Shown here one piece after another: positions 1 to 64,000 of a stretch of DNA of 64,000 nucleotides. Source of the stretch: Antedon mediterranea (Eukaryota > Echinodermata > Crinoidea > Comatulida > Antedonidae); assembly GCF_964355755.1 (NCBI RefSeq), contig NC_092670.1:24353795-24417794 (forward strand). Direction: 5' to 3'. Numbering within the stretch: position 1 is the first letter of the stretch; each line of letters opens with the position of its first letter. Under the pieces are notes generated by a model. It was not told where the DNA came from. It saw only the letters and a program-made list of their open reading frames with translations, and did not search any database. The position numbers and the translations under genes were made by a program.

Positions 1-1147
1 AAACAATTCAACAGTTATGAATAAAAAAAGTCCTATTTACTCTGTATGTTGGAGGAAATAAGCATAAGAGCAAAGAAAGCCTTGACCACATGGTGTAAGT
101 CACTATTTTGAATCAGTAGTATGACTTCTTAAGAAGTAATTTAAAAATTATCATTGTATGATCAAAAAGAAATATTATAATATCTAACTTTCTCCATTAT
201 ATAAATATATTATTTTATCCAAGGGGTTGCAAACACAACTGTTCACATGTCTTGTTAAGTATTGCACCTTTGTCCTGTCTTTATGTTGTCTGTAATGTCA
301 CTGCACTAACGGGTGACTGGTAAACGAGCTTCGCTCTTACGGTTATCCATCCATATAAGTTGTTCATCTCTTATGTTCAGAAATTGAAATGGTAAATAAA
401 CTGAAACTGAAACTGTGCTAATGTGGTACAGGTTGACGAGCCAGGAATGATGGTAGTGCCAGTATACCGTGTAATTTAGCCTCAAGGCAATACCATGTAG
501 CTGGAGTAGCTTGGACAAATACAGTAGAGATTTATGAGACTTGGTGTGTGATGATTCAGTATGATAAATTTGTGCTGTGAAAGACAAAATTGTAGAATTA
601 GGAAGAAAATATTGTAAAATATAACAAGGAAATTATACTATAGTATAATTAAGGGGTAACCGTATAATACATAATTAATAGTAATAAAGGCAATGGCAAT
701 TACTTATATTATGTATACATTACAATATTACAAATAAATTCATATATTATTTTATTATAAGGAAATCTGTTTTAGAATGAGAAAAAGCCGTCCCAACCCA
801 GATTTGAACCCAGCTATCAATAAAGCTATAAAACAAAATAGACCATATTGTAGCCGGACTGGGTAGCGTAGACTTACTTGAGGCCTAGGCATAGTACGAT
901 TAGCTAGAAGGATACAGGTTAACCCGTACCCATGCATGCCATGCCAACACGCTCGTACCCAAATTTTGGTTTACATATATCCAAAATTTTGGCTTACTTG
1001 TACCCATCATGGGCTGCCTAGTAGTAGTAGTAGTAGTAGCCTAGCCTAAGGCAGCAGGCCCGGCCCTAGCCTACTACAACTTAAGTCTAGGCCTAGCCTA
1101 GTACTAGTAGGCCTCTAGTTAGGCCTAGCCCTAGGCCCTACCTAGTA
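1..1147. other. Intergenic, no gene seen
   Basis: I see no convincing gene here. Short open frames lack family motifs. The stretch holds a tRNA-derived SINE remnant near 755-830, a short TAG trinucleotide run around 1018-1040, and CTAGGCC-rich sequence that recurs near 1600-1750 and 5220-5300. Confidence 0.5.
755..830 (-). repeat. tRNA-derived SINE remnant
   Basis: The segment with GAATGAGAAAAAGCCGTCCC matches 29490-29560, where the same flank leads into a better preserved tRNA 3' half. On the minus strand it reads as a T-arm-like GGTTCAAAT box followed by a T-rich pol III-type terminator. The 5' half of the tRNA is not recognisable, so I call it a SINE fragment. Confidence 0.45.
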
Positions 1148-1298
1148 GTTAAAGATGTATTGTCCCCCTGAACAAAATTTTTTTTTTTTTTAAAGGCCAT
1201 TTTAATGATACATAAAAGTTATTCACTTTGAAAAAAAATTGGATCCAAAAAAAAATTATTTACCTTAGAAAATCGTAATTTAAAGTAAAAAATAGTCA

Positions 1299-1339
1299 AC
1301 CGGAAGTCGGTTGGCTGGCAGCCAGCTGGCTTCCGGTTT
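1299..1339. repeat. Short GC-rich hairpin
   Basis: AACCGGAAG and CTTCCGGTT form the outer arms around a GGTTGGCTGGCAGCCAGC core, giving a small nested palindrome inside the left part of the TTAA element. No function is assigned. Confidence 0.4.
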
Positions 1340-2194
1340 AATTTAACCCTTGACCTGAATTAGCTTATGAATTATGCATATTGTATGATTCTTGTGCGTG
1401 TATGTGACCTCTAGGTCATCAGAAAAAAAATACGACGTGATATGGCGAGACGACGATGTGGGAAAGTTCTGTAGTTTAACAACAACAAAAACAACTCCTA
1501 CTTGAAGAAAAGACTATGGCTAGGCCCTAGCAGATTGGTAAGTAAGAACTGTAGTTTCTATGGTGCAGCTTTGTTAGTTAGTATAGGAAGCCTAGCTAGC
1601 CCATTACAGCTGTACTGGCTATCTAGTGTACTATCCCCTATCTATTGGCTAGGCCTAGAGTAGTAGCTAGTCTAGTAGTAGTAGTAGTACTAGGCCTAGT
1701 TGTAGGCCTGAGTGAGGGTTCACCCTGAGTGAGTAGCAGGCCTAGCTAATACTAATAGATACAACTTGTAAGCCTTATTAATAGTTATTGCCAACCTAGC
1801 TTTAAATAGGATTAGGCCTATAACATTCATCTGTGAGCATGGAGTAAGGAATAAGGTTTTAGCATGGAGGTATAAAAATAAAATATTTTATACCTCCATG
1901 GTTTTATTGTGACTTGTGTGAATTTCGACACCACCAACTCGTCTTATTTTTAGTATAATACTATAATATTAATAATAGTAATTAATAGTCTTTAATTTAT
2001 CATTATTCATATCACTTTTCATTCATTTTAAAACATTTAATTTTCTTTTCTATGTAGAGTTTGTGATTAAAAAAAATTATACATAAGAGCAGCGAAACTA
2101 AAAAAGCGAAAACTTGTGAATGGCTGCCAAAAATAGAAAATAAGGTCACCACCAGGGCCAGGAGAGATTATGGTGCTTGGTTTTTCCTTCATGA

Positions 2195-3304
2195 TTAATT
2201 AGATTTTAATGCTAATATAAATTTGTGAAAATTGTAACTAGGCCTATACTGTACATCCAATAATGTAATGTTAGGAGTGTAGGTTGGTTTAGGCGGAGTA
2301 GAAGTAGTATCACTTTGAGAACTAGCATTAGGCTGGACTTTGTTTCCAGAAGACATGACTGACTGTGACTGGGGCTTTTGAATGAATGCTTGTTTATGCG
2401 TTAAGGCATAGTCATCAGCCAGTCGAGCAGCTTGACTTAAGGTCTCAGCTTTTTGCTCATCTAGATAAGTCCTCACATCAGGAGTAATACATGATTTAAA
2501 CTCTTCTATCAAAATTAGTTGTCTAAGCCTATCATAATCTTTATTTGTTTGCTTAGATGCACACCAACGATCAAATAACCGTTCTTTGGTTTGTGCTAAT
2601 TCAAGGTGTGTTTGGTTAGTTTGCCGTTGTTTATTTCGGAATTGTTGCCTATAGGCCTCTGGGACTAATTCATACCCCTTTAAGATGAGTTCTTTAACTA
2701 CATCATATGATGAACTTTGCTCAATTGATAAATCAGTATAAATTTCTCTAGCTTTACCAGTTAGTACACTTTGTAAAAGCAAGGTCCAGTGTTCTTTAGG
2801 CCATTTAAGATTTTCGGCAATTTTCTCGAAATGTAAAAAGAATTTATCTACTTCCTTCTCCTGAAAAGGTGGCACTAGTCTAATATGTTTAGTTACATCA
2901 AATTTTGGATTGGAAATAGGTTGACTAATCCCACTAGCTAGCTCTAATTCGCGTAATTTTAATTTAAAATCTCTTTCCTCTCTTTCGAATTCCAATTCCA
3001 TTCTTCGAATTTCAATTTCTTTCATATTTTGTAATTCAATTTCTCTTAATTTAGCATCAATGCTTGAATCAACTTGGGAAGACATAACACTACTATCAAA
3101 AATGTCTTCCTCAACCAAATAAGTTAATAAACGACTCTTAATATCATTCTTTCGCATAGAGGATTCAACGTCCTTTAGACCTAGATGCGTAGCTAGTTTA
3201 AGCAAATCATCTTTTTTCAAACTATTAAATACCTCTTGGGTAGGGTCGGCAAAAAATGTTTCTGGTTCAAAGACCATTGTAACAGTTACTAATTTCACAA
3301 ACAA
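2195..3304 (-). pseudogene. gag: Gag ORF, truncated (Gmr1-like)
   Basis: This is the capsid-precursor frame of the truncated LTR element. About 340 residues are nearly identical to the gag at 14095-15285: an N-terminal SAP-like stretch (LKLATHLGLKDV), a charged coiled coil (RRMELEFEREERD), and a capsid C-terminal region with KGYELVPEAYRQQF, which resembles the region the vertebrate SCAN domain derives from. From about position 2268 the frame runs into unrelated sequence for some 25 codons, so the Cys-His knuckle is missing. There is no stop within the homologous part. Confidence 0.8.
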
Positions 3305-4086
3305 ATGTTTGAAAATAAAACAAATTTAACTAGGTATAAAACTATAAACCTATCGATTTAAGTTAAAGTTAAATTTAAAGTTCTTCCCGGATGACCCCCC
3401 ACTTTCTGTTACATGCAAGGCACAAACAGAAGATAGGCAATACAATGGATAAGTTTTATACTCTAATCTACGTTTTATTCTTCAAACAGAAAAGCAAAAG
3501 ATAACAAAATCAATTAAAATGATTATAAAGATAAAGATTAATTAATAATATAAAATAATTATCAAAGTATAAGATGGTGGTAACACACAATCAAAATACA
3601 TAAAGAAATTCAAGACTTACAAATATAGCTGAGCCCAAGGCTAATATAAAGCTTTACTTCAGTTGTTCAAAACAGTCAAACAGACTTCTAGATACTTCAA
3701 TAGACTTTAACAGCATTTAGTTTAGCTATGTCAGTATTCGTATTAGGACTGATTAAATATGGTTAATGTACCACTATTTATATTCTTATGCAGGATATGT
3801 GGGGTGATCATTATGATCTCATCAAATAACTTAAAGATGATGAAATTGGTTTTAAGATGAAATTCAAATGACATCATCATCTTAGTATGAAGTTGTTGTA
3901 ACAATTTCCTTATATGGAATATCAAGCAAGTGTCTCTGACAACTTGAGTTATGAGCAGTCTCATAGGTACAATTACTAACAACCTGGTTACTGAACTTTG
4001 GTCTAGTCTACAACCAATATAATATATACAGTACAATACTATGGTAAAGTGATAATAATATAATAGTATAAATGTATCTCCTAACA
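2269..4086 (-). mobile_element. Truncated Gmr1-like LTR retrotransposon (LTR plus gag)
   Basis: Reading leftward, this copy has a complete 680-bp LTR (4086 to 3407), a tRNA-Pro-like primer site, and gag up to the codons for YTPN, where it stops. It lacks the CCHC knuckle, pol and the second LTR. GTAA flanks both sides exactly (2265-2268 and 4087-4090), so the outer boundaries look like an integration. The left boundary starts with TGTTAGGAG, which is gag sequence but resembles an LTR terminus. Its LTR differs at a few positions from the element at 13311-18257. Confidence 0.85.
3407..4086 (-). repeat. LTR, 680 bp
   Basis: On the minus strand it begins TGTTAGGAGATAC and ends GCATGTAACA. It has the same length as both LTRs of the element at 13311-18257. 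Seen differences include one base in the CTTGYTTGATATT stretch and one in TGAGAYTGCTC. Confidence 0.9.
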
Positions 4087-4267
4087 GTAATTATTTTAGA
4101 GAAAATGACCAAATAATCTAAGTTAAATATTTTTTGGAATGTGTACTTTACAGTACTTAGTACCGTTATGTTGAAAATTCTTCCAAAGCAATAACGTTCA
4201 AACCAACATTCACACAATTAAACTTTTTATGTACATATTTTAATAAATAATGTCTTTCTTTTAATAG

Positions 4268-4507
4268 GTATTAACACACTTGAATGAACAATATGAGCAA
4301 GTAGTGGAAAATGGTGAAGAAATCAACACAAAATGTGGTAGCAACATTCACAATATTTATTTGAACGTTTCTTACTATGACACTTTAAAATGGATGAACA
4401 ATCACAGAAGACAAGCTATTGCTGTAATGCCACAATCAACACATCAATTAATAGTTGAAAATAAATTGTCAACAATAATGCAGAAATTCAATGAAATATA
4501 CCAGTAA
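4268..4507 (+). CDS. Unknown ORF behind a splice acceptor, possible terminal exon
   Basis: A pyrimidine-rich tract ending TCTTTTAATAG leads straight into an open frame of about 78 codons that ends in TAA. An internal start gives 75 residues from 4280. The product is rich in Asn, Gln and Glu (NEQYEQVVENGEE, LKWMNNHRRQAIAVM) with no signal peptide, membrane segment or motif I recognise. It lies inside the TTAA element, so it may be the last transposase exon or captured host sequence. A possible upstream donor, ATTG then GTAAGT, lies near 1537-1543 but no frame links them. Chance ORF remains possible. Confidence 0.35.
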   Translation, partial: VLTHLNEQYEQVVENGEEINTKCGSNIHNIYLNVSYYDTLKWMNNHRRQAIAVMPQSTHQLIVENKLSTIMQKFNEIYQ

Positions 4508-6400
4508 TTAACTCATTTTTTACTGTACTGTACTGTAAATCTTCACACATTAAAATTATGGTGATTTTATCTCATGTACTGTAGTAGTATTTTTTATTTA
4601 TTTAATGCTGTATACAAATGTTATTGCTCGAATTATGAAAACTATACAACATTTTAAAAGCTGGAAAACAACCAACACATTTGCCTAATGCTTTATGATA
4701 GTCATCCAATATTTATCTTGTGTTCCACTACCAAGTCTACTGCCAGTTGCCTTTAAAATGCTGTATGGGTGTAACTTCTGTTCCAGTCTTCATTAGCTTA
4801 AGTCTATAAATTGAAAAACAATGATGTATAAATACAAAAGTCAAATAGAAAAGTTAAATATTTCACAATTTATTGCATACATATAATTATTATTTCTGTA
4901 CATGAATCTGAAGTTTTCAATTTGGGGTACTAATGTACAGTAAGGAATCCCTGAAAAGTGCATCTCCTCCTTAAAAAAGGCCTAGTCTAATTACTAGTGT
5001 TTTCGTTTTGGTTGCTATCAACAACAACAATCTATTCTACCGTCAACTTCTTTGGTACTGTATGCTGATCATTTTCCAAATGTTCGTTTTTTGTCATCAG
5101 TTCGGTGAGTACGATATATAGGACCTAGCTAGGCCTCAAAGTGGGTTCCCGTCTACTTTTCTGACCCGATTATCTGCCTGCCTACAGCTGCTGCTACACT
5201 ACACTACACAGTAGTAAACTACAGTACTAACTAGGCCTAGGCCCTACTAGATAGATTAGTAGAAGTAGGCTTATATTATAGCCCTAGCCTAGATAGCTAA
5301 GCCTATAACTATACGCCAAAAACTATTATAGGAGGATGTGTCATTCATCTAAAATAGAATTCTACTTACCAGCAAATTAACGGCAGAGCTTTTTACATCA
5401 TACGATCAGGGAAACCCCAGCACTTTCTTCTGTTCTTCGCACATGTTTGTTTACGTGGTGAACAGATCGGATCTCCCCTGTTTGGATACTCATTAACATA
5501 TCATGCATATTTATGAGCTGTTAGCTAACCATCGTTATTTTGGAATTTCTGAACTTATGAGTTCGAAAAAATGGTAAACTTATTTTGATTTTTTATAAGC
5601 GAAATCAATATTTTTTCCGGATTTTTTTTCAGCGAAAGTGAATAACTTTATTATAACTACAAAATGGTCTATTCAAAATTTGATTTTTTTCATCTTTATT
5701 TTTCATGTTTTGGGGGACAATACAACTTTAACATCATACATACGCCCTAGAGCCTAGTAGTAGCTACCTACTACTCACTAGCTAGGCCTAGGTAGTAGCA
5801 GTAGTAGTTATTGTAGTAGTATTATTGTATTGTAGTATTAGTTGTAGCTGTCCAGTGATCCTTGGTCACTTGTCTAGATCCCCTAGTAGGCCTAGGCTAG
5901 GCCTAGGCCTAGTACGTAGTTATTCTTCAACAGTCACACAATTCAGATTCTGCCGGCCGCTGATTGCTAGTGAACAGGGGGAGGGAGAGAAAGAGTTAGA
6001 AGAACTGAAATAAGCCGTGACGTATAATAAACATCATACAACATAATAATATAACTAACGAATCCGTATAATATAATAATGTTGTATGTTATAAAGTAAA
6101 GTAAATGCGTTTAATATAATACAATTATATTATAATATAATGTATTTTATTAATAATATAATATTAAATGTTCATAATATAATGCTAAAACCAAATAATA
6201 TAATACAAAAAGTCAATAATTTGTTACATTTTTCACATAATATATTAGAAATAGATATAATATAATGCTAAAACCAAGTAATATAATGCAAAACGTATAA
6301 TTCATTACAATACAATATATAATACAATAAAAAAATGATATAATAATATAATATTTTGAATACTTCAGACAGCTGAGGCTTGCCATAATCTTACTTTAAG
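4508..6400. other. Non-coding: repeat-rich, AT-rich tract
   Basis: No supported gene. The stretch holds the right arm of the TTAA element (to 5731), CTAGGCCTAG-rich sequence at 5100-5300 and 5760-5900, and a very AT-rich region at 6016-6360 dominated by ATAATATAAT motifs, with an imperfect internal repeat of the phrase TAAAACCAARTAATATAATR. Confidence 0.6.
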
Positions 6401-6599
6401 TCTGATTATATTAATCTTCATTTTCCATGTTTTAGGGCACATCTTTAAATTATTTTTAAAACAGCATTATGTTATACAGAATGAATGAATAAATGTTCAT
6501 AACGGTTGATATGTAAGAAAGTTCTTGGCATACCTTATAAATCTAATAACGACAGATCACAAGGGCTGAACTTGGGCGTTTTCCATTAGGGATTGATGT

Positions 6600-7060
6600 A
6601 TACAAGAAATTGTTAGCTTTTTTGCTAAAGGTAATCGGAATGGCTCCAAATCGACTTCCTTATAAATGTTATGCGCTTTTGAAGCGATTTCAGGAAAACG
6701 AAGGTAAACCAAATTGGGTATCAAATATCAAATCAATCCTCAAGCGATACCGGTATGGCTTCGGCTATGCATGGCTTAACCAGGGTGTTGGAAATAAACG
6801 TTTATTTCTTATGTAATTTAAAAAAACGATGTATTCACAGGAGTGGCGGTCACAATCTGACTCACGCAGCAGACTTTTTTATCTCAATATTAAACAGTCA
6901 ATTAAGTTAGAAAAAAACATACAAAAAGTAAAAGTATTTAGGCATAGAAGATTCATTTTGTTGATAAGGACCTCATCACACAACTTAAATGTAAATATTA
7001 GAGTAAATGATAATTTCTTAAATCTATGTCAGATTTAAATGCTTATGTTAATCTGTAAAA
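6600..7060 (+). pseudogene. Non-LTR retroelement C-terminal fragment
   Basis: One frame reads NRLPYKCYALLKRF, a YGFGYAWLNQGVGN core, one in-frame TAA (6814-6816), then YSQEWRSQSDSRSRLFY and IRTSSHNLNVN. That order matches the C-terminal region following reverse transcriptase in many animal LINEs. The insertion spans roughly 6504-7182 and ends with AATAAAGGCAGGCACC, a small hairpin and an A-run. The related sequence at 11088-11097 lacks it and acts as an empty site. A nearly identical copy with the same stop lies at 54050-54500. It is 5'-truncated and inactive. Confidence 0.65.
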
Positions 7061-7429
7061 GTATTTATTTGTATCGTTAAAAAGGAGAGAGTCAACCTTA
7101 CAGTAATATATTGTGAATCTATGAGCCCGTGGCCTAAAGATAAAATAAAGGCAGGCACCATTGCCTGGAATTTAAAAAAAAACCTAGGCCTAACATCTCA
7201 ATAAATGATATAGAATTTATCTTTGTTCTAAATTTACGAAACAATCCATTTTATTAATAAATTCCACTTTGTTCTTTTGCCCATTTATTACAAAATCCTG
7301 CTACATAGTACAGATCTGAAACGTGAAATATATTCGTCTATTTCTTTTTCAGGCTTGGGGAAACCGCAATGGTATCGTTATTGGAATAAATAAAGGAACT
7401 CATAGGTAATAGTATACCTAAAATTAGCT

Positions 7430-10055
7430 AACAAAGACGAGGATTAGGCACAGAAAACTACAAATACATAAATCATAACATACATTTATTCATCTCATAA
7501 ACAAACAAACCAAGCAAAGAATAAAAAATATTTTTAATGATGAAAGGAACCTCCAACAAGAAACCTCAGCCAGAACAACACAGAAAGAAGCAGAAAGGTT
7601 AAATGAACCCATTATAGGCCAACATACTGTACATTACATTATACATAATCATGGCATAATTATTACATTAGCTTAGTAAAAATTATTATAAATCAATAAA
7701 AGAAAGTTTATATTTCATCTTAAAAATAGCCAACGATGAAGCTGTCAATGCTGTTCCATATTTCAAGAGCAACACAGCATTAAGACTAGTACATTTAAAT
7801 TTTCTTTTCCTTGACTTAAGTCTAGTTTTACCTCTAGTGTTATAATTGTGCTTGTTCGATTCTTTTCCAAAGATAGACACCAACCTAGTAGTTAGATCAT
7901 GAGTGACAGAGTACATTACAGTACCAATTTGATAAGAAATAAAGTCTTGCATTTTAATAAGTCCATGTCTACGGAAGACGGACGATACACTGTCTCTGAA
8001 CTTTGTGAAGGTGATAACACGTTGGAGACGCTTGATTTCATACAAATACGATTCGTACGTGCAACCCCATACAACAATGCCATTCTTGAATATTGGTTCT
8101 ATAAGGGATTTATATATCGAAAGTAAGGCTTTAAGTGGTAGAAAGTGTTTTACTCTATAGTATGCCAATATACTTAGATACTTTTTTTGATACGACGTCA
8201 ATGTGTTCTTTGAAATTAACATGATCGTCTAAATAAACCCCACGAAATTTAGTTTTATTTGCTCTTTTGTAATTCTGTAAATAAAACTTTAACTTGATCT
8301 ATGTCAACTTTTCTTTTTATACTTCAAAATATCATAAAATTGGTTTTATTTACATTTAATGACAGTTTGCTACATTAAAACCATTCATTAATTTTATCAA
8401 TTTCGGTAGCGACCAGAGTATTTAAGTTTTTGTGAGATAAGAAAATATTAGTATCATCAACAAATAAAATAAGGGATAACAGTTTAGAGCAACTAAAGAT
8501 ATCATTGATGTAAAGTATGAATATGAGGGGTCCAAGTATAGACCCTTGGGGCACACCATATTCAATATTAGGAATTGTAGATTTAACATTTAATTATCAA
8601 AGACTGTATATTGGCGTCTTCGGGAGACATAGCTCTTAAACCAATTTAAAGCTGTACCCCTGATACGGTACTAATCAAGTTTCTTTTTGTAAAATGATGT
8701 GATCAATCGTATCGAATGCTTTGCTAATTTCCACAAATATACCGATACCATACTCTCCCTTATCAATGGCATCGAATACCTTATCGATACGTTTGAGAAT
8801 AGCCATGTGAAGCTTTGTTTTTGAAGACCGAATTGAGAAAGGCGAATAATTTTAGTTTTCTGTACATAGTTATATAGCCTATTGTATACAATACGCTCTA
8901 GAATTTTAGATAGCGTGGGAAGCACGGATTTAGGTCTGTAGTTTGAAAATAAATTTTCTCTCTTAATCACCGGCTTTATTTATTGGAACAACCCTCTGGC
9001 TATCTTTGTCATATCAGGTACAATACCCTTTTCTAGCGAAATGTTAAACATGTAACATAACGGAATTGAAAGAGGGTAAATAATATGCTTAATGATCCTG
9101 CTATTTATACCATCCACATCTGCATGCCTCTAACAATTAGGATAATAAAAAGATAGTTTATGTTGCTATTCTGGATATTATTAGCCAGGTTTGCCCCAAT
9201 ATTTGTAAAATAATCAATGAAACCATTAGCAGTGGATTTAGCGTCATCGGTGTCAGCTTTCTTCCTTTTCCCCTGTTAAGAACCTCACCAAGAATATTCC
9301 AAGTCTGCTTAACGTTATTTTTAGCCGCAACGAGAGCACGGGAGTAATATTGGCGTTTACTAATTCTAATTAAATGAGTGAGTTTGTTTTTGTATTTAGT
9401 ATATTTGTGTCTATTGTTATCACATTTTGATAAATTTTGTATATAGACAATTATTAATTATTAATGGACTTATGATCCCATTAGTAATCCAAGGTTTCCG
9501 ATTAACTTGTCGTTTTGAAATAAATTTTGTAGGAATATTATCATCAATAAGTGAAATAAGTTTGGTAATAAGCAAGCTGTAGCCTTCATTGGGATCATTT
9601 TAAGTAAATATATCATTACAACTCTCTAAATTTACCTAGGAAAGAAGATTATTAAGTGTTGTGTCGTTTAAAACTTTTGTCGTTTGTTGAACATTATGTT
9701 TGGTTCGTCTATTTTAATAATGTGTAAAATTGAAAATAGGAAAATGATCAGTGATGTCCGAAATGATTATTCCACTTTTAATAGAATTTGAAGTATCATT
9801 TGTAATAATGTTGTCAAATATGGGTTCTATCTTCGGGCACATAGTTATTACTCGACTTTTTCCCCTTCAGTTTCCGCTTAGCCCTGTAGACTTCGTTGCG
9901 CTTTTTGTAACTACAGAAGTTGACGATGATTCCCCTGGGTTTACTATAGCCAAGCCTCTTTGGTGGACCGAGCCTATGGCTCCGGTCGATATCCTTGGAG
10001 TCTATCTGTACATTTAGGTCAGTGGTGAATATTTTTCTTACCAGTGTGTCCGTGG
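7430..10055 (-). pseudogene. 5'-truncated LINE (Jockey/CR1-type), copy 1
   Basis: Reading leftward: an ORF1-like RNA-binding fragment (about 10015-9845, IDRSHRLGPP and KPRGIIVNF), joined abruptly to an endonuclease C-terminus (about 9840-9700, ISDITDHFPIF); reverse transcriptase pieces with NYRPKSVLPTLSKILERIVY (8970-8900) and a VDDTNIFLS catalytic box near 8440-8470; and a C-terminal region (8222-7686, PLKALLSIYKSLIEPIFKNG). The ORF1-endonuclease junction implies an internal deletion. Stops and frameshifts break it throughout. The 3' untranslated region runs to about 7430. Copy 2 lies at 54880-57530. Confidence 0.75.
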
Positions 10056-10062
10056 TTTCCAG

Positions 10063-10520
10063 AGGCGGATTTAGGGTGGGGGGCCCTTTTTGTAATATAT
10101 ATATACATATATATTATGTACCCATTTACATACGATTTTATCAAGGATTTTACAGGAAAAGGGGGTACAAATCTACATTAGAAATCGTTAAAATCTTTTT
10201 TTTTTTTAAAGTTGAACAGAGTTCAACTTCAACGTTACGATCGGTAAAACTGACTGACCAATCAAATAGTTCATAAATTACGTCATCATTGTTTGTGACA
10301 ATTCTTATTTTTTACAACGCGACGATGTTTTTTGTGCTCTTTTAAAGTCTGACATACAAAATAACAAGTGTAAGTAAAACTAAATTTTAATATAAAAACA
10401 ATTTAATTTAATGTTGTCTTTATAGTGTAAAGACTAGATTAAGATATCAGCGAAAACTTGTCCTAGGCCGGCTGGGTTGAAGCATCAGAACCCATAACTT
10501 TTTCAATTTTCACACGGTAT
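10063..10520 (+). mobile_element. Non-autonomous DNA transposon, left end (CAGRGGCGGATTTAGG)
   Basis: It starts CAGAGGCGGATTTAGGGTGG. The body, with a palindromic AAGTTGAACAGAGTTCAACTT and CCTAGGCCGGCTGGGTTG, recurs at 30230-31200 and 58185-58510. A matching right end, CCTAGATCCGCCCCTG, is seen at 31541-31556. No transposase is visible, so the superfamily is left open. Confidence 0.5.
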
Positions 10521-10530
10521 AAAAGCATAC

Positions 10531-10578
10531 CAGAAACATTGCAGCAGATAACAAGCGGTACAGTCAAGATTATGCCGA
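10531..10578 (-). pseudogene. Relict exon 1 of a third LRR-GPCR paralogue
   Basis: The minus strand encodes IILTVPLVICCNVS followed by a GTATGC donor, almost the same as the signal-peptide exons at 28861-28936 and 52136-52211. Homology stops just upstream of where the start codon should be (junction near 10580), so the start is gone. No LRR or 7TM exon accompanies it. It lies just 3' of gene A on the minus strand, as expected for the remains of the next array member. Confidence 0.7.
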
Positions 10579-10583
10579 TTGTG

Positions 10584-11654
10584 ATTTTGAGTTTGCAGGG
10601 TTTTAACTTTATAATTTTTAATTAGTTCCCTTTTGGCCTATGTATTACATTAAACCATTCCGCATCTATCAAATATTACTGATTTGGTTGTACAGAAAAA
10701 TAAATATAATATTGTCTCCCAGCCCATGGAAAAAATATATTTAAATTGTTTGAATAATTATTCTATTTTAATGCGACATACTACACAATTGTTATTCATG
10801 TTGACCAAAATTGAATCAAAAACAAAAATATTTACCTGAACAACCTGTAATTTAAAGCACAAAAATAGCCTTAAGTGTCTTTCAGATAATGATTTTTATT
10901 TAAATGTATATTTTGTCTATTTAAGTGAAATCACAATTTAATAAACTTGATTAAAACTACAAAATGGCCTACGCAAAGTCTGATTTTATTAATCTTCATT
11001 TTCCATGTTTTGGGGACAACACATCTTTAAATTTTAAAACAACATTATATTACTCAGAATGAATGAATAAATATTCATAACGGTTAATAGGCCTAACAAT
11101 CTCAATAAATGAAATTTATGAAACAACCGATATTTATTAATAAATTCCACTTTGTACTTTTGCCCATTTTCGACAAGATCCTACTACATAGTATTTAAAA
11201 ACAGATCTGAAACGCGAAATGTATTCATCTATTTCTCTATTTATTCTATTATTTTGTGGAAACCGCAATGGTATCGTTATTGGAATAAAATGAAGGAAAC
11301 TCACTAAGATAGGTAATAGTACACCGTTGGCTAAAAAAATATGAAAATGGATGAGGCAAACTTTCAATAAGAAAGAACTCACCTGAAACCTTCAGCAGGA
11401 CGAAGAAAATAGGTCGACCATGGACATATACATTTATAGGTCCTTGGGTCGATCACGAAATAGCCGGGAGATAACGTCAACCAAGATGACACGAAAAAGA
11501 CTAGATACAGCAGAGAGAACTGAAAGTAAAATCCGGATCAGAACATTCTGGAAACCGGTCTATACCCCAGGAGGGGAGATTATCATTAGTATAGATTTCT
11601 GTACACGTCATAGCAACGTCATAAATCGTCTCTGTCACATAATCACATATAGGC
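10584..11654. repeat. Flank shared with 53455-53960 and parts of 6400-7430
   Basis: No gene is seen. The sequence from GAGTTTGCAGGGTTTTAAC onward matches 53458 onward. From 10975 it matches 6400-6500 and then 7180-7420, without the LINE pieces found there. It therefore represents an earlier state of that block before retroelement insertion. Confidence 0.6.
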
Positions 11655-12540
11655 CTATTTCATGTTTGAATTGAATATTGTAAGTTCCCAGTCCCCCATT
11701 CATTGATCTTAGCTCATAGCCAATTTCAAACAATTTTACATTGATTACGGAGAAAACCTTGTATTACTCATTACTTGACCAGTCAACATATCAACGAATC
11801 TGTGATAACTAATCTCATCATACCATTTGATAAAAGTAGAGTAAATGCCAATACTTCGTTACATTATTATAGTAACTACAAAATAGGCTACCAAGCTTCA
11901 TTTATTCATTCAAGAACATTTAATCATTTCGATACATGGCAAATAACAATACATATGATTAAAACATTTTAAAAACTTACTAATATCGGGTATTTCAAGA
12001 AAAACAACATGCAAAATGCCATAAAATACATCAAAAATATTTCAGAAAAAAATTTCTTAAACCCGAATTATAAAATACAAATGTTATCAATAACTTTAAC
12101 TTTACAGTGTTACAAAAGATAAATACGGATTTAGAATTTTGAAGATCGTAATTTTATTCCATATCTGTAACCGTACAACTTACTGCGTTGATGTATTGAT
12201 TCAATAGATTTTATGTAATTCTTTACATCAAACGATAATAAATTGAAGAAAGTGCCTTAATAGTAAATAGTAAACGTTACGTTATTAATAAGAAAAATAA
12301 AGTTAACTAAAGTATAGATTTACCTATACAAAACATGATACATCAATTGTTTTCCTGAATAAACAATTTTTATTTGATTACATGTCATTATTTTGATAAA
12401 TATTAAATCTAACATTGGGATATTGAGAGGTAACTTCTTAGTTTCACTTACACATACAATTTTAACTTGCACGCAATTTACATGTAGACATACACACTGT
12501 GTAAATAAAATGTCTAGTCAATTTACATAACATATACATA
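11655..12540 (-). other. Gene A 3' flank / presumed 3' UTR
   Basis: Sequence just downstream of the gene A stop codon is conserved with 34705-35400 (for example TCATGTTTGAATTGAATATT and AACGAATCTGTGATAAC), showing that the tandem duplication included the 3' flank. In gene B about 2.5 kb of later insertions separate this block from the coding end. No other gene is supported. Confidence 0.6.
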
Positions 12541-13310
12541 TCAAATGTCAACTTTTGTCATCTTAATTTCTTGTTGAAAGTTTGGTTTGCGGGAATTGCA
12601 AGTAAACATATGTACGATAGTGTATAGATACGGATTAATGCACGAGTTGATAGGAATTATGAATGATGCCGCCCAAACATATATTTCATCTGGAATGTCC
12701 CACCTTTTCGTCTCTGAACAAATCCCCATCAGTATGACAGGGAACCAGCAACAGAAATCGGTGAAAACTATTATACCTAGTTTCCAAGCCCTTCTTGTTA
12801 GATCCTTTCGTCTTTTTATTTTGTTGAAAGTAGCTCCTGTTCTCTTAACAGAGACGAAAATTGCGACATAACTCGTTGCGATCACGATAAAACCTAATCC
12901 ATTGAATCCAATAAAAATGGCAATAGCATACTCCCAGCCTGGCCATCTACTTCTTGTTAGCGGTAGTGCAAGACAAACACTCTCTTTGCCATAGTAGTTT
13001 TCTCCAAAATACGATAAATTAATAAAGTCTAATCTGTTTACAAGTGGAAGAAAACTGAGAACAACCCAAACTAACCAACTAATACCGATAATAATTTTAC
13101 ATTTTGTACTGTTTAGCCGTTTTGTAGTGAAAGGGTTCACGATGTTAACTGCACGGTTAATGCTCAATATCATCAATGTAGTTATAGAACATTGACCGGA
13201 GAGAGTAGAAATAGCACCGGCAAAGCTACAAAGGAAACTGCTTTTCCAATCCCTTGCAACCTTCCCGTAGCGTCCTCTGTAGGATATATCTGTACTCGCT
13301 ATGATGATCA
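12541..13310 (-). pseudogene. Gene A 7TM exon, distal part (TM2 end to C-tail)
   Basis: This encodes the end of TM2 through TM7: FLCSFAG (TM3 Cys), SINRAVNIVNPF (DRY region with Asn for Asp), NRLDFINLSYFGENYYGK and VCLALPL (extracellular loop 2 Cys), TDFCCWFPVI (TM6 CWxP), NSCINPYLYTI (TM7 NPxxY), and a short tail ending TKVDI. The stop is at 12541-12543. Transcription would have to cross the 4.9-kb retroelement to join it to the rest. Confidence 0.85.
13307..13310. repeat. Target-site duplication ATCA, left copy
   Basis: ATCA immediately precedes the LTR start. The other copy is 18258-18261. The uninterrupted paralogue carries it once (near 38686-38689). Confidence 0.9.
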
Positions 13311-13990
13311 TGTTAGGAGATACATTTATACTATTATATTATTATTACTTTACCATAGTATTGTACTGTATATATTATATTGGTTGTAGACTAGACCAAA
13401 GTTCAGTAACCAGGTTGTTAGTAATTGTACCTATGAGATTGCTCATAACTCAAGTTGTCAGAGACACTTGTTTGATATTCCATATAAGGAAATTGTTACA
13501 ACAACTTCATACTAAGATGATGATGTCATTTGAATTTCATCTTAAAACCAATTTCATCATCTTTAAGTTATTTGATGAGATCATTATGATCACCCCACAT
13601 ATCCTGCATAAGAATACAAATAGTGGTACATTAACCATATTTAATCAGTCCTAATACGAATACTGACATAGCTAAACTAAATGCTGTTAAAGTCTATTGA
13701 AGTATCTAGAAGTCTGTTTGACTGTTTTGAACAACTGAAGTAAAGCTTTATATTAGCCTTGGGCTCAGCTATATTTGTAAGTCTTGAATTTCTTTATGTA
13801 TTTTGATTGTGTGTTACCACCATCTTATACTTTGATAATTATTTTATATTGTTAATTAATCTTTATCTTTATAATCATTTTAATTGATTTTGTTATCTTT
13901 TGCTTTTCTGTTTGAAGAATAAAACGTAGATTAGAGTATATAACTTATCCATTGTATTGCCTATCTTCTGTTTGTGCCTTGCATGTAACA
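13311..13990 (+). repeat. 5' LTR, 680 bp
   Basis: It runs TGTTAGGAGATAC to GCATGTAACA. An AATAAA polyadenylation signal lies at 13918-13923. It is identical in length to the 3' LTR. Confidence 0.92.
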
Positions 13991-13995
13991 GAAAG

Positions 13996-14013
13996 TGGGG
14001 GGTCATCCGGGAA
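13996..14013 (+). promoter_or_regulatory. Primer-binding site, tRNA-Pro type
   Basis: TGGGGGGTCATCCGGGAA lies 5 nt after the LTR. It resembles the complement of a tRNA-Pro 3' end (TGGGGGCTCGTCCGGGA type) with only a few mismatches. Minus-strand DNA synthesis would prime here. The same sequence is found inverted at 3384-3401. Confidence 0.65.
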
Positions 14014-14094
14014 GAACTTTAAATTTAACTTTAACTTAAAAATCGATAGGTTTATAGTTTTATACCTAGTTAAATTTGTTTTATTTTCAAACAT

Positions 14095-15285
14095 TTGTTT
14101 GTGAAATTTGTAACTGTTACAATGGTCTTTGAACCAGAAACATTTTTTGCCGACCCTACCCAAGAGGTATTTAATAGTTTGAAAAAAGATGATTTGCTTA
14201 AACTAGCTACGCACCTAGGTCTAAAGGACGTTGAATCCTCTATGCGAAAGAATGATATTAAGAGTCGTTTATTAACTTATTTGGTTGAGGAAGACATTTT
14301 TGATAGTAGTGTTATGTCTTCCCAAGTTGATTCAAGCATTGATGCTAAATTAAGAGAAATTGAATTACAAAATATGAAAGAAATTGAAATTCGAAGAATG
14401 GAATTGGAATTTGAAAGAGAGGAAAGAGATTTTAAATTAAAATTACGCGAATTAGAGCTAGCTAGTGGAATTAGTCAACCTACTTCCAATCCAAAATTTG
14501 ATGTAACTAAACATATTAGACTAGTGCCACCTTTTCAGGAGAAGGAAGTAGATAAATTCTTTTTACATTTCGAGAAAATTGCCGAAAATCTTAAATGGCC
14601 TAAAGAACACTGGACCTTGCTTTTACAAAGTGTACTAACTGGTAAAGCTAGAGAAATTTATACTGATTTATCAATTGAGCAAAGTTCATCATATGATGTA
14701 GTTAAAGAACTCATCTTAAAGGGGTATGAATTAGTCCCAGAGGCCTATAGGCAACAATTCCGAAATAAACAACGGCAAACTAACCAAACACACCTTGAAT
14801 TAGCACAAACCAAAGAACGGTTATTTGATCGTTGGTGTGCATCTAAGCAAACAAATAAAGATTATGATAGGCTTAGACAACTAATTTTGATAGAAGAGTT
14901 TAAATCATGTATTACTCCTGATGTGAGGACTTATCTAGATGAGCAAAAAGCTGAGACCTTAAGTCAAGCTGCTCGACTGGCTGATGACTATGCCTTAACG
15001 CATAAACAAGCATTCATTCAAAAGCCCCAGTCACAGTCAGTCATGTCTTCTGGAAACAAAGTCCAGCCTAATGCTAGTTCTCAAAGTGATACTACTTCTA
15101 CTCCGCCTAAACTAACCTACACTCCTAACAAATCTGACCAACAATTTCCATCTCCAAGTACTACTTGCAATTATTGCAAAAAGCCAGGGCACATTATGTC
15201 CGAATGTTTTGCCTTAAAACGGAAGGAAGGAAAAAGTAAACCTTCTGGGTTGGTCTTGGTTAAGAAACAGAAAAATGAAATTTAA
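14095..15285 (+). CDS. gag: Gag polyprotein (Gmr1-like, SCAN-related capsid)
   Basis: Structural precursor that assembles the virus-like particle and packages element RNA in the cytoplasm. It has 396 residues: an N-terminal SAP-like helix pair (about 25-65), a charged coiled coil (about 95-125), a capsid with LRRLVPPFQEK-like and HWTLLLQSVLTG segments (about 140-200), a C-terminal region with YRQQFRNKQ, LFDRWC and LILIEEFKSCI (about 215-300) resembling the ancestor of the SCAN domain, and one CCHC knuckle, CNYCKKPGHIMSEC (about 364-377). The first Met may be residue 10. The frame is intact. The pol frame starts just after the stop in another frame; no canonical slippery heptamer was seen. Confidence 0.88.
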   Translation: MFVKFVTVTMVFEPETFFADPTQEVFNSLKKDDLLKLATHLGLKDVESSMRKNDIKSRLLTYLVEEDIFDSSVMSSQVDSSIDAKLREIELQNMKEIEIRRMELEFEREERDFKLKLRELELASGISQPTSNPKFDVTKHIRLVPPFQEKEVDKFFLHFEKIAENLKWPKEHWTLLLQSVLTGKAREIYTDLSIEQSSSYDVVKELILKGYELVPEAYRQQFRNKQRQTNQTHLELAQTKERLFDRWCASKQTNKDYDRLRQLILIEEFKSCITPDVRTYLDEQKAETLSQAARLADDYALTHKQAFIQKPQSQSVMSSGNKVQPNASSQSDTTSTPPKLTYTPNKSDQQFPSPSTTCNYCKKPGHIMSECFALKRKEGKSKPSGLVLVKKQKNEI

Positions 15286-15290
15286 AAAAT

Positions 15291-17507
15291 TTGGTATCGG
15301 ACTCTGTTCTTGATGGGTACTCTCCTTTCATGTCCGATGGTTTTGTGTCCTTAATTGGAGATGATCTAAACCTCAAGCCAGTTAGGATCCTTAGGGATAC
15401 AGGTGCTTCTCAATCCTTGCTTTTAGAAGGTATTTTGCATTTATCTGATAGATCCTCTACTTGGGAAGATGTCTTGTTGCAAGGGATTGAATTAGGGTAT
15501 TTTAACGTACCATTGCACAATATTGTTATTAAGTCCGATTTTATAAACGGACCTGTAGTAGTTGGGGTTCTAAAGGAACTTCCATTTATGGGCGTCACCT
15601 TTGTTTTAGGGAATGATTTAGCTGGGGCTATGGTTAAAGTGGACGAAACCACCCCAGATCCTAGTATGTTCCCTGTGTGTGCTATTACGCATTCTATTAG
15701 CCAGCAAATTGATGAGGTTATTTTAGGGGATACATTCCTTGCCTCTGAGTTTAATTCTCCCTCTGACGATACTTTGTTTACTGGCATTATGCCTCGTGTA
15801 TCTTTGACTAAGGAGAAATTGATTGCTGAGCAGGTTGACGACTCTAATATTTATAAAAATGTCATATCAGAAGATAACTTGACTTCTGCTATATGCACTA
15901 TTTCTGAAGATAACTTGACTTCTGTTTTATGCGCAAATTCTGAAGATAACTTGACTTCTGTTCTAAGCGCTACTGAACTAATTTCTATCACCCCTGCCAC
16001 TAAGGTAGAGAGTGACTTAAACTTAAATGTCCAAAATAATAATGGTGGTAACTATGATCTTAATGCTGAGAGTTGTTTGAGACTTCAACATTCTGAGGTC
16101 CTTGCTAATTTGGATGCTAAGTTTGTTTATTTAACAGAGGATGCTGAAAGGACAGAACTAACCAAATTGGTGCTGGAACATAACCAGTTGTTTCCTGATG
16201 TACCTGGACAAATTGATGCCGTCTACCATGATGTAGATGTTGGAGACGCTAAACCGATTAAACAACATCCATATCGACTAAATCCTTTAAAGGCGAACTA
16301 TCTAAAACAAGAGATTGACTATATGCTACAAAATGATATTATTGAACCAAGTTCTAGTCAGTGGAGTTCACCATGTGTGCTGGTTCCAAAGCCTGATGGT
16401 TCTTACCGATTATGTACAGACTTTCGGAAGGTGAATGCAGTTACAAAGGCAGATTCATACCCATTGCCACGTATTGATGATTGTCTTGACAAATTAGGCA
16501 AAGCTCAATATGTAAGCAAATTTGATCTACTCAAAGGATATTGGCAAGTTCCTCTCACCGAACGTGCAAAAGAGATATCAGCCTTTGTCACCAATGACGG
16601 ACTCTACCAATACAAGCGAATGCCGTTTGGAATGCGAAATGCACCAGCCACATTTCAACGACTCCTGAATAGTGTGATTTCAGACATCGATGGCTGTGAA
16701 GGCTACATAGATGATGTTATTGTCTACAGTGATACTTGGCAAGATCATGTTCAAACAATTAAAACATTTTTCAAGAAACTTTCTGAGATGAAACTAACCG
16801 TTAATTTGGTGAAATGTGAATTCTCCCAAGGAACTGTGGATTTTCTTGGCTATAATGTTGGTCAAGGTCAAGTAAAACCCCTGCAAGCCAAAGCAGAAGT
16901 TATATCACAGTATCCTACTCCAACAACTAAAAAGGAGCTGATGCGCTTTCTTGGAATGGCCGGCTACTATCGACGGTTTTGCAAGAACTTTTCCTTGATT
17001 ACCCAACCGCTTACAGCTTTGTTAAAAAAGAATTCTAAATTTGTGTGGACTGAGGCCTGCAAGCATGCGTTTGATCGAATTAAGGCAATACTCAATTGTT
17101 CCCCGGTTCTTATCGCTCCTGATTTTGAAAATCAATTTCACTTATATGTAGATGCGAGTGATATTGGGGCAGGGGCAGTTTTAATGCAAACTGGTCCGGA
17201 TGGGGTAGATCATCCACTTTGCTATTTCTCTAAAAAATTTGACAAACATCAGTTAAATTATGCAACCATTGAAAAAGAATGTTTGGCATTAATATTGGCA
17301 TTAAATCATTTCAATGTGTATTTATGCGTTACTCGACACCCCATAATTGTACATACAGATAATAACCCATTGGTCTTCATTAATAGAATGAAGAATAAGA
17401 ACCAGCGAGTTCTCCGTTGGAGTCTTGTGCTGCAAGAATATGATCTAATCATTAAGCATATTCGGGGTAAAGAAAATATTCTTGCAGATGCTTTGTCAAG
17501 AATATAA
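15291..17507 (+). CDS. pol: Pol: protease, reverse transcriptase, RNase H; no integrase
   Basis: A 738-residue open frame. Aspartic protease: LRDTGASQSLLL near residues 34-45. Linker about 130-260 containing three 12-residue repeats of SEDNLTS. Reverse transcriptase about 300-500: WSSPCVLVPKPDGSYRLC, FDLLKGYWQVPL, and the YIDDVIVY catalytic box near 477. RNase H about 590-738: LYVDASDIGAGAV, TIEKECLAL, HTDNNPL, ending ILADALSRI. It copies element RNA into DNA. Integrase is absent both between protease and reverse transcriptase and after RNase H. The listed start is TTG; a stop-bypass or reinitiation mechanism is unresolved. No stops or frameshifts are visible. Confidence 0.9.
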   Translation: MVSDSVLDGYSPFMSDGFVSLIGDDLNLKPVRILRDTGASQSLLLEGILHLSDRSSTWEDVLLQGIELGYFNVPLHNIVIKSDFINGPVVVGVLKELPFMGVTFVLGNDLAGAMVKVDETTPDPSMFPVCAITHSISQQIDEVILGDTFLASEFNSPSDDTLFTGIMPRVSLTKEKLIAEQVDDSNIYKNVISEDNLTSAICTISEDNLTSVLCANSEDNLTSVLSATELISITPATKVESDLNLNVQNNNGGNYDLNAESCLRLQHSEVLANLDAKFVYLTEDAERTELTKLVLEHNQLFPDVPGQIDAVYHDVDVGDAKPIKQHPYRLNPLKANYLKQEIDYMLQNDIIEPSSSQWSSPCVLVPKPDGSYRLCTDFRKVNAVTKADSYPLPRIDDCLDKLGKAQYVSKFDLLKGYWQVPLTERAKEISAFVTNDGLYQYKRMPFGMRNAPATFQRLLNSVISDIDGCEGYIDDVIVYSDTWQDHVQTIKTFFKKLSEMKLTVNLVKCEFSQGTVDFLGYNVGQGQVKPLQAKAEVISQYPTPTTKKELMRFLGMAGYYRRFCKNFSLITQPLTALLKKNSKFVWTEACKHAFDRIKAILNCSPVLIAPDFENQFHLYVDASDIGAGAVLMQTGPDGVDHPLCYFSKKFDKHQLNYATIEKECLALILALNHFNVYLCVTRHPIIVHTDNNPLVFINRMKNKNQRVLRWSLVLQEYDLIIKHIRGKENILADALSRI
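15867..15975 (+). repeat. 36-nt in-frame triplication in pol linker
   Basis: Three consecutive units read SEDNLTSAICTI, SEDNLTSVLCAN and SEDNLTSVLSAT. They sit where Gmr1-type elements normally carry integrase, suggesting the deletion site was filled or stabilised by slippage repeats. Confidence 0.8.
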
Positions 17508-17566
17508 ATACAATGTTTACATATTACTGTAATGTATTAAAAAGTTTGTATCCAAACTTTTTCTTT

Positions 17567-17577
17567 AAGGAGGGGTG
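17567..17577 (+). promoter_or_regulatory. Polypurine tract
   Basis: AAGGAGGGG, immediately before the 3' LTR, is the expected plus-strand primer. Confidence 0.7.
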
Positions 17578-18257
17578 TGTTAGGAGATACATTTATACTA
17601 TTATATTATTATTACTTTACCATAGTATTGTACTGTATATATTATATTGGTTGTAGACTAGACCAAAGTTCAGTAACCAGGTTGTTAGTAATTGTACCTA
17701 TGAGATTGCTCATAACTCAAGTTGTCAGAGACACTTGTTTGATATTCCATATAAGGAAATTGTTACAACAACTTCATACTAAGATGATGATGTCATTTGA
17801 ATTTCATCTTAAAACCAATTTCATCATCTTTAAGTTATTTGATGAGATCATTATGATCACCCCACATATCCTGCATAAGAATACAAATAGTGGTACATTA
17901 ACCATATTTAATCAGTCCTAATACGAATACTGACATAGCTAAACTAAATGCTGTTAAAGTCTATTGAAGTATCTAGAAGTCTGTTTGACTGTTTTGAACA
18001 ACTGAAGTAAAGCTTTATATTAGCCTTGGGCTCAGCTATATTTGTAAGTCTTGAATTTCTTTATGTATTTTGATTGTGTGTTACCACCATCTTACACTTT
18101 GATAATTATTTTATATTGTTAATTAATCTTTATCTTTATAATCATTTTAATTGATTTTGTTATCTTTTGCTTTTCTGTTTGAAGAATAAAACGTAGATTA
18201 GAGTATATAACTTATCCATTGTATTGCCTATCTTCTGTTTGTGCCTTGCATGTAACA
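17578..18257 (+). repeat. 3' LTR, 680 bp
   Basis: It matches the 5' LTR throughout, with one difference noted (C at 18095 versus T at 13828). It is followed by the second ATCA at 18258-18261. Confidence 0.92.
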
Positions 18258-18533
18258 ATCAGATAAACTGCCATCAGCAAGTCAGACACAGCCAGATGAG
18301 TAATAAGCATGGTTTGCACCTTATTAAAATCATTTTTATTGTTGTCCTTGTTATTAAACCTCCGTGATAAAATAACAATTCCATTACCAATGGCAGATGA
18401 AACACCAATAACCAACATCAATACTCTTAACCCTTCTCGTTTTAGTAAGTCTGCACAGGAAGAAAAAGCATCTGTTGGTTCGCAGACATCAATGTCACCC
18501 ACGAGACAACACAGCTTAAACAAATCTGAATAT
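18258..18533 (-). pseudogene. Gene A 7TM exon, proximal part (hinge, TM1, TM2)
   Basis: After a CTTAG acceptor the exon encodes YSDLFKLCCLVGDIDVC, the cysteine hinge typical of LGR and relaxin receptors, then EPTDAFSSCADLL, TM1 with GNGIVIL, and TM2 with LAVSDLLMAVYL, where the LTR element interrupts. Splice phase and sequence match the gene B exon at 37920-38955. Confidence 0.88.
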
Positions 18534-18685
18534 CTAAGAGAATGAACAAACAAATAACCATAGTTGTAAAGAAATGTTATTTTGTACATCTGACCTGCCT
18601 CATATATTTTTCAGTTGCATAACAGTTGCATTTAACTACTTTTGTACGGATTGAAATCAGCGTAGAAGATGGCATCGAATAGCAA

Positions 18686-18757
18686 AAGGCTGGTTTCCAT
18701 AAAATTGCTACACCGTGTCGCCGACAGAGCGTAGCAATTTTATGAAACCAGACTTTA
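18686..18757. mobile_element. Short hairpin insertion (MITE-like)
   Basis: CTGGTTTCCATAAAATTGCT and its inverse AGCAATTTTATGAAACCAG surround a GC-rich loop. Gene B lacks it at the equivalent place (near 39105), so it is an insertion. Confidence 0.6.
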
Positions 18758-18779
18758 GTCAAACAAGGCCATATAGATG

Positions 18780-19260
18780 GCTGCAGTCGCGTGCTCATTA
18801 GTGTTTACCGACCGACCAACCTACCAACTGACCGAAATTACTGAACGTTTAAAAATGTTGAAATGTTTAAAAACATTTATATTTTTTAAATTTACACGTG
18901 CGTAGCCTGTCACTTTTGACGTGCTCGCATCACGTGATTTCGAGTTGAAAAGTAAGTCAAGAAAACATAAATCGGGCAAATAGAGTGCGCAATAAAATTT
19001 AACGCGCAGTGCGCGCGCAACAATCTGCGCACTCATTTGTAATCATATCTTCACAACCATGAATCACAATTAAATAAAATTTGGTACTCATAAATTTCAG
19101 GGCATAAATCATCATATGGCAATACAATTACATGCGTAGCGCATGTAACGCATGCGTACGCGCGCTTAAAATTTTCAAATTTTATTTTCGATGAAATAAG
19201 AGTACGTTTCACGCAATTTTGTAAACGCTTAATACATATGTATATTATACATATGTATTA
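18780..19260. repeat. Dispersed copy of the 1.4-kb array family
   Basis: ACACGTGCGTAGCCTGTCAC, AACGCGCAGTGCGCG and CTGCGCACTCA match the units at 58.7-64 kb. The copy ends near a palindromic CATATGTATATTATACATATG. No tRNA-like module is included. Confidence 0.7.
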
Positions 19261-20109
19261 TAACCAGTTTATTAAAGTTCAATTTGGTCTTTTAATATAT
19301 TTGTATGGTTATAGGTATTGTATGGTGTTATTCAGTCGCCTTATAAAACAAATACTTTGCACTTAAAGGTCAAATGTCAATATTAACCAATCACACAATT
19401 TGCATTTAAAACCAAATAAAAACTAACATTTAAGAAAAAATGTTATGTTTTATCATTCTGTTAAGACATCTATCAATCATACACAATCAAAAGAGCACAT
19501 TTATCATTACACAAGTTGACATGGGTCAAAGGTCAACATTTGAACAAATGATATACTAAATAATGCAAAGTTATTCAAACTATGAGATCGATGTTCATAA
19601 ATGTAATCACGTTATTTGATCAGTGAAGTTATGGTATTTTTATATTTTTTCTAGTGCGCATTATTTTAAATGTATTAATATAATACTGTAAAATAAATAA
19701 TAAAATTAATATTATGACGATTAAAATATTATGATGTTAAAATGTTGCGCTGACCTTCAATGATTTGCCACTATACAGTTGCATTTATTAGGGCTACAAT
19801 ATTCGTCTTTGGAAAATAAACTACTATTCATCAGAACCAGAGAATACAAATTCGTACCGGATAGGGCATAGGCAGATCCAGGTGGCCAAACTCAATCCAC
19901 AACTCACTACACAGACAGACCACAATTTTTATATAGTTTGGCCCATACAGGAAAGAGTTTCCTGTATACAAAGGATTCTAAAATAACCCATGTGGATTTG
20001 CCCGAATGAACCCTCTAAGGACCCTTTTGGGATCTATATGTGGTGTGCTACATAAGGCCCTGTATTAGAAATTAGTATGGGGTAAATAGTTCATAGATGA
20101 ACTATGGAA

Positions 20110-20960
20110 TAAAACTAAATGTGCACCTTCAATCTTTAAATAACATTTATGGCTTTGCTCAAATGAACCCAAGGGTGGGGCTACAAGAGACCCTATATTG
20201 GAAATAATGTATGTGGGGTGAAAATGTGGGTTCATAGAGATATAATAAATATCCCTGTGCACCCTCGATCATCCATAAGGAATATTTTATGGATTTGCCC
20301 AAATTAACCCAAGGGCCGGTCGTTCTCCATGGATGGACATTAAGCCCCATAATGGAAATATAAGGGGTGACACTGTGAGTTCATATAGACAGGCGTGGCC
20401 CATGAATTAAGCTGCCTGTGCACTCTCGATCCTTAAGAAAAATTTATGGATTTGCCTAAATTAACCAAAGGGCCGGTCCTCCATGGACATTAAGCCCCAT
20501 AATGGAAATATAATGGATGACACTGTGGGTTTATATAGACAGGCACAACCATGGAATAAAGCTGCCTGTGCACTCTCGATCCTTAAGGAACACTTATGGA
20601 TTTGCCCAAATTAACCCAAGGGCCGGTCATCCATGGACATTAAGCCTCATAATGGAAATTTAAGGGGTGACAATGTGGGTTTATATAGACAGGCACATGG
20701 AATAAAGCTGCCTGTGCACTCTCGATCCTTAAGGAACCGATTTGGATTTTGCCTAAAATGAAACAACAGCAGGTCATCTATTTAAACCCTTCTGTGGTTC
20801 TCTACTGTATGTTCAGTTCTACATTTGGCTCCTGTATCGGATCAATGCATTTGGCTACATAAGTTACTGTGTTAGAAATATATCGGGTAACTAAAACTGT
20901 AGGTTCCAATATTAAGCCATGGGAAAAGCCTGTCTGTGCACTCTCAATCCTTTTAAAAGG
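20110..20960. repeat. Minisatellite, about 146-162 bp units
   Basis: The phrase CCTGTGCACTCTCGATCCTT recurs at about 20253, 20415, 20565 and 20711, with more diverged copies near 20117 and 20930. Each unit also has CCCAAATTAACCCAAGGGCC and a CCATGGACATTAAGCC-like stretch. Weaker traces extend to about 19920. Confidence 0.8.
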
Positions 20961-21269
20961 AGCCCATATGGATTTGCCAAAATGAACCAAGTGTAACTTC
21001 TGAATTCTCTATGAGCCGTACATTCCGTTTATTTGAGATTCGTGGATACCTGATTGAAATTGCTCAAATATTTCTGAAAGACATTGTACTGTATAGTAAT
21101 AGTATTATTCCCCTTCCACACCTCTTTGAATTAAATCCGCCCTGATAGGCTCTTAGGTACAGGATTTAAAGGCAATAATCACACTTGTATTTTTCAAACA
21201 GTATAATCTATTAGATTGAATAAAACTATCTATTATAAACAATTTGCCGTTAGAAATCTCTGTGCCATG

Positions 21270-21800
21270 TCGTTATTTAGATGAGAAAAACAGGTCAAAG
21301 GTTAACATTACAGAAAAATAGGTGTTTCAGTCACTTTTTGAAAAAAATGTTTCATTATGGCAAGTATAAACATATATATTGTGAACAATTTGACACCACA
21401 ATTGGCTCCTTACGACAAATATTTATTAATTTATGTTTTTATAACCTTATTCAATTATGTCAAAGGTTAATAACCACACTTCCGGTCATTTTCAAGCAAT
21501 ATCATCTGTTATACTGAATATAAAGGTATATCTTGGGAACAATTTGCTCCTATTTTTAATTCTCTCCGACCTGCCGTTACTTAGATATAGCAAAAAAGAG
21601 GTCAAAGGTCAAAATTGCTAACAATGGGGTTTCCGGTCAATTTTTCAAAGAAATTTCTGTTAGAGCTAATATAAACATATACATTGTGAACAATTTGACA
21701 CCAAAATTATCTCACTACGCCCAAAATTTCCAGAGATACAGCATGTTTTTATATTGGTCAATTTTGAAATTTGACCCCTTATATCTCGAAAACGCTTCCT
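21270..21800. repeat. Foldback-type sub-repeats (fragment)
   Basis: Two to three units carry GAACAATTTGACACCA and AGGTCAAAGGTYAA, the same motifs that make up the arms of the inverted-repeat element at 31649-34697. A further fragment lies at 27290-27490. Confidence 0.6.
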
Positions 21801-22100
21801 ATCCTGATCGATTACCCTCCATATTCGTAATCTACGGAAAATTCTGGTCTAGAAAAGTTGGATAGCAATTTGTCCCCTTTCGGGTGGTGATGGTAAAAAT
21901 GAATTTGGAACTGTTTGGACTTCAAGAGTTTTTGGTTTTCAAAGAGTGCCGAATTGAGAGGGTTGACTATTCTTTAATTAAAGGTCATGAAATATGAATG
22001 CGTGTACAGTTTCAAAAACCATTATTAAATAGTAGGTGCTTGAACAGCAATAAACCAGTATTTGTAAGCATATGGGTATTAATGTCCTTTCAATACTTAC

Positions 22101-22172
22101 AGTTCTTTTAATTCCTTCAGTTGTTCAAAAGTTCTATCTCTGTATTTCTGTAAGTTGTTGTCCCTTAAGTCT
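22101..22172 (-). pseudogene. Gene A LRR exon (most C-terminal)
   Basis: A 72-bp phase-2 exon encoding one LRR, LRDNNLQKYRDRTFEQLK. It is the counterpart of 39425-39496. Acceptor TTAATAG and donor GTAAGT are intact. Confidence 0.85.
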
Positions 22173-23199
22173 CTATTAATAATATAAACAACCCGTTAAA
22201 AGCACAATGATGTTAACAAGTGAGTCGGCGAGAGATTGCGCAATGAATAATAGTTATATTGTTGGTTGGTAAGTTAATTTTTGCCTAGTACGTTTAGTCG
22301 TTGGTACCATGCACACACATGCGCATAGACGAACGTATCGGTTACAAAGTCAATACATTTATCTTATTTTATTCAAACAAGATCGCTTTCGCCAACAAAT
22401 GTACCAATATCCGGTATTTTTTTAATGTACAATATTTGTATTTCAGTTAAGTTTTAAATGAGTTAAATAATTATTTAATCTATTCCTTTTGTGAATCATT
22501 TTGATAGTTTTGATTTTGCATTATATTTCTTTGAAGAACACAATTATATTTTGAACGCGTTTTCGTTATAAAATAAATAAAAAAAATAATAAAGGTATAA
22601 CAGTTAATTAAATATTTATACTCATGTTTACAAAAACAACTTAATGTTTATTAATTAATATTATTAATTATATGATTGTTATGCAAACTAGTTCTGCCTT
22701 TGATTAAAATACTTCTTAGAAGCTGTACTTTGAAGCAAATTAACTTTGATTCATCTCAAATTGTTTTACCATGGTAAAACGTTTAAAACTTACAAATACA
22801 AAAGGGATGAAGTAGAATAGCAAAATGCACCATATTTTATGGTAGTTATGCTGTTTTTATTTAATAACCTGTTGAAATAAAAACAATGATTTTAAATGAC
22901 AATGTTATAATGGCAATGATATAGTGGAATTAAGATGATGCAATTTTCAAAATGTATCAATGTTACTGGTACATAATAAATAATTTAATTGTACTTATTA
23001 GGATTTTTTTAAAGCATGTTAATATACAAGTTTCTATGCCATGAAACCACAACTTAAATTGTCTTAATATGTATGTGTTTTAACAGTTAGTGTGTCTATT
23101 AAAAGTAAAACAGAAAACTTGTTATTATTAAATGATGCCATGCATTAATTATAAATGATTATGAAATATGTTAATTGGACGTCGAAACAACCAAACATG

Positions 23200-23900
23200 A
23201 AGTCCTAATAAGGCCAACAAATGGGTAGGTCGGTAGGAAAAGGTGTTTTTTTTTTTTTTTTTTTAGACCAAAAAATGTGTTGCCGGCAAAAAAATAAACA
23301 ATTTACACATGATAAAAAAAATACTTTTAAAAACACTATTTCCGTGTTATATGCTACATTACGCGAGTTAAAATTATTCCAGATGAAAAATATTGAGTTT
23401 CATATTGTTTTATCCATACGTAATTACACTGGCATTATAGATATAACATTAAAATGCAGGCCGTTATGAGCCATATTTCGCCGATTTCTTATCGCGGGGA
23501 AATTTCCCACCATGGAGAGACATCGATTGATCGCAAGGCGCATGCTGGAACGGGTGGATTATCGCTATATAGATAAACAAGTTTCAACAAAAGAGCTTAC
23601 GAAAATCTTAGGTAAATTTTTATTAAATGTATAGGCCTACTTGCTTGGCGATTCCATGCATTTTAAATCATTAAACAAGTTCATAATCATCGTAGTACTC
23701 TGTACAGTAAAAGTATGAGGGTGTTAAAAAATGTGATAACTAATAAAAACGTGTCACAACCACTGTGTAATCAAAGCGTTTATTTAGTTAAAACTTCGAA
23801 CCCCCTAAAATTGATAATCGCGTATTCCGGTTATCACATGATTGAGTCACGGTTGGTTGCACACTTCTTTTTTACACGGCGGAAGTGAAATAAATTCGCC
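23200..23900. mobile_element. Insertion in gene A LRR intron, unclassified
   Basis: Gene B lacks this segment between GAAGTCCTA and the next LRR exon. It contains a long T-run (23247-23264) and a small plus-strand open frame (23512-23634), but no recognised transposon ends. Confidence 0.45.
23512..23634 (+). CDS. Small ORF or candidate first exon, unknown
   Basis: An ATG in good context (CACCATGGAG) opens a 40-codon frame rich in Arg and Lys (MERHRLIARRMLERVDYRY). An AG/GTAAAT donor at 23611/23612 could end it as a 100-nt coding first exon, but no partner exon was found. Coding status is uncertain. Confidence 0.25.
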   Translation: MERHRLIARRMLERVDYRYIDKQVSTKELTKILGKFLLNV

Positions 23901-23971
23901 AATTTGGCAAATAAGACAATATATTTATGTATTTCACCTTATATAAAAGTAATTACGAAAAAGGTACCTAC

Positions 23972-24043
23972 AGTATTTGTAATGACGTCAAATCATCAAA
24001 CGTCTTGGCCGTCAATGTACGTATTTGGTTATTGTTCAAATAC
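23972..24043 (-). pseudogene. Gene A LRR exon
   Basis: A 72-bp phase-2 exon, LNNNQIRTLTAKTFDDL. Counterpart of 41529-41600 and 43855-43926. Splice sites intact. Confidence 0.85.
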
Positions 24044-24117
24044 CTTCAAAAAAATTAATTGTTTAAAAAAACATAATGGAAATTTAATCATCGGCATATT
24101 ATGGCTTTAGGATTTTT

Positions 24118-24738
24118 AGTTGCGTGGACGCGACTCTATAGTTCACTATGTTGGTCGGTCGGTCTGTCGGTCTGTCGGTATGTCTGTCGGTCCGGTATCA
24201 CTATGCGTTTTATTGCTTTCTGACCTTATCTTGATATCAGTTTAATCTAGCTAAGTCAATTTTTCACAGTATATTCCTTATGGCCAGGAATCGATGTGGT
24301 TATGTTTTCACGGTGCGCAATAAAAAATTACGCGGTCTACGCACGATTTAACGAAATCACGTTTGTAATCATATCTTCACAACCATGAATCACAATTAAA
24401 TCAAATTTGGTACTCATAAATTTCAGGGCATAAATCATCATATGACTGCTCGCCGGCTTTTAAAAATTGTCTCCTATCTTTTAACACTAGCCGGTCTGAA
24501 AATAATATTATTTTTGTTATTTTGTGATGTTATTAATAAACCAATTTTGATGATTTTCAATAGGCATGGTCTGAAAGTACTATCTACACCCAAAAATTCA
24601 GAACGATAACTTGAAAACAGTAGACGCTATCGTGCTAACAAACAAAAATACATACACACATACAAACAAAGTGAATACTATACTATAACAAACACACGCG
24701 ATCGATTACATATACCTCCTTGGCGGAGGTAAAAAATA
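24118..24738 (+). mobile_element. Dispersed copy of the 1.4-kb array family, in reverse
   Basis: It starts near TTAGTTGCGTGGACGCGACT, has a GGTCGGTCTGTCGG short tandem run, then carries the reverse complement of the array sequence (TTCCTTATGGCCAGGAATCG, AATTACGCGGTCTACGC). It ends at CTCCTTGGCGGAGGT, beside the next LRR exon. The gene B counterparts lack it. Confidence 0.65.
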
Positions 24739-24743
24739 CTCAC

Positions 24744-24815
24744 AGTTCATTCAAAGATGTCAAACCAGAAAAAACACAGGCTGGTAATGAACTAATTTGG
24801 TTGTGATTCAAACCC
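24744..24815 (-). pseudogene. Gene A LRR exon
   Basis: A 72-bp phase-2 exon, LNHNQISSLPACVFSGLT. Splice sites intact. Confidence 0.82.
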
Positions 24816-24977
24816 CTTCAAAAATAAATTTAATACACGGTAATATAACAATTGAAATTAAATAAATAGATATTCAATATTTGTATTAAAAGAAATGGCC
24901 CATGTTTAAATACGATAAACAAACGTACAATCCTTTCAATGCTCTCAAATCATCATTGCTATTAATATAGGAAAATA

Positions 24978-25345
24978 AATGAAAACATCGTCTGGTAATA
25001 TACTAATCTAGGTTAGTTTGAGTACAGATACCGTATTTATATGAATAGATTTCCCGCTGTGTTTTGTTTCGCCCCATAGGACATCATTTGGTTAAACTCC
25101 CTTCGAATAAACGCTAAAAACCCCGGGTGTTTTTATTTCCTCTTCCACCCCTGAAAAAACTTTTCCGAAAAAATATTCGAATAAATACGGTACCTCCGAA
25201 GTAAAGACAAAAATCGAAACGCTGAATGGTGAATAACAACATAAAAACAGACAATAGAAACTTGAGGCAAGTATGAATTTTAAAAAAAATAAGAAAAACC
25301 ATTGGCTGGTAATGTACTAATTTCGTTTAAGCCAAATATCTCCAA
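24978..25345 (-). pseudogene. Two broken LRR exons
   Basis: Partial exon sequence at about 24978-25031 (TCGTCTGGTAATATACTAAT) and at about 25290-25340 (TTGGCTGGTAATGTACTAAT). Both lack the donor-side half, so they are not usable exons. Confidence 0.6.
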
Positions 25346-25453
25346 AGTAAACAGAATACGCAATACACATGTGGAATTGTCTATGTTGACCACTTTTCAA
25401 TTAGCATTATAACAACAAAGTAAATGCAATTACCGTATATAAAAAATAAACAA

Positions 25454-25525
25454 ATTTCTTCTAGAGATATCAGCCCAGAGAAAATAGTGGCTGGTAATTT
25501 ACTAATTTCGTAGGAAGACAAATTC
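25454..25525 (-). pseudogene. LRR exon with lost donor
   Basis: The 24-codon LRR frame is open (SSYEISKLPATIFSGL), but the donor GT has become TT. A further fragment follows at 25622-25655. Confidence 0.65.
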
Positions 25526-25701
25526 CTTCAAAGTAAACACAATGCACATGTGGAATTGTCTATGTTGACCACTTTTCAATTAGCATTATAACAACAAATT
25601 AAATGCAATTATATAAAAAAAACACGTTTCTTCTAGAGATATCAGCCCAGAAAATTAACAACAAAAAAACGTAATTAAGACAATTAATACTTAACACTTA
25701 C

Positions 25702-25773
25702 AGTTTTTCCAGAGATGTCAAACCAGAAAACAATTTGGCTGGTAATGCGCTAATATTGTTCAAGGACAAATTC
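25702..25773 (-). pseudogene. Gene A LRR exon
   Basis: A 72-bp phase-2 exon, LSLNNISALPAKLFSGLT, with intact splice sites. Close to 27510-27581. Confidence 0.82.
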
Positions 25774-26178
25774 CTTCAAAGTTAACACAATGCACAGTAA
25801 ACATGTGAAATTGAATATGTTGGGTACTTTTCAGTCAATTTAACAACAATTTTAGGCCTACTCTGATCTTTGTCAAATATGTCAAACCAGAAACAAAAAC
25901 CTGCTTACATAATTTCGCGGTTTTATAATATTTATGATAACTTTGGTACTTTATTTTCAGGAAAGGTAAATAAATTTATAAATTGTCCTATTTAAGATGA
26001 TGACTTTTTTTAATGCTTTAAAAAAAAAAATCTGTTTTCCAATATGTCGCTGTACATTGATATCAATATCCTAACATTTGTGTCAGTTTTTAAATGTGAA
26101 TACTGTAAGTCAAAGACTGGTGGACAACAACTTAAAACAGGCAATAGAGATTTGAGACAAGTATAGAAATAAAAATAC

Positions 26179-26250
26179 AGTTTTTTCAGAGATATTAAAT
26201 CAGAAAAAGCATAGACTGGTAATGTACTAATTTGGTTAGATGACAAATCC
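26179..26250 (-). pseudogene. Gene A LRR exon
   Basis: A 72-bp phase-2 exon, SSNQISTLPVYAFSDLIS, with acceptor TTTGAAG and donor GTATTT. Confidence 0.82.
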
Positions 26251-27509
26251 CTTCAAAGTAAACACAATGCAACAAAAATGTGAATCCACAGAAACAAAAT
26301 TGTCTGGTAACATAATTTTTGCGGGTCATGATAATATGCTTAATATGCTAACTTTAGTATTTATGATTTTATTTTTAGGAAAGGAAGGTTACGTTAGTTA
26401 GGAAATGATAATTGTTATTGCTGGTTATAGGCATACAGTTCTTTCAGAGATATCAACCTGAACAAATATTAAATGTGCATATTTTGATTATTTTTATATA
26501 AAAAAATGTATATTTGGTAGCAGAATTGTTATGTTTATTTATATAATATTAAATAATTTAAGTGTTTGGACAAATTATTTGGTATCAAATGAACGCCCAT
26601 AAAATATTATATCCATTGCTACCCAACATGTATTAAAAATCTGTAATTATGATGCTAATTTTGTTAAAATTGTACATATTTTATAATTTTTTTACAAAAA
26701 TGAGTATATTAAATAGTGTAAATTTATTTTGGTTTATTTTGTATAATAAATCAATATTTGTTTAGCTTTAATGAACTATGTCACACATTAAATGAAAGCC
26801 AATCAAATATGCTATCCAATTGAATTGTAAAGTTAAAATTATAAAGCTAATAATTAGCTTTATAATTTTAACTTTACAAGTATAGTGTAAATATATTTTG
26901 GGTTATTATACATTTAATTCTAGTGTTTTAAATAACTATTTGGTATCAAATTAAACCCCATAAAACATGCTACCTAGTACATACAGATTATCCAATATGT
27001 ATTGAAATATCTTTTTTTTTTTGGAAAATATAGAATTATATAATATTATAAATCAACCAAAATAAATTTACCCTATAACTTACTGTATTCTCATGTTTGT
27101 CAAAAAAAAAAGAAGCATATTTTCAAAAAAGTCATAATTAAAGATTTTCAATACAAGTTGGGTACCAATGGATATTATATTGTATAGGGTTTTATTTTTT
27201 ATACCAAATTTAACGCTAAAATTATTTAAACCAAAATAAATTTACACTAATTTATACTCATTTTTGTCTAAAATTATTAAAATATGGAATTTTTAGTTTT
27301 GGTCATTTTTGGATCAAATGTCAGTAAAAGCATTTCCGGTCATTTTTCCGCTAAAAGTTGTGTTAGACCGATTATAAATATGTATATTCTGAACAATTTG
27401 ACACCGAAAGCAAATCTGTACGACAAGTGGTTGTCGAGATATAAGAGCCACACATTATTAACCTTAATGCATACAAATCTGACCCAGGTCATAGACTATT
27501 AACACTTAC
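26251..27509 (-). other. Gene A intron
   Basis: No intact exon. It holds a 26424-26450 LRR fragment, a perfect inverted repeat AAAGTTAAAATTATAAAGCT around 26830-26877, and a foldback-type sub-repeat at about 27290-27490. Confidence 0.55.
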
Positions 27510-27581
27510 AGTTTTTCCAGAGATGTCAAACCAGAAAACAATTTGGCTGGGACTGCACTAATTTCGTTCAAAGACAAATTC
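27510..27581 (-). pseudogene. Gene A LRR exon (most N-terminal intact)
   Basis: A 72-bp phase-2 exon, LSLNEISAVPAKLFSGLT, intact splice sites. Confidence 0.82.
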
Positions 27582-27735
27582 CTTCAAAGTAAACACAATA
27601 CCCAGTAAAAATCTGGTAACATAATTTTGCGGTTTCATGATAATATGCTAACTTTAGTATTTATAATTTTATTTTCAGGAAAGAAAGGTTACGTTAGTTA
27701 GGAATGATAATTGTTATTGGTTGTTATAGGCATAC

Positions 27736-27807
27736 AGTTCTTTCAGAGATATCAACCTGAACAAATATTAGGTGGTAAAATTCTAATTTCTATCCAAAAA
27801 CACTCAT
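27736..27807 (-). pseudogene. Frameshifted LRR exon
   Basis: It aligns with the LRR exon consensus but small deletions shift the frame into stops. The gene B counterpart is the exon split by the foldback element (46264 and 50470). Confidence 0.65.
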
Positions 27808-28057
27808 TTAAAGTATAGACAATACATGGTAGAAAAGGAAAGTGGGGCTATCACCATTACAGGCCCACTTTAATAATAGTTTACGCATAACAATGTGTTG
27901 AAATAATTGACAATGTCAATGTTGTGACTTTTTTAGTTTTACCACTATCACCGTTTAGAAATTAAAAATCGACCATTTTGTTTTCCCCAAAATTGTTTCG
28001 TCTCTGTCATCAAATTCTTTTAGATATAATAATGATAAGTTCAGTAAAGATACCTAC

Positions 28058-28187
28058 AATGATTTGATTGGACAATGCTGGTTGTAATTATAAATTTCTG
28101 TCCAGTTATAGCTTATTGGATTGTTACAATAATATTCGCATGTCACTGATGAGAACTGACAAGACAAATTCACTGGGCAAACCACTT
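28058..28187 (-). pseudogene. Gene A exon 2: LRR N-terminal cap
   Basis: A 130-bp exon between a TTTTTATAG acceptor and a GTAGGTATC donor, phase 1 in and phase 2 out. It encodes VVCPVNLSCQFSSVTCEYYC, the spaced-Cys pattern of an LRR N-cap. 96% or more of residues are shared with 51353-51482. Confidence 0.82.
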
Positions 28188-28860
28188 CTATAAAAACAGA
28201 ATAAGAAATAAATAAATACAAAACAATAACCGATAAAAGATAGTTAGCAGACACTTCTCATGTAACGTTGTTACACGTTACGATTGTTCATTCTGTACGA
28301 CGAAGGAGAATCATTTACTCTAAGCCTGCGCGGTCACCTTTTTGTAAGACTCTAGACCTATTTTATGAGTCATAATAAGTTAATAATCCTGATCCCTTGC
28401 CGTTTTCATTGTGATATGGATGAGTTTGCTCGCTGACCTCATCGTGTTATTTTTATTATCAAAGACGTTTTGTCTCCAAAACAAAAACAAAAATAAAAAT
28501 GAAGATTAATTAAGCTTTAAAAAAAACTTCATTGATGTCAAGACAATCGCTTGGTTGACTTTTGTATTTCTTTAAATTCAAGTTTTATCTAAATCATAAA
28601 GCTTTGTTTGATCCAATATTTGGAAATATAAATTGTTTAACAAAAATGAGAGACAACCAATATTGCAGAAAATCGATTATTTGAAATTTACTCAGTAAGT
28701 TTGATAATGATCAGATCAAGAGACTACAATAGCAAACATATTATACATGTATAATGACAATATTAAAAGCATACCAGAATAATTGCAGCAGATAACAAGC
28801 GGTACAGTCAAGATAAAAAATATTAGACATGTATAATGACAATAATAAAAGCAATCATAC

Positions 28861-28936
28861 CAGAAACATTGCAGCAGATAACAAGCGGTACAGCCAAGAT
28901 TATGACGATTATTATTTTAAAGACGACAGCCATCAT
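28861..28936 (-). pseudogene. Gene A exon 1: signal peptide
   Basis: Two adjacent ATGs start MMAVVFKIIIVIILAVPLVI, a classical signal peptide, ending at a GTATGA donor (phase 1). A partial second copy of the exon 3' end lies at about 28772-28815, a local duplication with no start codon. Confidence 0.82.
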
Positions 28937-29390
28937 TCTTCTTTACTCAACTCAACTAAAAATAAACGTTTACTCCGTGAACTTGTTCGTTATGTTATAA
29001 ACGTATCGTGCTAACTACTCATATATAATTGAATAATTCTGTTGCGTTGATGTTAATGTGTATTAAACATTTAGACAAATTACTTCACCAGATATTCCTA
29101 GTATAAACGTCTTAAATAACCAATATCGTAAAGTACAACATTAAAAGTGAAGTAGTCGTGTGGTCCTCTTAGCCTACTGTTGCAAAATATTTTTTAACAG
29201 TGACTAACCCAGAGTTTGAAGCGAAAGTTCGCTAGTTCAGGACTTAACCCCCTGTCATTATAATAATAAATATATATTGTGTTAATAATTTCAGTGCTTT
29301 TATGCTTACAAAATTGATTTCAATTGATGTGTCTTATAGAAATGGTGCTGTTTGTAATGTTAAGTGTGGCACATGCAAGCGAAATCGGAT
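28937..29390 (-). promoter_or_regulatory. Gene A 5' flank, conserved with gene B
   Basis: Upstream sequence matches 52212-52668 closely (for example CGCTAGTTCAGGACTTAACC). The duplicated unit therefore included the presumed promoter. No TATA assignment is attempted. Confidence 0.5.
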
Positions 29391-29494
29391 ATATATATAT
29401 ATATAAACACATCAGGCAATGAACATTAATTCTAAACCGCCCGGGGATATACTGAAATTTAATTAATTAATTTGAAACGATAAAGATGAGGAAA

Positions 29495-29565
29495 TCTGTG
29501 AGAATGAGAAAAAGTCGCCCCAACCGAGACTCGAACTCGGACCGCCTGCTTGATATGCAGATGTC

Positions 29566-29568
<3 letters not shown>
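29495..29568 (-). tRNA. tRNA 3' half (pseudo), cut by a TA microsatellite
   Basis: The minus strand gives an anticodon arm (CTGC ATATCAA GCAG), a perfect 5-bp T arm (CCGAG TTCGAGT CTCGG), an acceptor strand TTGGGGCG and a T5 terminator. The 5' half is replaced by the adjacent TA run. It belongs to the SINE-like family also seen at 755-830. Confidence 0.6.

Positions 29569-29659
<91 letters not shown>
29569..29659. repeat. TA dinucleotide microsatellite
   Basis: About 45 uninterrupted AT repeats. Confidence 0.95.
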
Positions 29660-29661
<2 letters not shown>

Positions 29662-29862
29662 CATACTGTAAATTATAGAAACAGTGCTCATATTCGGAAC
29701 ATGATCTCATAATCGCGTCGAGCATAGCTCATTGGCAAAAGTTCCATATTTTTTAGTTGTATGAAAAAATGTCTCTGGCGGGATTTGAACCTGCAACCTC
29801 TCGCTTACAGGGCGAGTATCATACCACTAGACCACAGAGCCATGTATGGTATTATCACAGAT
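29659..29862. repeat. 204-bp direct repeat, copy 1
   Basis: It runs from TCATACTGTAAATTATAG to TATTATCACAGAT. It appears identical to 30026-30229 and contains a tRNA-like gene in each copy. Confidence 0.85.
29771..29841 (-). tRNA. tRNA-like gene, tRNA-Pro-like body, TGT anticodon
   Basis: The minus strand folds as GGCTCTG acceptor, a D-arm GGTCTAGTGGTATGAT as in tRNA-Pro, an anticodon arm CTCGC CCTGTAA GCGAG, and a T-loop TTCAAAT. Loop position 33 is C rather than the usual U, and there is one mismatch each in the acceptor and T stems. A T6 terminator follows 2 nt downstream. It could be a diverged tRNA gene or a SINE head. Confidence 0.55.
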
Positions 29863-30025
29863 TTTCACCCACCAGATACATTCTCTCATACAACAAACGC
29901 CCTCACAATCAGTGGAGGCTTAACAAGTCAGAATAAATTCCAACTTTAATTCGCAACGGTTTTTTAAATAATATTTTGTATATGTAAATCAATGATGTTG
30001 CGTAGCACTGTGTAAATTATATATA

Positions 30026-30229
30026 AATCATACTGTAAATTATAGAAACAGTGCTCATATTCGGAACATGATCTCATAATCGCGTCGAGCATAGCTCATT
30101 GGCAAAAGTTCCATATTTTTTAGTTGTATGAAAAAATGTCTCTGGCGGGATTTGAACCTGCAACCTCTCGCTTACAGGGCGAGTATCATACCACTAGACC
30201 ACAGAGCCATGTATGGTATTATCACAGAT
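30026..30229. repeat. 204-bp direct repeat, copy 2
   Basis: See 29659-29862. A 163-bp spacer separates the copies. Confidence 0.85.
30138..30208 (-). tRNA. tRNA-like gene, second identical copy
   Basis: All 71 bases match the copy at 29771-29841, including the C33 and both stem mismatches, so duplication is recent. Confidence 0.55.
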
Positions 30230-31556
30230 ATTATGTACCCATTTACATACGATTTTACAGGAAAAGGGGTACAAATCTACATTAGAAATCGTTAAAATCT
30301 TCAATTTTTTTCACGCTGCTGCTCTAGCCCGCTACGTCACACGAGATGACTCATTAATTAGATGAAATCAAGCAGCAGTTATAGTACTACACTTTGACAT
30401 TTTTGTTAAAATGGAAACTCCACTATAATGTATAGGTAGCAGCTACATTTCTGGTATTTATGAGTCCCATGATAATACTGTATTTCGCTGTCAGATAATC
30501 ATTGAATTATTATCAAAACAGTCCATGAAAGTTTTTGTTTGTAATATGATACTTCACACTTAAGGCGTGATGAAGTGACCCCCAGACTTGACCTTAGCAA
30601 TAAAATAAAATAAATTGAGTCTGTTTCATATCAAAGTTATTCACTTCTGTAACAAAATTCACATTATAGAAAGAGAAAAGAAACGTTTAATTATAACTCA
30701 AAAACCACATTGTCTGACAGATTTTTGCTTTTAATTACATTTTTTAAGGTAAAATAACTATTATATGACAATAAAATGACACATTCAAAAACAAATTTGA
30801 AATAAAAAATATTTTTCAGAGGGACAATATATCTTTAAAACTGTTAAGTCAATAAGCGAGCAGCGTTTTTTGTAAGAAATATTTCTTGTTTAAAGTTGAA
30901 CAGAGTTCAACTTCAACGTTACGATCGGTAAAACTGACTGACCAATCAAATAGTTCATAAATTACGTCATCATTGTTTGTGACAATTCTTATTTTTTACA
31001 ACGCGACGATGTTTTTTGTGCTCTTTTAAAGTCTGACATTTCAAAATAACATTTGTAAGTAAAACTAAGTTTTAATATAAAAACAATTTAATTTAATGTT
31101 GTCTTTTAAATTAGTGTAAAGACTAGATTAAGATATCAGCGAAAACATGTCCTAGGCCGGCTGGGTTGAAGCATCAAAACCCCTAACTTTTTCAATTTTG
31201 ACACGGGCCCGGCTGCGCGTGACCGGCCTTGGCTTTTCAAAACTTCACGTCCATGTGTCCCAGCAACGTCGAAAGAACCAAGAAACCAACGATCACGTAA
31301 AAATTCGCGACGGAAAAAGAGGCTTTAGGCGCAAAAAAACAGTTCCGTATATTAAATATGGTCTATACAAAACCCACTATATTCAAATAATTATATGACA
31401 AGAATCTACTGGCCTCAGATGCTATTTCCGGGCGTGTAGAAAAAAATTCCCGGGGGGCATGCCCCCGGACCCCCCTCCCCCTAGACGATTATTTTTCCCA
31501 TATCGTCCTCCTCTTTTTCAAAATCCTAGATCCGCCCCTGCTTTCTCTCTGCTTCT
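30230..31556 (+). mobile_element. Non-autonomous DNA transposon, right end CCTAGATCCGCCCCTG
   Basis: The body matches 10110-10510, with an internal insertion at about 30315-30885. The copy ends with GGGGGCATGCCCCCGGACCC and CCTAGATCCGCCCCTG, the inverse of the CAGGGGCGGATTTAGG left end at 57539 and 10063. The small ORF at 31198-31398 has no recognisable family. Confidence 0.5.
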
Positions 31557-32754
31557 CTTCCACGCCCCTTATGACCAGGCAATTTCTTCTGCTGTATTGT
31601 TCAGCTTCGTTCTAATAGATCTGTACAGTTACATAGTCACACAAATTAGTCCGGTCCCTAAGGGGAAATGAGGTTACCATAGTGGATACAAGTGTGCCCT
31701 TTTGCATGTTGATAGAACATGATATGGAGATACCAAAACAAAGTTACTGGAAATCTGATTTGACCTCTGTGACCTCTGACCTCAATTTTTATATTTCTAT
31801 CTTAAACAGCCATATCTCCGCAACGGGTTTGACAATTGAAATGATATTGGTGTCAAATAGATCAGAGGGTACATATTTATATTCGCTCTAATAGAACTTT
31901 TTTTTTAAAAACGACCGGAAATGTAATTTCTCAACGTTTTGACCTTTGACCTCGGCTTACTATATCTCAATAACTACTGGTCAAAATTTCTTGAAATTTG
32001 TTTCAAATTGTTAAGAGCATACATATTTATATATACTCTAATTAAACATGTTCTTCCTAATTCACAGGAAATGTCATTTACTGACCTTTGACCTTTAATG
32101 TTTAAATATGTCTATCTCTGTAACCAAATTTCATAAAAAGTTCAATTTGGTGTCAAATTGTTCAGAATGTAAACATTTATATTAGCTCTAATAGAAGATG
32201 TTATCATATTTTAACGGGAAATGCCAGTTTGAGTTATGATCAGAATATACTGTTAAGCGTGCATGTGTCATACTTATAATAATATACCTAAAATATAGAT
32301 TTAATGGACCAGACTACATTCAATATCCTATTTAATTTACCTTTTACAATTTTCTTAAAACTTAATGTTTAATTTAATTTCAATATATAATTCCATTGCA
32401 TGGTAGGCCTACACCGTAAGAGCAACACTTAATATCAACATAAAATTAGATAAACTTAAAGTTGAATAACATTTTTTTTTTAAATAAAGAGAAAAGAAGA
32501 ATTAACCAATGCGATTTGATACTCATAAAACACATAACCTAATTATCAATTCATTGCTTGAAGTATGCTGAACAAATGAAATGTTGAAAACAGTGAGGAA
32601 AAAGCGAAGAAAAGAGTGAAAAATAAAAACATATGTTTGAAATATTAGAAATCTGAAAAGGATCAAAGACAAATTAATTACAAAGCTGATTTCTTTTCAA
32701 GAACATAGTGTAGTGGAATATAAAGGGAAAACGAACCAGTGAGCAGTCAAAAAA

Positions 32755-33340
32755 ATTACCATCTATTCTTGTAGAGAAAATGAAAGAGGCTTTAAGGCAA
32801 ATGCAAGAAAACAAAGCTCCAACACTGATGATGAAGCTTGATGAGGCAATAACACATCCAGCTCATAACACTATACAACAACATCTTTGAAACCACAAGA
32901 AATGAAGAGATTAAGCAATGATGTACTTTTAACCACAAAAACATGACAAAACTGACATCAACCATTACCGACCAAACGAACATTATCACATGTACACAAA
33001 TAATCAAAAAACAAAATCAGAGACCGACTAGAAGTACATAAACTAATATATATGGCTTCATACAGTAGGACCATCTTATACAGTTTGTCAATCAACTAAA
33101 ATAAAAAGGAAATGAATATCACCAAATCTTTGATTTAGAGATTATCAGAAAGCATTTGACTTAATAAAACAGGCATTACCATATTAGAGGGAAATATTAT
33201 ACCTCAACAAATATTGATTACGATCGTTAAAAGAGTAGTTAAGGAAGATTAGTAAGACAAGGCGACACTTAAGATCTTCACTGCATTTGAAGAGGTGTTT
33301 AATCAAAGGGCTAATCTAAAAAATAGAGTAAATATCACTT
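32755..33340 (+). pseudogene. Decayed reverse transcriptase (RTE-like LINE)
   Basis: Frame-broken plus-strand translation shows LVEKMKEALRQMQENKAP, then KHDKTDINHYRP, DYQKAFD and RQGDT in the order of LINE reverse transcriptase blocks 0 to 4. There are many stops and frameshifts. It is too degraded for firm clade assignment. Confidence 0.5.
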
Positions 33341-33744
33341 TAAAGACAAAATAAACAGTTAATTTAACCAAAACCACATTGACTTCCAGCCTATTTTTTG
33401 CTTTGAATTACAGTTTTTTTTGGGTATGCACTATATAATTTTTTTTCAATCCAATTGTTGGTGAAATAGTAAATAACTATTATGTGTGACATTAAAATTG
33501 CATATTCAACAAAAATATTTGTCAAAATTACTTTGTCAGGGGAAAATAAGTATATCTGTAATAGCATGTGATATTATTAGCAAATATTTCAAATGTAGTT
33601 TTGAAACTTTCCCATTACAAACAATTGCCATAATTTTGATAACATTACAATACACCCATCCTCTGGGACTTATTTTCAAATGTAGCTAAAAAATTTCCAG
33701 TACAATTCCGGCCATTTTGATGTGTATAGATGCATGCAGTAGCA

Positions 33745-34050
33745 TTGGAAATGCGAGAGAGGGGGAGGTGGTTGGGGTGATGGAGAGGTGGTTGGGGTGA
33801 TGGAGAGGTGGTTGGGGTGATGGAGAGACACATATTTTTTTACATATTTGTCTACACTATAAACTAGTTTAACAAAAAAGGTGTGATGTGTCCAAATATG
33901 GTAGTGATATCATGTCATCGTGTCCATATATGGGCACATCACACTTTTTTGTCGCATAAAGTTTTATAGTGTAGACAGAGTTTAACATTTGTGTAACATG
34001 TAAAAAAATGTCTCTCCATCCACCCCAACCCCCTTCCCTCTTTTTTTATA
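33745..34050. mobile_element. Nested hairpin element (MITE-like)
   Basis: Arms of about 130 bp are inverted: GGTTGGGGTGATGGAGAGAC, CTACACTATAAA and GTGTGATGTG on the left against their complements on the right. The left arm holds a tandem triplication of GGTGGTTGGGGTGATGGAGA. Confidence 0.6.
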
Positions 34051-34704
34051 GATTATTAATTGCTAAATATATGCAAAACGATGTGTCATAGCTCAAATTG
34101 ACATTTCCAAAGGAATACTGACAAAATATTTTGTTAGAGCAAGTATAAATGTGTATATTTTGAACAATTTGACACCAAACTGAACTTTTTAGGACAAATA
34201 GTTACCGAGATATCGACATATTCAAACATTAGAGGTCAAGGGTCAAAAAAGCTTAATTTATGGTAATTTTTTGAAAAAAGTTTCTATTAGACTAAATATT
34301 AGATTTATTTTCTTAACATTTTGAGCACATTCTCAAATCTCTGACATTGCGTGTTATTGAGATATTAGGCAATCAAGGTCAAAGGTCAAACTGAAAAATA
34401 AAGCCTTTGCGGCCATTTTTAAATATTTTTTTTCATTATAGCGAATATAAATATATATCTTCCAAGCATTTTGACAAAAAAATTAATGTAAAATGTCCAT
34501 GCGTTGTCAAGATATGGCGATTTTTAGTTATATAATAGAAAAATATACAAATTGAGGTCAGAGGTCACAGAGGTCAAATCAGATTTCCAGTAACTTTGTT
34601 TTGGCATCTCCACACTATACTCTACCAAACTGCTATACTGAAAAATTTGTATCCAGTCTGGTAACATCCCACCCCTTTTTCTCCCCTTAGGGACTGGACT
34701 AAAT

Positions 34705-35400
34705 AGGCCCATGTCATGTTTGAATTGAATATTGTAAGTTTCCAGTTCTTAGCTCGTAGCCGGTCAAACAATGTTAACTTTATCATGGGGAAACCCCTTA
34801 TTTCTCCATGACTTTACCAAGTCACCAACGAATCTGTGATAACGAATCTCATCATACCATTTTGATAAAGAAGAAAAAAAATGCCAATAGGCCTACTTTA
34901 CAAATCGTTACATTATATCGCAACTACAAAACAGGCTATCAAGCTTAATTCATTCATTCAAGAATATTTAATAATTTCGATAATGGTAAATAACAATACA
35001 TATGATTAAAACAGTTTAAAGAAAGAAAGAAAAACAAATTGTTTGTAACATGCAAGATCCCATAAAAAGATAACAAGTACATCAAAAACATTTCAGAAAA
35101 AATTACTTGCACCATAATTGTAAAATATAAATGTTATCAATAATTTGAAATTAAAACTTTTAAATACGGATTTAGCGTTTAAAAATTTTTCAGGCTATTC
35201 CATATCTGTAAACTTACTGCAATAATGATGAATGGATTAAATGGATTTTATGTAATTCTTTACATTAAACAATAATACATTGAAGAAAGTGCATAAATAG
35301 TAAATCTATAAAATGCTTTACGTAATTAATATAACAAAATTAAAATTTAGTGTCGATTTACACAAAACATGATACATCTTCAATTGCTTTTCTCAATATT
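34705..35400 (-). other. Gene B 3' flank, conserved with gene A
   Basis: It matches 11655-12360. In gene B it is displaced from the coding end by later insertions. Confidence 0.55.
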
Positions 35401-35716
35401 TGATTACACGTCATCATTTTAAATATGAAATCTTCTCACAGTGGGTTAATGAGAGTGCTGGATTTACGTACTAGCATCTATATATAAATTTACGTAAGGG
35501 CAAAATTCGGTAAATCGCAATTTATTTCTAGAATTTTTAATCGATGGTATATAAAGTTGGTTCGTACTTTCGGTACTGATTTTAACCACTAATTGATGTA
35601 ACCCTGTTTACTAATTAAATTGAGTTAGATAATTAGTTATTGACAATTAAAACGAATTTAGGTTCAACGATTTGCCCCAAATAGGGGTGTCTTCCGATCG
35701 TGGTATACACTGTCAT

Positions 35717-36117
35717 AAAGCCCATTTACACTTGGACGATAACGATGGACGATAAATATATAAACATGCATTTTTTTTACATAAAACAAAATAAATTAGA
35801 AAGGTTTTCGTTCTAGAACTATAGGATAATCATTTATGCTGTCTTTGATAAAAATAATATTTTAAAAATTCCAATCAAATGACGTCATGATAAATAAAAA
35901 CAATAAAATCATTGTATTGTCACGATATTATTGCTCTTACTAATCGTGATGTCATTTGATTGGACGTGTGAAAATATCATTTTCAGCAAAGGAAGCATAG
36001 AAGGTTATTCTATGGTTCTAGAATGAAAAGTTTTTTATATTTCTTTTGTTTTATGTATGAAAAATGCACATTTGTCTATTTATCGTCGATCGTTATCGTC
36101 CTAGTGTAAATGGGCCT
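35717..36117. mobile_element. MITE, PIF/Harbinger-like
   Basis: Terminal inverted repeats GCCCATTTACACTTGGACGA and TCGTCCTAGTGTAAATGGGC enclose about 400 bp, and TAA flanks both sides. Subterminal sequence is also inverted (GGTTATTCTATGGTTCTAGAA against its complement). There is no coding capacity. Confidence 0.65.
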
Positions 36118-36289
36118 TAATGCATGTCCATCTTGAAAAATACCCGCATACAATAACACGAGGATGCTTCGCCTTTTCCTATCTCCTCCTACGATAATTG
36201 TATTTAATGGCTGAAAACCGGTTGAACAGCTCAAGTACAGCATCATAATGTTGAAGACAGGTGTATCGTTACATGTATTTTTTCGACTA

Positions 36290-37065
36290 TTCATTCAATC
36301 TTTTATTTCGGAATCTCTGGTCCATAGAAAGTAAAAAGTACATATAAATGAAATGAAATAAACAAGACTACTACTACTCATCCTAGGATGGCATTCCACC
36401 TGGAGAGCATCTTCGACTTAACTAAGACATTGCTTATAATCGTTGAGACTAAAACATTTTCGCTTGCATTTAGTCTACCCATCAGGCCATATATTGATTT
36501 TCTTAACAATTCATAGAAAGAAGGAATTCTACATTCCGTAAACATAATAAGGATGGCATTGCAATGTCGAGGCCTTTGTAGCAACATTCTTAAACCATTA
36601 TTATTGTAACATACTTGGAGAGATCGCAAGGTACCCTGATTATAATTGCACCATAATGTAGCACAATACATATTTACACAATATGTTCTAAATAAAACAC
36701 ATTTTACATTGATAGAACACATACTAAATTTACTGACCAAGGAGTTGGCTCGGATACACAAAGATCTGTATTGCCGCTTTATATCGAAATCACATAAATC
36801 CAAGGAGATAACATGACCAAGTCAACATATTCTAAGGTTTTACCATTAATGGTAATAATAGGTTTCAATTGAATCCACCATGACTTAGGACTGATTATCA
36901 TACAAGATGATTTCTTAGAATTGTAAACAATATCATTTTTGGCCGCAAAGCATTCAGACATTTTAATTAAATGTTGCAAACCTGATGCAGAAGGTGATAA
37001 AAGCATCATCTGTATACGATAGGTTGTTAAATTTATTTCAATAAACACTGTGACAGTGACAGTTT
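36290..37065 (-). pseudogene. 5'-truncated LINE fragment, reverse transcriptase C-terminal part
   Basis: The minus-strand frames read MMLLSPSASGLQHLIKM (the end of the YADD block, with the YADD itself decayed), KNDIVYNSKKSSCMI, NGKTLEYVD, then YRSLCIRANSLVSKFSMC and FYELLRKSIYGLMGRL, as in the C-terminal half of many animal LINEs. At least one frameshift occurs near 36790. The 3' end carries AATAAAAGATTGAATGAATA. It lies in the gene B 3' region, same orientation. Confidence 0.65.
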
Positions 37066-37919
37066 TAACGAAGTATTAAATCGCAATTGTTTTACTCTAT
37101 TTAGTGGTATATTAATTATAGGTCTTTAAAAAAATTGTCTTTACTGAGTGGATAATAAAGAACTATAAAGTAAAGAATAATTTAATATAAAGAATATATG
37201 AAAAAATTGTTCCTCTTTGTACGTATCCTCATCCTCATCCCCAACCCTTAACCCTAATGTTAGATACAAAACACAAATTGGGTTTGTTTAAATGAGTCCA
37301 AATCAAAAAATGTGGACTCATTTTGTTTCTCTTTCGGAAGTAATTCCCAGGGTGCTAATTTTGGTGTACTACATAAATCATTGTGTCTATTTATTTGTTT
37401 CTGTAAACGACAAAGTTTTATAGTCCTACATTTGAAATCGCCAGTTTTTTTTACGCTAGAAATTACTATGTATTCAAAAACCATCTAGTGATTCATAATT
37501 TTTCAAAAAAAAATAAAAAAATCTAATCATCAACAATGTTTATAAACCAGTAGTTTATATTAGTATGAAGCAGTTTTTATTATTATATCTATTATTACAC
37601 AAATAGATTGAAATGATGATTAAAAAAAAAGAATGATATATAATATTAAATGATCTAAATAAATTATAAAATCTGTGCATAAGAGTATTGTATACAATAT
37701 ATTTACAGGTAGGCGCTAATTAGGAAAGGAACAACTACAGTAAAACAAGCACATTTACTGGGAAAGTACTGTGTGATGGATATTTACAACATAAATAAAA
37801 CAATATAAAATATATCAACATTGAATATTACACAAAATTCAATGTTGCGTAATTACATGTAAACATAATTTATATACAATTGTGTACACATATCTGTAAA
37901 TTTACATAACATATACATA
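37066..37919. other. AT-rich spacer, gene B 3' side
   Basis: No gene supported. It contains a small open frame without motifs and AT-rich sequence. The last 60 bp before the stop codon are shared with gene A. Confidence 0.5.
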
Positions 37920-38955
37920 TCAAATGTCAACTTTTGTCATGTTAATTTCTTGTTGAAAGTTTGGTTTGCGGGAATTGCAAGTAAACATATGCACGATAGT
38001 GTACAGATACGGATTAATGCACGAGTTGATAGGAATTATGAATGTTGCCGCCCAAACATATATTTCATCTGGAATGTCCCACCTTTCCGTCTCTGAACAA
38101 ATCCCCATCAGTATGACAGGGAACCAGCAACTGAAATCGGTGAAAACTATTAATCCTAGTTTTCTAGCCATTTTAACCTGTTCCTTTCTCCTCAGTCGTC
38201 TGTTAACCGTTGCACCTGAACGTTGAACAGAGAAGAAAATTGCAACATAACTCGTTGCGATCACGATAAAACCTAAACCATTGAATCCAATAAAAATGAC
38301 AATAGCATACTCCCAGCCTGGCCATCGACTTTTTGTTAGCGGTAGTGCAAGGCAAACACTCTGTTTCCCATAGTAGTTTTCGCCAAAATACGATAAATTA
38401 ATAAAGTCTAATCTGTTTACAAGTGGAAGAAAACTGAGAACAATCCAAACTAACCAACTAATACCGATAATATTTTTACACTTTGTACTGTTCAGCCGTT
38501 TTGTAGTGAAAGGGTTCACGATGTTAACTGCACGGTCAATGCTCAATATCATCAATGTAGTTACAGAACATTGACCGGAGAGAGTAGAAATAGCACCCGC
38601 AAAGCTACAAAGAAAACTGCTTTTCCAATATATCGCAACTATCGCATACCGTCCTCTGTAGTGTATATCTGCACTCGCTATGATGATCAGATAAACTGCC
38701 ATCAGCAAATCAGACACAGCCAGATTAGTGATGAGCATGGTTTGCACCTTATTAACATTACTATCATTATTCTTGTTAAACCGTCGTGATACGATTACAA
38801 CTACATTACCAATGACAGATAAAACACCAATAACCAACATCAATACTCTTAACACTTCTCGTTTTAGTAAGTCTGCACAAGAAGCAAAGGCATCTGTTGG
38901 TTCGCAGACATCAATGTGACCCACGAGACAACACAGACTAAACAAATCTGAATAT
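37920..38955 (-). CDS. Gene B final exon: hinge and 7TM domain
   Basis: After a TTATTTCAG acceptor: YSDLFSLCCLVGHIDVC hinge, EPTDAFASCADLL, TM1 with IGNVVVI, TM2 NLAVSDLLMAVYL (D2.50), TM3 with FLCSFAG and SIDRAVNI (DRY variant DRA), extracellular loop 2 Cys in SVCLALPL, TM6 TDFSCWFPVI (CWxP), and TM7 NSCINPYLYTI (NPxxY). The tail is about 25 residues. All class A activation motifs are kept. The hinge pattern points to LGR type C rather than glycoprotein-hormone receptors. Confidence 0.92.
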
Positions 38956-41900
38956 CTGAAATAATTAACACAAAAAAACCATAGTTGTAAAGTAATGTCA
39001 TTTTGTACATCTAACCTGCCTCATATATTTTTCAGTTGCAGAACAGTTATATTTAGCAACTACTTTTGTACGGATTGAAATCAGCGTAGAAGATGGCATC
39101 GAATATCTTAGCATTAAAGAGAATAATACAGTTTTGCAAAAATTATTGGTATGTCAACTCTCCCAATACTGAACTGGTTTCCCAGAAAGTATGGTATTCG
39201 GAATGTGTTTTTAATGGTAAAAATGAATTTTAGAATATTTGAATTTCAAGAGTTTCTGGTTTTCAGAGAGTGCCGTATTGAGACAGTTGACTGTATTCTT
39301 TTAATTAAAGGTCATAAAATGTGAATGCGTGTACAGTTTCAAAAAACTAAATGTAGTAGGTGCTTGAACAGAAATAAAACAATATTTGTAAATGTATGGG
39401 TATTCAGGTCCTTTCAATACTCACAGTTCTGTTAAGGTCTTTAGTTCTTCAAAGGTTCTATCTCTGTAATTCTGTAATTTGTTGTCCGTCAAGTTTCTGA
39501 AAAATATTAATATAAACAACCCGTTAAAAGCACAATGATGTTAACAAATGATTCGGCCAGAGATTGCGCAATGAATAATAGTTATATTGTTGGTTGGTAG
39601 GTTAATTTTTGCTTGATACGTTTAGTCGTTGGTCCCATGCACACAGATGCGCATATTGTCTCTTTCGGTTACAAAGTCCTATTTCATTGATACAAGATCG
39701 GATTCGCCATAAAACGTTCCAGTATCCGTTTTTTGTTTGTTTAATGTACAATATTTGTATTTAAATTAAGTTTTTAATGAGTTGGTTAGTTATTTAATCT
39801 ATTCCTTTTGTGAATCATTTTGATAGTTGTGATTTTGTATTATATTTCCTGGAAAAACACAATCATAATTGTGAACGCGTTTCCGTTATAAAATGAAAAT
39901 ACTAATAATAAAGGTATAACAATTAATTAAATATTAACGCCTGTATTCTTAAACCGGACTTTAGTCGTAGTTCGAAGTTCGACTTGAAAAAGTCGTAGTT
40001 CGAGCTATTACTTCAAATTCGATTAAAAAACGAAGTAGTCGAAGTTTGCAGTTCGACTTAATGAAGTCGAGCTTTAGGTCGAGTTGCACACGTCTGGGTA
40101 ACAAAGGCTATACATTGGCCAATGACAAGAGAGTATTTGAGGAGCAGACGAAATTTTGCGCATTGATATCACTTTCCATTTTCTTACAACACTTTTTACG
40201 CATCAGGACTATATACATGAAAAATAATTTTAATCGTTAATTATTAGAACAAGATCAGTATTAATTTAACAGTGAAGTATATTTGATTAACAACAAACAA
40301 AATCTTCAAACTATATTTAGGAACCATGGCGGTACGGTAACTTTTATATTTTCTAGGCCCCCAAAAAAGTATGATCGCGACGAACCACGCACTTCATAGC
40401 GTGACAAGAAAGTGCTAGGCCCCCTAAACATTCCATCGCGTCGTGAATTTCCGCATCTGCCATTGTCGCTAATGGCGTAACGTAGTTCAAGTCGGACTTG
40501 CGCGAAGAAAATTTGTAATTTGTATACGGTTGTAAATAAAGATGATTTTCATTATTATAACTTATACCAATGTATATTTAATTAAGCTAATATAAAAATA
40601 GATACTTTATTCTTCAATATCTGACCAATATAACAACTAAATTACTGTTACGTTTTTCATAAACATCGTTTAAAAACCATTTAGTCGACCATTTAGCCTG
40701 CCCCCTCCAAGACTAATAAAATCGATCAAAATCCGTCTCGATTTAGTCGAGGTTGGCCTGAATTAGTCGGCGATTTAGTTGAAGTTCGGTTTATGAATTA
40801 AAATGACGTCATTTTTTTAGTTTTAGCTTGAACTACGACTAAAGTCCGGTTTAAGAATACGGGCGTAACGCCATGTTTACAAAAACAACTTAATGTTTAA
40901 ATAAATGATATGATTGTTAGGCAAACTAGTTCTTCCTTTGATTAAAATACTTCTTAGAAGCAGTACTTTAAAGCAAACTTTGATTCATCTTAAATTGTTT
41001 ATATTTGAAATACGTATAATTGTTAAAACGTAAAATGTTCAAAACTTACAAAATTAAAATCGATGAAGCAAAACAAGCAAATGCACCATAATCTATAGTA
41101 GTTATGTTGTTTTTATGTAAATAACTGTTGAAATAAAAAGAATGATTTTAAATGGCAATTTCATAATGTCAATGATAGGCCTATAGTGGAATTAAGATGA
41201 TTCAATTAAAAAAATTCATCAATGTTACATAACAAAATAATACTTGAATCATAGATATTCTATATTTTTTAAAGGATGCACAAAAACGCTTTTAATACGA
41301 GTTTCTATGTTATCAAATTACAAATGCATTAGGGCTACTTAAATTGATTCAATATTTATGTGTATTAACTATTAATGTGTGTATTTCATTTATATATTTT
41401 GAAAAATGCATAATGATAGATTATTATAAAATATTTTAATTAGACGTCGAAACAAAACATGAAGTCCTATTAATTCTAAAACATTCTATAAAAAATTGTA
41501 TATTATAGTAATTATAAAAAGTACCTACAGTTTTTCCAATGCCGACAAATCATTAAACGTCTTGGCTGACAGTGTACGTATTTGATTATCGTTCAAATGC
41601 CTTCAAAGAAATAAATTGTAAACAAAATAAAATGATGGCAATTGTATTCTTAGGCATAATATGGCTTTTTTGTCTCTATGAAACCATATTTATATTATTT
41701 ATATAATTACTGATTTAACTTTGTTTCAGTGTTATACCTATTTTACACAAAATAAATTATTCTTGATTTTACATGAAGGAAACAAATCAGTATTACAATA
41801 TTTACTTAAATAAACGTCTAATTATAATATTTAACATGACAACTTTATTATTCTTTAAATGACTTTAAGTTAACATCTTTTTTTATTTCAAACACATTTA

Positions 41901-44900
41901 TACACTGGATAAAATATCCTAATTCAAAAATAAGTTTTCAACATGGTCCTGTTTAAAACTATAAAACCTTAACTAAACTACAGAACAATGACAAAATATA
42001 TATAAAAAAAAGAATATGAAAATTATTTTTATAATAAAATTTACACATTTGAATGGAAGCACATTTTTGAATTATTACAAGTATTTTATTCCAGGCATTT
42101 GCATTTACAATACTTAGGCCTAGAGCGCGAACTATTGAAAGTAATGCAGATATTTTGATTATTCAAATAATATAATATAGTTGGGTGTTGAATAGATGTC
42201 TGTCATAAAGCATTTCAATATTTACACAAGCCAGGAGGTGCAATACCATTTATGCATTTATACATTAAACACGTTAGGGCATAATAGTCATTAAACTAGT
42301 TATAATGTTAGTCAATTAGCATTATAAAAGCAATTTAACGTAGTTATAAAAATAGAACACTTACAGTTCTTTCAGAGATGTCAAATCAGAAAAAACATCG
42401 TCTGGTAATGTACTAATTTGGTTTGAGTACAAATACCTTCAAAGTAAACATAATACACAGTAAACATGCTATTTACTCTATTGAAAACTTTTTAATTTGC
42501 ATTATACACTAATAAAAAATTTACCGTATAATACTGATTTAACTTTATTCAGTATTATACCTATTTTACACAAAATACATTATTCTTGATTTTACATGAA
42601 AGGAAACAAATCAGTATTACAATATTTATTTAAATAAACGTCTAATTATAATAATTAACATGACAAATGTATTACTCTTTAAATGACTTTAAGTGTTTAT
42701 TCTTTCTGTCTTTCTGTTCCCTCTATTGTCACGCCATTGATCTTTTTTTAATTTCAAACATATTTATACACTGGATAAAATAACCTAATTCAGAAATAAG
42801 TTTTCAACATGGTCCTGTTTAAAACTATAAAACCTTAATACACAGTAAACATGCTATTTATTGAAAACTTTTTAATTAGCATAATACACTAATAAAGAAG
42901 TTAACGTAAATATATAGGAAAGACATTAGTCTTAGTTCTAGACGCTATTTCAACTTAATATTGATAAAAATATAAATATTTTAGCACACATGGCGTTTCA
43001 TACGTGTACTGAAACACCTATTTTATTTTTTTATTTTTTTATCTTATTCAATAGAAACCAATAGCGATAATTTCCGCCACTAACAGGTTTGATACAAACA
43101 AAGCCAGGACTGGAGCAACTTGATTGGTCCTAACATTGATCTAGGGCTTCTCTCGTCCAGTGCCGACCTTGACCAGAGGAAACTAGAGGATACTAGATGC
43201 AGGGGCTGCCATAAGAGTCAGCAATGCTGATTTCAAATGCCTAACGGGACCCCAGCTCCATACAGCACCCGACATTCCCAGATGGTCTCCCATCCAAGCT
43301 CTAACTAGGCCCGACGTTGCTTAACTTCGGTGATCTGACGAGAACCGGTGTTTCAACGTGGTAAAGCCGTATAAACGCCGACTGAAAAGATTGAAAAGAG
43401 CCTGGATGGCTGTTCTACAAGAAGGATGCTGCGAACAGTTTTCAACATACATTGGAGTGAGCACAAAACCAACAAGGAGCTCTACGGTGATCAAAATCAC
43501 CAAATCTCTCTCAACAAATCAGAGAGAGAAGGAACCGATTTGCTGGCCACTGCTTCAGAAGTAAGCAAGAGCCTGTGTCAGAACTAGTAGTCTGGAAACC
43601 AAGACATGGGAAAAGAAAACCAGGCAGACAACCTCTTTCGTATACAGACGTTCTAAGGATGGATACTGGCTTGGAGGGAGCAGAAGTGGAAACAGCTATG
43701 ACAGACAAGAAACTTTGGAGCGCCATGGTGGTTCGAGGACTCCACTCGCCATAATTCAAGTCAGTCAAGTCAAGTCAAACGCCGACTGGTGGACAAATAC
43801 ATAAAAAAAGACAAAACTAGACTTCGGACAAGTTATTATAAAAAAAGTACCTACAATTTTTGTAATGATGTCAAATCATCAAACGTCTTGGCTGTCAATG
43901 TACTTATTTGGTTATTGTACAATTTCCTTCAAAGAAATAAATTGTTAAAAAAATAATATGAGGACAATTGTATTATTAGGCATATTATGGCTTTAGGGTT
44001 TGTCCGTACTTGGTTAGTGAACAAACGTCTTCAATGAAATAAATTGTAAAACAAATGTGCTATTAAATGTCAATTGTATTATTAGACCTATATGGCTTTA
44101 AGTTGAGTTTGTTATAAAACTCTAATTATATTATTCAAAATATTACTAACTGATTTAAATACCTTCAACATGTGAAATTGTCTACCAACAATTAGAAGTA
44201 GATATAGGAAATAAATTACTCTAGGTTCTAGACGGCATTGCGACTTAATACTGGTAAAAAGATAGACATAGCGTTCCATACGTATAATATGAGAGCTGAA
44301 ATAGTTTAGGTCTACAAACAAAACTAGAGACTTAAGGCAACTATAGAATAAAAATACTCATAAAATTAGTCTACGTTAGCGTCTGTTTTTAAATGTAAAT
44401 ACTATAAGTCAAAACGACTGGTGGACAACAACATAAAACAGACAATAGAGACTTGAGGCAGGTATAGAAATAAAAATACTCACAGTTCTTTCAGAGATGT
44501 CAAACCAGAAAAAACATTTGCTGGTAATGTACTAATTTGGTTATCAAACAAATTCCTTCAAAGTAAGCATAAAACACAGTAAACATGCTAAATTTACTAT
44601 ATTGAACAATTTTCAAAATAAAGGTATAAATTGTTCTATTTAGGATGATGATTGTTTTAATGATTTGTATTTCGTTGTACATCGATAACATTAGTCTACG
44701 TTGGCGTCTGTTTTTAAATATAAATACTGTAAGTCAAAGGCTGACTGGTGGACAACAACATAGAACAAACAATAGAGACTTGAGGCAAGTATATAAATAA
44801 AAATACTTACAGTATTTTCAGAGATGTTAAACCAGAAAAAACATTTGCTGGTAATGTACTAATTTGGTTATCAAACAAATTCCTTCAAAGTAAGCATAAT

Positions 44901-47900
44901 ACACAGTAAACATGCTAAATTCAATATAATTATTGAACACTTTTCAAAATAAAAGTATAAATTGTTCTATTTAGGATGATGATTGTTTTAATGATTTGTA
45001 TGTCGTTGTACATCGATAACATTAGTCTACGTTGGCGTCTGTTTTTAAATGTGAATACTGTAAGTCAAAGGCTGACTGGTGGACCACAACATAGAACAAA
45101 CAATAGAGACTTGAGGCAAGTATAGAAATAAAAATACTTACAGTATTTTCAGAGATGTCAAACCAGAAAAAACATTTGCTGGTAATGTACTAATTTGGTT
45201 ATCAAACAAATTCCTTCAAAGTAAGCATAATACACAATAAACATGCTAAATTCAATATAATTATTGAACACTTTTCAAAATAAAAGTATAAATTGTTCTA
45301 TTTAGGTTGATGATTGTTTTAATGATTTGTATGTCGCTGTACATCGATAGCAATAATCTAACGTTTGATTCTGTTTTAAATGTTAATACTACTTATTTGG
45401 TTATCAAACAGATTCCTTCAAAGTAAACACGGTTAACATGTAAAATTGTATAAATTGAACATTTTTCATTTAGCATTATAACCAAAATTAAACGTAATTA
45501 AGAAAATAGAAACACTTACAGTTCTTCCAGAGATGTCAAATCAGAAAAAATATTGTATGGTAATGCACTAATTTCGTTCTTATACAAATCCCTCTTATAA
45601 CAACAATTTAAACTTAATCAAGAAATGTACTCACATTTCTTCAATGATGTCAAACCAGAAACAAAATTGGTAAAAAAAAATCGCGGTTTTACTATATTGA
45701 ACACTTTTCAAAATAAAAATATAAATTGTTCTATTAATGATGATGACTTCATTATTATTTTTAATGATTTGTATGTCGCTGTAAATCGATAACATTAGTC
45801 TACGTTAGCGTCTGTTTTTAAATGTAAATACTGTAAGTCAAAACGACTGGTGGACAACAACATAAAACAGACAATAGAGACTTGAGGCAAGTATAGAAAT
45901 AAAAATACTCACAGTACTTTCAGAGATGTCAAACCAGAAAAAACATTTGCTGGCAATGCACTAATTTCGTTCTCAGACAAATCCCTTCAAAGTATAAACA
46001 CAATACCCAGTAAGCATGCTAAATTGACTGGGCCTATATTCAACACTTTGACACTAAGTCAATGTAACAAATATTTAACTTAATCAAGAACATAAATATA
46101 CTCACATTTTTTCAAAGCTGTCAAAAACCAGAAACAAAATTGGTCAAAAAAGGCGCGGTTTCATATAATATAATATGCTAACTTTAGTATACTTATGATT
46201 TTATTTATAGGAAAGGTAAGTTAGTTAGGAAACATTGAACATTTCTATTTATTGCTAGGCCTGCAGTTCTTTCAGAGATATCAAATATTAGGTGGACTTG
46301 TTGAACCCACAAATGTGAAAACAACCACGAATGTGAAAACGCATCACCCACAAACGTGAAAACAACCACAAATGTTAAAATGTATCACCCTCAAATGTGA
46401 AAACAACCACAAATGTAAAAACGCATCACCCACAAATGTGAAAACAGCGCCCACAAATGTGAAAACGATCAATTCAAATGAAATTTATTGCTAGACCCAA
46501 ACAAATTTTATCGAATTAATGTTAATGTATTTATATACATTGTATTGAGTTTTTTCAATAATTTTGTATTCACGACCAACTTTCTAAAACGACCACACAT
46601 TGTAAGCTACCATCTCTGTTAAGGAACCGCTTCTCATAATCGACCACCTCTCGAAAAGGATCACCTCCTCTCATAAGGGACCACTTCTCATAATCAACCA
46701 CCTCTCGTAAGCGACCACCTCTCTTAACGACCTCACCTCTCGTAAAGTGACCACCTCTTTTAAGGGACCACGACCTATTTCTCTCTATTAAAGGCCCGCT
46801 TCTCAGAATCGTCAGTGAGGACTCTTTTTTCAATCAATCAATCAATCAATCTCATAATCGACCACCTCTCGTAAGGGATCACCTCCTCTCATAAGGGACC
46901 ACTTCTCATAATCAACCACCTCTCGTAAGCGACCACCTCTCTTAACGACCACACCTCTCGTAAAGTGACCACCTCTTTTAAGGGACCACGACCTATTTCT
47001 CTCTATTAAAGGCCCGCTTCTCAGAATCGTCAGTGAGGACTCTTTTTTCAATCAATCAATCAATAATAATTTATTTCTCAAATAAAAACAAAATACAGTT
47101 AACATTTTCTAAAATAATAAATAAAAAATGAGAAAATGGGTACCCCACTGGAAGCTAAGCTTTAAAATGTGGGGTCCGGGCAACATATTTAAGTAAGGTA
47201 AGGTAAGAAACATGATCATGAACAAAAAAGGCATTTAACTTAAACGAATGCAGTTGTAATTTAACTTAAGACAGATATATTATTAACTTAAACAATAATA
47301 GTAGAAACAAGGTATTCATGTAATTTGGACTTAAAACAAGATATAAAATTAATAATTTTGAGTTCTTCTGGTAAAGTATTCCATATTTTGGGTCCTTTAA
47401 ATGTATTTATCGATTTTAGTATTTACCACCTCTATGGAACGACCACCGTCTCTCATAAGCGACCGATTCTCATAACCGACCACCTCTCCTAACGACCACT
47501 ATCTCTCGGAAGCGACCACCTCCTTTAAGGGACCACTGCCTCTCGTTTCGTTTCGTTTCTTAATTACCACTCGCAAGGGCCATAAACTGACAGTGTGTCT
47601 CTGTGTGTTTTCAGAATTCGTTTGCCATTTTGATTTTTTTTTATTTCATTTCAATTAATAAAAAAAATCAAAAGTGTGCAATTATAGGTGACTTGAAAGG
47701 CCAATATAAAATTGAATTGCACTGTTATAAAATTCACCTTTAAACCAACTTGACCAATATAGGCTAGAGTTACACTTACCCTAAAAAATATTCATTGTAG
47801 AATATTAGAACCAATTAATTCCCCAAAAGAACAAAGTGTATTTAACCCCTGTACCCTTTTCATCATAAAACAATTAATCAATGACAGTCATCTAAGATAT

Positions 47901-50900
47901 ACTTAAGAAGTAGGCCTACTTGCTGGAAAAATAGGACTTATAGTTAAGCTCACAATTAGGGAGGGTGGTAATTTAAAAGAGTGGTCACTTACGGGAGGTG
48001 TTGTCGTTAAGAGAGATAGTCGCTTACAAGAGGAGGTCGATTATGAAAAGCAGTCCCTTATGAGGGGAGGTGATCACTTCCGAGAGGTGGTCGATTACGA
48101 TAAATGGTCCCTTAAAAGAGACGGTGGTCGTTCAATAGAGGTGGTCACTTACCAGAGGTCGTTGTGACGGGAGATAGTCGATTATGAGAAGCGGTTCTTT
48201 AATAGAGAGAAAGAGGTCGTGGTCTCTTAAAAGAGGTGATCACTTACGAGAGGTGGTCGATTATAAGAAGTGGCCCCTTAACAGAAACGGTGGACGTTTA
48301 ATAGAGGTGATCACTTACCAGAGGTTGTTGTGACGGGAGATAGTAGATTATGAGAAACGGTTCTTAATAGCGAGAAAGAGGTCGTGGTTCCTTAAAAGAG
48401 GTGGTCACTTACGAGAGGTGGGGTCGTTAAGAGAGGTAGTCGCTAACGAAGAGGTGGTCGATTATGAAAAGCGGTTCCTTATGAGAGTTGGTGATCACTT
48501 ACGAGAGGTGGTCGATTATAAGAAGTGGTCCCTTAACAGAAACGGTGGACGTTCAATAGAGGTGGCCACTTACCAGAGGTCGTTGTGACGGGAGATAGTC
48601 GATTATGAGAAGCGGTCCTTTAATAGAGAGAAAGAGGTCGTGGTCCCTTAAAAGGGGTGGTCATTTACGAGAGGTGTGGTCGTTGAGAAGTGGTCGCATA
48701 CGAGAGGTGGTCGATTATGGGAAGCGGTTCCTTATGAGAGGAGGTGATCCCTTACGAGAGGTGGTCGATTATGAGAAGCGGTCTCTTAACAGAGATGGCA
48801 GCTTACAATGTGTGGTCGTTTTAGAATGTTGGTTGCTTACAAGAGGTGGAAAGACTGATAGCTAAGTAAGGATCGATGCATTTGCACATGATTTAGACAT
48901 TATTTGTAAAATATAACATTTTCTACATTAGCTGGCGATAGTAACCACATTAGCTGTTGACCGTTTCTACATTAGCTAGTGTTGATTTTTATTTACTACA
49001 TAAGCTGTTGGTGTTTCTACATAAGCTGGAGGTTTACTACATAAGCGGTGGATTGTTCTACATTAACGGTTGTTTCGACATTAGCTGGCGTTTTCTACAT
49101 TAACGGTTGTAACACGCGTACATATGGCGGGCCAAACATTTAATCATTATCAAGATATCTTTAGTTTTAAATAGAGCTTTCTTTTTTATCAATACAGTTT
49201 TAAAATTGTTAAAAAGTTAATTTATGTTATCAAACACCATAATTTTACAGAAGTTTAGGTGTAGGTTTAAACGCTCGACTTTTTTGACGTAACAGTTTTA
49301 ATTATCAACTGGAAAATTATTACTTTTATGTTGAACCAAAAAAATACATACACAATTGGTATAAATACCTTTAGTTTGTGTATGTATTTTTTGGTTAACA
49401 AAAAGTAATAATTTTCCAGTTAATTATATTCGGAACCAGGTGAATTTATATAATAGTTTTTTTGTTTTTCTTTCGTCATTAAATGGTGTTTTTTTAATTA
49501 GCTTATCAATCAATTAATTGAATCAAACAATCTACTTTTACTTCAGAACAAAGTCCATGGCTTACTGATGTATAGAACAAAAGTATAATTTAATAATAAA
49601 AACTAAACTATAGTACTTTGCATATTCAGATGTAGGGGCGTAACAGTAAGCCAACGAAATAACAACCAAACACTTCAAGTAGCAACGGTATATAGCCTTC
49701 ACCTTGTAGTATCGTGTGCGCGCGCAGAAAACATCGAACATCGACTTAGAACTATACGTACATAACAGTAAGCCAACGAGTTAACAACCAAACACTACAA
49801 GTAGCAATGGTATATATGACTTTGACCTTGTAGTATCGTGTGCGCGCGCAAAAAAACATTGAACATTGACTTGGAACTGTACGTAGGCCTACATAAATAG
49901 TAAGCCAACGAGTTAACAACCAAACACTATATTCAAGTAGCAATAGAATATTATGACCTTGACCTTGTAGTATCGTGCGCAAAAAACATCGAATCGAACA
50001 TCGACTTGGAACTATACGTACATAACAGTAAGCCAACGAGTTAACAACCTAACACTACAAGTAGCAATGATATAATATGGTCTTGAAGTATCGTGCAGGC
50101 GCGCAGCAAAAACAAATATCGTCAAACTAACGAGTTAACAATGTTAACAATGCAAATATCGCGCGCACGAGCAGAAAAATATTAATAATCCAACGCGTTA
50201 ACGACGACCCTAACAGACGTATCGTGAACACGCAAGTATTGAAACAACTCAATATAATCATGATATATTAACTCGAAAAAAAATTGTTGAGTCTAGCACT
50301 AAATTTGATTTGATTTTTTTTTTTTACATTTGTGGGCGTTATCACATTTGTGGGAGATGGTTGTTTTCACATTTGTGGGCGCTGTTTGTTACATGTGTGG
50401 GTGATGCATTTTTACATTTGTGGTTGTTTTCACATTTGTGGGCGTTTTCACATTTGTGGGTTCAACAGGTCTTCTATTTAAGAAAATTCCTTCAAAGTAA
50501 ACACAATACACGTTAGAAAAAAGGAAAGTGGGCCTGTTGGCCTATCACCAAATAACAGGTTCACTTTAGTAATCAACAAATATGTTGATAATAATTGAAT
50601 TTATGGTTTTCAATATTGATCAATATTGAACAAATGTATAAATGTTAACGCGAGAAAAGATAATAGCCTATATTGCAAAACCACAGGCTACTTTGCAATG
50701 ATTGTATACAGTTAAACTAAATGTTCAATCATTAGATTTATTGTTATAAATTCATAATTCGTATGAATACTTTAAAAAAAGTTAATTAAACTCAATTAAT
50801 TTTCAATTCTTAAATTTTCCAAAATGAATTGTTATTTGATGGGATTATGTTTTAGATATTAAAGATATGTTTTGTTTAACAAAAATGTTTTAAAAAACAT

Positions 50901-52211
50901 TAATCCCATCTCCAAAACAGGCGTCATAAAATAAATTTAAAAAAATAAAACAAACAATGGCCTAAACTGTTTATAATGTAATATAGAAACTCTATGGCGT
51001 TAAAATAACATTAAATTTGTACAATATTAATTTCCCAGACACACTTCGAAATAATTGTCAACATCATTTATAAATTTCGGTTATACATTATTATTATTTC
51101 TGCTTCATTCTCTATTTTATTATTTCTTTATTATGTGTCGTATTGTACCTTAATCTAATATTGTTATCCTTTTGTTACACTTTGGTGACTTTTTTAGTTT
51201 AACCACTCTCACAAGATATTCACCGTTTACAAATTGTTAAGAAATTAGACCGATTAAAGAACATTTGTTAGGCCTATGTTTTTCCCCAACTTGTTTCGTT
51301 GTCGTCAAATTCTTTTAGATATAACAATGATTAGTTCAGTAAAGATACCTACAATTTTTTGATTGGACAATGCTGGTTGTAATTATAAATGTCTGTCCAG
51401 TTATAGCTTATTGGATTGTTACAATTATACTCGCATGTCACTGATGAGAACTGACAAGAGAAATTCACTGGGCAAACCGCTTCTATAAAAAAACAGAATA
51501 AGAAATAAATAAATACAAAACAATAACCGATAAAATATAGTTACCAGACACTCATCAGGTAACGTTGTTACACATTATGATCGGGGGCTCCATTCTGTAC
51601 GACGGAGGAGAATGATTTACTCTAAGCCTGCGCGGTCACCTTCACCACTGAGTGTATTTTGGTAAGACTCTAGGCCTACGTTATTATTTTATGTAGTCAT
51701 AATAAGTTAGTAATCCTGATTCCTTGCCGTTGTTCATTGTGATATGGATAAGTTTGCTCGGTGACCTCCTCGTGTTATTTTACTATCAAAGATGTATTGT
51801 CCCCAAAACAATACAAATGAAGATTAATACAACTTCAAACTTTTCCCCCGAAAATAAAAAAAATCAATTCAAACAAACCAAGACAATCGCTGGATTGACT
51901 TTTGTTTTTCTTTAAATTCCAGTTTTATCTAAATCATTGTTTTGTTTGATTTAATTTTTGGAGATATGAATTGTTTAACAAAAATGGGAAACAAGCAATA
52001 CTGCAGAAAATCGATTATTGGAAGTTTACTCAATTTTATAAGTCTGATAATCAAGATCAAGCGACTACAATAGCAAACATATACATTACACTTTAAAAAT
52101 ATTATACATGTATAATGACAATAATAAAAGCATACCAGAAATATTGCAGCAGATAACAAGCGGTACAGTCAAGATTATGACGATTATGATTTTAAAGATG
52201 ACAGCCATCAT
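37920..52211 (-). CDS. Gene B: LRR-containing GPCR (LGR/relaxin-receptor-like)
   Basis: Predicted plasma-membrane receptor with an LRR ligand-binding ectodomain. Exons: 52136-52211, 51353-51482, 45913-45984, 45520-45591, 45142-45213, 44811-44882, 44484-44555, 43855-43926, 42365-42436, 41529-41600, 39425-39496 and 37920-38955. Lengths sum to 1890 nt (629 residues plus stop) and every splice phase agrees. Order: signal peptide, Cys-rich N-cap, nine 24-residue LRRs, cysteine hinge, 7TM, short tail. No LDLa module was seen, unlike vertebrate RXFP1/2. LRR number may vary by exon skipping. Introns carry a MITE, a LINE fragment, a 5S-like sequence and a 4.2-kb foldback array. Confidence 0.85.
39425..39496 (-). 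CDS. Gene B LRR exon 9 (last)
   Basis: LTDNKLQNYRDRTFEELK, 72 bp, phase 2. This divergent last repeat caps the array; its counterpart is 22101-22172. Confidence 0.85.
39938..40865. mobile_element. 928-bp TIR element, Harbinger-like
   Basis: Ends CGCCTGTATTCTTAAACCGG and CCGGTTTAAGAATACGGGCG, with TAA on both sides (39935-39937 and 40866-40868). Gene A has an uninterrupted sequence at the matching place (about 22610), so this is an insertion after duplication. Subterminal sequence repeats TTCGAAGTTCGACTT-type motifs. No transposase. Confidence 0.8.
41529..41600 (-). CDS. Gene B LRR exon 8
   Basis: LNDNQIRTLSAKTFNDLS, 72 bp, phase 2, intact splice sites. Confidence 0.85.
42365..42436 (-). CDS. 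Gene B LRR exon 7
   Basis: LYSNQISTLPDDVFSDLT, 72 bp, phase 2, intact splice sites. Confidence 0.85.
42520..42860. repeat. Intronic duplication of 41700-41960
   Basis: The phrases AACTTTGTTTCAGTGTTATACC-like and TTCAACATGGTCCTGTTTAA recur in the same order in two neighbouring introns, showing that LRR duplication carried intron sequence along. Confidence 0.6.
43259..43376 (-). rRNA. 5S rRNA-like sequence (pseudogene or SINE head)
   Basis: The minus strand reads like full-length 5S rRNA: a TACGGC start, CTCGTCAGATCACCGAAGTT, AGCAACGTCGGGCCTAGTTA (A box region), CTTGGATGGGAGACC (C box, intact), and GGGTGCTGTA at the 3' end. Several substitutions lie in the first third. A body of about 120 bp extends past the 3' end, so a 5S-derived SINE is as likely as a dispersed 5S pseudogene. 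Confidence 0.75.
43385..43776 (+). pseudogene. LINE 3' fragment with 12-bp target duplication
   Basis: The plus strand encodes KRLKRAWMAVLQEGC, then RRNRFAGHCFRSKQEPVSEL and HGKRKPGRQPLSYTDVLRMD, a LINE C-terminal signature, across frameshifts. It ends in a TCAAG-type simple tail. AAACGCCGACTG occurs on both sides (43373-43384 and 43777-43788), marking target-primed insertion next to the 5S-like sequence. Confidence 0.7.
43855..43926 (-). CDS. Gene B LRR exon 6
   Basis: LYNNQISTLTAKTFDDLT, 72 bp, phase 2, donor GTAGGTAC. Confidence 0.82.
44000..44170 (-). pseudogene. LRR exon remnants
   Basis: Short acceptor-side pieces at about 44000-44035 and 44143-44160 resemble LRR exons but lack the rest. 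Confidence 0.45.
44484..44555 (-). CDS. Gene B LRR exon 5
   Basis: LFDNQISTLPANVFSGLT, 72 bp, phase 2, donor GTGAGT. Confidence 0.87.
44811..44882 (-). CDS. Gene B LRR exon 4
   Basis: Same LRR as exon 5 except near the end (FSGLTSLKI to FSGLTSLKE region). Donor GTAAGT. Confidence 0.87.
45142..45213 (-). CDS. Gene B LRR exon 3
   Basis: Almost identical to the exons at 44811 and 44484. Confidence 0.87.
45391..45420 (-). pseudogene. LRR exon fragment
   Basis: Only the acceptor-side third remains (TATTTGGTTATCAAACAG). Confidence 0.5.
45520..45591 (-). CDS. Gene B LRR exon 2
   Basis: LYKNEISALPYNIFSDLT, 72 bp, phase 2. The acceptor context is unusual (TTATAAGAG rather than TTTGAAG), so splicing may be weak. 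Confidence 0.7.
45635..45675 (-). pseudogene. LRR exon fragment
   Basis: The donor-side half only, breaking off after CCAGAAACAAAATTGG. A similar fragment is at 46102-46148. Confidence 0.5.
45913..45984 (-). CDS. Gene B LRR exon 1
   Basis: LSENEISALPANVFSGLT, 72 bp, phase 2, intact splice sites. Confidence 0.85.
46264..46294 (-). pseudogene. LRR exon half, interrupted by foldback element
   Basis: AGTTCTTTCAGAGATATCAA continues to ATTAGGTGG, then stops at the inverted-repeat element. The other half resumes near 50470 (TCTTCTATTTAAG, CCTTCAAAGT). The gene A counterpart is 27736-27807. Confidence 0.65.
46305..46475. repeat. CACAAATGTGAAAACAAC tandem array (left arm)
   Basis: About nine degenerate units of 17-20 bp. 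The inverse array is at 50325-50465. Confidence 0.85.
46570..47550. repeat. GACCACCTCTCGTAAGC array (left arm), with 218-bp duplication
   Basis: Short units alternate GACCACCTCTCRTAAGC and AAGGGACCACTTCTC. A segment of about 218 bp is repeated in tandem (46633-46850 and 46851-47068), each ending in CAATCAATCAATCAAT. The array is interrupted by a LINE piece and resumes at about 47427. Confidence 0.8.
47050..47427 (-). pseudogene. LINE 3' terminal fragment
   Basis: The minus strand encodes KSINTFKGPKIWNTLPEELK and FKSKLHEYL, a CR1/Jockey-type C-terminus, followed by a 3' untranslated region and a TTGA tetranucleotide tail. Confidence 0.65.
47985..48862. repeat. CTTACGAGAGGTGGTCG array (right arm)
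   Basis: Inverse orientation of the 46570-47550 array, with higher-order units of roughly 230 bp (TTACCAGAGGTCGTTGTGAC recurs near 48151, 48311 and 48571). Long open frames across it are repeat artefacts. Confidence 0.85.
48915..49112. repeat. TCTACATTAGCTG short tandem array
   Basis: Ten or more degenerate copies of CTACATTAGCTG separated by variable spacers. Confidence 0.7.
49307..49424. repeat. Near-perfect palindrome
   Basis: AACTGGAAAATTATTACTTT and AAAGTAATAATTTTCCAGTT enclose further inverted sequence (AAAATACATACACAA against its complement), giving arms of about 50 bp. Confidence 0.8.
49630..50110. repeat. Minisatellite, 122-132 bp units
   Basis: AGTAAGCCAACGAGTTAACA recurs at about 49645, 49767, 49899 and 50028; units also share TTGTAGTATCGTGTGCGCGC. 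Confidence 0.85.
50325..50465. repeat. TTTTCACATTTGTGGGCG array (right arm)
   Basis: The inverse of 46305-46475. Confidence 0.85.
51353..51482 (-). CDS. Gene B exon 2: LRR N-terminal cap
   Basis: 130 bp, phase 1 in and phase 2 out, acceptor TTTTTTATAG, donor GTAGGTATC. It encodes AVCPVNFSCQFSSVTCEYNC followed by an Asn- and Tyr-rich segment with a further Cys, consistent with the cap before the first LRR. Confidence 0.85.
52136..52211 (-). CDS. Gene B exon 1: signal peptide
   Basis: Starts MMAVIFKIIIVIILTVPLVI with Lys before a long hydrophobic core, then CCNIS and a GTATGC donor, phase 1. The first of two adjacent ATGs was chosen. Confidence 0.83.
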
Positions 52212-52668
52212 TCTTCTTTACTCAACTCAACTAAAAATAAACGTTTACTCCATGAACTTGTTCGTTATGTTATAAACGTCTCGTGCTAACTTCTCATATA
52301 TAATTGAATAATTCTGTTGCGTTGATTTTAGTGCGTATTAAACATTTAGACAAATTACTTCACCAGATATTACTAGTATAAACGTCTTAAATAACCAATA
52401 TCGTAAAGTACAACATTAAAAGTGAAGTAGTCGAGTAGTCCTCTTAGCCTACTGTTGCAAAATATTTTTTAACAGTGACTAACCCAGAGTTTGAGTCGAA
52501 AGTTCGCTAGTTCAGGACTTAACCCCCTGTCATTATAATAATATATATATATTGTGTTAATAATTTCAGTGCTATTATGCCTACAAAATTGTTTTCAATT
52601 GATGTGTCTTATAGAAATGGTGCTGTTTGTAATGTTAATTGTGGCACATGCAAGCGAAATCGGACATA
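52212..52668 (-). promoter_or_regulatory. Gene B 5' flank, conserved with gene A
   Basis: The counterpart of 28937-29390; presumed promoter and 5' UTR by position only. Confidence 0.5.
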
Positions 52669-52689
52669 CGTCGCATTTGTAGATTTGTA

Positions 52690-53454
52690 GAAACAGCCAA
52701 AAACATTAAAAGGCTGAAAAATTACATTTTTTATATTTACAGAAAATGATATTTATATTATATTAATATTTATTTACATTACCCTGGTGTTTTTCTATTT
52801 TGAGACAAATAAATAGATACATTTTAACATTTTGTTTAGTATGTTGGTTAAAAAGAATGATTTTCATAAAACCTATCATGTTTTATGCTTAAATTGAAAG
52901 TGTTCCATTGGGTTGATTTTAATGAAATTCATCATTTCTGTCCTTAACCTGAACAAAAATAATGCAGCCTGGTGTCTAGTCATATGTTGTATGCTCCTAC
53001 GTTTATTTTTATTTGTGAAAGTTATCTCCTTTTTAGTTATTACCGAGTAAATCCTGTAATGTTTTAATTGTTGCTATATTTTGTTATATTCTTAAATCTG
53101 GCTTTTGTATAATTGTTTCTTTATGTTAATTCTCGTCAAAGTATACCTACACTATGAGAAAAGCACAGGTTGAATACGTAACTAGATTCTTCTTAACTTT
53201 GATTTAACACGTGTCTTGGAGTATCTGCTTTGTTATTATTAATTATAATTGATAAGGTTCGTCGTCGTATTTGATATTAATTTATTGATTTAGGTCTTTA
53301 GTTAAATTTAACATCGCTTTCATGTTGTCTATACGCATTTATATTTCACAAATAATAATTCCTTCCTATGAGTTGTTTTTCTCTTGTAATGTAGAATTAA
53401 GTCTACCGTATTGTGTATGTTATTACACATTCAAATATTATTGTTTAATATTGA
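52690..53454. other. Spacer, nothing recognised
   Basis: AT-rich sequence with no supported gene, RNA or repeat boundary. Confidence 0.5.
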
Positions 53455-54049
53455 TTTGGAGTTTGCAGGGTTTTAACTTTATAACTTTAACCATGGAGAA
53501 TTCTTTAACTAAATCATAAACTGACTGTATTACAACATTAGTTTCCTTATGGCCTATTTATTACATTAAACCATTGCGCATATATCAAAATATACCGATT
53601 TAATTGTACAGAAAAAGAAATATAATATTGTCTTCCAGCCCTCCTAAAAAAATATTTTTAAATTGTTTGATTATTTATGCCGTTTTAATACGAAACACAA
53701 TTGTTATTCATGTTTACCAAAATTGGATCGAAACACAAATATTTAGCTGAACACCCTGTAATTTAAAGCAGTCTTAAGTCTCTTATAGATAATGATTTTT
53801 TTTATTTAATTTGGTTGTCTATTTAAGTGAAATCATAATTTAATAAACTTGATAAAAACTAAAAAGTGATTTTATTAATCTTCATTTTCCATGTTTTAGG
53901 GCACATCTTTAAATTATTTTTAAAACAGCATTATGTTATACAGAATGAATGAATAAATATTCATAACGGTTGATATGTAAGAAAGTTCTTGGCATACCTT
54001 ATAAATCTAATAACGACAGATCACAAGGGCTGAACTTGGGCGTTTTCCA

Positions 54050-54500
54050 TTCAAGAAATTGTTAGCTTTTTTGCTAAAGGTAATCGGAATGGCTCCAAAT
54101 CGACTTCCTTATAAATGTTATGCGCTTTTGAAGCGATTTCAGGAAAACGAAGGTAAACCAAATTGGGTATCAAATATCAAATCAATCCTCAAGCGATACC
54201 GGTATGGCTTCGGCTATGCATGGCTTAACCAGGGTGTTGGAAATAAACGTTTATTTCTTATGTAATTTAAAAAAACGATGTATTCACAGGAGTGGCGGTC
54301 ACAATCTGACTCACGCAGCAGACTTTTTTATCTCAATATTAAACAGTCAATTAAGTTAGAAAAAAAAACAAACAACAAGTAAAAGTATTTAGGCATAGAA
54401 GATACATTTTGTTGATAAGGACCTCATCACACAACTTAAATGTAAATATTAGAGTAAATGATAATTTCTTAAATCTATGTCAGATTTAAATGCTTATGTT
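54050..54500 (+). pseudogene. Non-LTR retroelement C-terminal fragment, copy 2
   Basis: Same frame and same internal TAA as 6600-7060 (YGFGYAWLNQGVGN, YSQEWRSQSD). A small indel in the A-run near 54361 shifts the downstream part. Confidence 0.65.
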
Positions 54501-54879
54501 AATCTGTCAAAGTATTTATTTGTATCGTTAAAAAGGAGAGAGTCAACCTTACAGTAATATATTGTGAATCTATGTGCCCGTGGCCTAAAGATAAAATAAA
54601 GGCAGGCACCATTGCCTGGAATTAAAAAAAAACCTAGGCCTAACATCTCAATAAATGATATAGCATTTATCTTTGTTCTAAATTTACGAAAAAATCCATT
54701 TTATTAATAAATTCCACTTTGTTCTTTTGCCCATTTATTACAAAATCCTGCTACATAGTACAGATCTGAAACGCGAAATATATTCGTCTATTTCTTTTTC
54801 AGGCTTGGGGAAACCGCAATGGTATCGTTATTGGAATAAATAAAGGAACTCATAGGTAATAGTATACCTAAAATTAGCT

Positions 54880-57530
54880 AACAAAGACGAGGATTAGGCA
54901 CAGAAAACCACAAATACATAAATCATAACATACATTTATTCATCTCATAAACAAACAAACCAAGCAAAGAATAAAAAATATTTTTAATGATGAAAGGGAC
55001 CTCCAACAAGAAACCCCAGCCAGAACAACACAAAAAGAAGCAGAAAGGTTAAATGAACCCATTATAGGCCAACATACTGTACATTACATTATACATAATC
55101 ATGGCATAATTATTACATTAGCTTAGTAAAAATTATTATAAATCAATAAAAGAAAGTTTATATTTCATCTTCAAAATAGCCAACGATGAAGCTGTCAATG
55201 CTGTTCCATATTTCAAGAGCAACACAGCATTAAGACTAGTACATTTACATTTTCTTTTCTTTGACTTAAGTCTAGTTTTACCTCTAGTGTTATAATTGTG
55301 CTTGTTCGATTCTTTTCCAAAGATAGACACCAACCTAGTATTTAGATCATGAGTGACAGAGTACATTACAGTACCAATTTGATAATAAAGTCTTGCATTT
55401 TAAGAAGTCCATGTCTACGGAAGACGGACGATACACTGTCTCTGAACTTTGTGAAGGTGATAACACGTAGTGTTTTCTTTGGAGACGCTTGATTTCATAC
55501 AAATACGATTCGTACGTGTAACCCCATACAACAATGCCATACTTGAATATTGGTTCTATAAGGGATTTATATATCGAAAGTAAGGCTTTAAGTGGTAGAA
55601 AGTGTTTTACTCTATAGTATGCCAATATACTTAGATACTTTTTTTGATACGACGTCAATGTGTTCTTTGAAATTAACATGATCGTCTAAATAAACACCAC
55701 GAAATTTAGTTTTATTTGCTCTTTTGTAATTCTGTAAATAAAACTTTAACTTGATCTATGTCAACTTTTCTTTTTATACTTCGAAATATCATAAAATTGG
55801 TTTTATTTACATTTAATGACAGTTTGTTACATTAAAACCATTCATTAATTTTATCAATTTCGGTAGCGACCAGAGTACTTAAGTTTTTGTGAGATAAGAA
55901 TATATTAGTATCATCAACAAATAAAATAAGGGATAACAGTTTAGAGCAACTAAAAATATCATTGATGTAAAGTATGAATATGAGGGGTCCAAGTATAGAC
56001 CCTTGGGGCACACCATATTCAATATTACGAATTGTAGATTTAACATTATCAAAGACTGTATATTGGCGCCTTCGGGAGACATAGCTCTTAAACCAATTTA
56101 AAGCTGTACCCCTGATACGGTACTAGTCAAGTTTGTTTTTGTAAAATGATGTGATCAATCGTATCGAATGCTTTGCTAATTTCCACAAATATACCGATAC
56201 CATACTCTCCCTTATCAATGGCATCGAATACCTTATATCGATACGTTTGAGAATAGCCATATATGTGGAGCTTTGTTTTTGAAGACCGAATTGAGAAAGG
56301 TGAATAATTTTAGTTTTCTGTACATGGTTATATAGCCTATTGTATACAATACGCTCTAGAATTTTAGATAGGGTGGGAAGCACGGATTTAGGTCTGTAGT
56401 TTGAAAATAAATTTTCTCTCTTAATCACCGGATTTATTTATTGGAACAATCCTGGCTATCCTTGTCATATCAGGTACAATACCCTTTTCTAGCGAAAGGT
56501 TAAAAATGTAACATAACGGAATTTAAAGAGGGTAAATAATATGCTTAATGATCCTGCCATTTATACCATCCACACCTGCATGCCTCTAACAAGTTGTATA
56601 ATTTCTTCTGGGCTGGTAGGGTAAAAAAAAGATAGTTTATGTTGCTATTCTGGATATTGTTAGCCAGGTTTGCCCCAATATTTGTAAAATAATCAATGAA
56701 ACCATTAGCAGTGGATTTAGCGTCATCGGTGTCAGCTTTCTTCCTTTTCCCTGTTGAGAACCTCACCAAGAATATTCCAAGTCTGCTTAACGTTATTTTT
56801 AGCCGCAACGAGAGCACTGGAATAATATTGGCGTTTACTAATTCTAATTAAATGAATGAGTTTGTTTTTATATTTAGTATATTTGTGTCTATTGTTATCA
56901 CATTTTGATCAATTTTGTATATAGACAATTATTAATTATTAATGGACTTCATGATCCCATTAGTAATCCAAGGTTTCCGGTTAACTTGTCGTTTTGAAAT
57001 AATTTTTGTAGGAATATTATCATCAATAAGTAAAATAAGTTTGTTAATAAGCAAGCTGTAGCCTTCATTGGGATCATTTTAAGTAAATATAGCATTACAA
57101 CTCTCTAAATTTACCTAGGAAAGAAGATTATTAAGTGTTGTGTCGTTTAAAACTTTTGTCGTTTGTTGAACATTATGTTTGGTTCGTCTATTTTAATAAT
57201 GAGTAAAATTGAAAATAGGAAAATGATCAGTGATGTCCGAAATGATTATTCCACTTTTAATAGAATTTGAAGTATCATTTGTAATAATGTTGTCAAATAT
57301 GGGGTCTATCTTCGGGTACATAGTTATTACTCAACTTTTTCCCCTTCAGTTTCCGCTTAGCCCTGTAGACTTCGTTGCGCTTTTTGTAACTACAGAAGTT
57401 GACGATGATTCCCCTGGGTTTACTAGCCAAGCCTCTTTTGTGGACCGAGCCTATGGCTCCGGTCGATATCCTTGGAGTCTATCTGTACATTTAGGTCAGT
57501 GGTGAATATTTTTCTTACCAGTGTGTCCGT
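54880..57530 (-). pseudogene. 5'-truncated LINE, copy 2
   Basis: Same structure as 7430-10055: ORF1 fragment joined to endonuclease end, reverse transcriptase (NYRPKSVLPTLSKILERIVY; VDDTNIFLS-type box near 55905) and C-terminal region (55679-55136). Copy-specific indels occur at about 55475 and 56240. Confidence 0.75.
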
Positions 57531-57595
57531 GGTTTCCAGGGGCGGATTTAGGAGCGGGGGGGCCTTTTTGTAATATATATATATATATATAAATA

Positions 57596-58185
57596 AAATA
57601 ACAGCAGAAAACTTGGTTACTTCATTGTTTTAATCACTACAAATTTGTTTCGTACGACCAGCATGTAGCTGGCCGCACTCTTCATGTGAAATATAAAACA
57701 TAAGTGACACAGTTGTCTCATAGTGCTTAATAGAAGTGAGTCATCAGGAAGTCGTATACAATAGCCTATAGTTTTAGATAAACTATTTGGATCTGCAATT
57801 TAGTAAGAATTTTTTCCTATGTCTACAAGTAGAGACTAACTCATTCTTACGGTTCAGTGAGCATAGCTCTGGTTGACATATAATAATATACTTTTCATAT
57901 ATACATAAATTACATCTTTTGTTAATATTTGAGTAAGGTTTGCATTTCTTTATAATTTTCCATTTAATTGAGTAGTTTGTTTTAGAGTCTTTAAGTGTCC
58001 ATATATATTTACTGAGTTCCGTTGCGTTTCTTAGTTTTTCGTTCCGGAATGAAGACGTATGGTTCTGTATCTGGTTTTAAACTGGTTTTCAGTTAGTCCG
58101 ACATATGTTTCTTCTTTTGATGAATCTTCTCTCTTTACTGTAGCTTGGTAAACTACGCCTTTTGTTAGGCAGTTACCTGGGAGCC
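57596..58185 (-). pseudogene. Penelope-like element 3' fragment with GIY-YIG endonuclease
   Basis: The minus-strand translation, across one frameshift, shows LPGNCLTKGVVYQATV, TYVGLTENQFKTRY, LRNATELSKYIWTLKDSKT and WKIIKKCKPYS, then CNLC-, EL- and CRHRKKFLL-type ends. This is the C-terminal GIY-YIG nuclease of Penelope-like elements. It is absent from the matching place in copy 1 (near 10105). The 3' untranslated part holds a hammerhead-like hairpin. Confidence 0.75.
57647..57688 (-). ncRNA. Hammerhead-like stem-loop in Penelope 3' region
   Basis: On the minus strand, ATGAAGA is followed by an 11-bp stem (GTGCGGCCAGC with GCTGGTCGTAC, loop TACAT) and GAAAC, as in hammerhead cores. The usual CTGATGA reads CACATGA, so cleavage activity is doubtful. 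Confidence 0.45.
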
Positions 58186-58510
58186 ATTTACATACGATTT
58201 TATCAACGATTTTACAGGAAAAGGGGGTACAAATCTACATTAGAAATCGTTAAAATCTTCAATTTTTTTTAAAAGTTGAACAGAGTTCAACTTCAACGTT
58301 ACGATCGGTAAAACTGACTGACCAATCAAATAGTTCATAAATTACGTCATCATTGTCTGTGACAATTCTTATTTTTTACAACGCGACGATGTTTTTTGTG
58401 CTCTTTTAAAGTCTGACATACAAATAACAAGTGTAAGTAAAACTAAATTTTAATATAAAAACAATTTAATTTAATGTTGTCTTTATAGTTTAAAGAGTAG
58501 ATTAAGATAT
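58186..58510 (+). mobile_element. Non-autonomous DNA transposon body, third copy
   Basis: Matches 10115-10460 and 30235-31135, ending near GATATCAGCGAAAGC. The left end CAGGGGCGGATTTAGG is at 57539, with the Penelope fragment between. Confidence 0.55.
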
Positions 58511-59068
58511 CAGCGAAAGCTGGAAGCTTTGGCTCTCAGAGCAATTTCGGTTGTTTTAATAAGCTTACAGAGACATTTTTTACCTACTAAAATCTGAGTT
58601 ATGCAGAGAAATTATATAGTACAGTATTATGGAAGTTAGTAGTACTGATCATGAAATACAGCTTTATTGTTGCAAAAAAGTATATTATATTAGGCCCTTA
58701 AATAATTTCTTATCCTATAAACATAAAAAACAACTAGATTTAATTCGTCACTATGACGAATTATAGGTTATATGCATTGATTTAAATAAAGATAATTGAT
58801 TTTTAAAAGATATATTGATTGATTGATTTTCTCAGAATCTTTAATTATTTATAATAATTATATGATAGGACCTTGCTAACCGGTATCACAATCCGATCAA
58901 AGATCCATATGCGTATAATGTCATAAACCACATTTGTTGTTACATAATATAAAGACATAAGTTAATTTTTATCTAGATTTCATTATAAATCATGTGTATA
59001 ATCTATACACTAAGAAATAAATTTGAACAAACAATACGGATAATAAAAAAAAAATCTTATTTCGTTTC

Positions 59069-59133
59069 CCAAGGTGAGACTTGATCTCGGTACCTTGAAT
59101 GCCATAGACACGAGCACAGACCATCGAGCCATA
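59069..59133 (-). tRNA. tRNA-like module, unit 1
   Basis: The minus strand has an A-box-like TGGCTCGATGGTCTGTGC and a B-box-like GAGATCAAGTCTC about 43 nt later, as in tRNAs. Stems are poor, so it is a tRNA-derived pol III promoter rather than a working tRNA. Confidence 0.45.
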
Positions 59134-60482
59134 CACAACTGGCTAAAAGTTGTAGAAAAATTCCTCCGTGTATTTACTATGCAGTAACCACTTTGGTGCA
59201 AATAGATTATTACATACCGAAATGAATTATAATTTTTTACTATGATGACATCTTTAAAATGTAAACAAATGATGCACTGTCAAACTACATACTTTTAACT
59301 TGAATATATGAACTTTTGAAGGAAGAAAGTTAATGTTAAGTTTGTTATTTTGGCCTAAGAAAATGTCATAATTTGTTTTATTGTCGAAATTAATTTTTTT
59401 AAATTTAATATGCAATTAATGATGACTTAATCAACTTTTGTTCTTCTAATTTCATAATAAATCATACATTTGATACATACACTTCAAGAAAATGAAATAA
59501 AAAATAGGTGTTCCCCTGCATTCTGACGATATATATTAATTAAAAAATTTAGCATATTTTCACCATTTTGTTAACTTATACGTGCGTAGCCAGTCACTTT
59601 TGAAGTGCTCGTATAACGCAATTTCGAGTTGAAACCTGAATCAAATATGAGGATATTATTAAAGAAAGATTGTAAAACAGAAATCGGGCAAAAAGAGTGC
59701 GCATTAACGTTTAACGCGCAGTGCGCGTGCAAAAATCTGCGCACTCATGGCAATTTTGTAAACGCTTAAAATTGCCTGAAACGTACTCTAATTTCATCGA
59801 AAATAAATTTTGACAATTTTGAACATTTTAAGCGCGCGTACGCAAGCGTTATATGCGCTACGCACGTAATTGTATTGCCATATGATGAAATATGACCTGA
59901 AATTTATGAGTACCAAATTTTGTTTAATTGTGATTCATGCTTGTGAAGATATGATTACATACGTGGTTTCGTAAAATCGCGCGTAGACCGCGTAATTTTT
60001 GATTGCGCATCGTGAAAATATAACCACATCGATTCCTGGCCATAAGGAATATACTCTGAAAAATTGACTTAGATAGATGAAACTGATGCCAAGATAATTC
60101 ACGAACAAAATAGTGCTAAGGAAAGAATAAATAAACTAGATTTAATTCGTCACTATGACGAATTATAGGTTATATGCATTGATAATTAAAATAAAGATAA
60201 TTTATTTTTAAAAGATATTTTGATTCATTGATTTTCTCAGATTCTTTAAATAATATATAATATATGATAGGACCTTGCTAACGCGAATACAATAGCCGGT
60301 ATCACAATCCGATCAAAGATCCCTCTGCGTATAATGTCATAAACCACATTTGCTGTTACATAATAATAAAGACATAAGTTATTTTTTATCTAGATTTCAT
60401 TATAAATCATGTGTATAATATATACACTAAGAAATAAATTTGAACAAACAATACGGATAATAAAAAAAAATTTATTTCGTTT

Positions 60483-60546
60483 CCCAAGGTGAGACTCGAT
60501 CTCGGTACCTTGAGTGCCATAGACACGAGCACACACCACCGAGCCA
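60483..60546 (-). tRNA. tRNA-like module, unit 2
   Basis: Same layout as unit 1: TATGGCTCGGTGGTGTGTGC and GAGATCGAGTCTC. Confidence 0.45.
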
Positions 60547-61573
60547 TACACAACTGACTAAAAATTGTAGAAAAATTCCTCCGTGTATTTACTATGCAGT
60601 AACCACTTTGGTGCAGATAGATTATTACATACCGCAATGAATTATAATTTTTTACTATGATGACATCTCTAAAAATGTACAAAAATGATGCACTGTCAAA
60701 CTATATACTTTTAACTTTAATATATGAACTTTTGAAGGAAGAAAGTTAATGTTAAGTTTGTTATTTTGGCCTAAGAAAATGTCATAATTTGTTTGATTGT
60801 CGAAATGAATTTTTTTTAATTTAATATGCAATTAATTATGGCTTAATCAACTTTTGTTCTCTTAGTTTAATAATAAATCATACATAAGATACATACACTT
60901 CAAGAAAATGAAATAAAAAATATGTGTTCCCGAGCATTCTGACGATCTATATTAATTTTAAAATTTAGCATATTTTCACCATTTTGTTAACTTACACGTG
61001 CGTAGCCTGTCACTTTTGACGTGCTCGTATAAGGCAATTACGCGTTGAAAAGTGAATAAAATATGATGATATTATTAAAGAAAGGTTGTACAACCGAAAT
61101 CGGACAAAAAGAGTGCGCATTAACGTATAACGCGCAGTGCGCGTGCAAAAATCTGCGCACTCATGGCAATTTTTTAAACGCTTAAAATTGCCTGAAACGT
61201 ACTCTAATTTCATCGAAAATAAATTTTGACAATTTTGAACATTTTAAGCGCGCGTACGCAAGCGTTATATGCGCTACGCACGTAATTGTATTGCCATATG
61301 ATGAAATATGACCTGAAATTTATGAGTACCAAATTTTGTTTAATTGTGATTCATGCTTGTGAAGATATGATTACAAACGTGATTTCGTAAAATCGCGCGT
61401 AGACCGCGTAATTTTTGATTACGCATCGTGAAAATATAACCACATCGATTCCTGGCCATAAGGAATATACTCTGAAAAATTGACTTAGATAGATGAAACT
61501 GATATCAAGATAATTCACGGACAAAATAGTGCTAAGGAAAGAATAAATAAATAAAGATTTTGACAGAATCAAG

Positions 61574-61603
61574 AGGTTATATGCATGATAATGCATATAA
61601 CCT
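61574..61603. repeat. Perfect 13-bp inverted repeat at a unit junction
   Basis: AGGTTATATGCAT, GATA, ATGCATATAACCT. It is an inverted copy of the unit's opening sequence and lies in about 78 extra bp present only in unit 2. Confidence 0.8.
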
Positions 61604-61948
61604 AACTAGATTTAATTCGTCACTATGACGAATTATAGGTTATATGCATTGATTTAAATAAAGATAATTGATTTTTAAAAGATATATTGATTGATTGATT
61701 TTCTCAGAATCTTTAATTATTTATAATATATGATAGGACCTTGCTAACGCGAACACCATAGCCGGTATCACAATCCGATCAAAGATCCTTCTGCGTATAA
61801 TGTCATAAACCGCATTTGTTGTTACATAATAATAAAGACATAAAGTAACTTTTTATCTAGATTTCATTATAAATCATGTGTATAATCTATACACTAAGAA
61901 ATAAATTTGAACAATACGGATAATAAAAAAAAAATCTTATTTCGTTTT

Positions 61949-62012
61949 CCAAGGTGAGACTCGAACTCGGTACCTTGAATGCCATTGACACGAGCACAGA
62001 CCATCGAGCCAT
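61949..62012 (-). tRNA. tRNA-like module, unit 3
   Basis: The best B box of units 1-3: GAGTTCGAGTCTC, with TGGCTCGATGGTCTGTGC upstream. Confidence 0.5.
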
Positions 62013-63190
62013 ACACAACTGACTAAAAGTTGGAGAAAAATTCCTCCGTGTATTTACTATGCAGTAACCACTTTGGTGCAGATAGATTATTACATACCGC
62101 AATGAATTAAAATGTTTTACTATGATGACATCTTTAAAAATTTAAAAAAATGATGCACTGTCAAGCTATATACTTTTAACTTTAATATATGAACTTCTTA
62201 AGGAAGAAAGTTAACGTTAAGTTTGTTATTTTGGCCTAAGAAAATGTTATAATTTGTTTGATTGTCGAAATTAATTTTGTTAAATTTAATATGCCATTAA
62301 TGATGACTTAATCAACTTTTGTTCTTCTAATTTCATAATAAATCATACATATGATACATACACTTCAAGAAAATTAAATAAAAAATAGGTGTTCCCGAGC
62401 ATTCTAACGATATATATTAATTTTAAAATTTAGCATATTTTCACCATTTTGTTAACTTACACGTGCGTAGCCCGTCACTTTTGACGTGCTCGTATAACGC
62501 TGTTTCGCGTTGAAAAGTGAATAAAATATGATGATGTTATTAAAGAAAGGTTATACAACAGTAATCGGACACAAACAGTACGCATTAACGTTTGACGCGC
62601 AGTGCGCGTGCAAAAATCTGCGCAGTCACGGCAATTTTTTAAACGCTTAAAATTGCCTGAAACGTACTCTAATTTCATCGAAAATAAATTCTGTCAATTT
62701 TCAACATTTTAAGCGCGCGTACGCATGCGTTATATGCGCTACGCACGTAATTGTATTGCCATATGATGAAATATGACCTGAAATTTATGAGTACCAAATT
62801 TTGTTTAAAAGTGATTCATGTTTGTGAAGATATGATTACAAACGTGATTTCGTTAAATCGCGCGTAGACCGCGTAATTTTTGAATGCGCATCGTGAAAAC
62901 ATAACCACATCGATTCCTGGCCATAAGGAATATACTCTGAAAAATTGACTTAGATAGATGAAACTGATGCCAAGATAATTCACGGACAAATAGTGCTAAG
63001 GAAAGAATAAATAAATAACTAGATCTGTAACTCGTCACTTGAGGACGAGTTTGGTTATCCGCCCGTAACAAAACGTATCTTGCGCATTCAAGTACCTTTC
63101 AATCATGACTTTTCCAAAAAGTAGCCTATTCGAAATTAAAACTGCCCTTTCATTGTAATAACCAAATAAATCCTTTTATTTAATTGTTTT

Positions 63191-63254
63191 CCCGTGACGG
63201 GATTCGATCCCGGTACCTCTGATACCAAAGTCGATGGCACTACACATCGAGCCA
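63191..63254 (-). tRNA. tRNA-like module, unit 4
   Basis: TGGCTCGATGTGTAGTG and GGGATCGAATCCC, with a possible anticodon arm TGCCA TCGACTT TGGTA and a paired T stem. It folds better than the other modules although the surrounding unit is more diverged. Confidence 0.5.
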
Positions 63255-64000
63255 TATGAGCACCTGCTGAAGAGAATCCGAAGAAAGTTAACTCGTCCAT
63301 TCGGTATGTCGTGACCCACTCGATGCAAATAGATTATTACTTACCAAACTAAATCATAATTTTCACTATGATGAAATCTTCACAAATTTTAAACAGTGAC
63401 ATATTATGAAAGTGCACACTTGAAAGTTTTATATATTAACATGTGAAGAAAAAAGATAAACGTTATGTTTATTGTTTTGCTCTTTGAAAATGTTATTGTT
63501 TGTTTAATGATAAAAATTTCAAAAATTATATTTAATATGCAAATAATGTAGCCATCAAACACGTTTTAACATTCAACACTATAATAAATCAGACCTATGA
63601 TTCATACACTGCAAGAAAATAAAATAAAAAATAGGGGTAACCTTGCATTCTGATGACCTGTATCGTTTTTAAAAGTATACATATTTTGCAACATTTTCAC
63701 AATTTTTTAACATTTTACGTGCGCAACCAGTCATGTTTAACGTGCTCGTAGAACGCCATTTGAAGTTGAAAAGTGAATAAAATAACGTAAAATTGTTAAC
63801 CAAAGATTGAAAAACACAAATCGTGCAAAAGAAATGTTCATACGTGTTTCCTGCGCCGTGCGCGCGTAAAAATGTGCGCACCTGGTGGCAATTTTTCAAA
63901 CGCTTAAAATGACCTGAATCGTGCTCTAATTTAATCAGAAATTGATTTAGAGCATTTTAAAATTTCAAACGCCGTTTACTCGCCCACTTTCCAATGTTAC

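Follow-up and report, generated by a model that had tools for sequence, protein, structure and literature searches.

By our analysis, gene B, which lies in a 64-kb window (the whole stretch of DNA that was analysed) of the Antedon mediterranea genome, quite probably represents a family of LRR-bearing GPCRs (LGRs) that have no LDLa module, whose 72-bp LRR exon cassettes are reshaped in the germline and which serves as a putative recognition repertoire. Gene B itself (positions 37920-52211, minus strand) has 12 exons, namely a signal exon, an LRRNT exon, nine 72-bp LRR exons and one 7TM exon, with a coding length of 76 + 130 + 9 x 72 + 1036 = 1890 bp. The gene model confirms the original prediction that each LRR is a single 72-bp exon, with phase 2 on entry and exit (9 of 9) and an unbroken frame of 629 codons plus stop; there are no internal stops and all 11 introns are GT-AG. 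The premise of that prediction, that LRR exons of LGRs are often single-repeat units, agrees with the account of type C LGRs given in part of PMC8286064. The LRR exons sit in mutually similar introns. The features below come from the gene model, with further sources in brackets.

52136..52211, minus strand: exon 1, ATG and signal peptide, 76 bp, phase 1 out
51353..51482, minus strand: exon 2, LRRNT with cysteines, 130 bp, phase 1 in, phase 2 out
45913..45984, minus strand: LRR exon L1, 72 bp; one additional A in its B' counterpart (B/B' comparison)
45520..45591, minus strand: LRR exon L2, 72 bp
45142..45213, minus strand: LRR exon L3, 72 bp; peptide identical to L4; within a repeat series spaced 327/331 bp (repeat analysis)
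44811..44882, minus strand: LRR exon L4, 72 bp (repeat analysis)
44484..44555, minus strand: LRR exon L5, 72 bp (repeat analysis)
43855..43926, minus strand: LRR exon L6, 72 bp
42365..42436, minus strand: LRR exon L7, 72 bp; two copies in B' (B/B' comparison)
41529..41600, minus strand: LRR exon L8, 72 bp
39425..39496, minus strand: LRR exon L9, 72 bp, distinct capping type
37920..38955, minus strand: 7TM exon, short hinge and rhodopsin-type 7TM (7tm_1; domain search); stop at 37920-37922

Decayed or weak LRR exon remnants, from sequence similarity, are:

45390..45415, minus strand: decayed, weak match, E 0.085
45636..45670, minus strand: decayed, E 0.00021
46107..46143, minus strand: decayed, E 0.005
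46265..46285, minus strand: weak, E 0.052; borders a 4.2-kb element

This 4.2-kb element has inverted-repeat ends and lies inside gene B at about 46290-50470.

Judged by its domains, gene B is an LGR, an LRR-bearing class A GPCR, as a Pfam scan finds both LRR_8 (1e-58) and 7tm_1 (1e-30) in the single 629-aa frame. Among solved structures the best match of the whole protein is relaxin receptor 1 (E 6.4e-82), and the 7TM part scores 165 bits against it and 104 against FSHR, the next distinct receptor. As far as solved structures go, gene B thus has the RXFP-closest 7TM and hinge of type C LGRs, and two hinge cysteines, eight residues apart, align to RXFP1. An NCBIfam search of the 7TM gave no match. 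From the portion of PMC4561518 that describes them, the type C LGRs (RXFP1/RXFP2, LGR3, LGR4, GRL101) share with gene B an LRR ectodomain, a short hinge and a rhodopsin-type 7TM, but they carry LDLa. The Pfam scan of gene B found no LDLa up to E 0.1, the LDLa motif has no match across the 340 kb searched, and none of the 150 matches listed (from 956 candidates) lies inside the two clusters C1 (24.24-24.52 Mb) and C8 (24.37-24.49 Mb), while several of these 150 adjoin more divergent 7TM loci. Since no LDLa module was found, gene B falls outside the definition of a type C LGR. Note that an LDLa-bearing LGR at locus C3 of this genome also has 72-bp LRR exons (two found).

The gain of a cassette can be read by comparing gene B with B', a copy of it 88 kb distant. 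Within the one assembly on which this and the cluster comparisons rest, an alignment of the two over 15,834 columns shows 35 substitutions (0.2%), and their flanking sequences are different. Eleven of the 12 coding exons of gene B were found identical in B', the exception being L1, which has one A too many (73 bp). B' has two copies of L7, which lie 867 bp apart and are distinguished by a 2-bp indel. In gene B this exon lies between two direct repeats identified by repeat analysis:

41878..41972, no strand assigned: direct repeat X, flanking L7; partner in the recombination
42744..42838, no strand assigned: direct repeat Y, flanking L7 opposite X at a distance of 866 bp, with 96% similarity to X; partner in the recombination

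The B' junction is a hybrid of these intronic repeats that switches from Y to X within 45 identical bases and has the diagnostic bases expected, and the duplicated unit of 867 bp compares with an X/Y spacing of 866 bp. Because the junction is a hybrid of the flanking repeats with its switch inside 45 identical bases, we conclude that the second L7 of B' arose by unequal homologous recombination between intronic repeats.

As judged from its paralogues, gene B belongs to a large, tandem-duplicated family of LDLa-less LGRs. The 115 7TM matches in the genome include 53 with 60% identity or more across 300 residues or more, and 44 of these 53 have no internal stop. A second member lies in the window:

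12541..28936, minus strand: paralogue A, with signal, LRRNT, six 72-bp LRR exons (27510, 26179, 25702, 24744, 23972, 22101) and 7TM (gene model, PSSM scan)

Its 7TM is split by an LTR retrotransposon (LTRs at 13311-13990 and 17578-18257). Over ten genes in two clusters the number of LRR exons ranges from 4 to 12: 9 in D, 8 in E, 9 in B' (plus the 73-bp L1), 6 in A, 9 in B and 4 in F, together with 10, 12, 8 and 6 in four genes of the C8 cluster. The C8 counts may be low, since searching for signal and LRRNT exons of these genes by tblastn gave just weak, chance-like matches, their 5' ends were left unannotated and two of them were covered only in part (G1 from 24376001 on, G5 from 24431301 on). 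Two further genes (C7 and C10; L034, L035), with 9 and 8 kb covered and 4 and 7 LRR exons, stand outside the ten-gene count.

The order of the cassettes also differs among C8 genes, as seen by comparing the strings G-K-K-L-G-K-K-L-G-M-I-J and A-G-K-L-G-M-I-J. A four-exon block is repeated in G2 (99.8% over 2301 bp), and a three-exon block in the C10 gene (99.1% over 1655 bp). Gene E looks chimeric, as its 7TM is 98.1% identical to that of B and 91.0% to that of D, whereas its LRR exons are 96.4% identical to those of D and 83.7% to those of B. The proposal that the exons are interchangeable thus holds up for the C8 cluster, where cassettes recur across genes in differing order and number, and the proposal of germline copy change is supported by the doubled L7 with its clean repeat junction and by the spread of exon numbers. 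Three of the ten genes are damaged, namely A by its retrotransposon, B' by its overlong L1 and G3 by a TGA in the 7TM, and part of the copy change may therefore have accumulated neutrally as genes decayed.

When every AG-72-GT/GC segment on both strands of the 64-kb window was scored with a PSSM, 15 LRR exons were recovered, nine from gene B and six from paralogue A, all scoring at least 36, and the best plus-strand and next-best minus-strand segments each reached only -11.8. Because those same 15 exons trained the PSSM, its scores are best judged against the control strand. A scan with free length (57 to 93 bp) over the window and 26 further genomic pieces, with a PSSM likewise trained on 72-bp exons, found 72 bp in 81 of 81 LRR-like exons whose end passed the threshold, and none on the opposite strands. 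This count omits 16 more LRR-like starts with no end above threshold, some of which are probably cap exons and some decayed. Genome-wide, an exon-core pattern has 346 matches, against none for the reversed control pattern.

Variability among the cassettes shows a pattern of concentration on the predicted concave face. Positions {1,3,4,22,23} are the textbook xxLxLxx set, which was fixed here after the dN/dS table was known. Ranked by entropy among 33,649 five-position sets, it comes 1st in C8 (15 peptides; again with 20) and 170th in C1, or 139th with an altered cap-exon filter (23 peptides, not 26); these ranks are not probabilities, because the exons are related. The six-position ranks, of 100,947, are 11 in C8 and 119 in C1 (23-peptide filter), and among non-scaffold positions the C1 set ranks only 170 of 4,368. 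At the concave sites dN/dS is 1.26 in C1 and 0.96 in C8, and 0.99 and 0.79 at positions 1, 3, 4 and 23, which gives no proof of positive selection. Of 28 pairs compared for the 7TM, one is identical and the other 27 have a dN/dS of 0.08-0.35, which indicates that this part is under purifying selection. The exon border cuts a Leu codon inside the concave beta-strand motif, and therefore every new junction makes a new strand.

These observations bear on several other explanations. A somewhat unlikely one is that this is an ordinary tandem LGR family in which repetitive arrays let exon number drift neutrally, the diversity having no recognition role. The damaged genes, the decayed exon remnants of gene B and a concave dN/dS that is not clearly above 1 speak for it, but purifying selection on the 7TM alongside LRR exons that vary chiefly at predicted concave residues argues against it, as do 44 full-length 7TM copies free of stops. 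We consider it unlikely that the phase-2/2 exons serve chiefly alternative splicing, with LRR number varying per transcript. The frame arithmetic of gene B would allow this, B' could be in frame only with L1 omitted, and exon skipping appears in the available text on LGR repeat exons (PMC8286064, sometimes) and on the modular LRR exons of NLRP3 (PMC6642158); however, exon duplication by itself leaves symmetric phase behind, whether or not splicing makes use of it.

That gene B encodes a hormone receptor of the relaxin type, with one conserved peptide as its sole ligand, is very unlikely. Relaxin receptor 1 is its closest solved structure, but RXFP1/2 activation needs LDLa (PMC4561518), a module that gene B lacks as far as searched, and there are dozens of paralogues with a changing binding surface. 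More improbable still is an assembly artefact, in which the assembly shows two haplotypes of a single locus as neighbouring genes B and B', or the repeat arrays are mis-assembled. The few substitutions between them would suit this, as would the L1 difference, since it lies in an A run, where errors are common; against it stand the different flanks, the indel between the L7 copies and the correct diagnostic bases of the hybrid junction. Were B and B' haplotypes, the exon difference would be an allelic copy change, which still favours the germline reading.

In sum, intronic repeats have recombined unequally and added one cassette, L7 in B', and in other clusters block duplication and cassette reuse have altered how many exons there are and how they are arranged; any such change leaves the reading frame intact. 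Since the cassettes have one fixed length and differ in number and order among relatives, the binding arm may be reshaped in the germline without a frame break. The germline would then yield receptors that share a conserved 7TM for signalling but differ in binding surface, a putative immune or chemosensory repertoire for recognising variable ligands. We propose only tentatively an invertebrate GPCR recognition repertoire of dozens of LDLa-less LGRs, with arrays continually rebuilt in the germline via intronic repeats, by single 72-bp cassettes that keep the frame, and individuals differing in their binding surfaces; just as tentatively, it may be a germline, GPCR-based equivalent of Sp185/333 and the VLRs of lampreys.

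In the VLRs of agnathans, LRR cassettes of one length are joined in varying number by somatic assembly in lymphocytes, and the concave face is variable. The gene B family resembles them in having LRR cassettes that vary in number and order and a hypervariable concave face (in the set chosen after the dN/dS table), but VLRs are somatically assembled and are not GPCRs, whereas gene B is already complete in the germline and its changes are in germline copy. The Sp185/333 immune genes of sea urchins are likewise clustered, with mosaic elements and repeat-driven germline duplication, deletion and conversion, as outlined in part of PMC5103432. Unlike the gene B family, they are secreted effectors with elements within one exon and are neither LRR proteins nor GPCRs. 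The GRL101-like LGR cluster of Biomphalaria (SudRes2) also consists of tandem LRR-bearing GPCRs, with differing haplotypes linked to pathogen resistance; its LGRs bear LDL and C-type lectin domains, unlike the gene B family, and the available part of the report describes no changes in LRR exon number (PMC12297450). LRR exons of NLRs such as NLRP3 are equally strictly modular, and their borders cut the beta-strand at the same point, yet they are 171-bp two-repeat exons of an intracellular receptor that varies by splicing (PMC6642158, in part). The ambulacrarians covered in the available part of PMC8286064 have one orthologue each of LGR3, LGR4 and GRL101, as against tens of paralogues in the gene B family.

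LRR exon modularity and LGR genes were already known. Germline copy change of LRR exons in LGRs is undescribed in the literature titles and abstract openings searched, a set mostly outside subscription journals and preprints. What is new is a cassette gain caught in the act between receptor copies 0.2% apart, with a junction readable base by base, in a family of widely varying cassette number and order. If individuals differ likewise, this family would offer a testable case of germline diversification of a GPCR ligand surface without somatic receptor rearrangement.

Gene B proved to be a complete 12-exon gene on the minus strand that runs from 52211 down to 37920, with the following exons in order.

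Signal exon, 76 bp
LRRNT exon, 130 bp
Nine LRR exons (L1 to L9), 72 bp each
7TM exon, 1036 bp

These exons total 1890 bp, or 629 codons plus a stop, all nine LRR exons start and end in phase 2, and the introns are GT-AG throughout. The original prediction was correct on the coordinates of the gene, the length and phase of its LRR exons, and the number of codons. Using a matrix trained on these same exons, 15 LRR exons in the window scored at least 36, with the top remaining site on both strands scoring -11.8. When length was left free between 57 and 93 bp, every one of the 81 LRR-like exons whose end passed the threshold measured 72 bp; 16 more LRR-like starts lacked such an end and lie outside this count. 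Gene B also contains weak, decayed LRR exon remnants, which shows that loss of LRR exons occurs alongside gain. Separately, its first long intron holds a 4.2-kb element (~46290-50470) with inverted and internally repeated ends, which abuts a weak LRR exon remnant and is also present in B', a near-identical gene copy. A gene B intron carries a 5S rRNA match (43257-43374, 83.9 bits), perhaps a piece of a 5S-derived SINE. Elsewhere in the window are a pair of equally scoring tRNA matches spaced by 367 bp (29770-29841 and 30137-30208) and a tandem ~1.4-kb unit (~58723-64000) that continues beyond the right end.

In a single reading frame, the gene B product carries LRR families together with 7tm_1 (Pfam). 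Its top match among solved structures is relaxin receptor 1, which scores 165 bits against the 7TM part versus 104 for FSHR. These matches indicate that the protein is an LGR with a 7TM part nearest type C. The LDLa module is the defining feature of type C LGRs. A Pfam scan found none in gene B, and the motif was absent from 340 kb of searched sequence. Among the matches listed (150 of 956 candidates), none lies near the clusters on contigs C1 or C8, and some lie beside more divergent LGR loci. One of the latter, on contig C3, combines two LDLa motifs with two 72-bp LRR exons, and its 7TM domain shares 40% identity with the gene B one. Gene B is thus best described as an LDLa-less LGR.

Comparison with B' (C1:24303859-24318940) revealed 35 substitutions in 15,834 aligned columns, with 11 of the 12 gene B coding exons found letter-perfect and two coding differences. 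One is that L7 occurs twice in B', 867 bp apart, with introns identical up to the junction except for a 2-bp indel. In gene B, L7 is flanked by two 95-bp direct repeats (41878-41972 and 42744-42838), 96% alike and 866 bp apart. Between the B' copies, bases diagnostic for the second repeat give way to those of the first, the switch lying within 45 identical bases, as unequal homologous recombination predicts. The other is that an A run in L1 of B' is longer by one A, making that exon 73 bp; this may be a sequencing error, and were the added base genuine, B' would stay in frame only with L1 left out.

Cassette number also varies among genes, and together with the doubled L7 and its hybrid repeat junction this supports germline copy change of LRR exons, which was predicted beside splicing as a possible route to varied ectodomains.

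Numbers of 72-bp LRR exons per gene and C8 cassette strings, all from a single assembly (one letter, exons differing by at most 3 bases)
C1 cluster: D 9, E 8, B' 9, A 6, B 9, F 4
C8 cluster (four genes): 10, 12, 8, 6
C8 first: A-B-C-D-E-F-G-H-I-J
C8 second: G-K-K-L-G-K-K-L-G-M-I-J
C8 third: A-G-K-L-G-M-I-J
C8 fourth: N-O-P-Q-I-J
Gene E, C1:24273293-24282603: B-like 7TM exon, D-like LRR exons

Cassettes are reused across the C8 genes. The second string contains a duplicated four-exon block (99.8% over 2301 bp), and a gene on contig C10 a duplicated three-exon block (99.1% over 1655 bp). The 7TM exon of gene E is 98.1% identical to that of B and 91.0% to that of D, and its LRR exons are 96.4% identical to those of D and 83.7% to those of B (mean best match), a chimeric pattern that would fit an exchange of ectodomain and 7TM between neighbours.

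The window occupies C1:24353795-24417794 in a 354-Mb genome. A search with the 7TM part of gene B gave 115 matches; 53 reach 60% identity or more across 300 or more of 344 residues, 44 of these free of internal stops. A 35-place LRR exon pattern derived from the C1 and C8 exons (at most 2 mismatches) hit 346 positions versus none with the reversed control. At C9:16723982-16741326, three 7TM matches ~5.13 kb apart, each with one TAA, form a compact tandem array with fragments further on. Within the window, orphan signal-peptide exon copies (10532-10588 and 28776-28835) are perhaps remnants of more genes or alternative first exons.

The codon split at every LRR exon border encodes a Leu of the LRR beta-strand motif, so the residues expected to be exposed on one strand span two exons, namely positions 22 and 23 in the first and 1, 3 and 4 in the second. 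This set, chosen after a table from the dN/dS analysis was known, tops all 33,649 five-position sets in C8 for summed entropy (with 15 peptides and again with 20) and ranks 170 in C1 (26 peptides), or 170 of 4,368 among non-scaffold positions alone; a six-position version ranks 11 (C8) and 119 (C1) of 100,947. dN/dS is 1.26 (C1) and 0.96 (C8) at the six concave positions, 0.50 and 0.61 in the rest of the LRR exon, and 0.08-0.35 for the 7TM exon in 27 of 28 pairs, the remaining pair being identical. These values show that the predicted binding face changes more freely than the remainder, and fall short of demonstrating positive selection.

Modularity of LRR exons is already known (PMC6642158; PMC8286064). 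Similar introns around equal, symmetric exons would allow meiotic misalignment to add or remove whole LRRs with the frame intact, the 7TM exon staying preserved while LRR number changes, and such misalignment is the most likely cause of LRR gain and loss. At the sequence level, frame-neutral gain by this route is demonstrated for one event and strongly suggested for others. Damage in three of the ten genes examined counts against a repertoire reading. Specifically, B' has the extra base in L1, G3 of the C8 cluster has a TGA within the 7TM, and paralogue A has an LTR retrotransposon with RT and RNase H domains in its 7TM exon (13311-18257; 4-bp target duplication ATCA), whose LTRs are identical at 679 of 680 positions, indicating a very young insertion. 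Precedents for a recognition role are a snail GRL101-like LGR cluster linked to schistosome resistance (PMC12297450), the sensory organs of starfish with their GRL101-like receptor (PMC6267866) and, in sea urchin, mosaic immune genes shaped by repeats (PMC5103432). By inference, LRR copy change in this crinoid receptor family may serve the recognition of variable ligands.
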